Assembly: GCF_030463535.1 (NCBI RefSeq)
Contig: NC_132878.1
Span: 26,236,425 to 26,300,424 of the forward strand
Direction: 5' to 3'
Length of the DNA stretch: 64,000 bases
Source of the DNA: Salminus brasiliensis
Taxonomy: Eukaryota > Chordata > Actinopteri > Characiformes > Bryconidae
Shown: piece by piece, positions 1-64,000 of the stretch
Numbering within the stretch: position 1 is the stretch's first letter
How the letters are laid out: each line of letters opens with the position of its first letter
Made by a program: the position numbers and the translations under genes
Notes under the pieces: model-generated
What the model was told of the DNA's origin: nothing
Database searches by the model: none
The model's input: the letters and a program-made list of their open reading frames with translations, nothing else

Positions 1-2015
1 TGACACTTGTGTTCAAGTGCTGAAAACACAGACGCTGTGGTTCTCTTCCCCTCTTGCGCAACAGCAGTTCCGTTGACTGTAGATCACAACCACAGCAATA
101 ATGAACATGTGAGGAGAAGTAGGTGCTCAATAATGTGAGGAATATGCTCTTTCAAAGGGAGCCACAATAACTGGATGAAGAGGAGCCTGTTGTGAGGCAC
201 CTTGCAACCCATCCAGTGCCTGCGTCTGTGGTTGAAAGTGCTTTGTTTAAAACATCTACCCAAACGTCTACACATCCGATCTTAGCATTTCAATGACAGC
301 ATAACATCCTTACCCAGTAAAGTGGACGTGCTGGGTGCTGGTGAGGCTCTTAGGTTGGATCTTAGGCTACTGTCTTACCTGAGAGCCACAAAACACACAC
401 CAAAACTTCCATAATAAAATCATTACAACCCTTTCAACAGCCCTTTTAAACTTTGCTTGTAAAAAAGCTTTTCAAACAGACAGCAAGTCCATGTAACTGG
501 ATAAGGCAGCTAGGTGGAGTGGCTCACTTGTACACAGTGTCTTGCGTGTACCCATGCTGGGAAACACATTACGCATGAAAGGCCTCCTGTTCTGCAGAAA
601 GAAGAGTGTCTTGTATAAACACTTATCAGCAGAATCATTTAGCTGCTGCGCCCCATTGTGTCAGTGAGTGAACATCTAAGAGAGGTGAGGGTGCATTAGA
701 CAACGACTGAAAAACTGATCTAAGATCTGCACTGTTTGCTCTGAAAAGTGTTCTGCATGTTGCCAGGTTAACTTTTCATAAAGAACCATGTTTAATTCCT
801 GCTACACTAAATGGATTTGGTTTGTCTCTTACAGTAAAGGAGTAGGAAACAGTAACTGTTATGATATTGGAAGTTTAATTTTGATATTTTGACTATCTCT
901 CTTCACCAGAGCCAGGCCAAGGCGCACTAGAATTATGCGGCCGCTTAGGGCCCCAATGTCACCAGGGACCCGTAAGAGCACCAAGATATCATGATAAAAA
1001 TATTAATTTTAAAAATAACATTGAATAATAAAATGAAATCATATTACACAGGTAAAAGCGACTTTATATGAATTTATTTTCATAGTTGGCACACCAATAC
1101 TAGGTTAATCAGTTCCTGCTGTTGGCTGCTGCCACTGTTGGGCAAATGCAGATATTTTCCGCTTGGGTGGTTGAGAAAGGCCCGGGAGCTTCTGCGTATT
1201 GCACAATATCTCTCTCCTGGCAAATCGCTCCAATCTAATTGACAGAATGTCCTTATCAGTAGATTGCGGGGATGTCAAACACATGTCAAAAACATTTTCC
1301 GAATACATTGAAATAAAAGGCATAAACAGTTATGACAAAGCTCTTTTACAGGAAATGATGTCATTAGGTAAAGTGGTTTTATTGCCTTTGAATTGTGCAG
1401 AAAGTTGACAAAAGCCTCAGTGTCTATTCTTTTCACAAGCAGTTTGAGATTTGGCTCTAGGATTTGCTGGTATTTTGTGGTACTCCATTCTTCCCTCCAC
1501 CTGTGCTATATTGAGGGTATGCATGCTACATCATAGATGGTGGGGTTACTGTGGCTACGGCCACCAAGCAGCAAAAAGACAGACTGAGCGGCAGCGTTAG
1601 CACTCCGTGTGAATGCCGCTAACACAAAAACAGAAAGAGCTGTTCAGCAGAAATTCAGAGCACCATTTTTACAGACTGCTGAGAGTTAAAGAAAAAAGAA
1701 ACTAATGGATTGCTGAATTTCACATAAACGACTGGAATCCAGGCACCGAAATGTGTGGGGAAAAAACAAAGCCCACTGCAGTTGCGAATTTAGAAAGCTA
1801 GCAAACCTGGATGAGACTAAAGCCATTCACTCAACTTTGTGCTCTCAGATATGAGGCTTTATCATCTAAACGAATGTGATTTGAGCCTCGGTTAGCTGGA
1901 CGTTTCTGGCTACACACCAATGTCCATGGATCATTGGTTCTTTAGTTAGTTTAATTTGGATGGATCACTGTGGAGTTCAACTGCCTTTAACTTGAGCAGA
2001 TAGTCGCTTGTTTCA
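1..2015. other. Sequence 3' of glra4 with no recognised gene
   Basis: No exon with homology I recognise, no RNA gene and no complete mobile element seen. Open frames are short and stop-ridden. At 930-975 there is a GGGCCCC-containing stretch reminiscent of, but not convincingly the same as, the repeat at 11580 and 61660. Confidence 0.6.
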
Positions 2016-2019
2016 TTAC

Positions 2020-2235
2020 TGCTTTGGTTGTTTTTCCTAATAAATGCAGCCATGCTACAGAATGTTTAGCCACTCGGTCTGACTACAAGAGGCGTGTTCC
2101 AGCTAGAACGTGACATCAGTTCATACTCACCATTAAAAACGTCACTGGCAACAACACAACCCCAAAACAACGATAGATCCACCCCCATGCTTCACAGTTG
2201 GCAAGGTGTTCTTTTCATGAAATGCAGTTTCTTTT
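2020..2235 (-). mobile_element. Tc1-like transposase fragment, degenerate
   Basis: The minus strand reads GTGAAGCATGGGGGTGGATC and flanking codons matching the 'VKHGGGSI' block that precedes the second catalytic Asp region of Tc1/mariner transposases. Stops and frameshifts are present and no terminal repeats were found. An A-rich, C-interrupted run follows at 2265-2327. Confidence 0.6.
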
Positions 2236-2864
2236 TTTCCTCCGAATGTATCCCCGCAACACCCCCCCCCCCAAAAAAAAACAAAACAAAACAAAAACTA
2301 AAACAAAAAAAAAAACAAAAAAACATTTTAAGCTAATGCAAGGTTGGAGACCTTCTGAAAACAATAAATAAATATATTAATAAACAGGTTGTTTGTTATG
2401 AAAGACAGAGTAACATGCCTGTATGCAGAGAGCCATGGCAACTCAAAGACACATTTGTATGCTTAAGCGGTTCTTCACATTGGTGGAAAAATGTTTGTGG
2501 ACAGTTCTGTATAGCTCTCCCATTTTGCTTTGAGTGTAGTTAAGTAAGAGAGAGCTGCTCTTTTAGACATCAGGTCAACTGAGGCACTTGTGTATCAAGT
2601 CTCTGTGTGTGGTTTTAGAGAACCTTCTAACCCACACTTGCCCAGCTGCTGGCCATTCCCCAAGCTGCACAATCATGGATTGAGGTCATTTTAGCTGTGT
2701 GTCCGACGCAGCGCAGTTCAGTACAGTAGAAAAGCTGAGCATTTGGAGGAAAAGCCCAGAGGAACATCAGCGCCCCCTGGGGAAAAGCCACGGTGCCGCA
2801 GCTTCTCTGGACATGTTGATTAAGGATTAAGTGTGACATGTTGCCCCATTTACAGAAAGGATTG

Positions 2865-2921
2865 TATGTGTGTGTGTGTGTGTGTGTGTGTGACACAGAG
2901 AGAGAGAGAGACAGAGAGAGA
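2865..2921. repeat. (TG)n followed by (GA)n microsatellite
   Basis: A run of TG from about 2865 to 2892 is followed by AG-rich sequence to 2921. Confidence 0.9.
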
Positions 2922-3394
2922 CCTCCAGGCTTGGTCAGAGGTTATCTCTCCACAGCAGGACTTTAGAAGAGGGAAAGAGAGGGATGCTTATAAGAACAGA
3001 TTCTTATAAGACCAGGGGTTGGTGGCTTTGTACTGCAGTGCTGCTTTATTTTAGACACTGTAGGTCTGTTTTGTTTTTATTGGTAAATAATAGTAAATAA
3101 TATTTGTGCATCTGCTTTAATTGCATGCACAAACGTAAAAGAAATTGCACGAAATAGTAAGCGAGAGGTTCACTTTTTCTAGCCTGCACTGAGGATGTTT
3201 AGTCAATGTGCTTGATTAAAGATATAACAACTGTTTATCTGTAATTATGACTTGAATAGCGATTAAACATTTTATTAGAAATTATTGCAGATATAAAGTA
3301 AATTTCAAGCGGTAAACCCATTATGGACTTGAATGTCATGGCAATATTGGACTTCTTTGGAATTATTTATTTGAACCTTTTTTTTTTCTAAGTC

Positions 3395-3800
3395 AGAACG
3401 AGTGTGCAAGATGCATCTTTAATAGAACAAATGCAGCTCAGGAATGTACACAATCTTGGAGCCATAAAGCTCAAGTAAAGATGCCAGCTGACCACATGGA
3501 CAAAGAAATCTTTATCTAAAAAAAGAATTGTCCCACCACAAGAACCTGAAAGTGAGGCATTTAACCCAAAGAAAACAGCACAAACTGTTAAGCATGATGG
3601 TGGTAGCATCGTTCTCTGGGTCTGTTTTTGTGCACAAAGTGAATGGAAAAATGAAGCATTCTCCAGCATAACCTTAAACCATCAACTAGATGGTTGAAAC
3701 CTAAAAACTTACAACAGACCAGTGACCCAGTGTGTTTAAGATGTATGTAGAAAAAGCTCAACGCAATTGAGGCCCAACAACGCCATTACAACTGTAGACC
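3395..3800 (+). mobile_element. Tc1-like transposase fragment, degenerate
   Basis: The plus strand has AAACTGTTAAGCATGATGG and TGGTAGCATCGTTCTCTGGG, the same conserved transposase block seen at 2020-2235 but in the opposite direction and already interrupted. It is probably a second, independent insertion. Confidence 0.55.
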
Positions 3801-3818
3801 TTTAGAAAATAATCAAAA

Positions 3819-3819
3819 A

Positions 3820-3898
<79 letters not shown>
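3819..3898. repeat. (ATT)n-(AAT)n near-palindromic microsatellite
   Basis: About 14 copies of ATT (3821-3862) meet about 11 copies of ATA/AAT (3864-3897) head to head around TTC. The two halves are complementary and could fold into a long A/T hairpin. Confidence 0.9.
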
Positions 3899-4648
3899 GG
3901 TTTCTGTTCATTCACTTCTTCATCTTTTTAGGATTTTTGTTGTTTTCCCTCGCTGCTGGAAGCATGCTAATCTGATGAGGGAATGAGTCATTAGATTGTG
4001 CCGTCACATTCATGATTCATGACCAGTGTTTGTAGTGCTGGGGAACAGATGACTGACAGATTGATGTCAGAGAGTGTGTGTGTGTGTGTGTGAGTGTTTA
4101 AGTTGACAATGCATGTGCCTCTGTGTTTTTAAGGTCAGTGCTGTGTTTTGATGCCATTATAATGGAGAAGTATCCAGTTGTAAATGCAGACATATTTACC
4201 AAACCTGCTTTTAACTGTGAGCCAAAACTGATTTCACCATTTTATTGATTTATAATAAATTACACTGAAGAAAAAACAAGTGAATACTGTCAAAAGACGT
4301 CAAAGTCTTCTGAGAAATGTAAACCAACACAGCCGTTGATGTCATTTAGTTTCCCCACACATATTTATTGCGTGGTAAAACAAAACCCAGTGCAAATGTA
4401 ACCATTAACTGGTGCCTTCCTCCATGCCAATGTCACTCTCTGCTGATTGGTCAATCGACAGTTCTGTAAAGTGATTGTTTTAGTGTCAAGGGCATGTTTT
4501 TGTTTTTTTAATCTTATCAGAGTGAAGATTGGTAGACCTTTACCCAAGGACACACAGACTCAGCATTATCCACAAAAAGTGTTGTTGTGCAAGCCTAGAA
4601 AGTCTAGAACTTAAGGGGACACTTAAGTTTGATCTAAATGAAAAATAT

Positions 4649-4776
4649 AACCAAATATGCTTGCTTACTGTACACAGCAGTGCCCTACTATACCCTAGAT
4701 TAAGATTTCCAAGTTCGAATACAGAAAATGATGTATTTTGAAGTTGGTAGGACTGTTTGGAGGGCTACATTCACTG
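4649..4776 (+). repeat. Local direct duplication, copy A
   Basis: About 128 nt, from AACCAAATATGCTTGCTTAC to the GGAGGGCTACATTCACT end, recur at 5363-5489 with scattered substitutions. No coding content recognised. Confidence 0.8.
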
Positions 4777-5362
4777 TTAGAATCCATTTTTCTAGCTAGT
4801 AGCAATAGGGATTTTCAGTGGTTGATGAACAATGATGCCCAAAGAAAATCCTGAGAGACTGAACATCCTGAACCATCCTGGACATTTTTTAAGCTAAAAA
4901 CCTGGAAAAGTATGGAAATGAACACTGTAACAGTCACTTTAAGTGCACAGTAAGAGAGAGAATTGAGACATGAACAGTTATGTACGTGCATGTGGATAGC
5001 TCTGGGTTATAGCCTGTATGTTCTACCCTACTGTCACAGTACTTGATGGTGATGAGTGGCATGTAGGTGCTCCTGTGCCCAATAAATGGTTTCCGTTACA
5101 CTGCACTGACTGTCTCTTGACTGTTTTCCTCTATGGAGAATTGGGACAAGTAGCTACCCACCGCTCGCATCACTCCCCATTGGAGCATTCGTCTGTTGCC
5201 ACCAGACATTACAACACGCATTGGGAAAAGTATAGATGTTCTGTTGTCAAAGTAATATAGATTTAGAATGCCAATCTTCTAAGATTCTCAGTCCGCTTTA
5301 GAAAACCTAATTCTGACTTGTCAGTATTAGTAAAACCAAATAAGCCAAATAAGTGTCAGTAA

Positions 5363-5489
5363 AACCAAATAAGCTTGCTTACCTCATACAGCAGTGACCT
5401 GCTATACCCTAAATTAAGATTTCCTAGTTTAAATACAAAAAACAATGTATTTTGAAGTTAGGAGTACTGTTTGGAGGGCTACATCCACT
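5363..5489 (+). repeat. Local direct duplication, copy B
   Basis: Second copy of the 4649-4776 segment, same orientation, about 0.7 kb away. Shared blocks include AATGTATTTTGAAGTT-like and TGTTTGGAGGGCTACAT. Confidence 0.8.
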
Positions 5490-5936
5490 TATTTCCTAAA
5501 ATTAACATTACTGTGTTTGGATTTGTGTGATTTGTGGATGAATGCTGGGATGATGTGTCCTGGGCTTCATATACTCACTTTCATACACTTACCGAGCTGT
5601 AATGGTGTTACCAGAGTTTTTACTTCATTATGTATATAAAGTGTAGGCTGGAACAGTTGACTTTTTTTCATCATCAGAGAATAGTCCTGACTGATGGAGC
5701 ATCCACGGGCTGAGCAAAAGGATTTTGTGGATGGGTATGGGAATCATAAAGGGAGCTACCCGAATCCTACATGGGAGCCAAACAGAATGTTCAGTTCGGT
5801 CTGCTTGCACTCCTAGTGCAGTGGTTAAATCCTTGAGATGTTCAAGTCCCTTTCACATTACACAACCTATGTATTCGCACCCCGGTAGTATATTTTATTT
5901 TACATGCTTTCATTTTTAAAGAGGCCATATTCTACT

Positions 5937-5942
5937 TTTATT
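5937..5942 (-). terminator. Possible glra4 poly(A) signal
   Basis: The minus strand reads AATAAA here, about 560 nt after the glra4 stop. It is the first canonical hexamer I found downstream. No transcript evidence is available, so the 3' end is a guess. Confidence 0.35.
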
Positions 5943-6504
5943 TGCATTTCACTCCACATGTCCATTTCTAATGTTTGTGCACAAAAATCAGGTTTTCATA
6001 GTCACTTCCCAACTTTTATCCATTAGAATTGAAGAAGATGCTGTATTTGTTCATGTGCCTTTAAGACATGTGTATGTAAATTGTAAATCACTTCTGATTG
6101 TCTGCATTTTCATATGTTTTTAAAAGCAGCCCCGGCTGAAATGTGAAGCAAAAAAAAAAGAATAACACTAAGGATCATATGTTCATAAATATGTAAATGT
6201 GTTCATGGTTGTGAGATCACAAATATGATGAATTCAAAATGTAGGCTGTTTCTGCTTCCACATATGAATTGTATAAATTCAGAGGTGACCAGTGCAGCAT
6301 CTGCTACGATTTCAAGCTCTATTTTGTTATTCCATTATATGGCCCCTTTAAATGACCAGAAATGTCCCTACCTATACCCCACCGATTTTCTGTGGTATCC
6401 GTCTTCTTACGACATAAGGAGCTCGAAGCCACAACGACATAAGTCATGCAGTGTGAAAGGGGCTAATTGACACTGTCCAGTCCTTTGGTCAATGCGCCCC
6501 TCGT

Positions 6505-6786
6505 TCACAGGACTGCGTGGATGTCCTCATTGCGAAGTACCTTGTACGTGAGCCAATAGAAGACATTGAAGATCAGGAAACTGAGAGGGAAGACGGCTCG
6601 GGAGATTGTGTCAATGCGTTTGGCACGGTCGATGAAACGGCGACGGATCTCCAAGAGGCCGTGGCCAGGAGGCAGACTGGCAAACATGGCAGCTGTTTCA
6701 GAGATGGGTCCATCTCCAGAGAGGAAGGTGTCCAGACCATAACCAGGGAAGAAGAAATCTGGATTCTGCTGAGCCAGCTGTTCCTC
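6505..6786 (-). CDS. glra4: glra4 exon 9: intracellular loop, M4 and stop
   Basis: The exon starts after ttgcag with [17 protein letters not shown]. It covers a divergent M3-M4 loop, the basic pre-M4 motif [20 protein letters not shown] and M4 ([17 protein letters not shown]), and ends NEDIHAVL with TGA (complement of 6505-6507). There is no premature stop before M4, unlike the human gene. An intron of about 6.4 kb separates it from exon 8. Confidence 0.97.
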
Positions 6787-6864
6787 CTGCAAGATCAAAC
6801 AGAGAGGAAATGAGCAGCCTCACATAGGCTCAGTACAGTGCGGTTCTCAATACACATATTTTAA

Positions 6865-7015
6865 TTTGTATATTGTCCTAAGGAGTACATACACTGTATG
6901 TCCAAATTTTGGTGGACATCTATTCTAATGAATGTATTCAGCTACTTTAAGTTTTACCCATTGCTGACAGAGATGTGCAAATGCCCAATTTTGTCCATAT
7001 AGTGACATAAGTCAT
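6865..7015 (+). mobile_element. MITE fragment (fish 'cactatatgtcca' family)
   Basis: The stretch begins ACACTGTATGTCCAAATTTT and ends TTTTGTCCATATAGTGAC, inverted ends typical of a short Tc1-type non-autonomous element. Its internal segment CAGAGATGTGCAAATGC is shared with copies at 20690, 22200 and 10430. It lies in glra4 intron 8. Confidence 0.65.
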
Positions 7016-7302
7016 AAAAGTGCCTTGGGTGAAATTAACCTGGCTGATTGCAGTATGATGTGTAGCTCTGCATACCTCCATATGTTTCAATGACAAAACA
7101 GCCCATTTTAAGCCCATTTCTCTCTTTTAGCAGTGCAGCTCAGGGGTTAAACTGGATCATAGGAGTATCAGTTGATCTCAGCAGCAAACACTGAACTGTA
7201 ATTTGATGGAAATGTAAATAGTTTTGGGATAAAATATATGAACTGCACTTTTACTGTTAAAACATTAAACTTTTATTGTTCTAAAATCTTACCAAAGCAC
7301 TT

Positions 7303-7376
7303 AAGGTGCTTTGAGGAACCTTTAAGTAACTTGTTTCTTCTAAAAACAATTTCTTGAAGGTTCCTCAAAGCACCTT
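7303..7376. repeat. 20-bp perfect inverted repeat
   Basis: AAGGTGCTTTGAGGAACCTT (7303-7322) is followed after 34 nt by its exact reverse complement AAGGTTCCTCAAAGCACCTT (7357-7376). It is probably the remains of a small palindromic transposon; the motif family resembles the GGTTCTATATAGAACC element at 18540. Confidence 0.85.
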
Positions 7377-10169
7377 CAGAGGTTCCTCCACAGTTTCAAA
7401 TTGAAACCTCCAAATGTTCCTCAAGAACATTGAGGAGTGTACTGACACAAAATGGGTATCCAGGGGAAAAATCTGCTTTGCTTCTGCACTTAAGGAGCTT
7501 AATGATGGTGGCCTGAGACACGCTCGGTCTAGGAGAAGGGGGAAAGTCTACCAAATGAGTAGGCAAGTCTGGCTTGCCTCTGGTCTCCACTGCACATGTT
7601 CTGGTTGCAAATTTACCAAATTGGCGGACAGTTTAGGCAAAATTTCTATAGAACGGAAGAGCCCATGGCGTCCATGTTTTTTTGTAGTTGGGTGAAATTA
7701 CCTCAAATTTGACAAAGTAGTAGTACTTTTATTCAGTTGTGAAAAGTTCTGCAATTCTGTAGGGACAAAGGACTAGGCCAGATTCTCAGGCAAGCATTAA
7801 GCCAAATCTAAACTGCACTTTACCTACAGAGCAGCCTAGCTAAGCATAATTTTCTGTTAATGGTAGGTGGTAGATGTAAACTATACACTGGTACACTGTA
7901 TACTGTACACTGGTGACATGATAAAAAAATCAGGCACTGTTTTAGATCCAGCGAACGATATTACATAAGGAACATTGGAACATTTTAAGTTTGTCTTTTC
8001 ATTAACGTAATAAGATAAATCATGCTCCCCAATTTTGTTCCACACATTCGCTAAGATTCCCCATCACATATATGCCACTAGCGCTAAACCGGGTGAAGGT
8101 TAGCACCAACATTCGGAGGACATTAAGTGGAATTGTTTGGTTCATCCATTTGAAATGATGTTTAGTTGGAAGGTTTTAGATGATAGGATTTGAGCTACAT
8201 GGAGGAAGACTTCCTAAAAACATCCTCAAAACATTCCTGGAACATTGTGAGAACATAATAAAAGAAAGCTGGAGGCTAATGTTTTTCAGAGCTGTGAAGC
8301 AGAATAAGAGCAGCGCTGACATGGAAAAAGACTGGGTCGGAGATGCAGGCTGCAGGGTGTTGTTCTAATCACTGATCATAAACCTGCTGGCCATTTTTAT
8401 AATCATTCATTGTGGCATTGTGATGAGAAGCTGACACAGCATGACACATCAGCTGGGCATCTGCGTGTGGTGTACTGACTTTGCATATGTGTGTATGCTG
8501 TCTATGCAGAGTGTAGAGGCAAGTGTGAGTGTGCCATAGAGTCAGACTGACTGTACCAGAGCCTTGTACCCTGAGTCATGCCAGCCTTCATTGGCCTCTT
8601 TCATGAGTGACCTGGTTTTAACCAAAGGGCAGGTGTTATCTGGGTGCTTGTAATATTCAGCATCTGCTATGATGTCAGAGGAGCTAATTAGTGAAAAGGG
8701 GCAACTATAAACACAGCAAAACACAAGTAAGCATCAGTCTGCTAAAACTCTTGAACCTATGTTACATGGCAACTATGTAGCCTCCAAAAAAACACCACAT
8801 TAGCTTTTCGGTGACACATCCTAAACCGTCAAATGCGTTAAGAAAGCATTTATGAGAAAAGTGAAAGAGGTCAGAGTTCATGCTTATTTAGGTTAAGCTT
8901 CAGGATGAGGTGGGCATGTGTTTATGTGTGTGTACCCGTGCACAGGCGCTGCACTGGCGTTGTGTGTTCCTGCAGGACGTTGTGCTGCCCGTAACATCGT
9001 TGTTCTTGCTTTTCGTCTCGGCTCCCCCAAGCTGACCTGAAGCCTGAACACACACACACACACCTTTAGAAAGAAACAGCCATAACACATCATTTATTCA
9101 CACAGTAAAATGATTCTCTCACTCTTCTCTTCTCCACTCAAACTCTCCAGACACAACACACACACACACACGCAGAGCTCTAAAGCTCTGAATCGAGGTC
9201 ACTGTGTACCCCAACACACACACAGAACTGAGGATGACTCCTCGCTCTGCTGATGCATCAGCTGGTCTTTAGACTCTCAGAGGAGCAAAGGGAACCTCAT
9301 ATGTTCAAACACACACATGCACACAAACACACTACTGACAAAAGTGTGATCCTTAAGCGTTAAATTCCTGAAGGAATCTGAAAAGGGCCGATAAGCAAGC
9401 AGCTCATGCTTAAGATACTAGAAGTATCCTGAAAAAGAAAAGGCGAGAAGTTGTTTAAATATTATCAAACTGCAAACTGGACCCATCTGTCTTCTGAAAA
9501 GAGACTGTCTCAGCGCACTGCAGAGCTAATAACAGTAGCTTTCTGTATTTTAGCCTTTTTCAGATTAAGGCCTCCTATGTGGATGATAGTGAGTCCCACT
9601 GCAGCCTGTTGTTTATTTTACTTACTGGACCAGAACCAGAATCTTACCAGACACCTGTCCAGGCTCTATCACTGACCTGCACATACATGAGATGAGGTGC
9701 TGTTCTATAACATTGAACTCATTAAAGTGCAACTAAACTCAAAATAATGCATTTTTTATATAAAGTGATGGGAGCTCCCTTACACTTATTATTAATTGTT
9801 CATATACATTTATATTCTCATTACTTAATTAAATAATTGAATAAAAACAGTTTATAATACATTACTTAATCATTTAGATGGATATTTAATATACACTCTC
9901 TTCAGCTCTGTCACAATGACTAGAACACAAGGCTTTGGAGCTTGTATAAACTCTTGTAAAGGGCAAGGTATTTTCTATTGACTATGGCTGTGAGTGGCAG
10001 AGAAACTTCTTTGTGTGTCCTGGGTTCCAGATCCTGGGTTTAAAAGATAAGATAAGATAAGATAACACTGTACTGATCCTAAAGGAAATTGCAGAAAGAG
10101 TATGATCTATGAGACAACAAGCTATCTAAGTGAATTGCTCGAAACCACTGCTCAGTATAGCCAGCGACT

Positions 10170-10495
10170 GCCTGTTCTGTGAGGTGTTCCGCTTGAGCTA
10201 TGGGAACTGCCAAAATAGACCCCCCCCCCACGGCCATCAAAGCCGGACAACATGTTAATCGGACACTGATGACGCAGTCATACTGATAGATGCTATCCAA
10301 TAGTTTCTGCTTAAGTATTACACTTATGACCTTAGACATGGTGCCAACAGGTTTGTGTTGATCTGCTACCGAGAGTCGTATTCTATTGCCAATACTTCTC
10401 TTCATACACTAGACTGTGTGTGTGTGTGCATTTGCACATATGTGTCAACAATGGGTGCAACTTAAAGTAGCTAAATGCATTCTCTAGAACCAAAA
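10170..10495 (+). mobile_element. MITE copy related to 21815-22295
   Basis: Shares with 22130-22270 the order: a 'tgccaacaggtttgtgttgatctgc'-like block, ATTCTATTGCCAATACTT, TTTGCACATATGTGT and AATGGGTGCAACTTAAAGTA. Degenerate, with no clear ends. Confidence 0.55.
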
Positions 10496-10604
10496 CCTTT
10501 TGCAAGAAAAAAAGACAGATTTCTATCAGCTTTAAACTGTAAACACTGCAGTGTTTCTGATTGTCCAGACCTTGTATAGTTTTATCAATTGTCTTGTTAG
10601 TTTT

Positions 10605-10608
<4 letters not shown>

Positions 10609-10636
<28 letters not shown>

Positions 10637-10652
10637 AGTGAGTGAGTGAGTG
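10609..10652. repeat. (TG)n-(GAGT)n microsatellite
   Basis: TG repeats from 10609 to about 10635 pass into four GAGT units and then TG again. Confidence 0.85.
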
Positions 10653-11229
10653 TGTACTGGTGCATGAGACACAGACCTTGTTTCTACCCTGAGGAAAGTG
10701 TGTTCTCACTGGAATATGTTATTCAGCACAGTGTGTGTGATTGTGTGTGTAGCCACATATTGTGCACAGGTCAGTGCTTGGTGAGTAAGTGTGTATGAGA
10801 TCAGACAGTGTGTGCGGGTTCCTTTGCCCAATCATATGTGTGGGGGGACTCAATGTGTGTATGTGTCCATGCTTGCATGCATGTGCCTAACAAAGCTACA
10901 GTTGGCCAGGTAAAGCCAAAACCCAGTTCCTAAGCACCTGCTCAAGCACACACACACACACACACACACACACCAAGTGGGCCAATATGCCCTGCAGGAG
11001 GATGGAGGGATGATGCGTGGGGGAAGAGTGGATTATTTCTGCTTTCTGCCCTCTCAGGCTGTGCATCCTGACAGTCCCCAAGCGAAGTTCCCGGAATTCT
11101 TATCAACAGTTGCTAAACATTTCCACACAGTTCTGAAGTTTCTGTATTCCTGCATATTTTTGACCTGAAATGTGAGCAAAATCTTCACTTACGTCCTTAA
11201 ACTAGTTAAATAGAGCCCAATTAAACAAA

Positions 11230-12835
11230 TGAAACAAAAGCATTATACGTTCTATTAAATGAAAATGTTATTCAATCAGTCAGAAAAGGTATGTGAATAA
11301 GGGATAATTGGGATTTTCATAGAAGAGGATTAGGTGTGAGATAAGCAGGCCCTCTCATGTTTCAAGAACATACATTTGCGTCTTCACTATTTGGTTCTGA
11401 TCTTTACTGTCACACAGGTTAATGGAAGTGTGCCATGCCTAGAACAAAGGAGATTCCTGAGGAACTTAGAATAAGAGTTATTAAAGTTTACCAGACTGAA
11501 AAACAGACATTTCTAAAGGGTTTGGGCACCACTCAGTGACACCGTAGGAGTTAGGATGATTCAATCGGTCTGACAGGGACCTTAAAAATAATTGATTGTT
11601 TAATTGAGTATTTTGGATTTGTTAGAGTTGTGGGGCCCGGTGTGATATCTTTTTATGAGGTGTAAACTCCCTGGCAGCGCCCATGCCTCCACCAATCTGA
11701 GGCACTGCGAAGCAGATGATATACAAGGGAGTAAATTCAGCACCATTGTTAACTGTCTAACGAGTGGTCGCCCATCAAAAAAACACTCAAGCAATTGCAG
11801 CAAGCAATATTATAGGAAGTCACAAAGAACCTCAGGGTAACATCTAATTCTAATTCATCTAAATCTGAATTCAGCATTAGGCAAACACTGAACAGGAATG
11901 ATGCGCATGCCAGATCTGCTCTCCAGAAAGAACCCTGCTGCCCCTCTGGAGTTTGCTCAAGACCACATGGATAAGCCAGAAACCTATCCAGAAGCCTTCT
12001 GAATCCGAAATAGTACTTTAAATGAAAAAAAAACTAACAAACACTGCATTTGAACAAAAGAAGCTCATTTCAACTGTAAAGCATGGGGATGGCAGTTTCA
12101 TAGTTTGGGGCTACTTTTCTGCCTTGGGATTAAGAAGGCTTGCCATCATTGGGTATTTCACTAGCAAATTCTACTGGAGAATGCCATGGTACCTGCCAGT
12201 GGAATCCAGATGAATTGTGTTTATGTTTAATGTTTAGAGCCATACTATCTGCTCAGATTTAGTCATATGCTGCCAAAGTGATGGGGTGATGCTTCACAGT
12301 ACAGATAGATAATGACCCAAAACCTACAGCGAAAGCAACCCAAGAGCATCTTAATGCAAATAAAGTGAATGTTCTTAAAAGGCTGTTAAACGCTCACCTG
12401 ACCACAACCTAATTGAACAGCTTTTCGCTTACTGAACACCAAACTGTTCCACAAAACAAGCTGCAAACAACGGCTGCTGCAGTAAAGAGCTGACAAAACA
12501 TCTAGGGAGAGCATTTGGTGAAGTTCATAAGTTTCAGACTTTAGACAGCCATGGAATGCAATTATAATAATAATTTATTTGTATATAGTTATGTTAGTTT
12601 GTCTAATTACTTTTGAGCCTGTGAACATGGAGAGACTGTGTTAAAAATAATAGTTATAATAGTTCCTAAACCGTATGAATTGCATTCCTGTATTAGTTTT
12701 TTGTAAACCCCTTAAATTAAAGCTGAAAGTCTACACTTTAATCACATCCTGCTTAATTTAAAATCCATTGAGGTGGTTACAGAGGCAAAACTACATTTTG
12801 TCACTGTCCAAATACTTATGGACCTGACTGTATGC
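11230..12835 (+). mobile_element. Decayed Tc1-like transposon with nested insertion
   Basis: A transposase start ATGCCTAGAACAAAGGAGAT lies near 11434. Further on come SGRPSKK-like codons (about 11764), SRKNPAAPLEFAQDHMDKPE (about 11925-11985) and a VKHGDGSFIVWG block (about 12078), with many stops and frameshifts. The right end carries the known fish Tc1 terminal sequence (AAATACTTATGGACCTGACT near 12811). The left terminal repeat was not found. About 130 nt of unrelated repeat (11570-11700) interrupts the helix-turn-helix region. Confidence 0.75.
11570..11700 (+). repeat. Dispersed repeat, copy 1 (also at 61655)
   Basis: GTTAGAGTTGTGGGGCCC and CCCTGGCAGC are shared with 61655-61765 in the same order and spacing. 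Family unknown to me. It sits inside the Tc1 remnant, so it inserted later or was picked up by it. Confidence 0.7.
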
Positions 12836-13156
12836 TGTTACGACATGGGATGTTTCTGTAATATAGACTTGTCGCTGCTCTCACACTGCCTTCCGTAGAG
12901 AGGGTTCCACAGTCGGATGACTTCATTAGCCAAGAGGCTAAGAGGACAGCTTACTTTGGCCTATATTTTCTTGGATGATGGGCTGTTGTATTATGCAGAT
13001 GTGTGATTCCGCACAACCCCTATGGCACGGCAGTGCAGTTAAATGTCTCGAGAGACAAGAAAATTAAGCTGCTCTCTTCCCTAGGCAGCGAGCCTGTACA
13101 GGAGACAAACGTGATTGTGAAGTGCCCAAAGGGGTGTGTGTGTATGTGTTACTCAC

Positions 13157-13315
13157 AGCTCGTTGCCGTTGCTCCTCCCGTAGCCTCCTTCTGAGTCTGA
13201 AGAACTCTTTGTGTTGCCGAGAGACAAAGTTTACAGCAGCATATTCCAACAACGCAGCGAAAACAAACAGCAAACACACCGCCATCCAGATGTCTATGGC
13301 CTTCACATAGGACAC
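13157..13315 (-). CDS. glra4: glra4 exon 8: M3 and start of intracellular loop
   Basis: This 159-nt exon encodes [20 protein letters not shown] and the rest of M3 ([17 protein letters not shown]), then an Arg-rich segment [16 protein letters not shown]. The donor is gtgagt and the acceptor gttacag. Short TG/CA runs lie just outside both splice sites in opposite sense. Phase 0 on both sides. Confidence 0.97.
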
Positions 13316-13374
13316 CTGTAACATACACACACACACATACATAAACACTTTTTGTAATTGATTTTATTCACTTA

Positions 13375-13625
13375 TTCATTTAGGAGAAATAGTCAGGTGT
13401 GCAGATCTGAAAGGGGTGTCCTGGTCAGCCATGGTAGGTATCTACCGACAGTGGTCCAAGGTGGGACAAATCAAATACTGGCGGCAGGGTTATGGGCGCC
13501 AAGGCTTATCGATAGGTAAGGTTCTACCTGGGTGGAACTGACAAAAGGGCTGCTGTGGCTCAAGTCTCAGAAACATTCAATGGAAGTTATGGCAGAAGTG
13601 CCTTAAAACACACAGTGCAGCACAC
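13375..13625 (+). mobile_element. Tc1-like transposase N-terminal fragment
   Basis: The sequence around TCAGCCATGGTAGGTATCTA, CAGTGGTCCAAGGTGGGACA and GGGTTATGGGCGCCAAGGCT corresponds to the helix-turn-helix region of a common fish Tc1-like transposase (codons like QWSKVGQ and GHGRQGL). Frameshifted. It lies in glra4 intron 7. Confidence 0.65.
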
Positions 13626-14259
13626 CTGCTGCATAGCTGAACACTAGTTAAAGTGCCCATGCTAAACCCTGTCCACCGTCAAATGTCCTGTTTCCTTTGA
13701 CATCACTTAGATGGTGTCCCGATTTGCAGCGGATGCACCTTTCAACTGTCAGGAGTTAAAGGATCTGTCCTATCTTGGTGCCAGATACCACAGAGCACAT
13801 TCATAGGTCTTGTAGAGTTGTACTGGTGGCACATAGATGGAGCTTTCATTAATTGTTATGTGGATTAGTTGTATAGCTCCAGTGCAAAATGAATCAAATG
13901 TCTTGGCGGATTGATTACATTTCAGGCCAAGCCAAAGTGAGGGGGCTTGGTGGATGTGCAAATGCAAAAGAAGACATGCAAAATGTAAACAAGATTAAAT
14001 AATATTACTGTAAATAGATTAGTCTGCATATACCCTAAATTACCCTAAACCTAACCCTGTTTCTATAAAATAAAGTCCCTCAGATCTATTCCTACATTAC
14101 TTTACTCACATTTCCAGACACACTTTCTGAATGGGCTCCTGCAGCCAACAGAGGACACCCACAAATAATACACACATACTTAATTATACAGTTATTAAAG
14201 ATGTGGGTACTGCACACATGCATCCACACACACAGATTCAATGTAGGACATCCACTGCA

Positions 14260-14287
14260 CACAAACACACACACACACACACACACA
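14260..14287. repeat. (CA)n microsatellite
   Basis: Simple CA run in glra4 intron 7. Confidence 0.9.
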
Positions 14288-14524
14288 TTTCGTCATCATG
14301 TAGTGAGACGTTAACCCTAATCATACTGATGACATACTGATGTCTTATGTGGAGTGACTTAAAGATGCCAGTTCAAGGACAATGCCCTCAGAGCGGATTG
14401 AGTATTTCTAGTTGTGCTAAGGGGCGTGAAGGCAGCAGCTAACCACTAATAGCTACAATCAAAGCCATGGCTTGCTGAATTATAGCTGAGGTTTCTGAGC
14501 AATGGGCTAATACACCCCCAAAAC

Positions 14525-15150
<626 letters not shown>

Positions 15151-15289
15151 CTAAATAATATTCTAAACCCAAGTAGATGTTTTGGGCTGTTTAGTGTTTC
15201 CACTAGTTCAGGCAATCTGTATTATATTAATACATAATTTTGACACATTACTACAATTTGAAATTCAACATAGATAAAAGACTTAAATA

Positions 15290-15291
<2 letters not shown>

Positions 15292-15346
<55 letters not shown>

Positions 15347-15388
15347 GTGTGTGTGCGTGTGTGTGTGTGTGTGTGCGTGTGTGTGTGT
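15292..15388. repeat. (GT)n microsatellite abutting exon 6 donor
   Basis: About 97 nt of nearly pure GT (with a few GC steps) ends 2-3 nt from exon 6. In transcript sense it is a (CA)n run that starts inside the 5' splice-site region. Confidence 0.95.
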
Positions 15389-15390
15389 AC

Positions 15391-15528
15391 CAGTGTTGTA
15401 GTGTTTTGTACAGTATCCCAGGTCTTTTTCCTCTTTGAGAACAAACTGAGGCAGCATTAGATCATCAGCCACCTGCACAGGGCCATTATCCAGCCACTGA
15501 AATATCAGATCATTCATAGTATAACCAA
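15391..15528 (-). CDS. glra4: glra4 exon 6: strychnine/glycine-site loops
   Basis: This 138-nt exon encodes [14 protein letters not shown] through [17 protein letters not shown]. It supplies the FGY loop (F191-Y193) and the KHYNT loop (K232, Y234), the glycine and strychnine contacts known from alpha1, plus the first cysteine (230) of the second disulfide. Its acceptor uses a (TC)n microsatellite as polypyrimidine tract. Its donor, gtacac, runs into a (CA)n microsatellite of about 95 nt. Confidence 0.97.
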
Positions 15529-15532
15529 CTGC

Positions 15533-15536
<4 letters not shown>

Positions 15537-15581
<45 letters not shown>
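15537..15581. repeat. (GA)n microsatellite serving as exon 6 polypyrimidine tract
   Basis: 45 nt of pure GA; in transcript sense a (TC)n run immediately before ctttctgcag, the acceptor of glra4 exon 6. Confidence 0.95.
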
Positions 15582-15585
<4 letters not shown>

Positions 15586-16727
15586 TATACACATGCATAA
15601 CTTGTTCCACATAAACAATAAGTCGGTGCTGTCACACAAAAACTTTATATCTCATGTGACATTTTGTCCTTCTCCTCTAAAGTTGCTATTCTGGAGATTT
15701 TTGTTTGTTCACATGTTTTTGCATGACAGCAACAATATACAGCAATATGATTAAATACAGAGATGAAGATACCTACCTATAGAACCTAAAGTATAGTATA
15801 GTAACTAAAGAAGTATTCAGTAAGTGTTCTAAAGTAAAGAGGTGTTTAGTATTTAGTTATTGACATATTTAAATAATATTTAAGTAATTATTCTTTACTA
15901 ATTAAATAAAGTAATAAAGAAGTAAAGTTATTAATTATGTAGTAAGATACTTCAGCAGCAGATTAAGTAAAGAAATATTAAGATATTTAACTAAAGTAAG
16001 TATGAGAGTTACCAAAGGTCTAAAGTAACTAATTAAAGCATCACTAAAGTGTCTAAAACTAAATGAAAGTAATAACTAGACTAAACTTTAACTAAAGTAG
16101 CTAAAACCAGTAAGCAAGTTTACTGTTTACTGTAACAGAAATCAGGAACAAGCATATTATATTGTGAATATTCTGAAGTTTATTGTTTTCTTCTTTTTAA
16201 GTTGTAAATTTGCTTTAAGGATTGTCTGCATAACGTGAATCTGCCTTTCTTTCACAGAAATCTTCAGTCTGTGTGATTGACTGTCACTCAGCTCGGACAA
16301 ATTGGGGTGTATGATCAAACCTCTGATCAGTTTTCCTCAGACCACTTTGACTTGTATTTTAGAGAGCGCTACTACTTTAAATTAAGTAAATAAAATATAA
16401 AATTGTAATCAAATATGCAGAAGTGTCTCTGTAGATCAGGGTTTAATTATTGACCTATTTGCTAGATCAGGTGTGTTGGAAGCCTATTTAACACTAAAAC
16501 ACACAGGGCAGGGGGTCCTGGAAAGCACTGCTCTAGAGGATGTGACTTGTTTACACTGAAAACATAATTAATGCCATTTGACCCAGAGTGCCCTGTAGAT
16601 GCAAACTACTATTGATATCAAAATACAGTGTTTGAGAGGGAAGGGGGGTCCATTAATTCAAACAAAGGGCAGCAAAAAAAATTAACAGAGTAAAGAAAAG
16701 AATTGAAAAGGAGAAGTAAAGTCTCAC
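15582..16727 (-). other. glra4 intron 5
   Basis: About 1.15 kb, A/T-rich, with a stretch of loosely repeating AAAGTA/TAAGTA words at 15780-16110. No exon or mobile element recognised. Confidence 0.6.
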
Positions 16728-16810
16728 AGCTCTCTAGCTGCATGGTGCAGGTCTGAATGTCCATGGGGAAATTCTTCAGATCCATGGGACAGGAGAGAAT
16801 CAGAGTTAAC
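16728..16810 (-). CDS. glra4: glra4 exon 5: Cys-loop
   Basis: This 83-nt exon encodes [20 protein letters not shown] and then CTMQLES. It contains the signature Cys-loop with cysteines 170 and 184, 14 residues apart, and the FP motif between them. The acceptor lies directly behind a CT-rich tract (GA-rich on the plus strand at 16813-16860). The donor is gtgaga. Confidence 0.97.
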
Positions 16811-17016
16811 CTGAGAGAGAGAAAAAGAGAGAGAGAGATGCAGTGAGACAGAGAGAGGGCAAGACAGAGAAGGAGTTGTGACATATTTACACTGCCGTGT
16901 CCTGAGAGAGGTACACACTCCGCTGTCCTGCGGGTTTGTGAGTGTTTAGCCAGGTGACAGACAGCAGGTGCTGCTGATCTGAGAATGTGTTGGAGCAGAA
17001 AAAGACAAACTCAGCT

Positions 17017-17048
<32 letters not shown>

Positions 17049-17519
17049 TAAACATACACACACCTGAACTTCCAGGCACCGAGGTACAAATCTATGGAGT
17101 TCTGAGACCTGCATGAATTTCAGATTGGATGTTTAGTTTGTGAAATATGTTCAGGTCAGACAGATCGAAGTCAGAGTAATACAAACCTCACATGATCCCT
17201 ACTTATTTATAATCAATTCATTGAACGACACATAAGTTAGAATTAAACAAATCAGCAAAAATATGTTCAGGGGTCCATGTGAAAAAGGTAAAAATGTTTT
17301 GTTGTTATTGCAATGCCCATCTCTGAGTAGCAGGTGATGCTGCAAGAATAATATAAGCATCTATAAAGAGTCAAATGCTATACAGGCATTACGTGGACAG
17401 TACAGCGCTAACATGAACCACCAGTGAACTGAACCATAATATAAGCATATATATACACACTAATGTAAAGCTAAGTAAAAGAAAAAAAAAGACAGTAAAG
17501 AAAGTTCATTAATCTAAAT

Positions 17520-17660
17520 AAGGGGTCTTCCGACTGGCACAGCCATCTCGACGTCGGCTCTATCATTGGGAGATCATTAGCCTGATCCTTGGTGATGATC
17601 CTTGATTCATGACTGGGATTCCCACACGACTGGGATTTTTTTGCACGGCCACATAAAAAC
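17520..17660 (+). mobile_element. tRNA-derived SINE fragment (5' region)
   Basis: CGACTGGCACAGCCATCTC, TATCATTGGGAGATCATTAG and GACTGGGATTCCCACACGAC follow the layout of a tRNA-type SINE head. A related head is at 26185. Diverged; it lies in glra4 intron 4. Confidence 0.5.
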
Positions 17661-17867
17661 ATATAAAAAAAAAGAATAACCAAAGAGAGAGAAAATATTG
17701 AAAGTTGAAATATTGAAAAGGATGTTAAAAATGTAATTTAAATGACAGAGTACCAATAAACCATTTTTAACATCGCCCACCAATGCCCCCACTCAGCTTA
17801 ACACGACCAACACACATAACACTGTATAAAGGGGACATCCTAAGTGAATGTGGATTGGAAAGGATTA

Positions 17868-18206
<339 letters not shown>

Positions 18207-18534
18207 CTACAGTAGGACACAGGATTGAAATGTTTAGAGGCTTAGATCATAGCTGCTAACCTGGATGCCATGAGCTTCTAGTGCTTGTTAGCTACATCAA
18301 CCTCAGAGCTCCAGTGCAATGCTTAAAGGAGCAAATGTCAGACACAAAACATGTCTGATGAACTAAATGTGAGTTAAAGGGGGTGGGGGGCAGAATATAG
18401 GTAAGGACACCTGTATCACTGAAATTACTGATAGAAGTAGAATAAAGGGCTCCTTAAGGGTACTTTAGTAAAGATGATAAATGCTTATTATTGGTCTGGT
18501 TAAAGGGTTTTCTGGATTGATGAAAGTGGTTTTG

Positions 18535-18630
18535 TAGATGGTTCTATATAGAACCTTTTAAAAATGGTTCTTTAAAGCACCAAAAAGGTTCAACTATTGT
18601 TACAAAGAACCTTTTCTATACTATATAGAA
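18535..18630. mobile_element. Small palindromic MITE (GGTTCTATATAGAACC)
   Basis: Contains the perfect palindrome GGTTCTATATAGAACC at 18540-18555, then AGAACC/GGTTCT words in both senses to about 18630. This type of short hairpin element is frequent in fish. Confidence 0.6.
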
Positions 18631-19098
18631 TTTTTTTTTGCTTAGAGTAAAGGGCAATTTAGGTTAAAAACAGAAATTAGTAGTGTAACTCTAAATGTAT
18701 TGGTATATGGTCACAGATGAATGAACAAAATCAAAACCAAGTCTCAGAAGTTCCACCCAGAAAGCTTATGCTGTAAGCTGTTAGCAAGTTAAGCCTGGAT
18801 TTGTGTGGTTTTGGGGGAATAGTAGTGGATTTACAGGTAGCGCTATGAAATTTTGATGTTTCTCCTCACCCCTAATTGAATTTTCTATGATATGGGTCTT
18901 TTAAGATCCCCTTTTTGACATTGCTTCATTTAGTCATCAAGATTTGCTTTTGCTCTGCCAGATTGACATAAATTATTCTGTATAGTATCTGGCTGCTCAG
19001 AGTCTACTGTGGCCGATCCACTCTACTTAAATATCCCTCATGCTGTTTATTTAATGGGTTCAAGTAGAGAAGCATGCTGCAGTAATTTGACCTTTGGA

Positions 19099-19100
<2 letters not shown>

Positions 19101-19152
<52 letters not shown>

Positions 19153-19164
19153 TGTGTGTGTGTG
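19101..19164. repeat. (TG)n microsatellite
   Basis: TG run with two interruptions, glra4 intron 3. Confidence 0.95.
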
Positions 19165-19449
19165 CTCCATTATTCATAGAGGGTTTCTCTGTGCTTTATA
19201 GCATGTCTGCTGGTTGCTCTGTGGTTTAAAGGTGGACCGGCTTGGTGTAATGCACAGTGACATATGGTGGTCCTGTGGCAATACTTAATATGGCACTTGT
19301 TACAATTGTGTGTGTGTGTGTGTGTGTGTGTGCGTTTGTGACTATGTGTGTGCAAGTCATTATAACTTTTAAACTTTCATGTGTCTTCACAAGTACAGTA
19401 AATATTGAAATAAACTCCAGTTGCATCAGAATCTATATCCATACTTTAT

Positions 19450-19665
19450 GATACAGATTATACAGATTGAGATACAGTACGTATACTTACACTATAGTTC
19501 AGTTTCTGCTCTTTTAATTAAGTTATATTGTGATACAGTACCATATTTACACCATAGTTCAGTTTCTGCTCTTTTAATTGAGTTAGATTGTGATACAAGA
19601 CTCATACATTCACTATAGTTCAGTTTCTGCTCTTTTAACTGAGTCAGATAGTGATACTGTATATA
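19450..19665 (+). repeat. 60-61 bp minisatellite, 3+ copies
   Basis: The unit carrying CTATAGTTCAGTTTCTGCTC starts at 19491, about 19551 and 19612. A partial unit precedes it (GAGATACAGTACGTATACTT). Periods are 60 and 61 nt with few substitutions. It lies in glra4 intron 3, close to exon 3. Confidence 0.9.
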
Positions 19666-19768
19666 AATCCCCAAGGGATTTGAGCTCTTGAGCTCTTTAC
19701 CAAGGTCTCAGGCCTTAATGAGTTTGTTAGGGCTATGGCTTGTTCACAGTCATCAATTGGAAAGAATG

Positions 19769-19830
<62 letters not shown>

Positions 19831-19840
19831 TGTGTGTGTG
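19769..19840. repeat. (TA)n(TG)n microsatellite 3' of glra4 exon 3
   Basis: TA to 19781, then TG to 19840. In transcript sense a (CA)n run beginning about 13 nt after exon 3. It is complementary to the repeat at 19931-20005. Confidence 0.95.
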
Positions 19841-19853
19841 CACGTGACTGTAC

Positions 19854-19921
19854 CATAGTTGTCTCTGTGACAGAGCCAAAGCTGTTGATAAAGATGTTGC
19901 AGGTGACATTGACAGGAGGCC
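19854..19921 (-). CDS. glra4: glra4 exon 3 (68 nt), first beta-strands
   Basis: The exon encodes [19 protein letters not shown] followed by TTM. It carries the sequon Asn70-Val-Thr that matches the glycosylated Asn of alpha1. Length 68 is not a multiple of three, so skipping would shift the frame. In GLRA2 the equivalent exon exists as two mutually exclusive copies (3A/3B, established knowledge); I see only one here. It is closely flanked on both sides by long TG/CA repeats. Confidence 0.95.
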
Positions 19922-19928
19922 CTAAAAA

Positions 19929-19930
<2 letters not shown>

Positions 19931-19985
<55 letters not shown>

Positions 19986-20005
19986 ATACACATAAAACAC
20001 ACACA
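19931..20005. repeat. (CA)n microsatellite 5' of glra4 exon 3
   Basis: CA run, pure to 19981 and interrupted by TACA to about 20005. In transcript sense a (GT)n run ending 9-10 nt before the exon 3 acceptor. Confidence 0.95.
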
Positions 20006-20689
20006 TATCCATAAACATGAGTTCTCTACCTGTCATTTTGTGTAAAAGACAAATGATTCATCCACACACACACACACACACACACACCCCCATGCAGAGA
20101 TAAAGATAAAGCTTCTTGTTGTTCTTGTACTTCTTGTTTCTGACATAATAGGCCATGAAGGGCAACACACACATCATTCAGTCTATCACACATTATTATG
20201 AAAAGCCAGGAGTGGTTTTGCATCAGTACATCAGTATACTCCTAATAAATAAAACATCCCCACATCTCCAAAAAGACAACTTTACTGAAAAAAGGGGAAA
20301 ACTTTCCCAGTGAACGTCAGTGTAAAACGTCATTTTGGCCCATTTCTGTTGGTTCTACTCGATTCATCATGTAAAGGAGAACTGGCCTTTTCACATTTTT
20401 GAAATACATTACTACTAATATGCTTATTCCAATAAACAAAGCACTGCATTACTATAACTTTATTCTACATTTGTGTTGTATACAGTATTGTGGTATTTAT
20501 GTATGTTTTCTTTCCCCAGAAAAGTTGGAAATGAAGTAGTGTTGCTGTCTGTAAATCCTCTACAGGAAATAAATGTATATATGTGTTTTTTCTAGTTATT
20601 TGTTAACTTTAATATATTTAAACATAGTAATAGTTTGTGCAATAATGTGTATTTATTCACACAACTTATTTATTTCATTTAGCTACTTT

Positions 20690-20890
20690 GAGATGCATCC
20701 ATTGCTGACACAGATGTGCAAATGCACATCCTGTAGAGAAGTATATCCCATATCTAGCAGAAAGTCTTCCCTGGACAGTACAGACAGTTGCTCCAACAAA
20801 AGCAGGATAAACTCTTTTTTTTGTCCTGAAGAAACCATAAATGAGCAGGTGTCCCAATTCTTTTGTCCATATCTTGTATATTTGTCTCAG
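20690..20890 (+). mobile_element. MITE fragment
   Basis: GATGCATCCATTGCTGACAC, CAGATGTGCAAATGCACATC, CAACAAAAGCAGGATAAACT and GTGTCCCAATTCTTTTGTCC are the ordered landmarks of the same element family as 21815-22295, in the opposite direction. Confidence 0.65.
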
Positions 20891-21427
20891 AACTACTGGC
20901 CAAACAAACCCCATTAGTGATGTCTTACTTGTCAAACTGGCCCAATTGTTTCCAGCTCAGATAAATAATGAAGCAGAACTGTTAGCATCGTAATAGCAAA
21001 GCAGAACCGAGAGACTGTGGCTGGGACACAGACAAAGGCTCCACCTGTAGCTCGCTGCAACAGATACCATCAATGTGGTGAATTATCTAAAAGGCTGCCA
21101 GATTCTCACATCATTCCCCCTGAAAGTGACAGCACAGGAGGAGCTTGTTGTAGAACGCAGCCAACTGGCAAGCTTTCACTCTCCACCAGCCTGACACTGT
21201 CTGACTGTGTTGATCAATTCAGCATGGTCCAATTAGTGGCCAGCCATTTCAAACTATTCGTGGTAAATATTTGATTGTGTTGTTTCCACGGAAATGATCA
21301 TTTATTGATTAAGCATTAGAGTGATATTTATAGCTGATAAGTTGGGACGTTCCCTCGCCTGCACTGACAGCCTCATCTCTGAGATGTGGAACAGAGATGA
21401 AATATACATGAGTTCAGAGACCGCCCA

Positions 21428-21434
<7 letters not shown>

Positions 21435-21481
<47 letters not shown>
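21435..21481. repeat. (GA)n microsatellite
   Basis: About 47 nt of pure AG in glra4 intron 2, followed by purine-rich sequence to about 21630. Long open frames here (Arg-Glu repeats) are simple-sequence artefacts. Confidence 0.95.
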
Positions 21482-21483
<2 letters not shown>

Positions 21484-21814
21484 ATGCGGAAAGCAAGGGA
21501 GAGTTGACGCGAGAGCTGGGGAGCGGAAGAGGCGGAAAAAAGGGAACAGAGATGAACGAGAAGAGAAGGAAAAAAGGGGGAGGGAGTTTAAAAATGGAAA
21601 GAAGAGAGAAAGTGAAGAAGGGTGGGAGGACAGGAGAGATTGTTCCTATATATATTTTATATTTGGTTGTTCTGCACCTTCACTGCTAATATCATTGCGT
21701 TTGCATGTGAAGATTCTGTCTAAATGTCAACCCAAAAGGTTTCCCTGTTTGTTTGTTTATTTGTTGCAATGCATATTCTCATAATCCTAGCTCAGGCATG
21801 GCACCAATAATGGC

Positions 21815-22295
21815 AAGCAGAAACAGCTATTGGACAAAAATATTGGGACACCTCATTCATTGTTTCTTCTAAAATCAACGGTGTTGAAACAGTTTATCCT
21901 GCTTTTGTTGGAGTAACTGTCTTCACAGTCCAGAGCCAAGGCTTCCTACTAGATTTCGGAGCATTGCTCTGAAAATGTTAGTGAGTGTTAGTGAGGTCAA
22001 ACCTCATACCCAACTTATCCCAAAAGTATTGGACAGAGCACCACCATCTTTACAAGAGAACACAGTTCCACTGCTCCACAGTTCAATGCTGGGGGGCTTT
22101 ATACCTGTCTAGCCCACGTCTGGCATTAGGCACAGTGCCAATAGGTTCATGTTTATCTGCACCAGAGAGTCCTATTGTATTGGCAATACTTTTCTACAGG
22201 GGCTAGACAAGCTGTGTTGTGTACATTTGCACATCTGTGTCTGCAATGGGTGCAACTTAAAGTAGCTGAATGCAGTCATTAGAAAGGGTGTCCAC
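21815..22295 (+). mobile_element. MITE copy, most complete of its family here
   Basis: It runs from AAAAATATTGGGACACCTC through TTATCCTGCTTTTGTTGGAG and GGGGGGCTTTATACCTGTCT to AATGGGTGCAACTTAAAGTA and GGGTGTCCACAAACA. The two ends are complementary in character (GGGACACC / GGTGTCC). No transposase. Confidence 0.65.
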
Positions 22296-22733
22296 AAACA
22301 TAACAAACACATACAAATACTGTATCATCACTGTCACGCAGAACCTACATATCTCAACTCTACAGGAGAAGGAAATAAACCTGCTAAACATTCAATGGAG
22401 GTTTAAATACAATACAAAGTCATTTTGGAACCTTTTATTAGTCCATTCATCAGGAGGTTCTGACACCATGTAAAGAACTACTGCCAGACAGTACACAGTA
22501 TGTCGATATAGGAAGTGAACGAAGAGACAAGTTTTTTGTGAGACAGCGACGATATATTTAAGGATTTACTTTGAATATTTAATAACTTCTTTGGCAATGT
22601 TGTAAATCAGACATACCAAGAAAGAGCTAAATTAACTAACGACAGATAAACAGAGAGAGAGACAGAGCCCGCAGCAAGTGTGTCACACAGAATCTGCCAA
22701 GTATATTGATGAACTGAGCAATAGAGGAGAAAA

Positions 22734-22738
<5 letters not shown>

Positions 22739-22787
<49 letters not shown>
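22739..22787. repeat. (GA)n microsatellite
   Basis: 49 nt of pure GA in glra4 intron 2. Confidence 0.95.
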
Positions 22788-22790
<3 letters not shown>

Positions 22791-23744
22791 GAGGGAGAGC
22801 GACTGATTTAGGTCTGTGGGTTAACACACAGTCGAGCAGACAGGAAAGCAAACTAAATGGACCCACTGACAGAGAAAATTCCCTCTACGCAAAGACTCAT
22901 GGACAAGTGGCTGTGGCACTTTTCTGTGCACCGCGGCCTCACAACACACTGTCAAACCGACGCGCCGCCACAGTTGTAATCTTAGGATCCACTTTAATCA
23001 TGTTCCACAGACCTGCTCTCGCAGAGAATCAATTTTTCAGCTTTGTTTTAATTTCAAAGCAAGGGCCTGTATGTTTAGACCAGGAGTGGCAAACTCATTT
23101 GAGGTAATGAGGCACATCACATCAGAACGATTTATCGCATGTCCACGTCTTTAGAAGAGAGGCACAAAGTTCTCAGTTTGCTAAAGAAGAGTTAGTATCA
23201 TTAGCATGTTTTGCCTAAAGTGTACAAGTGGAACAGCACTGAACTGACTGACAACTGACAACCTTCTCTCACTGATAAAAGACAACTGAGCCACTGACTA
23301 ACAGAGATCTAACCGTGCTAGCTGACGTCTCTGAAGAACAACAGGTTCCAGCTTAGGGAGGTGAACTGACATTCAGTAGAGTTCACACCGTGTGAAACAC
23401 AAACTATGACCAATTGTAGAGTTTTTAGGTCTGCCTCCGAGTTTGACTCTCTGTTGTCTTGCCCCCAACTGTCCTGTCTCGTGCCTTTAGATTGGTGTCA
23501 GTTTAGAGAGAGTGGATTTCCTTCATAACTCAATTAAACTCAATTAAAATGTTACTATTAAAAACATGGATTCTTCATTTATTTAGTGGGAACCTTCAGT
23601 AGATCTGGCTGGTTTTAGGCTGCGGGCTGTATGTTTGCTACCCCTGGTTTAAATGGAAACACATAAAGCAGATGAGACATCAGATTACCCACACCTTTGG
23701 ACAAACCGTGCTTCTTAAAATGAGCTAGTCATGTCCTGTCTCTT

Positions 23745-24775
23745 ACACTTAGGCCTACCAGCCAATCTTAGTGCAGAACAAAGTGGAATATGACTTGCTG
23801 ATTCCGATCTTATCACAAGAGGCAGGATACTGTTAACCAGTCCAAGTTCAGGAGGTAGGATACAACTAGTCTTACCAATACAGGCAGTGTGCTAGACAAC
23901 CCTAGTAAATTAGACAGAATAGTACTAGCAAAAACTATAGCCACTCCTTGTGCAGGCAGGATACCATTAACCAACCCTATTCAAGTCAGGAAATGGAACC
24001 AGAAGGTGGGGTACTACTACCCAATCCTAACACAGACCAAACCTCATGCAGGATATAAGATACTGCTAGTCAGTTTTAGCTCAGGTGATAGAATAGTGCT
24101 AATCAATCCTAGTGAATGCTAGTAAATCCTATCACATGAGGCGGGAGACCACTTGCCAATGTAAGTCTTAATTCTGGAGGCAGGATGCTACTCACTCCGA
24201 GCACAAGATGTGAGATTCTGCTAGCTAGGTGGGACACTATTAGCCAATCCTACCACAGGGCCACTGATATTACCAGTCAATTATAGCACAGGAGGTAGGG
24301 CACTACTAGCCAGTCCTATTCCTAACCCTGAAGGTGGGATACTAATGGCCAGTCTTAAATCAAAAGTCTTAGTCCCACAGGAGGCAAAATATATACTCTA
24401 GAGCAGGGAGTGGATAGCCAATCCTATTGTAGGTATTGTTAGCCAATCCTTGTGTAGAAGCCAGGAGGTATTGGCCTGTAGTTAATACTAGAGGTAAGAT
24501 ATTACTGGATAAACATAACAAGAGGCAGGATTCAACTTAGATGCAGGTTGCCATTCCTTGTTTCAGCACAGGAGACTAGTGAAGTAGGACACTACTAGGC
24601 CGTCCAAGTCCAAGCACAGGACATGGGACTAACCAGTCCTATCAGAATAGGCTAGCCCAAGTGTTGGGATACTACAAGCTATTCTTGCAGGAGGTCAGAT
24701 ACTACTACCCAAGTATTGGAAGTGGGACACTACAAGCCAGTCTTCATGCGGAAGGCAGGACATGTTGGAATATGC
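23745..24775 (+). repeat. Degenerate minisatellite, about 1 kb
   Basis: The motif 'GGATACTACTAGCCAATCCT', with a following GCACAGGAGG-like part, recurs throughout with many variants, for example at about 23826, 23955, 24005, 24055, 24085, 24180, 24300, 24345 and 24665. Spacing is irregular, roughly 30-55 nt. Non-coding, in glra4 intron 2. It is not a CRISPR array: units are irregular and mutated, and this is a eukaryotic intron. Confidence 0.8.
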
Positions 24776-25752
24776 GTGGGAAAAAATAACTTAGAACAGA
24801 TGTCCGTCTCTGTGAAGCAGAAATAGCCTGTGCTGACCTGAGTGCTCCACTTTGCCTTTCTGACCTTTCGAGTTTCTGAGCTTTTTCACAGGTGAGTCTG
24901 TCAGATTAGAAAAAAATAGTTTTGCTGCACACGTCAAAACATTCTCTTATGCTCTCATTTTTCGGTCTCTCTTTCTCCTCTTCTCTCACACACATACACA
25001 CACTCTCTTTCACTCTCTATCAGCGATTGTCTTTGTATTCCTGCAGTCCGAAAGTGAGTGAAGTTCCGGACTGAAAGCATTTTCCGGCTGAAATCAGCAG
25101 GTTTCCTTCTGTGCGCTGCCGCTATTTCAAAATGTCCCAAAGTGACAAAAATATCACCAGGAGACAGCAGTGCAGGACAGGCAAGGGAATGAAGGCATGA
25201 GGAAGAAAGATTTAAAGAAAAAAACTAGATGAGGAAAGAGAGGAGCATCAAAGAGAAAGTTCAGCTGTGGAAATTAACCCCTAAAAATAGACCATGACTC
25301 TTGAACTGAGCGCACTCTTCTGCAAGAATAATCCCCTTGGATCCACTGTGCTAAAACCTTCCGAAATAAACGAAATAAACAATGTGCTAAATTGCCGTTT
25401 CAATTTTTAAAAACTCATACTTGATTACACAGGTTGTTTCTGGGTAATCGACTGTACAAATCCCTCCCCCGCCAGCTACACTGATTTCTCCCCGGAAATT
25501 GAAATTGAGTCGACAAATCAGTGGTGTGGAACACGAGCCAATGTTAATTTGTTAAGAGTTGTTAGCTCTGTGTATGTTTAGCATACCTTGGCCCAGTATC
25601 CCAGACCTAGATTAGGCCTAAGGCTGGAATAAAGACCATTTTCAATTAGTGAATCATTATTCAATCCATGGGAAACCATCTGCTTGAGTTTAGTCAAGGC
25701 CTGTGTTTGTGCTATATGCGCACTGTAACTTTAACATTTGTGCTTTTTGTAC

Positions 25753-25880
25753 CTTTAAAGTTAGGCCTGATGCGAGCGTCATAGCCTGATGTTTTTCCCA
25801 TCAGCTTGTCCAGGAAGTCGGAGGGGGACATAGGCTTCGCTTTACTGCTAGGGGACTTCATCTCTCTACCAGACACAAAC
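25753..25880 (-). CDS. glra4: glra4 exon 2: N-terminal helix of the ligand-binding domain
   Basis: This 128-nt exon encodes FVSGREMK, then [15 protein letters not shown] and [13 protein letters not shown], the conserved start of mature alpha glycine receptor subunits. The acceptor reads ttttcag and the donor gtacaa. Signal-peptide cleavage probably falls near FVSG. The exon starts after two bases of a codon and ends after one base, as in other GLRA genes. Confidence 0.95.
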
Positions 25881-26184
25881 CTGAAAATGGACATGGAGAG
25901 AAAAAATAGGGAGCAATGAGAGACGGATGTGGTAAATGGGTACAGTGCCCTTCCTCCAATCACAAATTCAAGCACAAGAGGTCACTGGAGACACATTAAA
26001 TATGTAAACAGCTTTACATTTCACTGTCTACTTGTGATCAGATCAACAGAGGCTGATATTTATACCAAAAATGAACAGGGACTTATTGGTGTGCTTTTCT
26101 GGGTGGGGAATAGAACCCTAGTCTGCCAGTCTTGCTTGTGGTTTTTAATGTGCCATAAAATATGATCTGTGAAAAATAGACAAA

Positions 26185-26265
26185 AGGGGCTCTCAACTGG
26201 CACAACCGTATCAGAATCATACAAGAGTTCCATCTCCGGTGATGCCACAGCCACCCCTGACCAAG
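26185..26265 (+). mobile_element. SINE head fragment
   Basis: CTCTCAACTGGCACAACCGT and CATCTCCGGTGATGCCACAG match the order of the fragment at 17520. Located 5' of glra4 exon 2 in intron 1. Confidence 0.45.
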
Positions 26266-26599
26266 CATGAGAAGAGCTCTCTGTATCCTTCTATGACTCA
26301 CATTGCTAGCCAGGGTTAGTTAGCTCATGTAACAGAAATAGAAGTTAGTGTTCTTCTCCAAGCGTGTTGAGCTACAGTGACATCATATTAGCAGCAGTTT
26401 GGAAAGATGTGGTGGTGCTTTACATCACAGGGGAAGCACAGGCTAGCCTTCACCTTCCCAACACGGGTAGCATTGTGTGAAGTAGAGTTGGAACTGGTTT
26501 CTACATTGTTTCCTCGCCTCCTAACCAAAAAAGAAAAAGCAAAACAAACAAAAAACCCTCAGGGAAAGTGTCTTGAAATGGATATGCATTGCTAGCCAG

Positions 26600-26765
26600 C
26601 CAGCGCAGCTCCCCAGCTCCGATAATACACCAGCTTACAGACGGCTGTGCTGCCCAAAATCACACTGATGAGATGTGGGAAGAAAGTGCCATCAACCCAC
26701 CCCTGAGAGAGTAAGGCCAATTGTGCTCTCCTAAGCTCCAACTGCTGATGGCAAGCACCATGTTT
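26600..26765 (-). mobile_element. SINE body fragment
   Basis: The minus strand reads GGAGAGCACAATTGGCCTTA, then TCTCAGGGGTGGGTTGATGG and further on GTATTATCGGAGCTGGGGAG, a SINE body I associate with catfish and characin genomes. A related piece is at about 45330-45400. Confidence 0.5.
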
Positions 26766-28061
26766 TAGCTATTTGACATACTTCAGTCCATGTTTATGGA
26801 CAGTGGGTCAGTTCCCATTTACCACGTAAACATGACTATTAGAGGTTAAATTGAACTCTTCCACATGGTTAATGCAATGATTTAGCCATTCATTTTGTTC
26901 CGTTAGTTCCATCTAGTTCTATTAGTTGTTAGCTGCATTAGCCTCTTAGCGCCAGCACAAAACTAAAGAAGCAAACACTTTAAAAACCAAACACGTCTTG
27001 ACTCCATTTGGCTAAAGGGGGAAACTGTGCAAACTGTCCCTTCAAAGATTATACGTGATTGCACCCACTGTACCTCAAACTCCAGATGGCCACTGTGTAT
27101 CTAAACAGACCAACCTGCGCCCCCCTGCCACCCACTCTCATTGCACCCTCTGTCTAGAGCACTCTTCCAGTCCAACACATTAAGAAACCTCAACAGATTC
27201 TAGTCCTAAATTGCAAGTTGTTGTACATGTGAATATTTCATGTGTGACAAGAGGCCCTAAATGATTATAAGAATAACTATAAAGTGCTCTCTCTGTCTTA
27301 CACACTCACACACTCACACACACACAGTGTCACACTCCAGTCAGTTTAAGTCCAGTGAATTTTTCTCCACATTTAGACACATTTCACGCTGGAGCTGTTC
27401 CAGAACAGAAGTGTGCCACGTTTTACTGCCAAAACTATAAAAACAGCCAGACATGTTAACAGCCAACCCAAAGTACAGGTCCCCGTTAATTCATTTTGGC
27501 TTCACGTTTGATTGTCCTACTGGCCCACATTTTTTTTCAGGGCTCGGTCTGACAGTAGCGTGAGCGGTATGTCTCATTAAACCCAAACGGAATGAGTATT
27601 TCTGGATGCAGTATTTTTTTCTTCCCTTTTCTGTTCATTGACAGCAAAAATATGAATCTGGACAGTGCTGTCTCTGTGTGTCAACTTCATCATTTACAGA
27701 GAACTAAAAGTGCACCACACACACACACACGCATGCATGGACACACTCAGACACATAAACGGACACATAGCCATTCAAGAATAAATAAAGTGCACTCCCA
27801 CACATCAGCATGCCTTTACACACACTATACATACTATAGGTATATACACTGTAACTGTCCCAAAAAAAACCCCCCAAAAAACCCAAAATGGCAAGTTGAT
27901 CTGCTGATCTTTTTACAAGGAGATGTAATAATGAATTAACTATTAGTAGCTACTTAATGGTTAAAAAAACGTTCAATCGAAGTCAATGTAAAAAGGTATT
28001 ATTTCAGGTCACTTTGGAGCATTTCTATTGCTCCACTCATCATAAGATCTTGACACACTGC

Positions 28062-28105
<44 letters not shown>

Positions 28106-28329
28106 CATACATATACACACTATATATACACACACATTTTCTATAGACACACCCATAAAGATACAAACAGGTGATATACAGTACAACTCTGCATGCACAT
28201 ACACAAACAAACACACTCACACACAGACACACATTCCTGGCATACTGGGGATTTCCATACACATACTCTCCATGCAGAAATAAACACTCCTGTAAATCCC
28301 ACAGTTTCAAATGGCAAACAGATGTTTAC

Positions 28330-28397
28330 CTGAGGACTCCTCCACACAGCCACAGCAAAAGCCAAATCCACCAAGTCTTCCACACGTGTGTAAACAT
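28330..28397 (-). CDS. glra4: glra4 exon 1: start codon and signal peptide
   Basis: The ATG (complement of 28395-28397, A at -3) opens a reading frame starting MFTHVWKTWW and continuing through a Trp/Leu-rich hydrophobic stretch (IWLLLWLCGGVL), a good signal peptide. It ends CTCAG followed by gtaaac, leaving two bases that are completed by the first G of exon 2. The phase match, the hydrophobic core and the position upstream of exon 2 decided this start. An N-terminus this short has no database support here, so it is inferred from sequence logic alone. Confidence 0.85.
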
Positions 28398-28407
28398 TCT
28401 TAATCCT

Positions 28408-28446
28408 TCTCTCTCTCTCTCCCTCTCTCTCTCTCTTTTTCTCTCT
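28408..28446. repeat. (CT)n tract immediately upstream of glra4 start
   Basis: In transcript sense a GA-rich purine run ending about 11 nt before the glra4 ATG, so it would lie in the 5' UTR or core promoter. Confidence 0.9.
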
Positions 28447-28559
28447 GTGCTCTGAAGTGGTCTGTGATGTTCTCCGAAGTGCTCACACACTCACCCACCC
28501 CTCTCCTCCCACACGGCAGGACTCAGCAACCACATCAGGCATTCAGATAAGTTTTCAAC

Positions 28560-28806
28560 TCTGAATGTAGGAATCTCTCTCTCTCTCTCTCTACTCTTAT
28601 TCTGTTCTCTGGGTATTTCAATATCTGCCTCTTCTTTTCTATTTTGCTCTCTTGCTATTTACTCACATTAATCTCTTTCCTCTCATCCTTTTTCTCTTAA
28701 TTTCACTCTCTATTTTCTCTCTCTCTCTGGTTCTGATTCTCTCCTCATGTCTTGCTCTAATCTCTCTGTCTCTACTTCTTCCTCTTTTTCTTTTCTCCAT
28801 CATACT

Positions 28807-28852
<46 letters not shown>

Positions 28853-28945
28853 TTTTTCTCTCACTGGACACATGCTAGCCCGAGGAGCCGGAGCAGACAC
28901 AAAAGCTGTGTGTGTGTATGTGTGTGTGTGTGTGAGAGAGAGACA
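28560..28945. repeat. CT-rich region with (CT)n and (TG)n cores
   Basis: Pyrimidine-rich on the plus strand, pure CT at 28808-28850 and TG at 28907-28934. Upstream flank of glra4; no gene. Confidence 0.9.
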
Positions 28946-29033
28946 TAGAGAGGGAAAGATGGGCAGCTGGGTGAGTGATGTGCTTAAAGATGTTTATGGA
29001 AATATAACTGTAATATGGGCATCAGAAACACAC

Positions 29034-29490
29034 TGTCATCATGATCACCACCACCATCATCATGATTAGCATCCTCATAATCATAATCATCATTACATCA
29101 CCACTATCATGATCAAAATGATCATTATAATGACCATCATCATTATTATTGATGGTCATTATAATGCATTATTACATAATTGCAATCAAAATGACCATTA
29201 TTATAATCACATTTGCCATCATCACCATTATTATGATCTTATTATCATTATAATTATTATCATAATTACATCATGATTTTCATCATTATGATCATCATCG
29301 AAATAACCCCTATTATCCTATCATCACCATCATTACCATCATAATCGCTGTCATAATCGTTATTCTAATCATAATCACCATCATCATCACTATGACCATC
29401 ATCTTCACAGCATCATTACAGTTATCATTATCATCATTATGAACATCATCACCATCTCCATTACCATCATTAACATCATCACCATTACTG
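29034..29490. repeat. CAT/ATT/ATC trinucleotide satellite
   Basis: About 450 nt of interrupted CAT, ATC and ATT words. It contains a perfect 17-bp inverted repeat (29123-29139 with 29150-29166). Followed to 29690 by TCT-rich sequence. Confidence 0.9.
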
Positions 29491-29939
29491 TAATATGTGT
29501 AATACTCTCATTCGCATATTTCTTTCTCTCGTCCCTTTTTCCATCTTTCTCTGTTTCTCTTACTTTTCTATTCTCCTATCCATCTCTTGTTCTATCACCC
29601 CTCTATCTATCTTACTCATTCTCTCCTCTCCCTCGCCCCACTTTCTCTCATTCGTCTCTGTATGGTTCTGCTCTCCTGCTTGTGTTCTGTTATTTGAAGG
29701 CTGATTCTGTAGTGAGCTGATTGCAGGTTCTTTTAGCTAATTGAGCGTCTGTGTGGTGTGAAAATCCTGATTCAGCTTCCTTCCTAGAGGGCAAAACAGG
29801 CTTCCCTGCATGAAGTAGAAATCAGATAATAAATCTGAGCTGATTTTATCAGAATCAGCAAACACTTTATTTGCATTTGCATCATCATTATGTGATCACA
29901 ATATTGCACCGCCAGCCAGTGAACCGCACTGATTTATGT

Positions 29940-30290
29940 GTACATAATAATATACACCAGTGAGCCAAAACATTAACATTAGATGAAGCACATAACGTTG
30001 ATTATCCCATAACAACAGCATATGTCAAGGTCTGGGATGCATGTTAGACAGAAAGTGAACTTGCAGTTGATGTGTTGGATGCAGGAGAAATGGTCAGACC
30101 TTGGTTATGTCTGTACGAGTGGATCAGAGCATCTCCAAAACGACAAGGACTGTGGGGGGCTCCCGGTCAGCTGTGGTGGGTAACTATTGATGGTGGTGCA
30201 AAGAGGGACAATTCAAAAACCGATGACTGGGATCATGATGTGTGACAGAAGGGCTATTGTGGCACAAGAAAACTGTGCCAAGTAAATATC
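29940..30290 (+). mobile_element. Tc1-like element fragment
   Basis: Landmarks GGTCTGGGATGCATGTTAGA, GAGTGGATCAGAGCATCTCC, GGCTCCCGGTCAGCTGTGGT and AGAAGGGCTATTGTGGCACA belong to the same transposase N-terminal block as 13375-13625. Degenerate. Confidence 0.65.
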
Positions 30291-30299
30291 ATTTTCTAA

Positions 30300-31425
30300 C
30301 ACAGTGCGTTAGCATGTTGCATTTGCATTTGGTAGCTTTTCACAGGAAGTTTCAAAATGAAGTCTGAAGAAGTGCTGATGCAAGTGAGGGAGGTCATCAA
30401 GAGTCCATCAAGAGCAAAAAAAACAAACCAAAAAATTATCAGAGACAAAAAGACAGGATCATTGTGGAATTCTTTGGTGAGTTGTTCCAGGGAATAGTTT
30501 GGGGAATACCGCAATGTGGTGAGACACAGTGAGAGAAGATATTTTATTATATTCCAAGTATATGAAGATTAAGAGCCTCATGAATTGAATGCAGTAGAGA
30601 CACATCGATCGTCCAAACAGGTTAAAACTGTGCACACAGCAGAGCAAAGGCATATACTACTGTTCAAAGAGCGTTCCTAATGCAAAGTGACCTGGGAGAG
30701 TACACACACACACACATGCCCAGCCCGGCCATGTCGCTGTCTCAGAGCAGATGGTGAGTTTAAGGTGTCTCTGTGGAATCAGGGTTGGATGTATATTTCA
30801 TGTTGCCTTCAGACTTGAGGCTTAAAGAGGGGGCGGAGGTAGAATGAGATTGAAGGAGGAGACTTCCAACAGCTAGTTGTTTCAGAAAGAGACCCTTTCT
30901 GTTAGCAGATCATGAGACCCTACACATCAGTTTATTTTCCCAGCACATTCTCTTATCAACCCTTTAACACAGAAAGGCTTTTTACACACTAAGGCCTATT
31001 TTTCAGTAACCACAGGGGCTTCTAGAGAAACTGGAGGGGCTATTCTTTAGTAATAGAAGTTTAGTGAGTACACTTTTGGGCCACCAGCAGTCTATAGGCT
31101 TTTTAAGGGGTCAGATCTACTGAATCTGTAGCACACCATTGGTTTTGCACACACAGTCAGCAAGTAGCTCACTGTAACATAAGCCAGTGAGCAGGCGTTG
31201 AATTCCACTTAGCTATAATGTTTAACTCACCAAACCACACAGCAAAAGCGACCTGTGTTGAGTTCATTGTTTTACCTGCATTTTTACACATATTTACATT
31301 TTACTTATAACTTTTTATACTTTATAATTTTACACTCACTGACCACTGACTTTAAGTTTATTAGGGTTTATTCTAATGTTATATAGACTTTTACACTAAA
31401 CACACTCACTGACCACTGACTTTAT
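30300..31425. other. Intergenic, nothing recognised
   Basis: Between glra4 and aifm1. Only a short CA run near 30700 and A/T-rich sequence; no exon with recognisable homology. Confidence 0.6.
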
Positions 31426-31426
31426 G

Positions 31427-31586
31427 TTTGTGTGTGTGTGTGTAGAGTCAATGCAAGTAACTAGGCCAGGGCCAGTGTTAATTTTAATGTGAGTGGACTG
31501 ATGCGGTCTGTGGAATGATTCTAACTGATGCAAATTAGGTCCAATTTCAGCCAGTTAAGCCTCTGCTCAGACTACACACACACTGT
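31427..31586 (+). repeat. Duplicated segment, copy A
   Basis: A TG run, then AGGCCAGGGCCAGTGTTAAT, CAACTGATGCA-like, and CAATTTCAGCCA to a CA run. The same order recurs at 32718-32881. The CA/TG ends are part of the unit. Confidence 0.8.
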
Positions 31587-31599
31587 ATCCAGATACGGA

Positions 31600-32420
31600 A
31601 AACACATACTAGAATGATCTGATTGTAATCCAGTCACTGCCTCCTGGGTCCTGGCTTTTTATGTGGTCACGTAATCTGACAGTCAATAAAAAGCATGTTA
31701 ATGCAAGGCAAGGTTCACACAGCAGGTAAAATTTGGCCCAAATCTGATTTTTTGTTTTCACATTTGTCACAAATGTTATATCTGTGTGGAAAAGTAAATG
31801 GCAAAAAACACACTGAATCTGACAGTTCCACTTGTGTGGTACCACTAATGTGGTATTGATATCCGCAATGCGACTCAGTCTGAACAGCCAGATCGAAATT
31901 CATGCAACGTTTATCACAATCCAGCTTGGCCAGGAAAACAAAGAGCTACAAAGTTTTAAGAAACCAAAGATGCAAACCAAATAAGTGACCATGGCCGAAT
32001 AACGTGCCCTTTTTACAGCACGCTCAAACACATTTGCGACGATAAGCCCGGCAACTGGAATTCCATGATAGCCCCAGTGATGCTGGCAAAGATGAATCTT
32101 AAAGTTTATGGGTGCACATGCTCACCAGTTTAGGAGCGTGAACTGTTTAGATGCATATCGGATAAAGGTCACATTAAAAAAGATTTCAAAATCAGACTTA
32201 TGGCCTAAGGGCGTATTTACACCGGCATTAACTTGCCTTTTTGTTATCGGATCACATTGGGATGCCAAAGCCAGATGTAAACACCCCATCGCACATTGTG
32301 AATGGATTTCGATCGGCTCACTCAAACCACGTTTAGATTTGGACAGAGTTGCGTCAGATTCTGTCAGACATGATGAAATAGACCTGTCAACAACAATAAA
32401 AAAAACGTTAATGCAAGTAA
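31600..32420. mobile_element. Non-autonomous DNA transposon remnants
   Basis: GGCGTATTTACACCGGCATT (about 32210) and CATCGCACATTGTG-like and GATCACATTGGGATGCCAAA blocks resemble the 'GTTTACACCTGGCATTAACATG' family of fish hAT-type MITEs. More than one decayed piece is likely. The long minus-strand open frame across it is not a gene. Confidence 0.45.
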
Positions 32421-32717
32421 TTATTACTGTGGACCTTTGACTTTTCTCTCCCTCTTGCTCTCTCTTCCTGACGTATGTGTGCTTATTTACTAGTAGACAA
32501 TGGCAGTATTGCAGAATAACATGTTGATTTTGATTGGCTGTAACTGAGAGCATGTGTACCACAGTGATAAAGAGAGCATGTGACTGCACATGTTTGCAGA
32601 TAATTTGCATATCCAAAGATGGAATTTGGCCTTAAGGAAAAGGAATAAAAACTTTAGTTGGGTTTAATTAGGATTAATATCACAATATTACAGTGATACT
32701 CATGTAGGACTATGATG

Positions 32718-32881
32718 CTGTGTGTGTGTGTAGAGTCAGTGTAAGTAACTAGGCCAGGGCCAGTGTTAATTCTAATGCGAGCGTTGCTTTTTTGGAGTGA
32801 TTCCAACTGATGCATATCAGGCCCAATTTCAGCCAATTACAACTCTGCTCAGACCACGCACACACACACACACACACACAC
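32718..32881 (+). repeat. Duplicated segment, copy B
   Basis: Second copy of 31427-31586, same orientation, about 1.29 kb downstream, with substitutions and a small replacement in the middle. Confidence 0.8.
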
Positions 32882-32884
32882 AGG

Positions 32885-34855
32885 CTACATGCATGTGCAT
32901 CTCTACACCCACATATGTCAGTTCATAAGCCACAGAGAGACGTATGTACATGTAAGTCATACAAAGGCATGCATACATAAATATACATATACATATTTCA
33001 TCTGGTATTTGCTTTATAGTGTGAGTAGACCAAGTATGTGTGTGTGTATGCTGGGGTCAGTGATGTTCACATGCTTGAGTGAATTCTGCAGCAGTGTGTG
33101 TGTGAGTGCTTTTCTCTCATTCTTCAACCCAGAATCTCTGCACAGTTTTGACACAGCAGTTCCAGAGCTGCTCAGAACACACACACACACATACATATTG
33201 GCCCCCTCAGTGACCTAAATGGATGGATGCACTCCCACCCACACACACACTATAGCAGTGTGTATGAAGAACAGTAGAGCATGGCCTTGTTAAGGTCAAA
33301 GAGGTCAATTCCTACTGGTTTTGCTTTTGGGGCATCACATTAAACCCACTATGAAGAGATGGAGATGCAGCTTCTCAGTATACATTATTAGGGGAACCGC
33401 TGTGTGTCTTGCCGCAAGAGTACACTTAAAGCAAGAAATCTAATTTGCACCTAAATGCAGTCACATGGCCAGGACATGTTTAGTATATGGCATTTGCTTT
33501 ATAAGTCTTGTGCTGTATAATGGAAGCAATGGACACTAGCTTGTACACAAGCATCAGGAAAAAAATGGTAATTATTGTTAATAAAAAAAAAAAGATTTTT
33601 AATAAAGTGTTGATTTTTGTGTTTTCAGATGTGAGAAGGGTGGTCTAGAAGTGGAATACTGTCAGATGTTTAATTGCGGAGGAGATGCCACCGTTCAGTA
33701 TAGCCTTATGTGCATATTTAGCATTGCAAACACAGCAAAGCATCAGAAGTAAACAGTCTGATTTGTTGTAGTTCGTAGCTATATATTCATCATAAAACAA
33801 AATAGGTTATATGGCTCCCTTAGGGACTTACTGGAAACCAAAATGTAAAACTACAAAAAAACGCAAGTGGTGTCCAAAATGTGCTTCTTTAGTTTTGCAC
33901 TTGAGCTATGACACTAATGTAGCTAACAAGTAATGGAAGCTAATAATCCACCAATTAGCACGGTGCAACCAGCAGCCATGTGGAGTTGTTCAGTAATTTT
34001 GTTATAGACTTGCAATAAACATGGACATTAGCATAGCTAAAAACAGTAATAGCAGCCTACTTTTATCTATTTTAATGTCACATTAAGAGAGACACAGCTG
34101 GAGGGAATGGATTTGGTTCCTAATATACACATACAGTACCCATGGCTGTTTTCCATATGGCATCCGTCTTCATACTCCTGTGCCAAAATAATGCTCAAAG
34201 AGAGAGAGAGGGAGAGAGGGGGGGGAGAGAGCACAGAAAAGGCGCTCCTAGAGTACATAAGTGTCACAGGAAAACTGAGTCACTCCATACGATTGGTGCC
34301 AATTGGACAGGCACACTACACTTTTTATGTATAGGCTACACATGTATATACAGTGGCATCCCCATCCCCATTTTCTTAGTGTGAATAGTTAGTGAGAAGG
34401 AAATCTTTAAAAAGCAATTGCAAAATTGTAGAGTGAAACCGGAATCCAATCCAAGCACAATCTACAAGGTATTTTAGCTCTCAGACAACTTTATCATGGT
34501 CTCACACCTTAATTAGCCTAATAGGGCAATCGTTTTTTTCACAGTCATGGTTAGGAAAGGTCAGGTGACTTTTCAAACACTGCCCCAACAATCAGCAGCC
34601 ATGGGCTCCTTCAAACAGCTGCCTAACACTCTGAAAAGACAACCATCCAGGCTTTTTTAACGTCCTGGCATCAAAATACAAATCTCTCCTGGGTGTCTGA
34701 ATGGCAGAGTCGCCTGTTGTCTTGAAAAGCAGACTAACAAACCCATCTCTTCCAAGAGTACTTAGGCAAAGTGTAGTGTGTGTTGAGTTGTGGTCTCCTT
34801 ACAGACGTTTGTATTTAGTAGTAGCTTAGAGATATTTTGAATCCTAGCCCATACA
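32885..34855. other. Intergenic, nothing recognised
   Basis: Short TG/CA runs (33036, 33178, 33240) and one GA run (34197-34230) only. No exon or RNA gene identified. Confidence 0.6.
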
Positions 34856-34859
34856 AATC

Positions 34860-35525
34860 AGAGGTGTCAAGTAACGTAGTACAAATACTTTGTTACTTTA
34901 CTTAAGTATAAATTTTGCTTATCTATACTTTACTGTAGTAATTATTTTTCAGCTGACTTTTTACTTTAACTCCTTACATTTTCACTCAATTATCTGTATT
35001 TTCTACTCCTTACATTTTAAAAAATAGCCTAATTTTTCTATTTCCTTTTGGTTTGTTTTCATTCCGGGTCGCCAACTTTCAAAAAAACAAACAAAAAACC
35101 CTATCCAGATGAATCATCAGGAAAGTGTGAATTTGATTTTGGTTGGATGAGGATAAATATAAAGGTTATTGATAACATGCCTCTGAGGTTTGACTTTTTG
35201 CACCATTACAATACTTATAGACAACTACTCATCATATTTTCCGCTCCAAGAAACACGCTAATGCTCAATAGTGCACATAGATACTCCTTTAATATATTTG
35301 ACATTACTAAAATGCATTCATTTTCAATGGGCATATATGCAGCTGAAACAGGTCCTAGTGCATCCCAACATTTTTCAACATTAACATTTTAATAGAACAT
35401 TCTGTCACTATGCTTTTAGAGAATTGTTTTTTGGAGAGGTGGGGTAGTGCACTTGTCTTTTTAAACCCTAGTATCTACACTTCTACCTGAGTAATGAATG
35501 TCAATACTTTTGACACCTTTGATAC
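34860..35525 (+). mobile_element. Non-autonomous DNA transposon (hAT-like), about 660 bp
   Basis: The left end reads GAGGTGTCAAGTAACGTAGT and the right end AATACTTTTGACACCTTTGA, forming imperfect inverted termini (GGTGTCAA / TTGACACC). Sub-terminal ACTTAAGTATA, TACTTTACT and CTACTCCTTACATTTTA words are typical of a frequent fish hAT MITE. The 114-codon open frame inside has no recognised domain. Confidence 0.7.
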
Positions 35526-35869
35526 AAACTAGCTAAGGGTATTTTCTGAGTAAGAGCATCCACTCAATGCCTTAAATGTAAATGTAAAATAATTTAATCG
35601 ATGCCCTCAAGGCAAGCGATATCTATAAAAAGATAGCAAAACGTTTTCATCTTGCTGCTTCTTCAGTTCATAAAATAATTAACAGTCACTGAGGAGGTCA
35701 AGTTGGGGCCTGGAAGACCAAAGATTGCCTATGGGATTCCTAGAAAAGCTAATCCAAATCTAGTTTGACTGCAAAAGACAGTCAGGGAGATTTAGCAGAC
35801 TCTGGAACAATGGGGCACTGTTCTACTATGCAGCAAAACCTGCACAAATATAAACTTCATAAAAAAAGT

Positions 35870-36600
35870 CTTTATTTTTAAACGAAGCAATCAAGGTGTG
35901 ACTAAAGTGTAGACTTTCAAGCTTTAATTCAACAGGTTTTAACCATTTAGGTTAAGTCCCTGAATTATCACAGGCTCAAAAGTAATTGGACAAACTAACA
36001 AATTAATATATGCAATTGGTATTAATACTTTAGGCAAATTCTTTGCAGTCAATGACTGCCTGAAGTCTGAAACCCACAGACTTCACCAAATGCTTCCTGC
36101 CCCTGAGATGCTTTGCTAGGTCTTTACTGCAGCCTCCTTCAGCTACTGCTTGTTTTGTGGTTCTTTCTGCCTGCAGTTAAGTCAGTAAGTGAAAAAGCTG
36201 CTTAGCTGGATTGAGTGACTCAGCCTTTTAAGAACATACCATTTTATTGGGAGGCTTTGGCAATATGTTTTGGGTCGTTATTCATTTGTACAGTACCATC
36301 CTATCACTTTATCTGAGCTGATAGCAGCTCTGTACACAGAAATCGTCCTGCATCTTCTGTCAGCAGTAATTTAATCAATACACACCAGTGACCCAGTTCC
36401 ACTGACAGCTACACATGCCCATGCAATGACAATGGCTGGACCGTTTTAGACAGTTGATGTGGAATACTTCAGATTAAAAATGCTTCCTTTTCCTCTCTGT
36501 ATTCAAGTTAATCTGGAGTTCATCTGGCCTAAGAATCTTGTTTTAGAACTGAGAACGCTTTTTAAGAGGATTCCTCTAGACTTGATACACCAAGTACATA
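35870..36600 (-). mobile_element. Decayed Tc1-like element
   Basis: On the minus strand it matches the 3' half of the element at 11230-12835. Shared landmarks (plus sense here) are AAAGTGTAGACTTTCAAGCT and AGGCTCAAAAGTAATTGGAC, the reverse of the corresponding sequence near 12600-12750. Degenerate. Confidence 0.65.
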
Positions 36601-36604
36601 AAGG

Positions 36605-39600
36605 TGCTTTAAAGGGTTCTTTGAGTGATGCCATTGAAGAACCACGTTTTCCCTAAAGGCCTGTGTTTGAATTGGAGAGGTGTGAGATTGGAGAACCTTT
36701 ACCTGATGAAATTTAAAGCAATTTAAAGATTTTTCCCGCTGACATCTCTAATCCAAATCTTTCAAGGCTTTTAGACCTTTTTGTTGTACAGGTGCTGAAC
36801 TACGGTTCCCAGAGCTGATGCTGGGGTTGGTAATGGCTTATAAGCTTATGCCAAGTTCACACTACACACTTTTATGCCTTTTTAGGTGAGTTGCTAAAAG
36901 TTTTTAGAGATCACAGTTGAAAGATGCAGGTTGGGCAAATCGGCGCTGGCCTGGTCTCTATGTGTGAACTGCTAAAAGATATGATCCGAGAGCTGACATA
37001 GAGCTCGCCAAGTGATCACCAATGTCTCGCAAGCGCTTGACAAATATCCTGACCTGTCTGTGATGCTTAATCCAGTAGTGTGAAATGTTTTGTGAATGAA
37101 GGTTAGTGCAGTAAAGTGCACTATAAGATTACTGATTGCAAGACATGTTGAGTAGAGTACAACAATCTGCAGTGTGTACATGGCATTTATGGTTGGGCAC
37201 CTTGATGCTTCTGTTTCTTCCAGACTGAGAGAATGCTTACTGTACAGTAGTTTTGCTTGCTCTAAGGATATTACCTAACCATGCTAGTCTTTATGAAACC
37301 TTCTACCAACTAAATTTTGATTAACTGTGGTGGCATATGCAAGCCATAAACTTCCAGTCGTGGAGTACATGGACTGGACTTGTTCAAGGTGTTCTCAACA
37401 TAGTGCCACCTTAAGATAAGCAGGACTCCTGATGAGTCACAGCTGAGGAAGTGAGCACTTAGCACAGTCCAGTGCTCTCCCTGCACCTGAGCCGACTCGG
37501 AGTAGATCTTGCTCATTAGTTGAAGCAGGTGCGTTTGCACAGGGAAAATAAAAGTTCTCCCCGGGGTCTACAGGGCACTCTAACACACCTAGGGGACATA
37601 CTGTGCTATTTTTGGGCAGGAAAGCTACCTTTAGCTCAGCCTAAAGCAACATCACAGCCAAAATGAAAAAAATAACCATCACTGCATACTGTTACATCTG
37701 CTGCAGTTCTCTCTAGAGACTTACTGGTTTGGGAAACCCCCTTCTGATTGTGGAAGGACCGTTTGGGTAAACAAAAACAAAAACAAAAACAAAACAAAAA
37801 AACACTTTTGGGGGGATTTTGGGGGATGGGCTGTTGGAAATGTCTATTTTCTACAACCAGATAGCTAATGTTGCCACAAACTATACTTTACTCCACAGGC
37901 ATTTATCAATTGACTTGCATAAATCTTTCCAAATTTACCTCCCTTAAACCAAAGCTAGAAGATTAGGCAAGACATATATGTGGCTTCAGTTATGCATTGG
38001 AGCTACAAGACTAACTTAGGTGAGCGAATTCCCAACTGGGGCGGAGGGTGGGGGTCATTTTGCCCCTACAACATGCCTCATTTTTTTTGCTGACAGTGGT
38101 TTAAAGGACCAACAGTGCTGAAAGTAACAGGGTTGAGTTTTAATTAGCATCCATGCTAACATGAAATATTAAAGGCATTTGGTTTTAATTACATTTTACT
38201 TAATTTCTCCAGGAAATTCAACTGGTTTCTTCCAGCACTTCACAATGTAGCTATAATACACTGGTCATATCAGGTGACAAATGGTACAGTAGTGTAAAGG
38301 AAGCAAGATGGAAATTATGTGTAGTGCTTTTAATGTACAGAAGTAGCTTAAAAAAAACAAAAAACAAACAAAAACAAAACACACACACACTGGGGACTCT
38401 TTACTGACAAATGTCAAATCCATACAAACTACATTGTATGAAATGTGAAAAGTATTGGGACACATGCTCATTCATAGTTTCTTCTAAAATCAATGTTATT
38501 TATTAAAAAAAAAAAAAAATGGATTAACTGCCTCCGCTTTTCACTACAATGTACAACTTAACACAACAAGTAAGATACTGAATACTAGATTTAGACTGAA
38601 ATGTCCCTTTAAGGTGGCACTGAATTTAGGGATGCATTAGAATACCTTACAATAGCCGGAATACCTTAATATTAGCCAGAATGTTATTCAGTGAAATCAT
38701 GTTATCATTCTAGGGCTGGGAGATATGGACAATCTGATGAAAAATCTGACCCCTTATTATTAATCATTATGTACAAATATTATCTGCATTTTTAATGCTT
38801 AAGACCCATAACAAGCCAGTAAAAAGATGCTAACTGCGAATGCATTCATGTGCTAAAACTGTTAGCCTCATTGTTCAGGACATACAGGCCACTAACAAAA
38901 ATGCGTTTTAATCAGTCTTGGGAAGTCTTTTAGGGGCATATTTACTGTACCCAAACACACCAAACTGTTATCAAGATTCTATAATTAGCTTTACTGTTCT
39001 ATAGCCAAGGCCTGTCACCTACACTTCTCCATTCTCATCTAATCTCAATAGACTGAGTGCACATCTAGGTTAGTAATGAAAGAACCCCACAGGCTGAATT
39101 GGAACAAGCTCCCTGTTTATCATACAGTGTATGATGTGGCGTAGAAGCACACAGTCCATGCTTATGCTTACGTGCTGAATAGATTCAGCCAAAATCCATC
39201 ACAGCATTGAGAGGGCTTCGAGAATTAGCTGATGAAGCTGAATCGGCCGGGATGCTATTAAAGCAGGCTGTGCTGTGGTTCTCGTCTGGAGTTTGACGGA
39301 AATCCACAGTGATATAAATGAAATCAGCACATCCTCGTGGAGTCTGAAAGCACATTTGAGTGAGTAACAGGTCAGAGATCTCACAGTCTCCAGAGTGTCC
39401 GGTTTAGTGCAGTATGTGGTGTGCCAGAGTGGTAAAGGAGGCCACTGGGCCAGGCAGTGCATGCATGTGTGTGCGTGTGTGTGTATATACAAGCTGGCAG
39501 TGGGTAGATTTTACAGGAGCAACCACGGTCCCCATGGGTAAAGAGAGCATTAGCGCTGAAGCAGACGCATCATTAGGCTTCACGTTAGTAACAACACTAA

Positions 39601-40820
39601 CTTATTTTTCATTAACGCAGTTAGTGTACACACCAATTCAAGGCTTCACTTATTAGTGACTTTAGCTTCAGAGGTCCACTGCAAAAGAAGCAAGTTTAGA
39701 TTTTGGTTGATTGACTACCAAGGAGGTAATGGTCAGTTTTTGACCACACACCTTTGTTAAAACACTTGTTTTGAATAAGGGAGTGTGTTAACACCAACCT
39801 CCACTTGCTAACATTTCTGGGGGAGGAAGAAAAAAAGATCTTTATCTAGTATTTATCTAAATGAAAAGTTCCAGCTGTTCCAGTTGATCTAAACACTCAA
39901 ATTAGATGCAACTAGTTAAGGGTGTAAACACATGTGCTCAACATATAGAAAATGTTAAAAGGAGAAATTCTGGGAAACCACTTTCCTGCGATACATTACA
40001 CAGATATACAGAAGTCATGACTACCGGCGGAGAGTTCTTTTTTTTAAAAAATACTCCGGCTGAGTAGTTTAACTGAGCTGAACTAACTAAACTGACTGAA
40101 CTAAAGCAACTTCATCTCTCCTCATACCTCCACCCAATACAAACACACTCTGCACTTACTTGGAGCTAACTGGAACTGGGATCAACTGCTCAGACACTGA
40201 TCACACTGCACCCACCGGAGACCCTCCCAACTATATGTAAGTAGTAAAGAAAACATTTCAGATTATATATTAAAACCTGTATTTTAACTAGTGCAAAAAT
40301 GATCTACATTGTGTATAGTGTATGTATAGTATAGGTTAATGTGTATATGTTCTTTATTTCTAATTCTACATATACTTGTGTTTCTACTACTGTGAGGGAC
40401 TATGCATCCAAGTTTTTCCACTCACCTTTACAGCCGTGTAAATGTGATGTGACAAACCTGATTTGATTGTATTTAAAATGAGCAGCTAAATGTAGGCTTC
40501 ACACACAAATGACTCAAACACTCCACTGCTCAGAAGTGAATGAGAAACAAAGCTAACATCAGGGTGTGTGTGTGCGCACACTGCTTCTGTAACAAATCTG
40601 TCCTAAAACAGTCTCCCAAACCCAACCATCCTCACCAACACCCATACTCGCCTTACAGATATACCAACTCCAGTTAAACTGAGAACATAAAATGCACAAT
40701 TAAAATGCTCCAACATTTAAGAGTGTACAAGTGGAGCTAGAAAAGACTCAAATATTGTTCAAATACATGAAATGCATAAATAAGAAATATCACAATATCT
40801 CTGAACATGTTTAAAAATAA
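36605..40820. other. Intergenic between glra4 and aifm1
   Basis: An A-rich (CAAAA)n patch at 37768-37803, a MITE end at 38440-38490 (TATTGGGACACATGCTCATT) and a short TG run at 39468. The 39180-39470 stretch is low in repeats and could be conserved non-coding DNA, but nothing in the sequence proves a function. Confidence 0.5.
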
Positions 40821-40826
40821 TTTATT
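40821..40826 (-). terminator. Possible aifm1 poly(A) signal
   Basis: The minus strand reads AATAAA about 495 nt after the aifm1 stop; it is the first canonical hexamer I found downstream. Confidence 0.45.
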
Positions 40827-41320
40827 TCAATCAATTTATCAGCTATTTTGATCTTGCAAACAGAAGGACAAACTGGGCTCAGGTGGGACAAGGAACAAAT
40901 CTGTGCAGCCTTTTCTTTTATCCTTTCTAAAGTCCAAATCAGAACTGCAGCAACTGCCATAATATCTCAGAAGTACAACAACTGAAGCTTTTAAATAACA
41001 CCACATTCAGACACGGAACATCTTAGTGTGCTGTTAAACTCCAAGCCAGTTCTGTAGTGGGTATGACTGATCTGAACAGGTCCTGGTCCTGATTAGGGCT
41101 GTAATATTCGTTTACTGACCTCGATAGAAAACACATATAGAATGTTTCTCCCTTCCTCAGCAGACAGTGAACAGTACTAAATAGACAAGTCCATGAGCAC
41201 ATTGTGGCTGCAGTGCCACCATCAGGCCTGGAGGCAGAACTGCAGCTCACAGAGAGTTCAAGGCCAAAGTTGAGATGGCAGGTTGGAACCATCCAGAGCT
41301 TTTGTGGGTTTCTGGCCATT

Positions 41321-41392
41321 TTAGTCTTCATGAATGTTGAACAGCTTTGCCACCTCATTCAGATCAGCATGCTCCTCTCCATCTTTAATGAT
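41321..41392 (-). CDS. aifm1: aifm1 exon 19: C-terminus and stop
   Basis: 72 nt encode [20 protein letters not shown] HED and TAA (complement of 41321-41323), matching the human C-terminus [20 protein letters not shown]. The acceptor is ccccctag. Confidence 0.96.
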   Translation of the reverse strand: [23 protein letters not shown]

Positions 41393-41570
41393 CTAGGGGG
41401 AAAAAAACAAAACATGCTCTAACAAGAAAATAAAGCTAAGATGTTTGTAGTAAGAGCCATCAGAAAGAGACATAAGAGGATTTTAGGTTGATTTAGTGAT
41501 GTAGGTTGGCGTTTTAGGCTGATTTAGTGGTGAATTCTAAGTTTTAGGTTGATAGTGTATGTATGTGTAC

Positions 41571-41761
41571 CTTCCTGGCAATGGGCATTCTGTTGAAAAC
41601 ATTCCACAGCACAATGCCCACCACCACTTTATCCCTCAGGTAGAAAATCACTCCTTTTCCATAATCTTCTTTCTGCTGTGTGGAGGGGGGAGGAGCCGTA
41701 GTTTCCACAGCAACAGACCCAGCAACCGCCTCTGTCTCACTCTCTGACCGGATACCCGTAC
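41571..41761 (-). CDS. aifm1: aifm1 exon 18: C-loop and C-terminal domain
   Basis: This 191-nt exon encodes the acidic and Pro-rich regulatory C-loop ([30 protein letters not shown]), then [20 protein letters not shown] and [13 protein letters not shown]. The donor is gtacac, phase 0. The upstream intron holds a Tc1 element. Confidence 0.96.
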
Positions 41762-41856
41762 CTTAGCACAAACACAAATGTTTTACATACGTAATTTCAT
41801 AGCAAATGCGAATAGTTTACTTCCTTGGCATGACCCAAGTACTCTGTGGTTTGCAT

Positions 41857-42993
41857 ATACAGTGCTGTGAAAGACGTCCATCTTTGCATGTGTTACATTA
41901 AATGCTACATCCAAACAATTAACAACACAAACAACTTACACACAGTGTAATTACAAATAAAGACTGATTCAAAACTGATTCACCTTTGGGGGGGGGAAAC
42001 CCTGCCTCCTCAACCAATAAATCAACCAGTTAACCAAATTCAATTGACAATTACAAGCACAAGATGCAGAGTTCTAAAAGAGATTGATATACAGAAAACA
42101 ACCAGTCTGGAAACGGTTACAAAGGCTCTGGTACTCCAGCAAACCCCAGTAAGAACCATTACTCACAAATGGAATAAATGTGGAACAGTGGTGAGCCTTC
42201 CTAAGAGTAGCAGGCCTACCAGAATTTCACTGAGAGCACATCAAGGTTTCCAGTATGTCATAAAAGAACCCACACAAAGTGCAGGCCTTACTTGCTTCAG
42301 TTAAGATTAATGTACATGATTCCACAAAATTAATAAAAAGTCACTGGGCAAAAAGAACACACAGGCTTGTCTCACATTTGCCAAACAATATGTAGAGGAC
42401 CCTCCACAAGATTTCTGGGATAATATTCTGTGGACTAATAAATGAAAGGTTGAACTATTTGGAAGACATGGGTCCAGTTACATCTCCCATAAAGCTAATA
42501 GTGCAATTTACCATAAGAACATCATAGAAACAGTCAAACATGGTGGTGGTGGTGGTGGTGTGATGTCTGAGGCTGCTTTGCTTTTGCAGGACTTGGATGA
42601 CTTGTCATAATTGATGGAACCAAAATCTGCTCTCCATCAGAAAATCTTGAAGAAGAATATCCACCTGTCAGTTTGTGACCAACTCACGTGCAGTTGCTTT
42701 ATGCAGAAGCACACAAGCAAGTCTACCTCTGATCAGCTCAAATGAAATAAAATACAGGTTTGGCCAAGTTCAAGTTCTGACTCAAGACCTTAAACAGGCA
42801 GTGACTGTTTCTCCATGGGTGACAGGTTTTTAACAAATCTTGATCAATAAATGGAATGCTCAAGATCATTTTACTCAAGTTGGTTGTTTCTTTATATTAA
42901 AAGTTGCTGGATGATCTAAACATTTAAATGCAACACATATGCAAAAACACAGGAAATTGTGAAAGGTGCAAATACTATTTCACAGCACCGTAT
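41857..42993 (+). mobile_element. Tc1-like transposon with both terminal repeats
   Basis: The left end TATACAGTGCTGTGAAAGAC and right end CTATTTCACAGCACCGTA are inverted termini. Inside are VTKALVLQQTPVRTITHKWN-like helix-turn-helix codons (42105-42175), AAACATGGTGGTGGTGGTGG (the VKHGGGG block, 42535) and later transposase-like segments, all broken by stops. It lies in aifm1 intron 17 and opposes the gene. Confidence 0.8.
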
Positions 42994-43039
42994 GTCTGGA
43001 GACGAATAAGCGCACATCTCCATTTATGGGTGTGTATAC

Positions 43040-43164
43040 CTGATTGCTCGGTCGCTGCCTTGGGTGTGTCCTTGGCAGTAGCTTTGGCGAACACTCCTAC
43101 AGTAGGGAGACTACTGTCCACTATACCAATGGCCTCATATCCCACATCGGGGCCTAGGTCACTC
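43040..43164 (-). CDS. aifm1: aifm1 exon 17: FAD/C-terminal domain
   Basis: This 125-nt exon encodes [20 protein letters not shown] and [21 protein letters not shown]. The acceptor acag directly follows a (GT)n run of about 33 nt in transcript sense, so it lacks a normal pyrimidine tract. The donor is gtatac, phase 1. Confidence 0.96.
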
Positions 43165-43166
43165 CT

Positions 43167-43168
<2 letters not shown>

Positions 43169-43201
<33 letters not shown>
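43169..43201. repeat. (CA)n microsatellite at aifm1 exon 17 acceptor
   Basis: Pure CA, ending 4-5 nt from the exon; (GT)n in transcript sense. Confidence 0.95.
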
Positions 43202-43203
<2 letters not shown>

Positions 43204-43520
43204 TGTACATTTGAAACTATATTTACGATCAGCCATATTTATCATATTTCTGTAGTTTACCCCCGGGCCAACAGCAACCAGCCACTAAAAACATTCACCA
43301 TTCCACGAAGCAGGAACAGTGCAATTGCATGGGACTTTGCCGCTTGACAAAACAGTCCAAATATGGACACGACAAAGAGCCTAGGGCTTGCTTATGGGGG
43401 GGTGTGTGTGTGAACACGTGCATGCTTAACGCTAGCCTGCCATCACGCACACTAGCATCTACATCACACAAATCCCTCAAACAGCCCAAATATTTAGCCA
43501 CAATCACGTCTGTGTGCCTA

Positions 43521-44692
<1,172 letters not shown>

Positions 44693-44833
44693 CACCCAGA
44701 TGTTGGAGCGCGCCTGCAGCTCGGCGTTGACTCGAAATCCACCAAAGTCAGAGTCGACTTCAAGCCCAGCCGATTTAGCCAGCTCAACACTGGGTTCCAG
44801 ACCTACTGCCGCCACGACATGGTCCGTTTTCAC
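44693..44833 (-). CDS. aifm1: aifm1 exon 15: return to FAD domain
   Basis: This 141-nt exon encodes [40 protein letters not shown] and ARSNIWV, with the conserved VAAVGLEP motif. The donor is gtgagt, phase 0 on both sides. Confidence 0.97.
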
Positions 44834-45711
44834 CTACAGCAGACACACAGGGACAAACAGCAGTTAACACACTGTTGACAGCTATACAGACTCTGCATAG
44901 CAAAGAACCACCCTTTTATCTATGTATCACCCACCTATATGCAAATTTAAACAACACAGAACTAATGTTTGATTAAATGCTTTGTTTGATGAAATGCCTT
45001 AAATAAAATGGCTGCCATACACCGAGGTGAAAAAAAAAAAAAACTAAATATAAAAAATATATTCAAAATATTACAAATTTAAAAGTTGTCTATTAATATT
45101 TTCCAGAGCTGTGCATATTATATCTCCATATCTGTAGTCAAATGGTGGTGTCAATCTGTTTTGGGGCATGTTCAGTTTGGTCTAACAACAGGTTGAAGTT
45201 GTGTAGTGGATGAGCTCTGGGACATTTTTGACTCAGTCAGGATATGAGACATAACCAGTCATTTTATAACTTAAAGGCTTAATATAACTGGCAATTAGAG
45301 CCATCAGTCTGGCTTGTATTATGCTGAGTAATAGGGGGGAGAGAGAGAGGTCCACCCTAACAACCCAGAGTAAAGCCAATTGTGCTTTTTATGGGACCCC
45401 AGTTTACATGTATCTTTGGCAATCTGGGCAACTGATCAGGCGATCTCTTAATGATAAGGTAAACACTGACAAGATAGAAAAAAAAATGTTGCCCTGAAGT
45501 GCATTATAGGCTCTGCCATTATAGGCAGACTGACCTTCAGAAAAGAGCACTTTAAATCATCTCAGTGTCAGCTGCTTGTACCGCAACACAGTGTTTTTTC
45601 ATAAATGACAAGATAGACAAAACAAGTAATGAAGTTCAGACATCTATATATAAGATTAACCACGGCCATCCCTGATGTTTGAGCCCCACCCTGTCATGTC
45701 CGTAGACTCAC
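44834..45711 (-). other. aifm1 intron 14
   Basis: About 0.9 kb, A/T-rich. A SINE-body-like piece (AGTAAAGCCAATTGTGCTTT near 45370) is the only repeat noticed. Confidence 0.6.
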
Positions 45712-45800
45712 CACTCGGCCATCCTTCAGCTTAATCTCCACTTTGTCATCCTTGTAGCTGACGTTCTTCACCACAGCCTCAGTCAGCACCTTCACACCCT
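45712..45800 (-). CDS. aifm1: aifm1 exon 14: NAD domain
   Basis: This 89-nt exon encodes EGVKVLTEAVVKNVSYKDDK and VEIKLKDGRV. The acceptor is cccgacag and the donor gtgagt, phase 0. Confidence 0.96.
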
Positions 45801-46242
45801 CTGTCGGGGGCAAGAAAGTCAGTTCAGGACAGACTGGTTTCACTGGTACCAAGTGTTGAAGCAACTAAAACACAACTTAAAAAAAACATTAAACTAAACC
45901 ATAAACTGTGCACCGATGTAATTCACAATTTTTATAATAGTTATTACAATTATATCAGTATCAGCAGATACAAAAATTACATAAAAAAACACAAAACACT
46001 GGACAGATGTTAAGATGTAACGAATATTACAAGCCGTTATTTTAAGTGTTTATTGAACTTTATAAGAGCAGAATGATTAGATGACGCTGCCAAATAAAAG
46101 GCAGATCTGTTCACTGCAGATCTGTTTACTGCATCTGTAACTGAAATTGATGTTCTATTTTTCTGTAATGCTGAGCAAAGTGGATTTTATTAAATAATTT
46201 TATATGGGCTTACATTCCCACATCCCTAATTATATTTGTCAC

Positions 46243-46350
46243 CTTTCTTGACTTTCTCTGTCGTCCAGTTGCTCAGGTATTCAGGTAGAACTTTCCCCAT
46301 GTTCCCTTTCTCTGGAAACATCTGGACCACCTCCAGGCCCAGGTCAGCAG
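46243..46350 (-). CDS. aifm1: aifm1 exon 13: NAD domain
   Basis: This 108-nt exon encodes [20 protein letters not shown] and [15 protein letters not shown]. Both borders are canonical (ctctgcag, gtgaca). Symmetric phase 1-1. Confidence 0.97.
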
Positions 46351-46741
46351 CTGCAGAGGAAAACAGCAAGAAGAGTTCCAGCTGCTACAGAGGTCTTAGA
46401 AGTCTTTATGCTGAAATCTCAAAATTTCAGAAACCTTGAAATTAATTTCTCAATCTCCAATTAATTACTGTCTTTCCCCTCCCAATAATGAACCACCCAT
46501 TTGCACCAACTAAAAAGATGCAAACACTGATAGCTGGGGGAACAAATATAAATAAATAAAACACCCCTCTAAACAAGCATGTTTGCCTCCCTCCTCATTA
46601 TGAGGGACACCCACAGTGACTAATCTGCTTCTTGTCATTTATATATTTATTTATTTATGTATGTATAAAGGTGGTGATCCGAGTGCATTGACCCGATTCC
46701 GGCTGTTTGACTGACAGCTGAGTGATGGTGTTTGGACTCAC

Positions 46742-46850
46742 ATCTTCTGCCCAAGGCGCAGGCCAGCTCACTGCCCAGAAAGCCTCCTCCGATGATGGTG
46801 ATGGACTTTAGTTCGCGTGACACTTTCTCCAGCGCTTTGAAATCCTCAAT
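46742..46850 (-). CDS. aifm1: aifm1 exon 12: NAD-binding Rossmann motif
   Basis: This 109-nt exon encodes [20 protein letters not shown] and [16 protein letters not shown]. It holds the GGGFLGSE dinucleotide loop, with Phe and Glu equal to human F310 and E314. The acceptor is ttctgcag and the donor gtgagt, phase 1. Confidence 0.97.
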
Positions 46851-47424
46851 CTGCAGAAAACAACAGGAAAGAAATGAGGGCTGGAAAGAACAAAGGTTGG
46901 AACTTGAAAAGCATTCAAATGAAATAATTTAAGGAGATGCTTTAATGCTCGAGTGTCTTGTGGAAAGGAAGGAGGGGGAAATAAATAAATAAATAAATAA
47001 AATCAGACTGCTGTCAGAGCTCATAAGGTTGCATGCAGTTTGCACAGGAGATGGGAGTGACAGTGCCTTCTAGTGGCTACATAACACACATACACAGAAA
47101 GAGCCCTTCACACAGTTTCCTAAAACCAAATGCTTCGTTTTACTAGCTGCAGCACCTTTCTGTGGTACTATACCCGTACAGACTAGCACAATCAAAACTG
47201 AGGGGAGTAGATTAATGCACACGTTAAAGAAAACCAAATCACAGCGCATTCTCTGGATGTCCCTAGTGACTCAGCATTGGGGGCTGATCCAGACATTTTT
47301 AATGAATCGGGTACTGGTTTTTAAGGAGGAGGCTAATGCAATGTAATTTTTCTCTAAATTGTATGTGATGCATCTGCACAAAATAGTCCAAGTTGTTGAA
47401 GTGAAGTTGAAATGAGAAAAATAT

Positions 47425-48640
47425 ATATAAAAAAATGTGTGGAAATGTGCATATGTATTCACCCCCTTTGCTATGAAGTAAAAAGTTCTGGTGTAACCCA
47501 CTACCTTTAGAAGTCCACCTGTGTGCAATCTAAGTGTCACATGATCTGTCAGTATACACACCTTTTCTGAAAGGGCCTAGAGGCTGCAACACCATTAAGC
47601 AAGAGGCACCACTAACCAAACAACACCATGAAGACCAAAGAGTTCTCCAAACAAGTCAGGGACAAAGTTGTAGAGAATTACAAGTGGTTGTCTTATAATT
47701 CTATTTATTTATTTATTTATTTTTAAATCTCAAAATCTCTGATGATCCCCCGGATCAACTCAATCATCAAATAGAAAGAATATGGTACCACAACCAACCT
47801 GTCAAGAGAGGGCCAGTCACTAAAACCCTCAGACCAGGCAAGGAGGACATTAATCAGAGAGGCAGTACAGAGGTAAAGCACCAAAGGTAACCCTGAAGGA
47901 GCTGCAGAGTACCCAAGCAGAGACTGGAGTATCTGTCCATACGACCACAATAAGCTGTACAATCCACTGAGCTGGGCTTTATGGAAAAGTGGCCAGAAAA
48001 AAGCCTTTCCATACAGACAAAAAGAGGTAGCCTCATTTTGAGAAAAGGCATGTGGAAGACTCCCCAAATGTATGGAGGAAGGTGCCATGTCTGGCGCAAA
48101 ACAAACACCTCATCACCCCAAGAACACCATGCTTTTAAGCAGCAGGGACTGGGAAACTGGTCCGAGTCGAGGGGAAGATGGATGGTGCTGAATATAGAGA
48201 TATTCTTGTTTCAGTCTGTCAGTGACTTGGGATAATGATGGAGGTTCACCTTCCAACAGGACAATGACCAAAAGCATACTGCTAAAGTAGCACTTGAGTG
48301 GTTTAAGTGGTAACATGTAAATGTATGGGAATGGCCAAAAGTCAAAGAGTCAAAGCCCAGACCTTAATCCCATTGAGAATCTGTGGTCAGACTTGAAAAT
48401 TGCTGTTCACCAACAAAAAAACATCTAACTTGAAGGAGCTAGAGCAGTTTTGCTTTGAGGAATGGGCAAAAATTCCCAGTGGTAAGATGTGGCAAGCTCA
48501 TAGACACTTATCCAAGACACTTATCCAATGCTGCTAGATATTTTTTTTGTTAATAAATGTAGTTTTGCTAGTGCATTTTATTTTTCACTTGTTTGCAAAC
48601 CTCAAAGAAAGTATAATGATAAAATGTCATGTATTGTAAA
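47425..48640 (+). mobile_element. Decayed Tc1-like transposon
   Basis: Landmarks in order: GTATTCACCCCCTTTGCTAT (left end region), CAGGGACAAAGTTGTAGAGA, AGCAGCAGGGACTGGGAAAC, CAGGACAATGACCAAAAGCA (QDNDPKHTA, catalytic Asp block), AATCCCATTGAGAATCTGTG (NPIENLW block). Stops and frameshifts throughout. In aifm1 intron 11, opposing the gene. Confidence 0.8.
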
Positions 48641-48644
48641 AGAT

Positions 48645-48745
48645 TTTACATTTACGGCATTTAGTTGACGCTCTTATCCAGAGCGACTTACAAGGTTACT
48701 GGTTACTGGTTACAAGGGAGGGCCAATGTAGTAAAGGTGCAAAAG
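48645..48745 (+). mobile_element. Fish dispersed repeat 'gacgctcttatccagagcgac'
   Basis: TTTACATTTACGGCATTTAG and GACGCTCTTATCCAGAGCGA form a segment found in very many teleost sequences. Short fragment; no ends defined. Confidence 0.6.
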
Positions 48746-49002
48746 GTGCACATATTTGTCACTGTGCAGTGTACACTGCACAGCGAAATGTGTCCTCCGC
48801 ATTTAACCCATCTGTGGTAGTGAACACACACACTAGTGAACTAGGGCCAATGAGTACACACACACCCAGAGCGGTGGGCAGCCAACTCCAGCGCCCAGGG
48901 AGCAGAGAGGGTAAAGGGCCTTGCTCAAGAGCCCAACAGTGTGAATCAAACCCACAACCTTGTTATTGACAGCCCGGTGCTCTAACCGCTGAGCCACCAC
49001 TG
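48745..49002 (-). mobile_element. tRNA-derived SINE
   Basis: On the minus strand, GTGGCTCAGCGGTTAGAGCA (A box) is followed by GGTTGTGGGTTTGATTCACA (B box), then a SINE body (GAGCAAGGCCCTTTACCCTC) and a tail (GGTTAAATGCGGAGGACACA). A complete RNA polymerase III head is present. In aifm1 intron 11. Confidence 0.85.
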
Positions 49003-49140
49003 CCCCTGTTAGGAGTCTTGCCCAAGGACTTTTATTGGTGTAGCGCAGCATAGCCACCCAGACCTGGAATCGAACCCCAGTCTCCCACATGGTGTGGCAG
49101 CTCAGTGGCAGGTACTGATGTTATCTGTTGCGCCACACCA
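49003..49140 (-). mobile_element. Second tRNA-derived SINE, different family
   Basis: On the minus strand GGTGTGGCGCAACAGATAAC (A-box side) leads to ACTGGGGTTCGATTCCAGGT (near-perfect B box) and ACACCAATAAAAGTCCTTGG. It abuts the previous SINE with almost no gap. Confidence 0.8.
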
Positions 49141-49272
49141 ACCACAGATTTTCTTCTCACCCCTAATTTAAAACACTTCAAACATTACAAATTATTCAGT
49201 CATCCTGTAGATACCATTCCTGCCACCACACAGTCCATAAAATGTACGTGTATGCATGTGTGTATTAAGTAC

Positions 49273-49349
49273 CTTTCTAAAGAGTGTTGTCCTCTTCATA
49301 ACCTCATCACCAGCTCTCTCAATTACCTGCAGATTCCTGGGAATTCCAC
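49273..49349 (-). CDS. aifm1: aifm1 exon 11: start of NAD-binding domain
   Basis: This 77-nt exon encodes [20 protein letters not shown] and TLFRK. The acceptor (cactttag) is preceded by TG repeats. The donor is gtactt, phase 0. The following 2.4-kb intron contains a Tc1 remnant and two SINEs. Confidence 0.96.
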
Positions 49350-49445
49350 CTAAAGTGCACACACAGACACACACAGTGTGGTTAACATCTAGGATATCTA
49401 GGAATTCAGGGTTCATCACAGTGTTTAAGAAATGTTTCTTTTTAC

Positions 49446-49530
49446 CTGTGGCAATGAGGCACTTTTCATAGGAGATCTCTAAACCGTCACTCAATTTAAC
49501 CTTATTCCCCCGGACATCCATATGCACCAC
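49446..49530 (-). CDS. aifm1: aifm1 exon 10: FAD domain, ATG motif
   Basis: This 85-nt exon encodes [20 protein letters not shown] and YEKCLIATG, with the LIATG motif that closes the first FAD segment in this oxidoreductase superfamily. The donor is gtaaaa, phase 1. Confidence 0.97.
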
Positions 49531-49683
49531 CTAGAGAACACACACACACAGATCTACACATTCCCACATGCTGCTTTTTTGCTGAATCTAACACATTCGA
49601 AGACTTTTGCCAGAAGTGTCAGATCCTGGCCTGAGGGCACAGAAGCTGTAAACTAAGAAAGTGCTGAGGTCAGCCATTTTCAC

Positions 49684-49774
49684 CTTCTTGCCGGTCAGCA
49701 CAGCCACGCCTCCATTCTCCACCGACTCCAGCTCAGTGGGGCTCACATAGAACGTGGGAGGTTGGAAATAAATA
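49684..49774 (-). CDS. aifm1: aifm1 exon 9: FAD domain
   Basis: This 91-nt exon encodes [20 protein letters not shown] and [10 protein letters not shown]. The acceptor is tttgacag and the donor gtgaaa, phase 0. Confidence 0.97.
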
Positions 49775-50425
49775 CTGTCAAATAAAAACAATAGACACAA
49801 AGCCTTTTGAAACATTTATAACATTCAGAGCTCACTCACATGTAGGTATTTATGAATGATGCAGCTGGTGTGGGACATGGCTACGCAAGTACTCGAACAT
49901 GTGTGTGATATACAAGACAAACGCATTATGCAGTCCTTAACTACCCATTTACATATGACAACACTGAACTTAATTACAATTTTAATGTGATGTACATCCT
50001 GAAACTTGTCTATTGCTGTCTTGTGATGCTCAATTGTATCACACTGACCTAAATTCTGTGACTACATTAGTCAGGCCATAGCACAGAAACCCTCTAAGCA
50101 CTTTACAGCTGTAGAAGCTTAAAAAAAGAAACTAAACTACACAAAAACAGGGAGGATGTCAAAATCAATGTGACAACTGCAGCAAAACCCTTCTGCTGGA
50201 ACTGGGTGTAAACAGAAAGAAAACAAAAATGCTCATCTAGGTCCTGCATCCCACTTAGCATAGAACTATATATATATATATATTGTAAAGAATGAATATG
50301 TAAAAGAAAAGTCATGGTATAAGCGTTTAAAAACATCAATTTACAATATTTTGTTACCAAACTTCTGCACATTTCAACTCCCCCCCCCCCCCATCAGCTC
50401 TGAATAACATCTCTTACAAACACAC

Positions 50426-50556
50426 CTCCTCTCCTTGCCATTCCACTGCTTGAAGCGGAGCGTTTCTGTGACTGTGGGATCATCAGAGAACCAAAGCTCT
50501 TTAGAGAGAGGAGGCCTCATGTATGGCAGATCAGGTTCTTCTGTCACAATCAACAC
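50426..50556 (-). CDS. aifm1: aifm1 exon 8: FAD domain
   Basis: It encodes [20 protein letters not shown] and [23 protein letters not shown], almost identical to human. It carries the Lys of PPLSKELWF. The donor is gtgtgt, phase 2. Confidence 0.97.
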
Positions 50557-50807
50557 CTGCAGAAAAACAAAAGACCCCCCCCCCCCAAGTTCCAAACATA
50601 TGAACAACAGCAGAGAAATCCAAGTTGGCATGAGTGGAGATCTACCCAGGGATCTACCCTTGGCCCTCTACTTTCCCCCTAGTTATACATGGCATTCATG
50701 AGTGCAATTGCAATCGATTATGAACTTCAACTGAACTGCTTAACTGTAACTTTATGCCTTTGCAAACAGCTGCTAATGTATAGTGGACTTGAGATGGTGT
50801 TGCTCAC

Positions 50808-50938
50808 CCTGGCACCAGGGTCACGGGCACGAATGGATCTTGCAGCTGCAAATGATGCTGTGCCACCACCAATCAAGAGGTAGGGGGCGTGTGTGGGCCC
50901 CACTGGTGCAGCCGTGGGAGCAGGAGCAGGTTCAGAAG
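50808..50938 (-). CDS. aifm1: aifm1 exon 7: FAD-binding Rossmann motif
   Basis: This 131-nt exon encodes a Pro/Ala linker ([19 protein letters not shown]), then [20 protein letters not shown] and DPGAR. The GGGTASFAA turn binds FAD. The acceptor is cattttag and the donor gtgagc. The two preceding human-like linker exons are replaced by exons 4-6. Confidence 0.97.
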
Positions 50939-51584
50939 CTAAAATGAAAGAAAGAGGGTTTCAGATAATGCACTAAAACAGAGTTAGTATGCAACTCTGG
51001 CTGCATCATTTCTACTTTCAACACCAACCATCTCTGCAACAGAAAGTTATATGTTGGGGGGTAAAAATGTGGGAGATCATTTCAGGAAAACAGGAATTCA
51101 GGAGCCCATGTGTGAGTTCATAGCATTAACAGTTACCTTAGCATTTATCACACATTTCATCAAAATGCCCTTAAATATAAAAATGCAGCAACTCAACATA
51201 CCAGAGGTGGCCTCTTATACAATATGCTGTTACAATTACAAAAGTGGAAAAAAAATAATAATAAAATTGAGGAAGAAAAATATAACAGGTAGGCCAGGTT
51301 GGAGCAGAGTAGGGTAGACGGGGCATAAGCACAGCAACAATGACCAACAGAAAACAAGAGTCTGTGTCTACAAATAAATAAATTAATTAAAATAAAAAAA
51401 AATACTCAGAATAGACACCCGAATCCCACTTTAAGAACAAAATTCCCCTGATAACTTTAAAAGAGCAAAAAAATCCAAATACCTTAAAAAACATTAACAG
51501 TAATGCTATGGGTACACATAAAAAAAAACCCAAACAAACAAAAAAACCCCATCTGTTTTCATCCAGTTAAAACTGGATTCTTAC
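50939..51584 (-). other. aifm1 intron 6
   Basis: About 0.65 kb, A-rich. No repeat-type exon or mobile element recognised. Confidence 0.6.
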
Positions 51585-51629
51585 CACTTTCTGTTACCGG
51601 TGGAGTCTCAGACACGCTTTCTGCCATGG
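51585..51629 (-). CDS. aifm1: aifm1 exon 6: 45-nt repeat-type micro-exon
   Basis: Between cctacag and gtaaga, phase 1-1, 45 nt encode AMAESVSETPPVTES, the same Ser/Glu/Pro/Val style as exon 5. An alternative in-frame acceptor (caacag) 15 nt upstream would add five residues, a typical setting for NAG-type alternative acceptor use. Confidence 0.7.
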
Positions 51630-51788
51630 CTGTAGGAAGAGGCTCTGTTGGTATTTGCCCACCAACGGAAAAGCACATGGAAATGATTAGCCACAATTCA
51701 AGGAAGGAAAGTCAACAAAAAGAGGTCCTTCATTTGGTCTAAAATATTTGTACATTGTAGATTCCCCATGCAGATGCATCAGGCTTAC

Positions 51789-52133
51789 CAGTAGACACTG
51801 TTTCAGTTACAAGGGCTTCAGTTACAGGTGCTTCTGCCACAAGATGTTCCACTACTGGGGCTTCTGGGACCACTTCCGGAGCAAGTTCTTCTAAAACTAC
51901 CTCAGGGGAAGCCGCTTCTGGGATCACTTCAACTGTGGATGATTCCAGAACTGCTTCAGGGACGGACGCTTCCTGGGTTCCTTCCTCCACAACAGGTTCT
52001 GTAAAGCATCCCTCCACAACAGAGGGTTCTGGGACAGCTTCTAGAGCAGGAGCTTCAGTGATAAGCTCAGAAACAGGAGCCTCTTGGACAGGTTCAGCAA
52101 CGGGAGGTTCCAAAACGGCTTCAGAAACGGGCT
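51789..52133 (-). CDS. aifm1: aifm1 exon 5: Glu/Pro/Val 9-residue repeat exon
   Basis: This 345-nt exon (114 codons, phase 1-1) ends at ACTG with gtaagc. It encodes about 12 tandem units of 9-10 residues with consensus A-P-V-x-E-[AV]-V-x-E, for example APVSELITE, APALEAVPE, ASVPEAVLE, AASPEVVLE and ELAPEVVPE. There is one Cys and no Lys or Arg, so it is strongly acidic and probably disordered or extended. The acceptor chosen is gaattag at 52134-52135, which matches the phase; an alternative at tcagag 50 nt upstream would add a hydrophobic stretch and is less likely. No counterpart in human AIFM1. Confidence 0.75.
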
Positions 52134-52547
52134 CTAATTCCACAGATGGAGCATACACAAGAAATAACTTCAGCAGTGAAATCACTCTGAACTAGTGCTG
52201 GTTGACCAGATGCTACAGGAACGGATACTGGAAAGCTGGGACTACTGTAAGCTGGAATACAAAATCTGTGATGCCTTAACACAACCAAAAAAGCTCCTTG
52301 GGTGGTGTTTCTCAACATCTCTTCATTCTTCACTCTCTGGTTGGACAAGCAGCATATTCTACTACAATCTAATTGTGGTCATCAGTATGAGGCATAATGG
52401 GATAACTGACAATATTGAATTTGTAGAATTGCTTGTGAAAATGAATCATGTAGAGCCAAGTAGAGAAGGACAGGTAATTGTGGGCATCAATTCCACTTTG
52501 TCTTACTATTTTCACATTCTTTAGAAAGGCTTCTTAAGTTTCATGAG

Positions 52548-52757
52548 AAGAGTATGTTAGCATGACCGGATTTAAAACATCGAAGGATTTCTCCATCTTG
52601 TAACTTTATCCCACTGACTGCTGAACTCCACAGAGTATCGATCATGCACTGTATAAGTGTGGAAACCAACTGATCTTCTATGGCACTTAGATCCCTCTTT
52701 GCAAGTGAAGATTTAACAGATTCCTCTGTATCTTCCAATGGCCTACAAGGCATAAAA
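52548..52757 (-). other. Unexplained open frame, possible alternative terminal exon
   Basis: The minus strand carries a 70-codon frame from MPCRPLEDTEESVKSS to HANILFS and TGA, with SAIEDQLVSTLIQCMIDTLW in the middle. An acceptor-like tgccttgtag precedes GCCATTGG. Composition is protein-like rather than simple sequence. The frame after that acceptor is phase 2 and does not fit exon 4 (phase 1), so it is not part of the main aifm1 frame. Function unknown; it may be chance. Confidence 0.25.
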
Positions 52758-53642
52758 CAAGCTAAAAACAAAAACAAAAGCTTGTAACAAAAGACAAATC
52801 AAAACAGACAAGTCAATAACAAAATTTCCAGAGGATGCTGTGGGGTTAGTTAGAGACTAGAGAAAGAAGCAGTATTCACAACACAAACTTTCACCAGAAA
52901 AAAGTTTGACTCTGGGAATGACGACGTGTGACAGGAGAGACAGGAAGAGAAAATCCATTGACAAAACATGAAGAGCACTGGAAGGCTAGTTCTGGGACAA
53001 CAAGGGACTTCAGAGAACATCACCTCAGACCAACCATTACAATGCTGGATGTAGTCAATTTTGTGAACCTTGGAACTGAAAATGTACTTTTAGTTCAAGC
53101 AATGATCTTCTGTCAAAACACAAAGAAAAAAAATCCACTTACTACTACATAAGCATAAAGAACTATGGTTGGGGGAGGTATGCCAATGGAGTTGTGGAAG
53201 ACCAAAAGACAATCACAGTGACAAATGCTTACATGTTCACAAAAAAGGTTAATAATAACCAGCTTAAAGAAAGTGGACATTGCACAAAAGATGTAGTTGC
53301 AAAGATGGTGAATTGAAAGGTGCAGAAAGTTAGCATGCAGAACAGTGAGTGGTGGCTACATGCAAGATGTGGTGCTCTTTGAAGCGTGCACATAAAATGG
53401 GTTTGGGCCTAGATAAAGAAAAGCTTCCACCAGCCTTACTTTCAAATCAGCCCAGTGGTGGGTTCATGAATGAGGTATGGATGTGGAGGGGGACGAGGGG
53501 GCTCAAGGCCAAGCCTCAAATCACTCACTTATTCCCTAAACATTAGCATATACAATATTGGGCTAGGGAACATCAAGCATTTGAGTCCAGGCCATTGTTT
53601 TCTGGGCATCTATAGAACGTGTTGGGACATCTGCTGACTCAC

Positions 53643-53660
53643 TAGTGGGCGCTGATTCTT
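53643..53660 (-). CDS. aifm1: Candidate 18-nt micro-exon of aifm1 (unproven)
   Basis: Transcript sense: a pyrimidine-rich stretch (tgtccttctacctgtggtag), 18 nt, then donor gtgagt. In phase 1-1 it would insert EESAPT, in the style of the neighbouring repeat exons. A chance match of this size is quite possible in a 3.5-kb intron; the good splice signals and the correct phase are the only support. Confidence 0.3.
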
Positions 53661-55685
53661 CTACCACAGGTAGAAGGACACTCTTCATCTCCTGTGCCCT
53701 CATCAGTAATCTCTTGATGATGAAAGACCACATTGAGTTAAGATTTTATGAGAAGTTGCTCAAATTTGTCCAAAACACAGTTGACAGTTGTTTCAGAGCA
53801 TTTGGACAGCATTTTGATTAAATGACAACTGTTCACGGAGCCCATGTAACATTTAAGGCCTGTCCGAGACACTAGCAAGCTATGGAAAAGAGGTTTTAAA
53901 AAAAGGGTTGGATTTTGTAGCTACTGCTTCAAATTGGACTGTGCAAACCCTTATGCCAGTTAAACTTGGTCAAGTCTATGACAAAGACTCTGCTTTATAA
54001 TATCAACTAACTTGCTGATCAACTAGATATGGCAAAAACGTAGTGCCACATTCCCAGACATGGATGAAGTCTTGTCTTGGACTAAACTCTCAGTGGAGAA
54101 CAGGGACGTCCCAATCCAGTTATTTTGCCCTCTGATCGAATCAGAGTCTCGATGTGTTTGTATAAATAACAGAGACACACAGTTTAGATGAGATGTGCTG
54201 CTGATATACTGAAGTAATACTGAAGTAAAAATCCCTTTATTTTTAGTAGCAGTTTCTATAATAAGACATTCTGGACTGATTGATTTATTTTAGCAGAGAC
54301 TTTTCTTAAACTGACTGTTTTATAGTGTTTAATATATATCATACTCCAGTCTGACTCACGTCTGTAACTGTCTTGTAGTTAGGTGAATGCGCTATGATTT
54401 CTGTAGCATGTGTGTAAACATTAACATTACCCTCCCTGATCGTGAACACGCTACTCAGCGATGGATTAAAAACAAAGAGAGGCCCATGGAACTTCCACTG
54501 ATTTCCGTAATAGTTTTATATAGGTTCAGATCTCTAAACTCTTATTTACCTTCTGAAAACGTCCTTACTGCTCCAAACAAGTCACTTGTCACGTGACAAT
54601 AATGTCTGTTAATGGTGCCTTGAGGACATTAAAATAGCCGATACCTGATCCATTAAAACATGCCAGGATCGAACATCCAGAGTGGAGGATCGAAGATCCA
54701 GAGTGGAGACTCTTTATAGTCTACACTTAATCTAATTCACTGCACGCTGTTTAGCATTTACCTTCAATCTGCTACAGAACATAGCTTTTTTTTTGTGCTA
54801 AATAAAAAAAGATGGTAACATGCTACCACACATAATGCAAAGTTAAATGTTAGCATTTACACAGTAGCAAGGATAATGCAAAAAGCATAGTTCGAATGAA
54901 GATATATGTGTATATTATCAAGGCAGTTATTGCAGTGCAGAAGTTGTGTTTGTGCTCTAAAAAAGAAAAGTTTTTTCAATCAGGAACCACTGCAACTGGC
55001 AGACATAATAAAAATACAGGAGCTAACTGGGCTGGAAGCAGAACTGTTGCAGCAATTTCTGATTGAGGTTTGAGGATTGAGATTGAGAAAGTGAGTGTAG
55101 TGAAGTGCTACACTAATAACTTTTAAACTGACCAAAATTCTTTATTTGTTTGTTCTTAATTTTTAACTCATCATTAGGCCTTTAATTTACAAGGCCAGAG
55201 ACTTACTGCACAAGCACTGTTAATTGTTGAATTTATGTTGCTTTCTCAAATGGCACAAAAAGTCACTATAAACGTTTACAGCAGCCTAATTTGTAGTTCA
55301 AAGAAACTTGAATACAATCATTAAAGGGTTTTTGCTAACCTATTTTTCAATGACAATTAAAATCAAATCAAATATAAAGTTTAATAAAACTGCTGAGCAT
55401 TCAATTTGAAGTTTGAATAATAGAAGATATATAAATAAGGATTAAATAAGCAAATAAATAAGGATTCCAGGTAATTATTTAACCGAGGGATGCTACAAGC
55501 ACTAGAATCACTTGAGTAAGCCGAGTAGTTCAGCAGTCAAGATAACAGGCTAAACCTCCTGTGCAGCAAACACTGTGGTGTAATGATATATAGAAATAAG
55601 TTAATGAAATACATAACACACATTTTAAATTCCACTGCTGACTATTCTAACAGGGAGGAAGAATGTGTTAAAAAAATCCCCTCAC

Positions 55686-55712
55686 CTTCTGTGGGTTCTG
55701 ACACTGCTTGTG
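55686..55712 (-). CDS. aifm1: aifm1 exon 4: 27-nt micro-exon
   Basis: The acceptor taacgcag is followed by 27 nt and the donor gtgagg. In phase 1-1 it adds AQAVSEPTE to the protein with no frame change. Length and content equal one 9-residue unit of the repeat in exon 5. It is too short to be found by open-frame scanning; support is the splice signals, the phase and the repeat similarity. It could be alternatively spliced. Confidence 0.72.
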
Positions 55713-56809
55713 CTGCGTTAAAACATAACAATGGCATAGAATTACATCATGCAAATGCAAAAGACTACACCTAATAAGGGTGAATAATACACTGGGATAA
55801 TTTATCATTATCGTTTTAGATAAGCTAGACTGAATGTTGAAAACTATGTATATTCAAAGCTAAAATTATGTCCTAGCTAGCTTTACAGTTAAAGCTGAGC
55901 TGCAAAAAAGACCTTTGTTTAAATCAGTTCATCTTCAGACAAAACGATTTGTCTCATTAAAACCTAAATCTAGCACATCTAGAGGGCACCTCACCTATGT
56001 ACATCACAAAACAGGCCCACACATATTGACCATAACCTAGTGATGGATTTTGGTCAGTGACTATTACATCTATGTGTAAAAAAAAATAATGCATTAAACA
56101 ATATATGAAATTTCCTTACATACATTTGTCATACATTGAAGTCACTTACAAAAGTTAATCACTTTTTTGACATGACACTTCTACTCTTTGTCATGCATTA
56201 TTATGTCAGGCTTAATGTGTAACTGTAGATCAGCAAGGGGGGGGGCACACTAGGCGAAATCAATGTAAATGAGGTACACTTGTTATCCTTGTAAATGTCA
56301 AACACATATTACTTAAATATTACAAAATCAGCCAAACATTCTCCCCAGATGTGGAAACACATTGGTGACACTGTGCTAATCATTTTTAATGGCTTTTTGA
56401 AAGTAGATTAGAGCACAATGTGACTTGGCTGGGGAATTTGAGGACTGGAAGCTCAAATCCTGTCACAGCACTACACAGTTTAATGTGGGCACAAGGGAAA
56501 CTAAAAACAGGCCTGCATTGTATACAGTCTGTTTATCATGATCATAAGATGAGCTCTTTAACCAATCACATGGTTTCTTACAGTCTGCTTTGAGCATCCT
56601 GGCCAATCATAACTCTAGATGAGGTGTGGGTGTTTTGATGAATCAGTAAATCATTTTGTTTAAACTACTTGGTAATGTCACATAGCAATATTAATTACAA
56701 TACTGGTATCGTGGGCATGTCACACAGTACTTCTGTTAACTGTGTAAGTGACTAAAGTTTTGACCTGTTGGAGGGATTTTACAAAGCAAGAGGTTTCTCT
56801 GTGGCTTAC
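55713..56809 (-). other. aifm1 intron 3
   Basis: About 1.1 kb with no recognised repeat or exon-like sequence. Confidence 0.6.
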
Positions 56810-56933
56810 CTGCAGTCTCTGACTGTGTTTTTGCAGGAGCGGAGGTCTCTGATGGTATTTTGCTGGGTCTGCTGGCGAGTTCTGTAATTCGCTCATCATA
56901 CCTTGCTTTATCTCCCGATAAGGTGCGATAAGC
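56810..56933 (-). CDS. aifm1: aifm1 exon 3: post-anchor linker with cleavage region
   Basis: This 124-nt exon encodes AYRTLSGDKARYDERITELA and then SRPSKIPSETSAPAKTQSET. It aligns with the human segment [20 protein letters not shown], where mature AIF is cut free. The acceptor AAG is preceded by an uninterrupted run of 44 T in transcript sense. The donor is gtaagc, phase 1. Confidence 0.95.
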
Positions 56934-56981
<48 letters not shown>

Positions 56982-58463
56982 AGAACACAAACTCTGTGAG
57001 CCTCAACACTCCAATGAAACAGTTCATCTAGGATGAACAACACATCAAAATCACATCACGTCACAGATGTCTTCTTTTAGAGCCAAAAATTACTAGAACA
57101 TTCACATGACAGATTGCCAGCAATATGTTTGTGGTGGGAGCAGAACAGGTTCTGAGATTTTGAAAAACTTTTTGAAAAAAAGAAAATAGAAGAGTATTTA
57201 GGAAGAAAGAATAACAAAATGTTTACTACAAAAACTACAAAATGTTTGGACCCTTTTATCTGTGCAAAGCCACGCAGTGTTATTTTTACATTCAGGCTAA
57301 GAGCCAACCATTTTCTTCCCGTAAATAATGCCACATTTGCCTTGTTTGTATCCACTGGAATCCATTCATTCAGGAGCCGATTTTGACCTCAATATTTCTT
57401 TTTAGCACATTTAATATACCAGCTTGCATAATTTGACCCTGATCCATTTACACACCTTTTATTTACAAAGACTATGCAAGTTCAGCACTTGAGGCTATCT
57501 CCAGACGAAAATATGAGAATATCAAAACTAAAATAAGGATAAGACTGACTGTTTGCGTATGTGTGAGTGAGTGTACGTGAGAGAGAAATACCATCATACT
57601 CCAAGATTAAAGTCCAAATGCAGCTCCATTATTGTTTAACAGTAGTGGGTAAACTTACTGCCTAATGACTAAAAACTGCAACAGACTAAATTAAGTCTGC
57701 GCCAGTAGCCTCACAAAACACCAAAGTAAGGGTGAGTGGTATGACAGTATGTCACTATTGTCACAAAAAATGTTACAATTACATTTGGAGAAAAACCATG
57801 AAAATTTAGACACATGATTATCACCTGCAGAGTTATGGTGATAAACAACAGTATCTTGATCCAGATTCAGTCATGAAGCAGCCCATGTGAACGCTGGAGC
57901 ATTACCATCCTTCTCAGAATCTCCTCAGTGGTAATATAGGCTTAATTACCAGCAGGGCTCGCTTCTAATATTACGGTATCATTTGTAATGACAACAATAA
58001 TCTGTACAGACCACATCAACACTGTTTATGATCAGTGCTTCTTCACATCCAATGGGTTGGACCTCAAAATATTGTTAAAATTCTGCATTTTTCTGTACGG
58101 GCTCATCCATCTTACTGTCCACTGGCTAGCAGAGCTCATGTACCACAGTTCCTGTTTTAGCACTAATTACTATCCGACTGAAAAACCTACATTAAAAACT
58201 TTCCAAGTGTATTCAAAGTATGGGTGTATGTACTTATTTAAGTAGGTACTTTATTATGTTATGTTTAGACCATAGAATTAAATGTGTGTTTCTCTCTATT
58301 TTATTAATTTTTGAACCAATGACAGACTAGAATGATTTTAAGAAATTGAGCAACACAAAAAACCCATACATGCAAGAGAATGAAACAATAAATAAATTCA
58401 GACATCCAATACACAATTCAGAGCACTGAGTATGTGTGTATTTCCAAGCAAGATGATACTCAC
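56934..58463 (-). other. aifm1 intron 2
   Basis: About 1.5 kb. Apart from the T44 acceptor tract, nothing recognised. Confidence 0.6.
56937..56980. repeat. Poly(A)44 = poly(T) tract of aifm1 exon 3 acceptor
   Basis: 44 uninterrupted A on the plus strand, separated from exon 3 by TTAAGG-type sequence; in transcript sense T44 then AAG. Confidence 0.95.
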
Positions 58464-58594
58464 ATAGACTGCACCTCCTAAACACGTAGCTCCAACCAGA
58501 ACAAAGTAAATGGCATTCTCCCCGCCTCCTCCTGTAGGCCCGGCGGACATGTGGGCCTGCTGGACAAACTGTGGCCTCCTCTCATGTCTCAACA
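58464..58594 (-). CDS. aifm1: aifm1 exon 2: inner-membrane anchor
   Basis: This 131-nt exon encodes LRHERRPQFVQQAHMSAG, PTGGGGENA and a hydrophobic helix IYFVLVGATCLGGAVY, the expected single transmembrane anchor. The acceptor follows an (ATTG)n run (ttttgcag) and the donor is gtgagt, phase 0. Human AIFM1 has two alternative exons at this position; I see one here. Confidence 0.93.
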
Positions 58595-60131
58595 CTGCAA
58601 AATCAATCAATCAATCAATTAATCAATCACTCACCTCAACAAGAAATACAATTAGAAGTGCAAAGAGTAGTTCTGTCACTGTCTACCATACCACAGCAAG
58701 TGTAAACCTTACAGTGAGTGGGACTTCCCACTGTGCTAGTGACTCAAACACCTGCCTTCGAGTAAAAACCTTGGCCACAATGTAACACAAACAACTAGAA
58801 AAGGTATTAAAACTTGGAGAATTATTGATCAGAGGGCACAGAATGAGAGGCAATAATTGCAAGCCATTTACTGCCTCTTGAGCTCCAACTTGGCACCACA
58901 CAGGTGACAATAGGTACACCACAGCAGAGAGCCAAACAGTTCAATAACAGATTGGCACATGTAATCAAACCAGAAGCTTGATCCCTCCCCCCCCCCTCCC
59001 ATTTTTGCCCATCTTGTAATACCAATGTGTTACTATTCAACATTTAGCCCCAGTTTTAAGATTAGCCTGAAATGCAAACAGATTGATCGAAAACTATGTT
59101 AGCTGTGGTCAAACTCCTTAAGCTTATGAATAAACCTCTACTTAACTACAGTTAAGGGCTGGGTGACATGGTAAAAAAAAAATACGACTTTACAATATTC
59201 ATTACGATACAAATACGAATGTGATTAAAGATTAAATACGTCAGTAGTGACAGATTATTAAAAACTGCTATTCAGATCCTCTCCTGTACTGCATACAGTG
59301 ATTCATATTCAACATCTGCTGCACTTCATCTAACTAAACCAGTGTTTATTAAGCACTAAGGATATCCTCAATATGCTTAGAAAAGCACATTGTGTATCAC
59401 AATACGATACGAGAATATCACCACACTGCCCAGCTGTAATACAGTGTGACCCAACATAAATAAACTCTCTTAACATCACCTCAATTTGGAGAAATTCTGT
59501 CTAAAACCATATTTGCTGGTGGCACTGCCAGCTTGAGGAGCAGCCTGATTAGGCTATAAAGGGGTAGCTAGCTTAGCTAAGCAGTGCTGCACAACTTTGC
59601 TTGGTTTTAGAGCATCTTCTTGTCAGGTATTAGGAGTCAAAGCAGACAGCCCGCTTCCTCAGAAGCAAAACCCGCGCAGTAGCTGCAGTTATCGGGTGAA
59701 GTCCGGTGTGTTTCATTCATATTTAGACATGCTTTCATTAGCAGGTCTCTAAAGCTACGTTAGTCTTCTGTTGAACAAACGTTTAAAGGGTGATAACCTG
59801 ACCGTGCAACATCATTATTATTAAGCTAGCTAGCTAGCATTCCTGGTAATCCCAGTGTTGCATTTGGGGGCGAGTTAACCTGCAGTAAGACAGAACAGCT
59901 TACCTGAATTTTCCGTTCCACCTTAAAAGCTGCAGCATTTAAGCAGCATTTAAGGTGGAACGGAGAATTCGATTAGGAAGCGACTTCATCTTCCTATAAA
60001 CGAGTTGAATGGTATTGAAGGTGGTCAAGCTGGTCGCGTTAGCAAACAGAAACAGGTCCAGGACACCGGTCGCAGAACAGAGCTGAGCGTGTTAGAATGA
60101 GAGTCCGTGAACGGTGCAGAAGGGAACTTGC
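58595..60131 (-). other. aifm1 intron 1 (GC-AG)
   Basis: About 1.5 kb. An (AATC)n run (58602-58630) touches the exon 2 acceptor. A palindromic element lies at 59906-59970. Nothing else recognised. Confidence 0.6.
59906..59970. mobile_element. Palindromic mini-element, copy 1 (CGTTCCACCTTAA)
   Basis: CCGTTCCACCTTAAAAGCTGC and GCAGCATTTAAGGTGGAACG are near-perfect inverted arms around AGCATTTAA, with GAATT/AATTC outside. It has the same arms as the element at 62547. It lies 160 nt downstream of aifm1 exon 1 in transcript sense. Confidence 0.75.
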
Positions 60132-60219
60132 CTGCTCTCTTCCCTGCTTGCCGACACACAGTTGATGAGGCTCGGGCCAGCGGGGCTAATTTATTCCACA
60201 CTGTTTTGCATTTAAACAT
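60132..60219 (-). CDS. aifm1: aifm1 exon 1: start and mitochondrial presequence, GC donor
   Basis: The ATG (complement of 60217-60219, A at -3) begins MFKCKTVWNKLAPLARASST and continues VCRQAGKRA, an Arg/Lys/Ser-rich presequence without acidic residues, comparable to the human MFRCGG start. Exon 2 needs a phase-1 donor. No good GT fits, but GCAG followed by gcaagt is a consensus-perfect GC donor in phase 1, so I end the exon there. The open frame continues another 35 codons into the intron. Confidence 0.8.
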
Positions 60220-60396
60220 GATGGCTCAGACAAACACTGATTCAACAGCCAAACGAGCCCCAACACCACCTCAGCCGCCGCTGTTTCAGGCACAGAGAGA
60301 AACACGCGGCCCTGTTGAGTCCTTCTTCTTAGGGTCACTCCGCTTTCTGCACGACCTTCCGATTTCCGATCCAGGTCCCTCCTCCCGCCCGCGTCC

Positions 60397-60503
60397 ATTG
60401 GCTATTGCTCTGACGCGCGACTCGTTCATTGGTGAGTTTTGTTTTTTATTACGATGTCTGCTCGCCCATTGGTGGAAGGTGTCCTCTTTCTCCTGCGGAT
60501 TGG
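60397..60503 (-). promoter_or_regulatory. aifm1 promoter: four CCAAT boxes
   Basis: ATTGG on the plus strand (CCAAT in aifm1 sense) at 60397, 60428, 60468 and 60499, spaced 31, 40 and 31 nt, 180-285 nt upstream of the ATG in GC-rich sequence with CGCG words and no TATA box seen. NF-Y binding to such arrays is established for housekeeping promoters; its use here is inference. Confidence 0.6.
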
Positions 60504-60509
60504 TTGTTC

Positions 60510-61650
60510 ACAGCGCACTTCACTTTGCTTCATACGTGTTAGAGGTCAAATACAAGTTCTAGTTGAATTTTGGTTCATTGTCAAACTTAAGTTCATTTCT
60601 TTCGGTATATCAGGTATTTTTGCATCAGCCAGTCTGATTTTAACAATGTATATAATTCTATATATTTTTAATGAAGGCAAAAATGTTGTTTTTTGAATTT
60701 GGAAATGGTATTATGTTATTATTATTATTTTATAATCAGATCATGGTGCACGTATGTGGACTAACACCACAACGATAAAACGTCTGATTCAGTTAACTGT
60801 GTAAACAAAGGTCTTTAACGATTCTTGTACTCCTTGTAAATCCATATTGAGACTGGGTTGTGTGTGTGATGTAGGTCAGGTTGGGTGTGCTTTTTCACTC
60901 ATTAAAGTAACAATTCAGCCAAAAACACTCCAAATATAGTTGTTAACTATATAGAGCTACAAATAACTGTCAAATTGTCTCATGCTGTGTGATGTGTAAT
61001 TACAATTCTCTGTATTTCTGCAGAAAGATCTGAGATGTGACCAGATCTTCATAAAAGTCTTAAAACTTGATAAAATTAACCTCATTCATCAAATCACACA
61101 AAATATTGTAGTTTTTACATTTATTTATTTAAGAATATTACCCAACAGTGTTTTTTTTTTACTGCCCTCCTCTTAGTTATCCTTGTTATCCTCTTCCTTG
61201 TTACTGGCCTCCTCCTTGTTGGTGAACTCATGACCACCAACGTTCCTCGGTGTAACAGAGGGATGTAGATCCTAATATGTATATATGTACATGTAATATG
61301 TTACCTTAGGGTTCTTTGTTGCTTTCCATAATAATATTGGTTGGTGGTGATTCTTGCTGGACAACCCCTTCTTCATTCATTATCTGCATCACAGTGGATT
61401 AGTGTAGAAGAAAAAATGTCCAACTTTGATAGTGAAGACCCAAGTTTATGTTCTTGAAACATGGGATGACCCGCTAAACCCACATCTGATTGGAATCCTC
61501 TGGATTGAAACCTTTGACTTCAGTTACCCCTTTCAATGGACCCATACTCCCAGATGTTCACATGCTTTCAAATAAAAAAATGACTTGTTGAGCTATAATA
61601 TTCCATAGTGCTGAATGATGATTATATATGAATGTATGAAGGACAATTGT
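60510..61650. other. Divergent intergenic region between aifm1 and the TNFSF gene
   Basis: A/T-rich, with no exon or recognised mobile element apart from the repeat at 61655. Confidence 0.6.
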
Positions 61651-61654
61651 GACC

Positions 61655-61765
61655 ATGACCGACAGGGGTCCTAAAAAATGATTAATTGAGTTGTTAGAGT
61701 TGTGGGGCCCAGTGTTATGTAATTGAATAGGGCCCAAAATCCCTGGCAGCACCCCTGCTGCCGTT
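61655..61765 (+). repeat. Dispersed repeat, copy 2 (also at 11570)
   Basis: GTTAGAGTTGTGGGGCCC and ATCCCTGGCAGC in the same order as at 11570-11700. Family not identified. Confidence 0.7.
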
Positions 61766-61942
61766 TCTACTCTTATTAATAATAATACAGATGTTTTACA
61801 AGCTGAATGAGTCGTGTTCCCACTGTGTGATATTGCTGTAGTAGTGTGTTACAGTGATTTATAGGACTTGGATAGCGCCATTGAAAAGAATCGGTTCAAA
61901 AGAACGACTCGTTCACAAGTTCAGCGCTCGTGCATGTTTAGA

Positions 61943-61965
61943 GGGGCGGTGCAGTGGGACTTTCC
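61943..61965 (+). promoter_or_regulatory. GC box plus perfect kappa-B site
   Basis: GGGGCGG (61943-61949) is followed by GGGACTTTCC (61956-61965), identical to the classical NF-kappa-B decamer, about 150 nt upstream of the TNFSF ATG. Control of TNF-family ligands by NF-kappa-B is well established; function at this site is inferred. Confidence 0.6.
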
Positions 61966-62112
61966 AACTTCCATCGAAGAAAAACACGGAAGAGTCGGGA
62001 AATAACAGACCTTTGACTCATCTCGGTCCAGCCGTTCCCGAAAAACGAGAGAGAGAGAGATACTTTCTCTTTCTACCAACCATGATAAGACTCCTCTCCA
62101 CACAACCCAAAC

Positions 62113-62286
62113 ATGACCGCGGACATTCAGACTAAAGCCGGTTATAATGACCTGAAAGAGGACTCCGGAGGAAGCGCGCAGTCTGGAAGATGGGGCGCTT
62201 ACTTTCTGATTTTGAGTTTGGTTTTGGCCGTGGAAACCTTCATCACAGCCTGTTTTCTGTATGACTTCGCCAGTGACATACACACT
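62113..62286 (+). CDS. TNF-superfamily ligand exon 1: cytoplasmic tail and membrane anchor
   Basis: The ATG at 62113 (A at -3) starts MTADIQTKAGYNDLKEDSGG, a short cytoplasmic tail, then SAQSGRW and a signal-anchor helix GAYFLILSLVLAVETFITAC (about residues 28-50), giving type II topology. It ends at DIHT with donor gtgagt, phase 0. The exon layout here and in exons 2-4 is that of CD40LG and TNFSF10. The frame stays open past the donor into simple sequence, which is not coding. Confidence 0.85.
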
Positions 62287-62546
62287 GTGAGTACGACCAG
62301 ACAAACTGCAGTCTACAGCCTACAGCCCTATAACACCATCTGTGATCATGAGGAAAGACTACAACCACTACTACTACTATTACTACTACCAGTACTAATA
62401 CTAAAATTGTATAAAAATAACTGATTTTATACAATTATCATTTCAAATTGTAAAAAAAAAAAACATATGAGAAAATGCATGTTAACATACTAATATTAAA
62501 TCTAATGAAGTCCTGTGTAGATTTTGTTCCCAGTTTGTAGTTTGTT

Positions 62547-62622
62547 GCGTTCCACCTTAAATGGTGCGGCAGTAAAATCATAATGGCCACGATGTAGCGA
62601 CAGCACTGCTTAAGGTGGAACG
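62547..62622. mobile_element. Palindromic mini-element, copy 2 (CGTTCCACCTTAA)
   Basis: GCGTTCCACCTTAAATGGTGC and GCACTGCTTAAGGTGGAACG are inverted arms around about 35 nt. Same arms as 59906-59970. It is followed by A28, as if the insertion sits beside a poly(A). Confidence 0.75.
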
Positions 62623-62707
<85 letters not shown>

Positions 62708-62798
62708 CATACATACATATAGGTTAATAAAAAAAACACATTCCCATTACTTAAAAACAACATAATATTTGGTTTCATAATTGAGCACATTGCTAGGT

Positions 62799-62860
<62 letters not shown>
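62621..62860. repeat. Poly(A) and two (TA)n microsatellites
   Basis: A run 62623-62648, TA 62652-62703 with TACA steps to 62718, and a second TA run 62801-62860, all in intron 1 of the TNFSF gene. Confidence 0.95.
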
Positions 62861-62862
<2 letters not shown>

Positions 62863-63157
62863 TTGACATGCCAAATACCGTGATTAAAGTATTTGCTTTA
62901 TTTCAGTGCTGCAGTCACCCTCGTTTCAGAGCATATTTGGGACATATATATTATTCATTTATTATGTATATATAATTCTGTTCTTTTAAAGGAAAAAAAA
63001 AAATCTTTTTTTAATGAAGTGATTTTACCTTTGTATCCTTTTTGAAATATATGCATAGTAAAGCTTTTGGGATTGTGTTATTAAGACACATGCCAGAAGT
63101 CATGTTCCTGTTTATATGCAGTTGTTTGTTTCAATGCTTTTCTCTTCACTTTCTCAG

Positions 63158-63292
63158 ACTGATGAATCCCTAAGGCAGGGACTCTACCCCACAGACTGTC
63201 TTTACCATTTCACAGATGAAGATGAGGTGAATGGAGGAGGGATGGCAAGCTGTGAGCTAATGAAGAAAGAATTTCAGAACAGCGCCCATCAG
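63158..63292 (+). CDS. TNF-superfamily ligand exon 2: stalk
   Basis: 135 nt between tttctcag and gtactg encode TDESLRQGLYPTDCLYHFTD, EDEVNGGG and MASCELMKKEFQNSAHQ. Two stalk cysteines (72 and 90) recall both TRAIL (CFLKED...CWQVK) and CD40L (C...NCEEIKSQF). The CELMKKEF block is slightly closer to CD40L. Phase 0 on both sides. Confidence 0.85.
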
Positions 63293-63815
63293 GTACTGGC
63301 CAGGGATGTAAATATTGATATGATTGAGAAAAGGATTCAGAGCATCAGGAAATGTCTATTCAGCTAATTTGGTATTGTTCACAAGGATTCTCCGGGGGAA
63401 AAAAAAGAAATCTTCAGGATTTTGAAGACATGTTCAAAATTCAGAGTTTGGTCCCTAGTTCATATATGCAAAAATAGCGTGTTTGGAGTTCACAGTTTTT
63501 ATAATGTTACAGAAACCATCACATTTACATATCACTGTCACACAAAAGGCTTGTCATGTCAAGTATTTTAACCCTATACAGAGTACACAGTGAAACGAAA
63601 CAACGTTCCTCCAGGACCATGGTGCAACACACAATGTAGACAGTACAGTACAAGAAAGTGTAGCAGGCAGGATACTATAAATAAATCAGTTTGTGAAACC
63701 ACAAACTTTATAAGTGGATCATGGTGGGGTACGGGGGAATGTGCTCTTTCAGTATCACAGATGCTCTGAACATTTGCTGTAAATCAGTCAATCAGTGTTT
63801 TTGTTTCCTGTGCAG

Positions 63816-63861
63816 AGACTTCTGCTGGACATCCAGAACTCTCTTTGGCAGAGTTTAGGAG
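63816..63861 (+). CDS. TNF-superfamily ligand exon 3
   Basis: 46 nt between tgtgcag and gtaaca encode RLLLDIQNSLWQSLG plus one base. A short stalk exon at this position is typical of CD40LG and TNFSF10 genes. Confidence 0.8.
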
Positions 63862-63948
63862 GTAACACCCTATAACTGCATTTTACCACAGATAGTATTT
63901 ACTGATTACACATCAGTTTGTAAATGCTCCTATTTGCTTTTTTCACAG

Positions 63949-64000
63949 AACACAATGTTACCCAGATTTTCAAACCAGCTATACACCTCGGAGCCAAGCA
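63949..64000 (+). CDS. TNF-superfamily ligand exon 4, cut by window end
   Basis: After tttcacag the frame continues EHNVTQIFKPAIHLGAK. It has a sequon (NVT) and then PAIHLGAK, which fits the first beta-strand of the TNF homology domain (AAH in CD40L and TRAIL). The receptor-binding domain lies beyond the window, so the family member cannot be settled. Confidence 0.75.

What the first reader, a model, noticed from the sequence alone, without database searches (positions are those of the whole stretch)
51789..52133. aifm1 carries a 9-residue coding minisatellite between membrane anchor and catalytic domain
Exon 5 encodes about 12 tandem units of consensus A-P-V-x-E-[AV]-V-x-E, a Lys/Arg-free acidic tract of about 114 residues that human AIFM1 lacks. 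It sits just after the segment where mature AIF is proteolytically released. A long acidic tether would change how far the catalytic domain stands from the inner membrane and how proteases reach the cleavage site. The function is inference; the repeat and its position are seen.
Basis: partly seen in the sequence, partly recalled or inferred. Interest (0 to 1): 0.78.

Follow-up and report, generated by a model that had tools for sequence, protein, structure and literature searches.

The report
Long acidic stalk in fish AIFM1
In this genome, probably a fish's, the mitochondrial protein AIFM1 has an extra exon that adds twelve old acidic nine-residue repeats to the stalk joining its membrane anchor to its enzyme part, which may let the enzyme reach further from the membrane than in humans.

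Summary
On the minus strand, aifm1 reads as 19 coding exons, 755 residues, no internal stop. Exon 5 (52133-51789, 345 nt) encodes 12 units of A-P-V-x-E-[AV]-V-x-E without Lys or Arg; Glu 5 and Glu 9 are kept in 12 of 12 units. An AIF chain in the PDB aligns to residues 68-105 (weakly) and 258-755, with no chain residue between, so the tract is extra.

'Minisatellite' fails. Silent sites between units are saturated (pS 0.70; codon-shuffled exon 0.72) while amino-acid-changing sites are held back (pN 0.38 against 0.63; 0 of 300 shuffles as low). Tandem Repeats Finder sees no 27-bp array; it does in a bacterial array of the same 9-mer. This is an old repeat kept at protein level.

Exons 4-6 are phase 1-1; skipping them leaves 611 residues. 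The acceptors of exons 5 and 6 score poorly, so optional inclusion is plausible. Best reading: an acidic, probably extended tether that stays with the enzyme after OMA1 cleavage. Function, spread among fishes and presence in RNA are untested.

The parts
60132..60219 (-). aifm1 coding exon 1 (start of mitochondrial targeting sequence); GC-AG donor (CAG|GCAAGT)
58464..58514 (-). exon 2 part coding residues 57-73 of the predicted inner-membrane span (best 19-residue hydrophobic window is 57-75, running two codons into exon 3)
   Evidence: neighbouring residues 68-105 aligned weakly with an AIF chain
56810..56933 (-). exon 3: segment just after the membrane span, including Glu87-Arg88|Ile89, the counterpart of the mouse OMA1 cleavage site (codons 56894-56886)
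55686..55712 (-). exon 4, 27 nt, phase 1-1, one 9-residue piece AQAVSEPTE; extra relative to human
51789..52133 (-). exon 5, 345 nt, phase 1-1: 12 units of A-P-V-x-E-[AV]-V-x-E plus TVST; net charge -27
51585..51644 (-). exon 6, 60 nt, phase 1-1, EPLPTAMAESVSETPPVTES, similar composition but no 9-mer above score 8 in the unit scan; weak acceptor
50808..50938 (-). exon 7: last Pro/Ala-rich part of the linker and start of the FAD-binding domain
41321..50556 (-). exons 8-19: AIF oxidoreductase and C-terminal domains, to the stop codon

Best explanation
Exon 5, with the small exons 4 and 6, is an old, amino-acid-level tandem repeat that lengthens the stalk of AIFM1. The stalk links one inner-membrane helix to the NADH-dependent flavoprotein in the intermembrane space. 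Shown from sequence: the 12 units, their acidic Lys/Arg-free make-up, their absence from the aligned human chain, saturated silent sites with constrained amino acids, and in-frame cassette geometry (phase 1-1). Inferred: the chain is largely extended and unfolded; at about 200 residues from membrane to catalytic domain it would let the AIF dimer, and the CHCHD4/MIA40 bound to it, sweep roughly twice the distance of the human form (about 12 nm against 5 nm root-mean-square for an ideal self-avoiding chain, human length recalled); after OMA1 cuts at ER|I the tract stays on the soluble enzyme as an acidic N-terminal arm of about 188 residues; and skipping exons 4-6 would give a human-length short-stalk form of 611 residues, so splicing could set stalk length.
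For: Reading frame and exon map. AIF chain 8d3j residues 39 and 40 are neighbours while the matching residues here are 105 and 258. The P488 codon that PMC6905455 places in exon 14 of AIFM1 (passages) corresponds to the Pro of [12 protein letters not shown] in exon 17 here, three exons more (numbering offset worked out by hand from the chain's C-terminus as residue 613). Purifying pattern: pN 0.38 against 0.63 in codon shuffles, 0 of 300 as low, while pS 0.70 is like shuffles at 0.72, 16% as low; same-residue four-fold codons in register identical in 29 of 98 pairs against 27.5 expected, p 0.37. A young array gives a different picture: pS 0.37 against 0.69 shuffled, and 29.2 copies in TRF. One aifm1 locus and one match to the tract were found in the genome, lower bounds. 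Literature passages: AIF anchors CHCHD4 at the inner membrane in higher eukaryotes, whereas yeast Mia40 has its own extended anchored N-terminus (PMC11832770); OMA1 cleavage frees AIFM1 from the membrane and lowers import of OXPHOS-related proteins (PMC13226697).
Against: Charge-hydropathy does not place the tract on the disordered side. A long anchor need not matter: in yeast Mia40, residues 211-283 of the anchor are called functionally irrelevant (PMC4951193, passage). Acceptors of exons 5 and 6 score poorly in a small 17-site model (56% and 85% of the 1193 AG sites in the gene score as high), so the exons may be minor. Third codon positions do match more in register (0.423) than in the other eight registers (mean 0.263); attributes most of this to shared residues, but some memory of duplication remains (unit pairs 1-7 and 4-10). 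The N-terminal alignment to the human chain is weak by itself (9.7 bits). No RNA, no other fish aifm1 and no biochemical data were available here. The silent-site tests cannot date the repeat in years.
Confidence: 0.5

Rival explanations
1. A young coding minisatellite with unstable copy number, neutral or selected for length variation.
For: Nine-residue period is plain; two unit pairs keep DNA identity of 0.78 (units 1 and 7) and 0.74 (units 4 and 10), the next best being 0.70; third positions match more in register than out of it.
Against: Pooled pS 0.70, with 49 of 66 unit pairs at pS 0.6 or more; mean unit identity 0.536; TRF finds no 27-bp array at score 30, while it finds 29.2 copies in the bacterial array L001.
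Confidence: 0.04
2. A disposable spacer: composition (Pro, Glu, Val, Ala; no Lys/Arg) is kept only to stay soluble and unfolded, and length has no particular role.
For: Long, low-information tract; part of the yeast Mia40 anchor is reported functionally irrelevant (PMC4951193); portions of TolA domain II can be deleted until it is too short to span the periplasm (PMC12204202, passage).
Against: Glu spacing of 4 or 5 in 24 of 26 steps despite saturated silent sites is more order than a bare spacer needs; replacing the TolA/TonB central domain by a disordered sequence abolished native function (PMC12204202, passage).
Confidence: 0.25
3. A proteolysis or turnover signal: a PEST-like tract that makes this AIF easier to cut by calpain or to degrade once released.
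For: Two Lys/Arg/His-bounded segments score 7.0 and 8.4 with a PESTfind-style formula written from memory; AIF1 is reported cut by calpains or cathepsins (PMC6315035, passage).
Against: PEST scores are weak predictors; the OMA1 site lies before the tract, as does the calpain site (recalled); another segment of the protein, 674-698, scores 7.6 as well.
Confidence: 0.1
4. An electrostatic docking arm: net charge -33 on exons 4-6 per chain attracts basic intermembrane-space partners such as cytochrome c, or shields the DNA-binding face of released AIF.
For: Charge count, Glu at regular spacing.
Against: No partner evidence at all; inference from charge only.
Confidence: 0.08
5. Not a real exon: open frame by chance or a relic that is spliced out.
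For: Weak acceptors for exons 5 and 6; silent-site G+C of exon 5 (0.31) is low, against 0.54 in the other exons (exon 6 left out) and 0.39 G+C in introns.
Against: Frame open in phase with the gene (about 0.001 by chance); strong donors (9.43 and 8.25); amino-acid constraint implies translation for most of its history.
Confidence: 0.05

Closest known systems
Human and mouse AIFM1 (human precursor ends at residue 613: AIF(78-613) in PMC11832770)
   Same: ER dipeptide at the OMA1 site, FAD/NADH domains and C-terminal domain align; species labels of the PDB chains are recalled
   Different: No chain residue matches 106-257 of this protein in 8d3j, and nine chain residues face 100-260 in 3gd3; human stretch from span to catalytic domain about 44 residues (recalled), here about 200
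Yeast Mia40 (anchored form of the CHCHD4 oxidoreductase)
   Same: Works like: a long stretch between one inner-membrane span and a redox domain that extends flexibly into the intermembrane space (PMC11832770, passage)
   Different: Unrelated protein; in higher eukaryotes the anchor is supplied by AIF; part of the yeast stretch is reported functionally irrelevant (PMC4951193)
TonB/TolA domain II (periplasm-spanning segment)
   Same: Works like: N-terminal membrane helix, central tract that is often Pro-rich, C-terminal binding domain (PMC12204202, passages)
   Different: TonB tracts have Pro-X1-4-Pro repeats; here 6 of 15 Pro-Pro gaps fit that; no motor partner and no force is implied
Ruminiclostridium sp. 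MAG protein (L001, ORF 738-3617)
   Same: Array of the same 9-mer, mostly A-P-V-I-E-E-V-A-E, between an N-terminal hydrophobic segment (by eye) and a C-terminal region
   Different: Bacterial, no resemblance seen outside the repeats; a younger array by silent sites and TRF; taken as convergence
Deeply conserved protein tandem repeats (PMC3995336, abstract; PMC5120217, abstract)
   Same: Old repeats whose units are individually kept
   Different: Those are proteome-wide surveys; I saw only their abstracts and no mention of this tract

Membership tests
AIFM1 (apoptosis-inducing factor 1) | Pyr_redox_2 plus AIF_C domains in order | tested here: met
   Pfam PF07992 at 279-605 (171.3 bits) and PF14721 at 609-736 (202.5 bits); AIF chain 8d3j E 6.8e-273
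AIFM1 (apoptosis-inducing factor 1) | AIF-type mitochondrial targeting/anchor region | tested here: met
   PF14962 AIF-MLS 32.9 bits on the whole protein, residues 50-202, cut-off 29.9; 33.3 bits for residues 1-123 alone and 35.9 for 1-284, so the tract adds little. The tract alone gives no match. A genome search with this model rang nowhere, controls included, so it is uninformative
AIFM1 (apoptosis-inducing factor 1) | Glu-Arg dipeptide at the OMA1 cleavage site after the span | tested here: met
   RYDER|ITEL here, aligned with RYNERISGL (8d3j) and RYNERVMGL (3gd3); site
AIFM1 (apoptosis-inducing factor 1) | NADH-dependent dimer that binds CHCHD4 | not testable with these tools
   Needs protein
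Coding minisatellite | Head-to-tail DNA repeats detectable as such | tested here: not met
   TRF reports only 15 bp x 2.2 in 51500-52300
Coding minisatellite | Copies share silent sites | tested here: not met
   29 of 98 against 27.5 expected; pS as in shuffled codons; two unit pairs are closer than the rest
Coding minisatellite | Copy number varies among individuals | not testable with these tools
   One genome only
TonB-like Pro-X1-4-Pro rod | Pro every 2-5 residues through the tract | tested here: not met
   6 of 15 gaps between the 16 Pro of exon 5 (counted by hand on the sequence)
Intrinsically disordered tether | Predicted disorder | tested here: inconclusive
   Charge-hydropathy +0.086 (folded side), TOP-IDP 0.29 against 0.11 for the catalytic part; AlphaFold2 coil but for 3 helical residues, pLDDT 64.6, pTM 0.12, single sequence
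Skippable cassette exon | Symmetric phase; skipping keeps the frame | tested here: met
   Exons 4, 5 and 6 are 27, 345 and 60 nt, phase 1-1
Skippable cassette exon | Both isoforms seen in RNA | not testable with these tools
   No transcript data

The most novel reading that the evidence does not exclude
AIFM1 stalk length is regulated in this lineage: splicing of exons 4-6 switches between a human-length stalk and a long acidic arm that sets how far the AIF-CHCHD4 import receptor reaches toward the outer membrane and, after OMA1 cleavage, gives the released enzyme an acidic N-terminal arm that restrains its binding to DNA or basic partners.
Probability: 0.12. Interest if true: 0.72.

Novelty: new variant of a known kind. 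Interest (0 to 1): 0.42.

Why it matters
AIFM1 anchors the CHCHD4/MIA40 import pathway at the inner membrane, and its release by proteases is part of its roles in stress and cell death. A natural, removable, long acidic stalk would offer a direct test of whether tether length and charge matter for import, for cleavage by OMA1 and for the released enzyme. It would also mean that AIF in this lineage cannot be assumed to be released in the same form as mammalian AIF.

Tried and rejected
Minisatellite reading: rejected (with the bacterial comparison in 59, 60). That comparison is one-sided in part: its 23 units were picked by a residue pattern, so its low pN (0.05) is partly built in; the fair parts are pS (0.37 against 0.69 shuffled), same-residue codon matches (1333 of 1780; 200 shuffles, mean 1203, highest 1259) and TRF.

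More repeat units elsewhere in the window: the score matrix, built from the 12 units and so bound to find them, gave its 11 best hits inside exon 5; the best outside was 15.1 at 30159-30133 (an isolated 9-mer soon followed by a stop), and exons 4 and 6 gave nothing above 8. A second aifm1 copy: 13 matches, all at this locus; only the best candidates are scored, so this is a lower bound. Alternative exon 2 with a hydrophobic segment: no candidate under my thresholds in introns 1 and 2; linker-like phase 1-1 exons: 0 in introns 3, 5 and 6 and 5 in intron 4, four of them in 52251-52159. Solved structures, NCBIfam or Pfam families for the tract alone: none. AIF stalk fragments from the PDB against Pfam: no AIF-MLS match, perhaps because they are short.

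Literature on a repeat tract in fish AIFM1: none among the rows listed by searches (at most 20 rows each out of larger counts, none; open-licence PMC papers only). PMC13226697 has a figure aligning AIFM1 downstream of the span with Danio rerio included (legend seen); the figure is not held, so I could not see whether zebrafish has the tract. I recall zebrafish Aifm1 as about 750 residues long, which would fit a shared feature; no call confirms it. PMC12425335 (passages) reports nuclear translocation of AIF in grass carp cells but I saw no sequence there.

Full report
What was checked. The finding places a nine-residue coding repeat in exon 5 of aifm1 at 51789-52133. I rebuilt the gene from the minus strand. 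It runs from the ATG at 60219 to the stop at 41321 in 19 coding exons, 755 residues, no stop inside, with GT-AG introns except a GC donor after exon 1. The protein matches AIF chains in the PDB, best E 6.8e-273, and carries Pyr_redox_2, AIF_C and AIF-MLS in Pfam. The window's own genome (1.07 Gb, 103 contigs) gave 13 exon-size matches to the catalytic part, all at this locus, and one match to the tract; both counts are lower bounds.

The tract. Residues 124-238 read EPVSEAVLE PPVAEPVQE APVSELITE APALEAVPE PSVVEGCFTE PVVEEGTQE ASVPEAVLE SSTVEVIPE AASPEVVLE ELAPEVVPE APVVEHLVAE APVTEALVTE TVST. They hold 27 Glu and no Lys or Arg; 24 of the 26 steps from one Glu to the next are 4 or 5 residues. 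Lag-9 residue matches are 35 against a shuffled mean of 15.1, 0 of 5000 shuffles as high. Three units have ten residues; I dropped one residue from each to align them, a choice that affects the counts slightly.

It is extra relative to human. In the alignment with AIF chain 8d3j (human, recalled), residues 68-105 meet chain residues 2-39 and 258-755 meet chain 40-537, so 106-257 have no counterpart. The first of these two stretches is weak by itself (9.7 bits), so the exact edges of the insert are uncertain; with chain 3gd3 nine chain residues fall in the gap. The P488 codon is put in exon 14 of AIFM1 by PMC6905455 (passages); counting back from residue 613 at the chain's end, it matches a codon in exon 17 here, which agrees with three added exons, 4, 5 and 6. 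All three are phase 1-1 and together are 144 codons, so a form without them would have 611 residues.

It is not a minisatellite. Tandem Repeats Finder gives only a 15-bp, 2.2-copy array in the exon even at score 30. Mean pairwise DNA identity of units is 0.536. Where two units have the same four-fold residue in register, the codon is identical in 29 of 98 pairs, against 27.5 when synonymous codons are permuted, p 0.37; for Glu it is 94 of 133 against 85.2, p 0.10. Pooled over 66 unit pairs pS is 0.70, like the codon-shuffled exon (0.72; 16% of 300 shuffles as low), but pN is 0.38 against 0.63, 0 of 300 as low; 49 of 66 pairs have pS of 0.6 or more. Against this reading: third codon positions match more in register (0.423) than in the other eight registers (mean 0.263), which the synonymous permutation assigns mostly to shared residues; and the pairs 1-7 (identity 0.78) and 4-10 (0.74) are closer than the rest, so traces of duplication survive.

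A comparison array. A genome scan with the tract (557 pattern matches, one confirmed) gave a bacterial array of the same nine-mer, L001. Over 23 units chosen by a residue pattern, pS is 0.37 against 0.69 shuffled; same-residue codons agree in 1333 of 1780 pairs, above all 200 permutations (highest 1259); TRF reports 29.2 copies of 27 bp. Its pN of 0.05 is partly built in by the pattern. So the tests do ring on a younger array. The tract in this window is therefore old and is kept at the amino-acid level, which argues, without RNA data, that it has been translated for most of its history. Silent-site G+C in exon 5 is 0.31, against 0.54 in the other exons (exon 6 left out) and 0.39 G+C in introns.

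Is the exon always used? In a leave-one-out site model from this gene alone the donors of exons 5 and 6 are strong, but the acceptors are weak: 56% and 85% of the 1193 AG sites in the gene score as high. The model is small, and exons 2, 9, 14 and 18 also have modest acceptors (21-45%). With symmetric phases, skipping is plausible. Of the eleven AG sites listed around the start of exon 5, 52133 is the best that keeps the frame (score there not leave-one-out); 52212 scores higher but would shift it.

Physical character. Net charge is -27 for exon 5 and -33 for exons 4-6. The charge-hydropathy index is +0.086, slightly on the folded side, presumably because of the many Val; TOP-IDP is 0.29 against 0.11 for the catalytic part, but under the usual cut-off (scales and formulas written from memory). 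AlphaFold2 on 114 residues of the exon gives coil but for 3 helical residues, pLDDT 64.6, pTM 0.12; with one sequence this is weak evidence. I therefore call it probably extended, not proven disordered. Ideal-chain estimates give about 12 nm root-mean-square for 200 residues and about 5 nm for 44 (the human length is recalled); these are rough.

How it may work. Published passages say that AIF anchors CHCHD4 at the inner membrane in higher eukaryotes while yeast Mia40 has its own extended anchored N-terminus (PMC11832770), that the AIFM1-MIA40 complex has been proposed to position MIA40 near the TOM channel (PMC11452306), and that OMA1 cuts mouse AIFM1 after Glu96-Arg97, freeing it into the intermembrane space (PMC13226697). 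This protein keeps Glu87-Arg88 at that place. The acidic tract starts 35 residues further on, so it would stay on the freed enzyme. The most likely role is a long acidic tether that widens the reach of the AIF-CHCHD4 receptor. Against weight on length, part of the yeast Mia40 anchor is reported to be functionally irrelevant (PMC4951193). I put the tether reading at 0.5 and a functionally indifferent spacer at 0.25.

Comparison and novelty. It is a member of AIFM1 by the three features tested. It works like the TonB/TolA periplasm-spanning segment or the yeast Mia40 anchor, but only 6 of 15 Pro-Pro gaps fit TonB's Pro-X1-4-Pro rule, so it is not filed there. The Ruminiclostridium protein suggests that the same nine-mer can arise independently between a hydrophobic N-terminal segment and a C-terminal region. 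The AIF-MLS model of Pfam has 192 positions and its match runs into the tract (residues 50-202), a hint, no more, that some AIF relatives in that model have longer stalks than human. No row listed in my literature searches described a repeat tract in fish AIFM1, but fish sequence databases could not be searched here, and automatic annotations may already contain it. I rate it a new variant of a known kind.

Noticed in passing
window 52251-52159, minus strand: Just upstream of exon 5, in another frame, lies an open phase 1-1 stretch YSSPSFPVSVPVASGQPALVQSDFTAEVIS with linker-like composition; only 25 bases separate it from exon 5, too few for a normal intron, so it may be an alternative or decayed exon, or chance.
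   Followed up: partly
window 51789-52133: Silent-site G+C of exon 5 is 0.31 against 0.54 in the other aifm1 exons, exon 6 left out.
   Followed up: no
window 60132: Exon 1 of aifm1 ends in a GC donor (CAG|GCAAGT).
   Followed up: no
window about 62622-62547 and 59962-59912: Two short elements with similar inverted ends (CGTTCCACCTTAA...TTAAGGTGGAACG), one in aifm1 intron 1; they look like small inverted-repeat transposons (by eye).
   Followed up: no
window about 48500-47400, aifm1 intron 11: Sequence that looks like a Tc1-type transposon relic, with a tRNA-type SINE next to it at about 49000-48700 (by eye; names recalled).
   Followed up: no
window about 6500-18200, minus strand: Open frames resembling a glycine receptor alpha subunit (name recalled, not searched).
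   Followed up: no
window about 62089-63364, plus strand: Open frames that look like exons of a small membrane protein, perhaps a TNF-ligand-like gene (name is a guess).
   Followed up: no
L001 738-3617: Ruminiclostridium MAG protein of 959 residues with about 29 copies of a 27-bp repeat, most often coding APVIEEVAE, after an N-terminal hydrophobic segment.
   Followed up: partly
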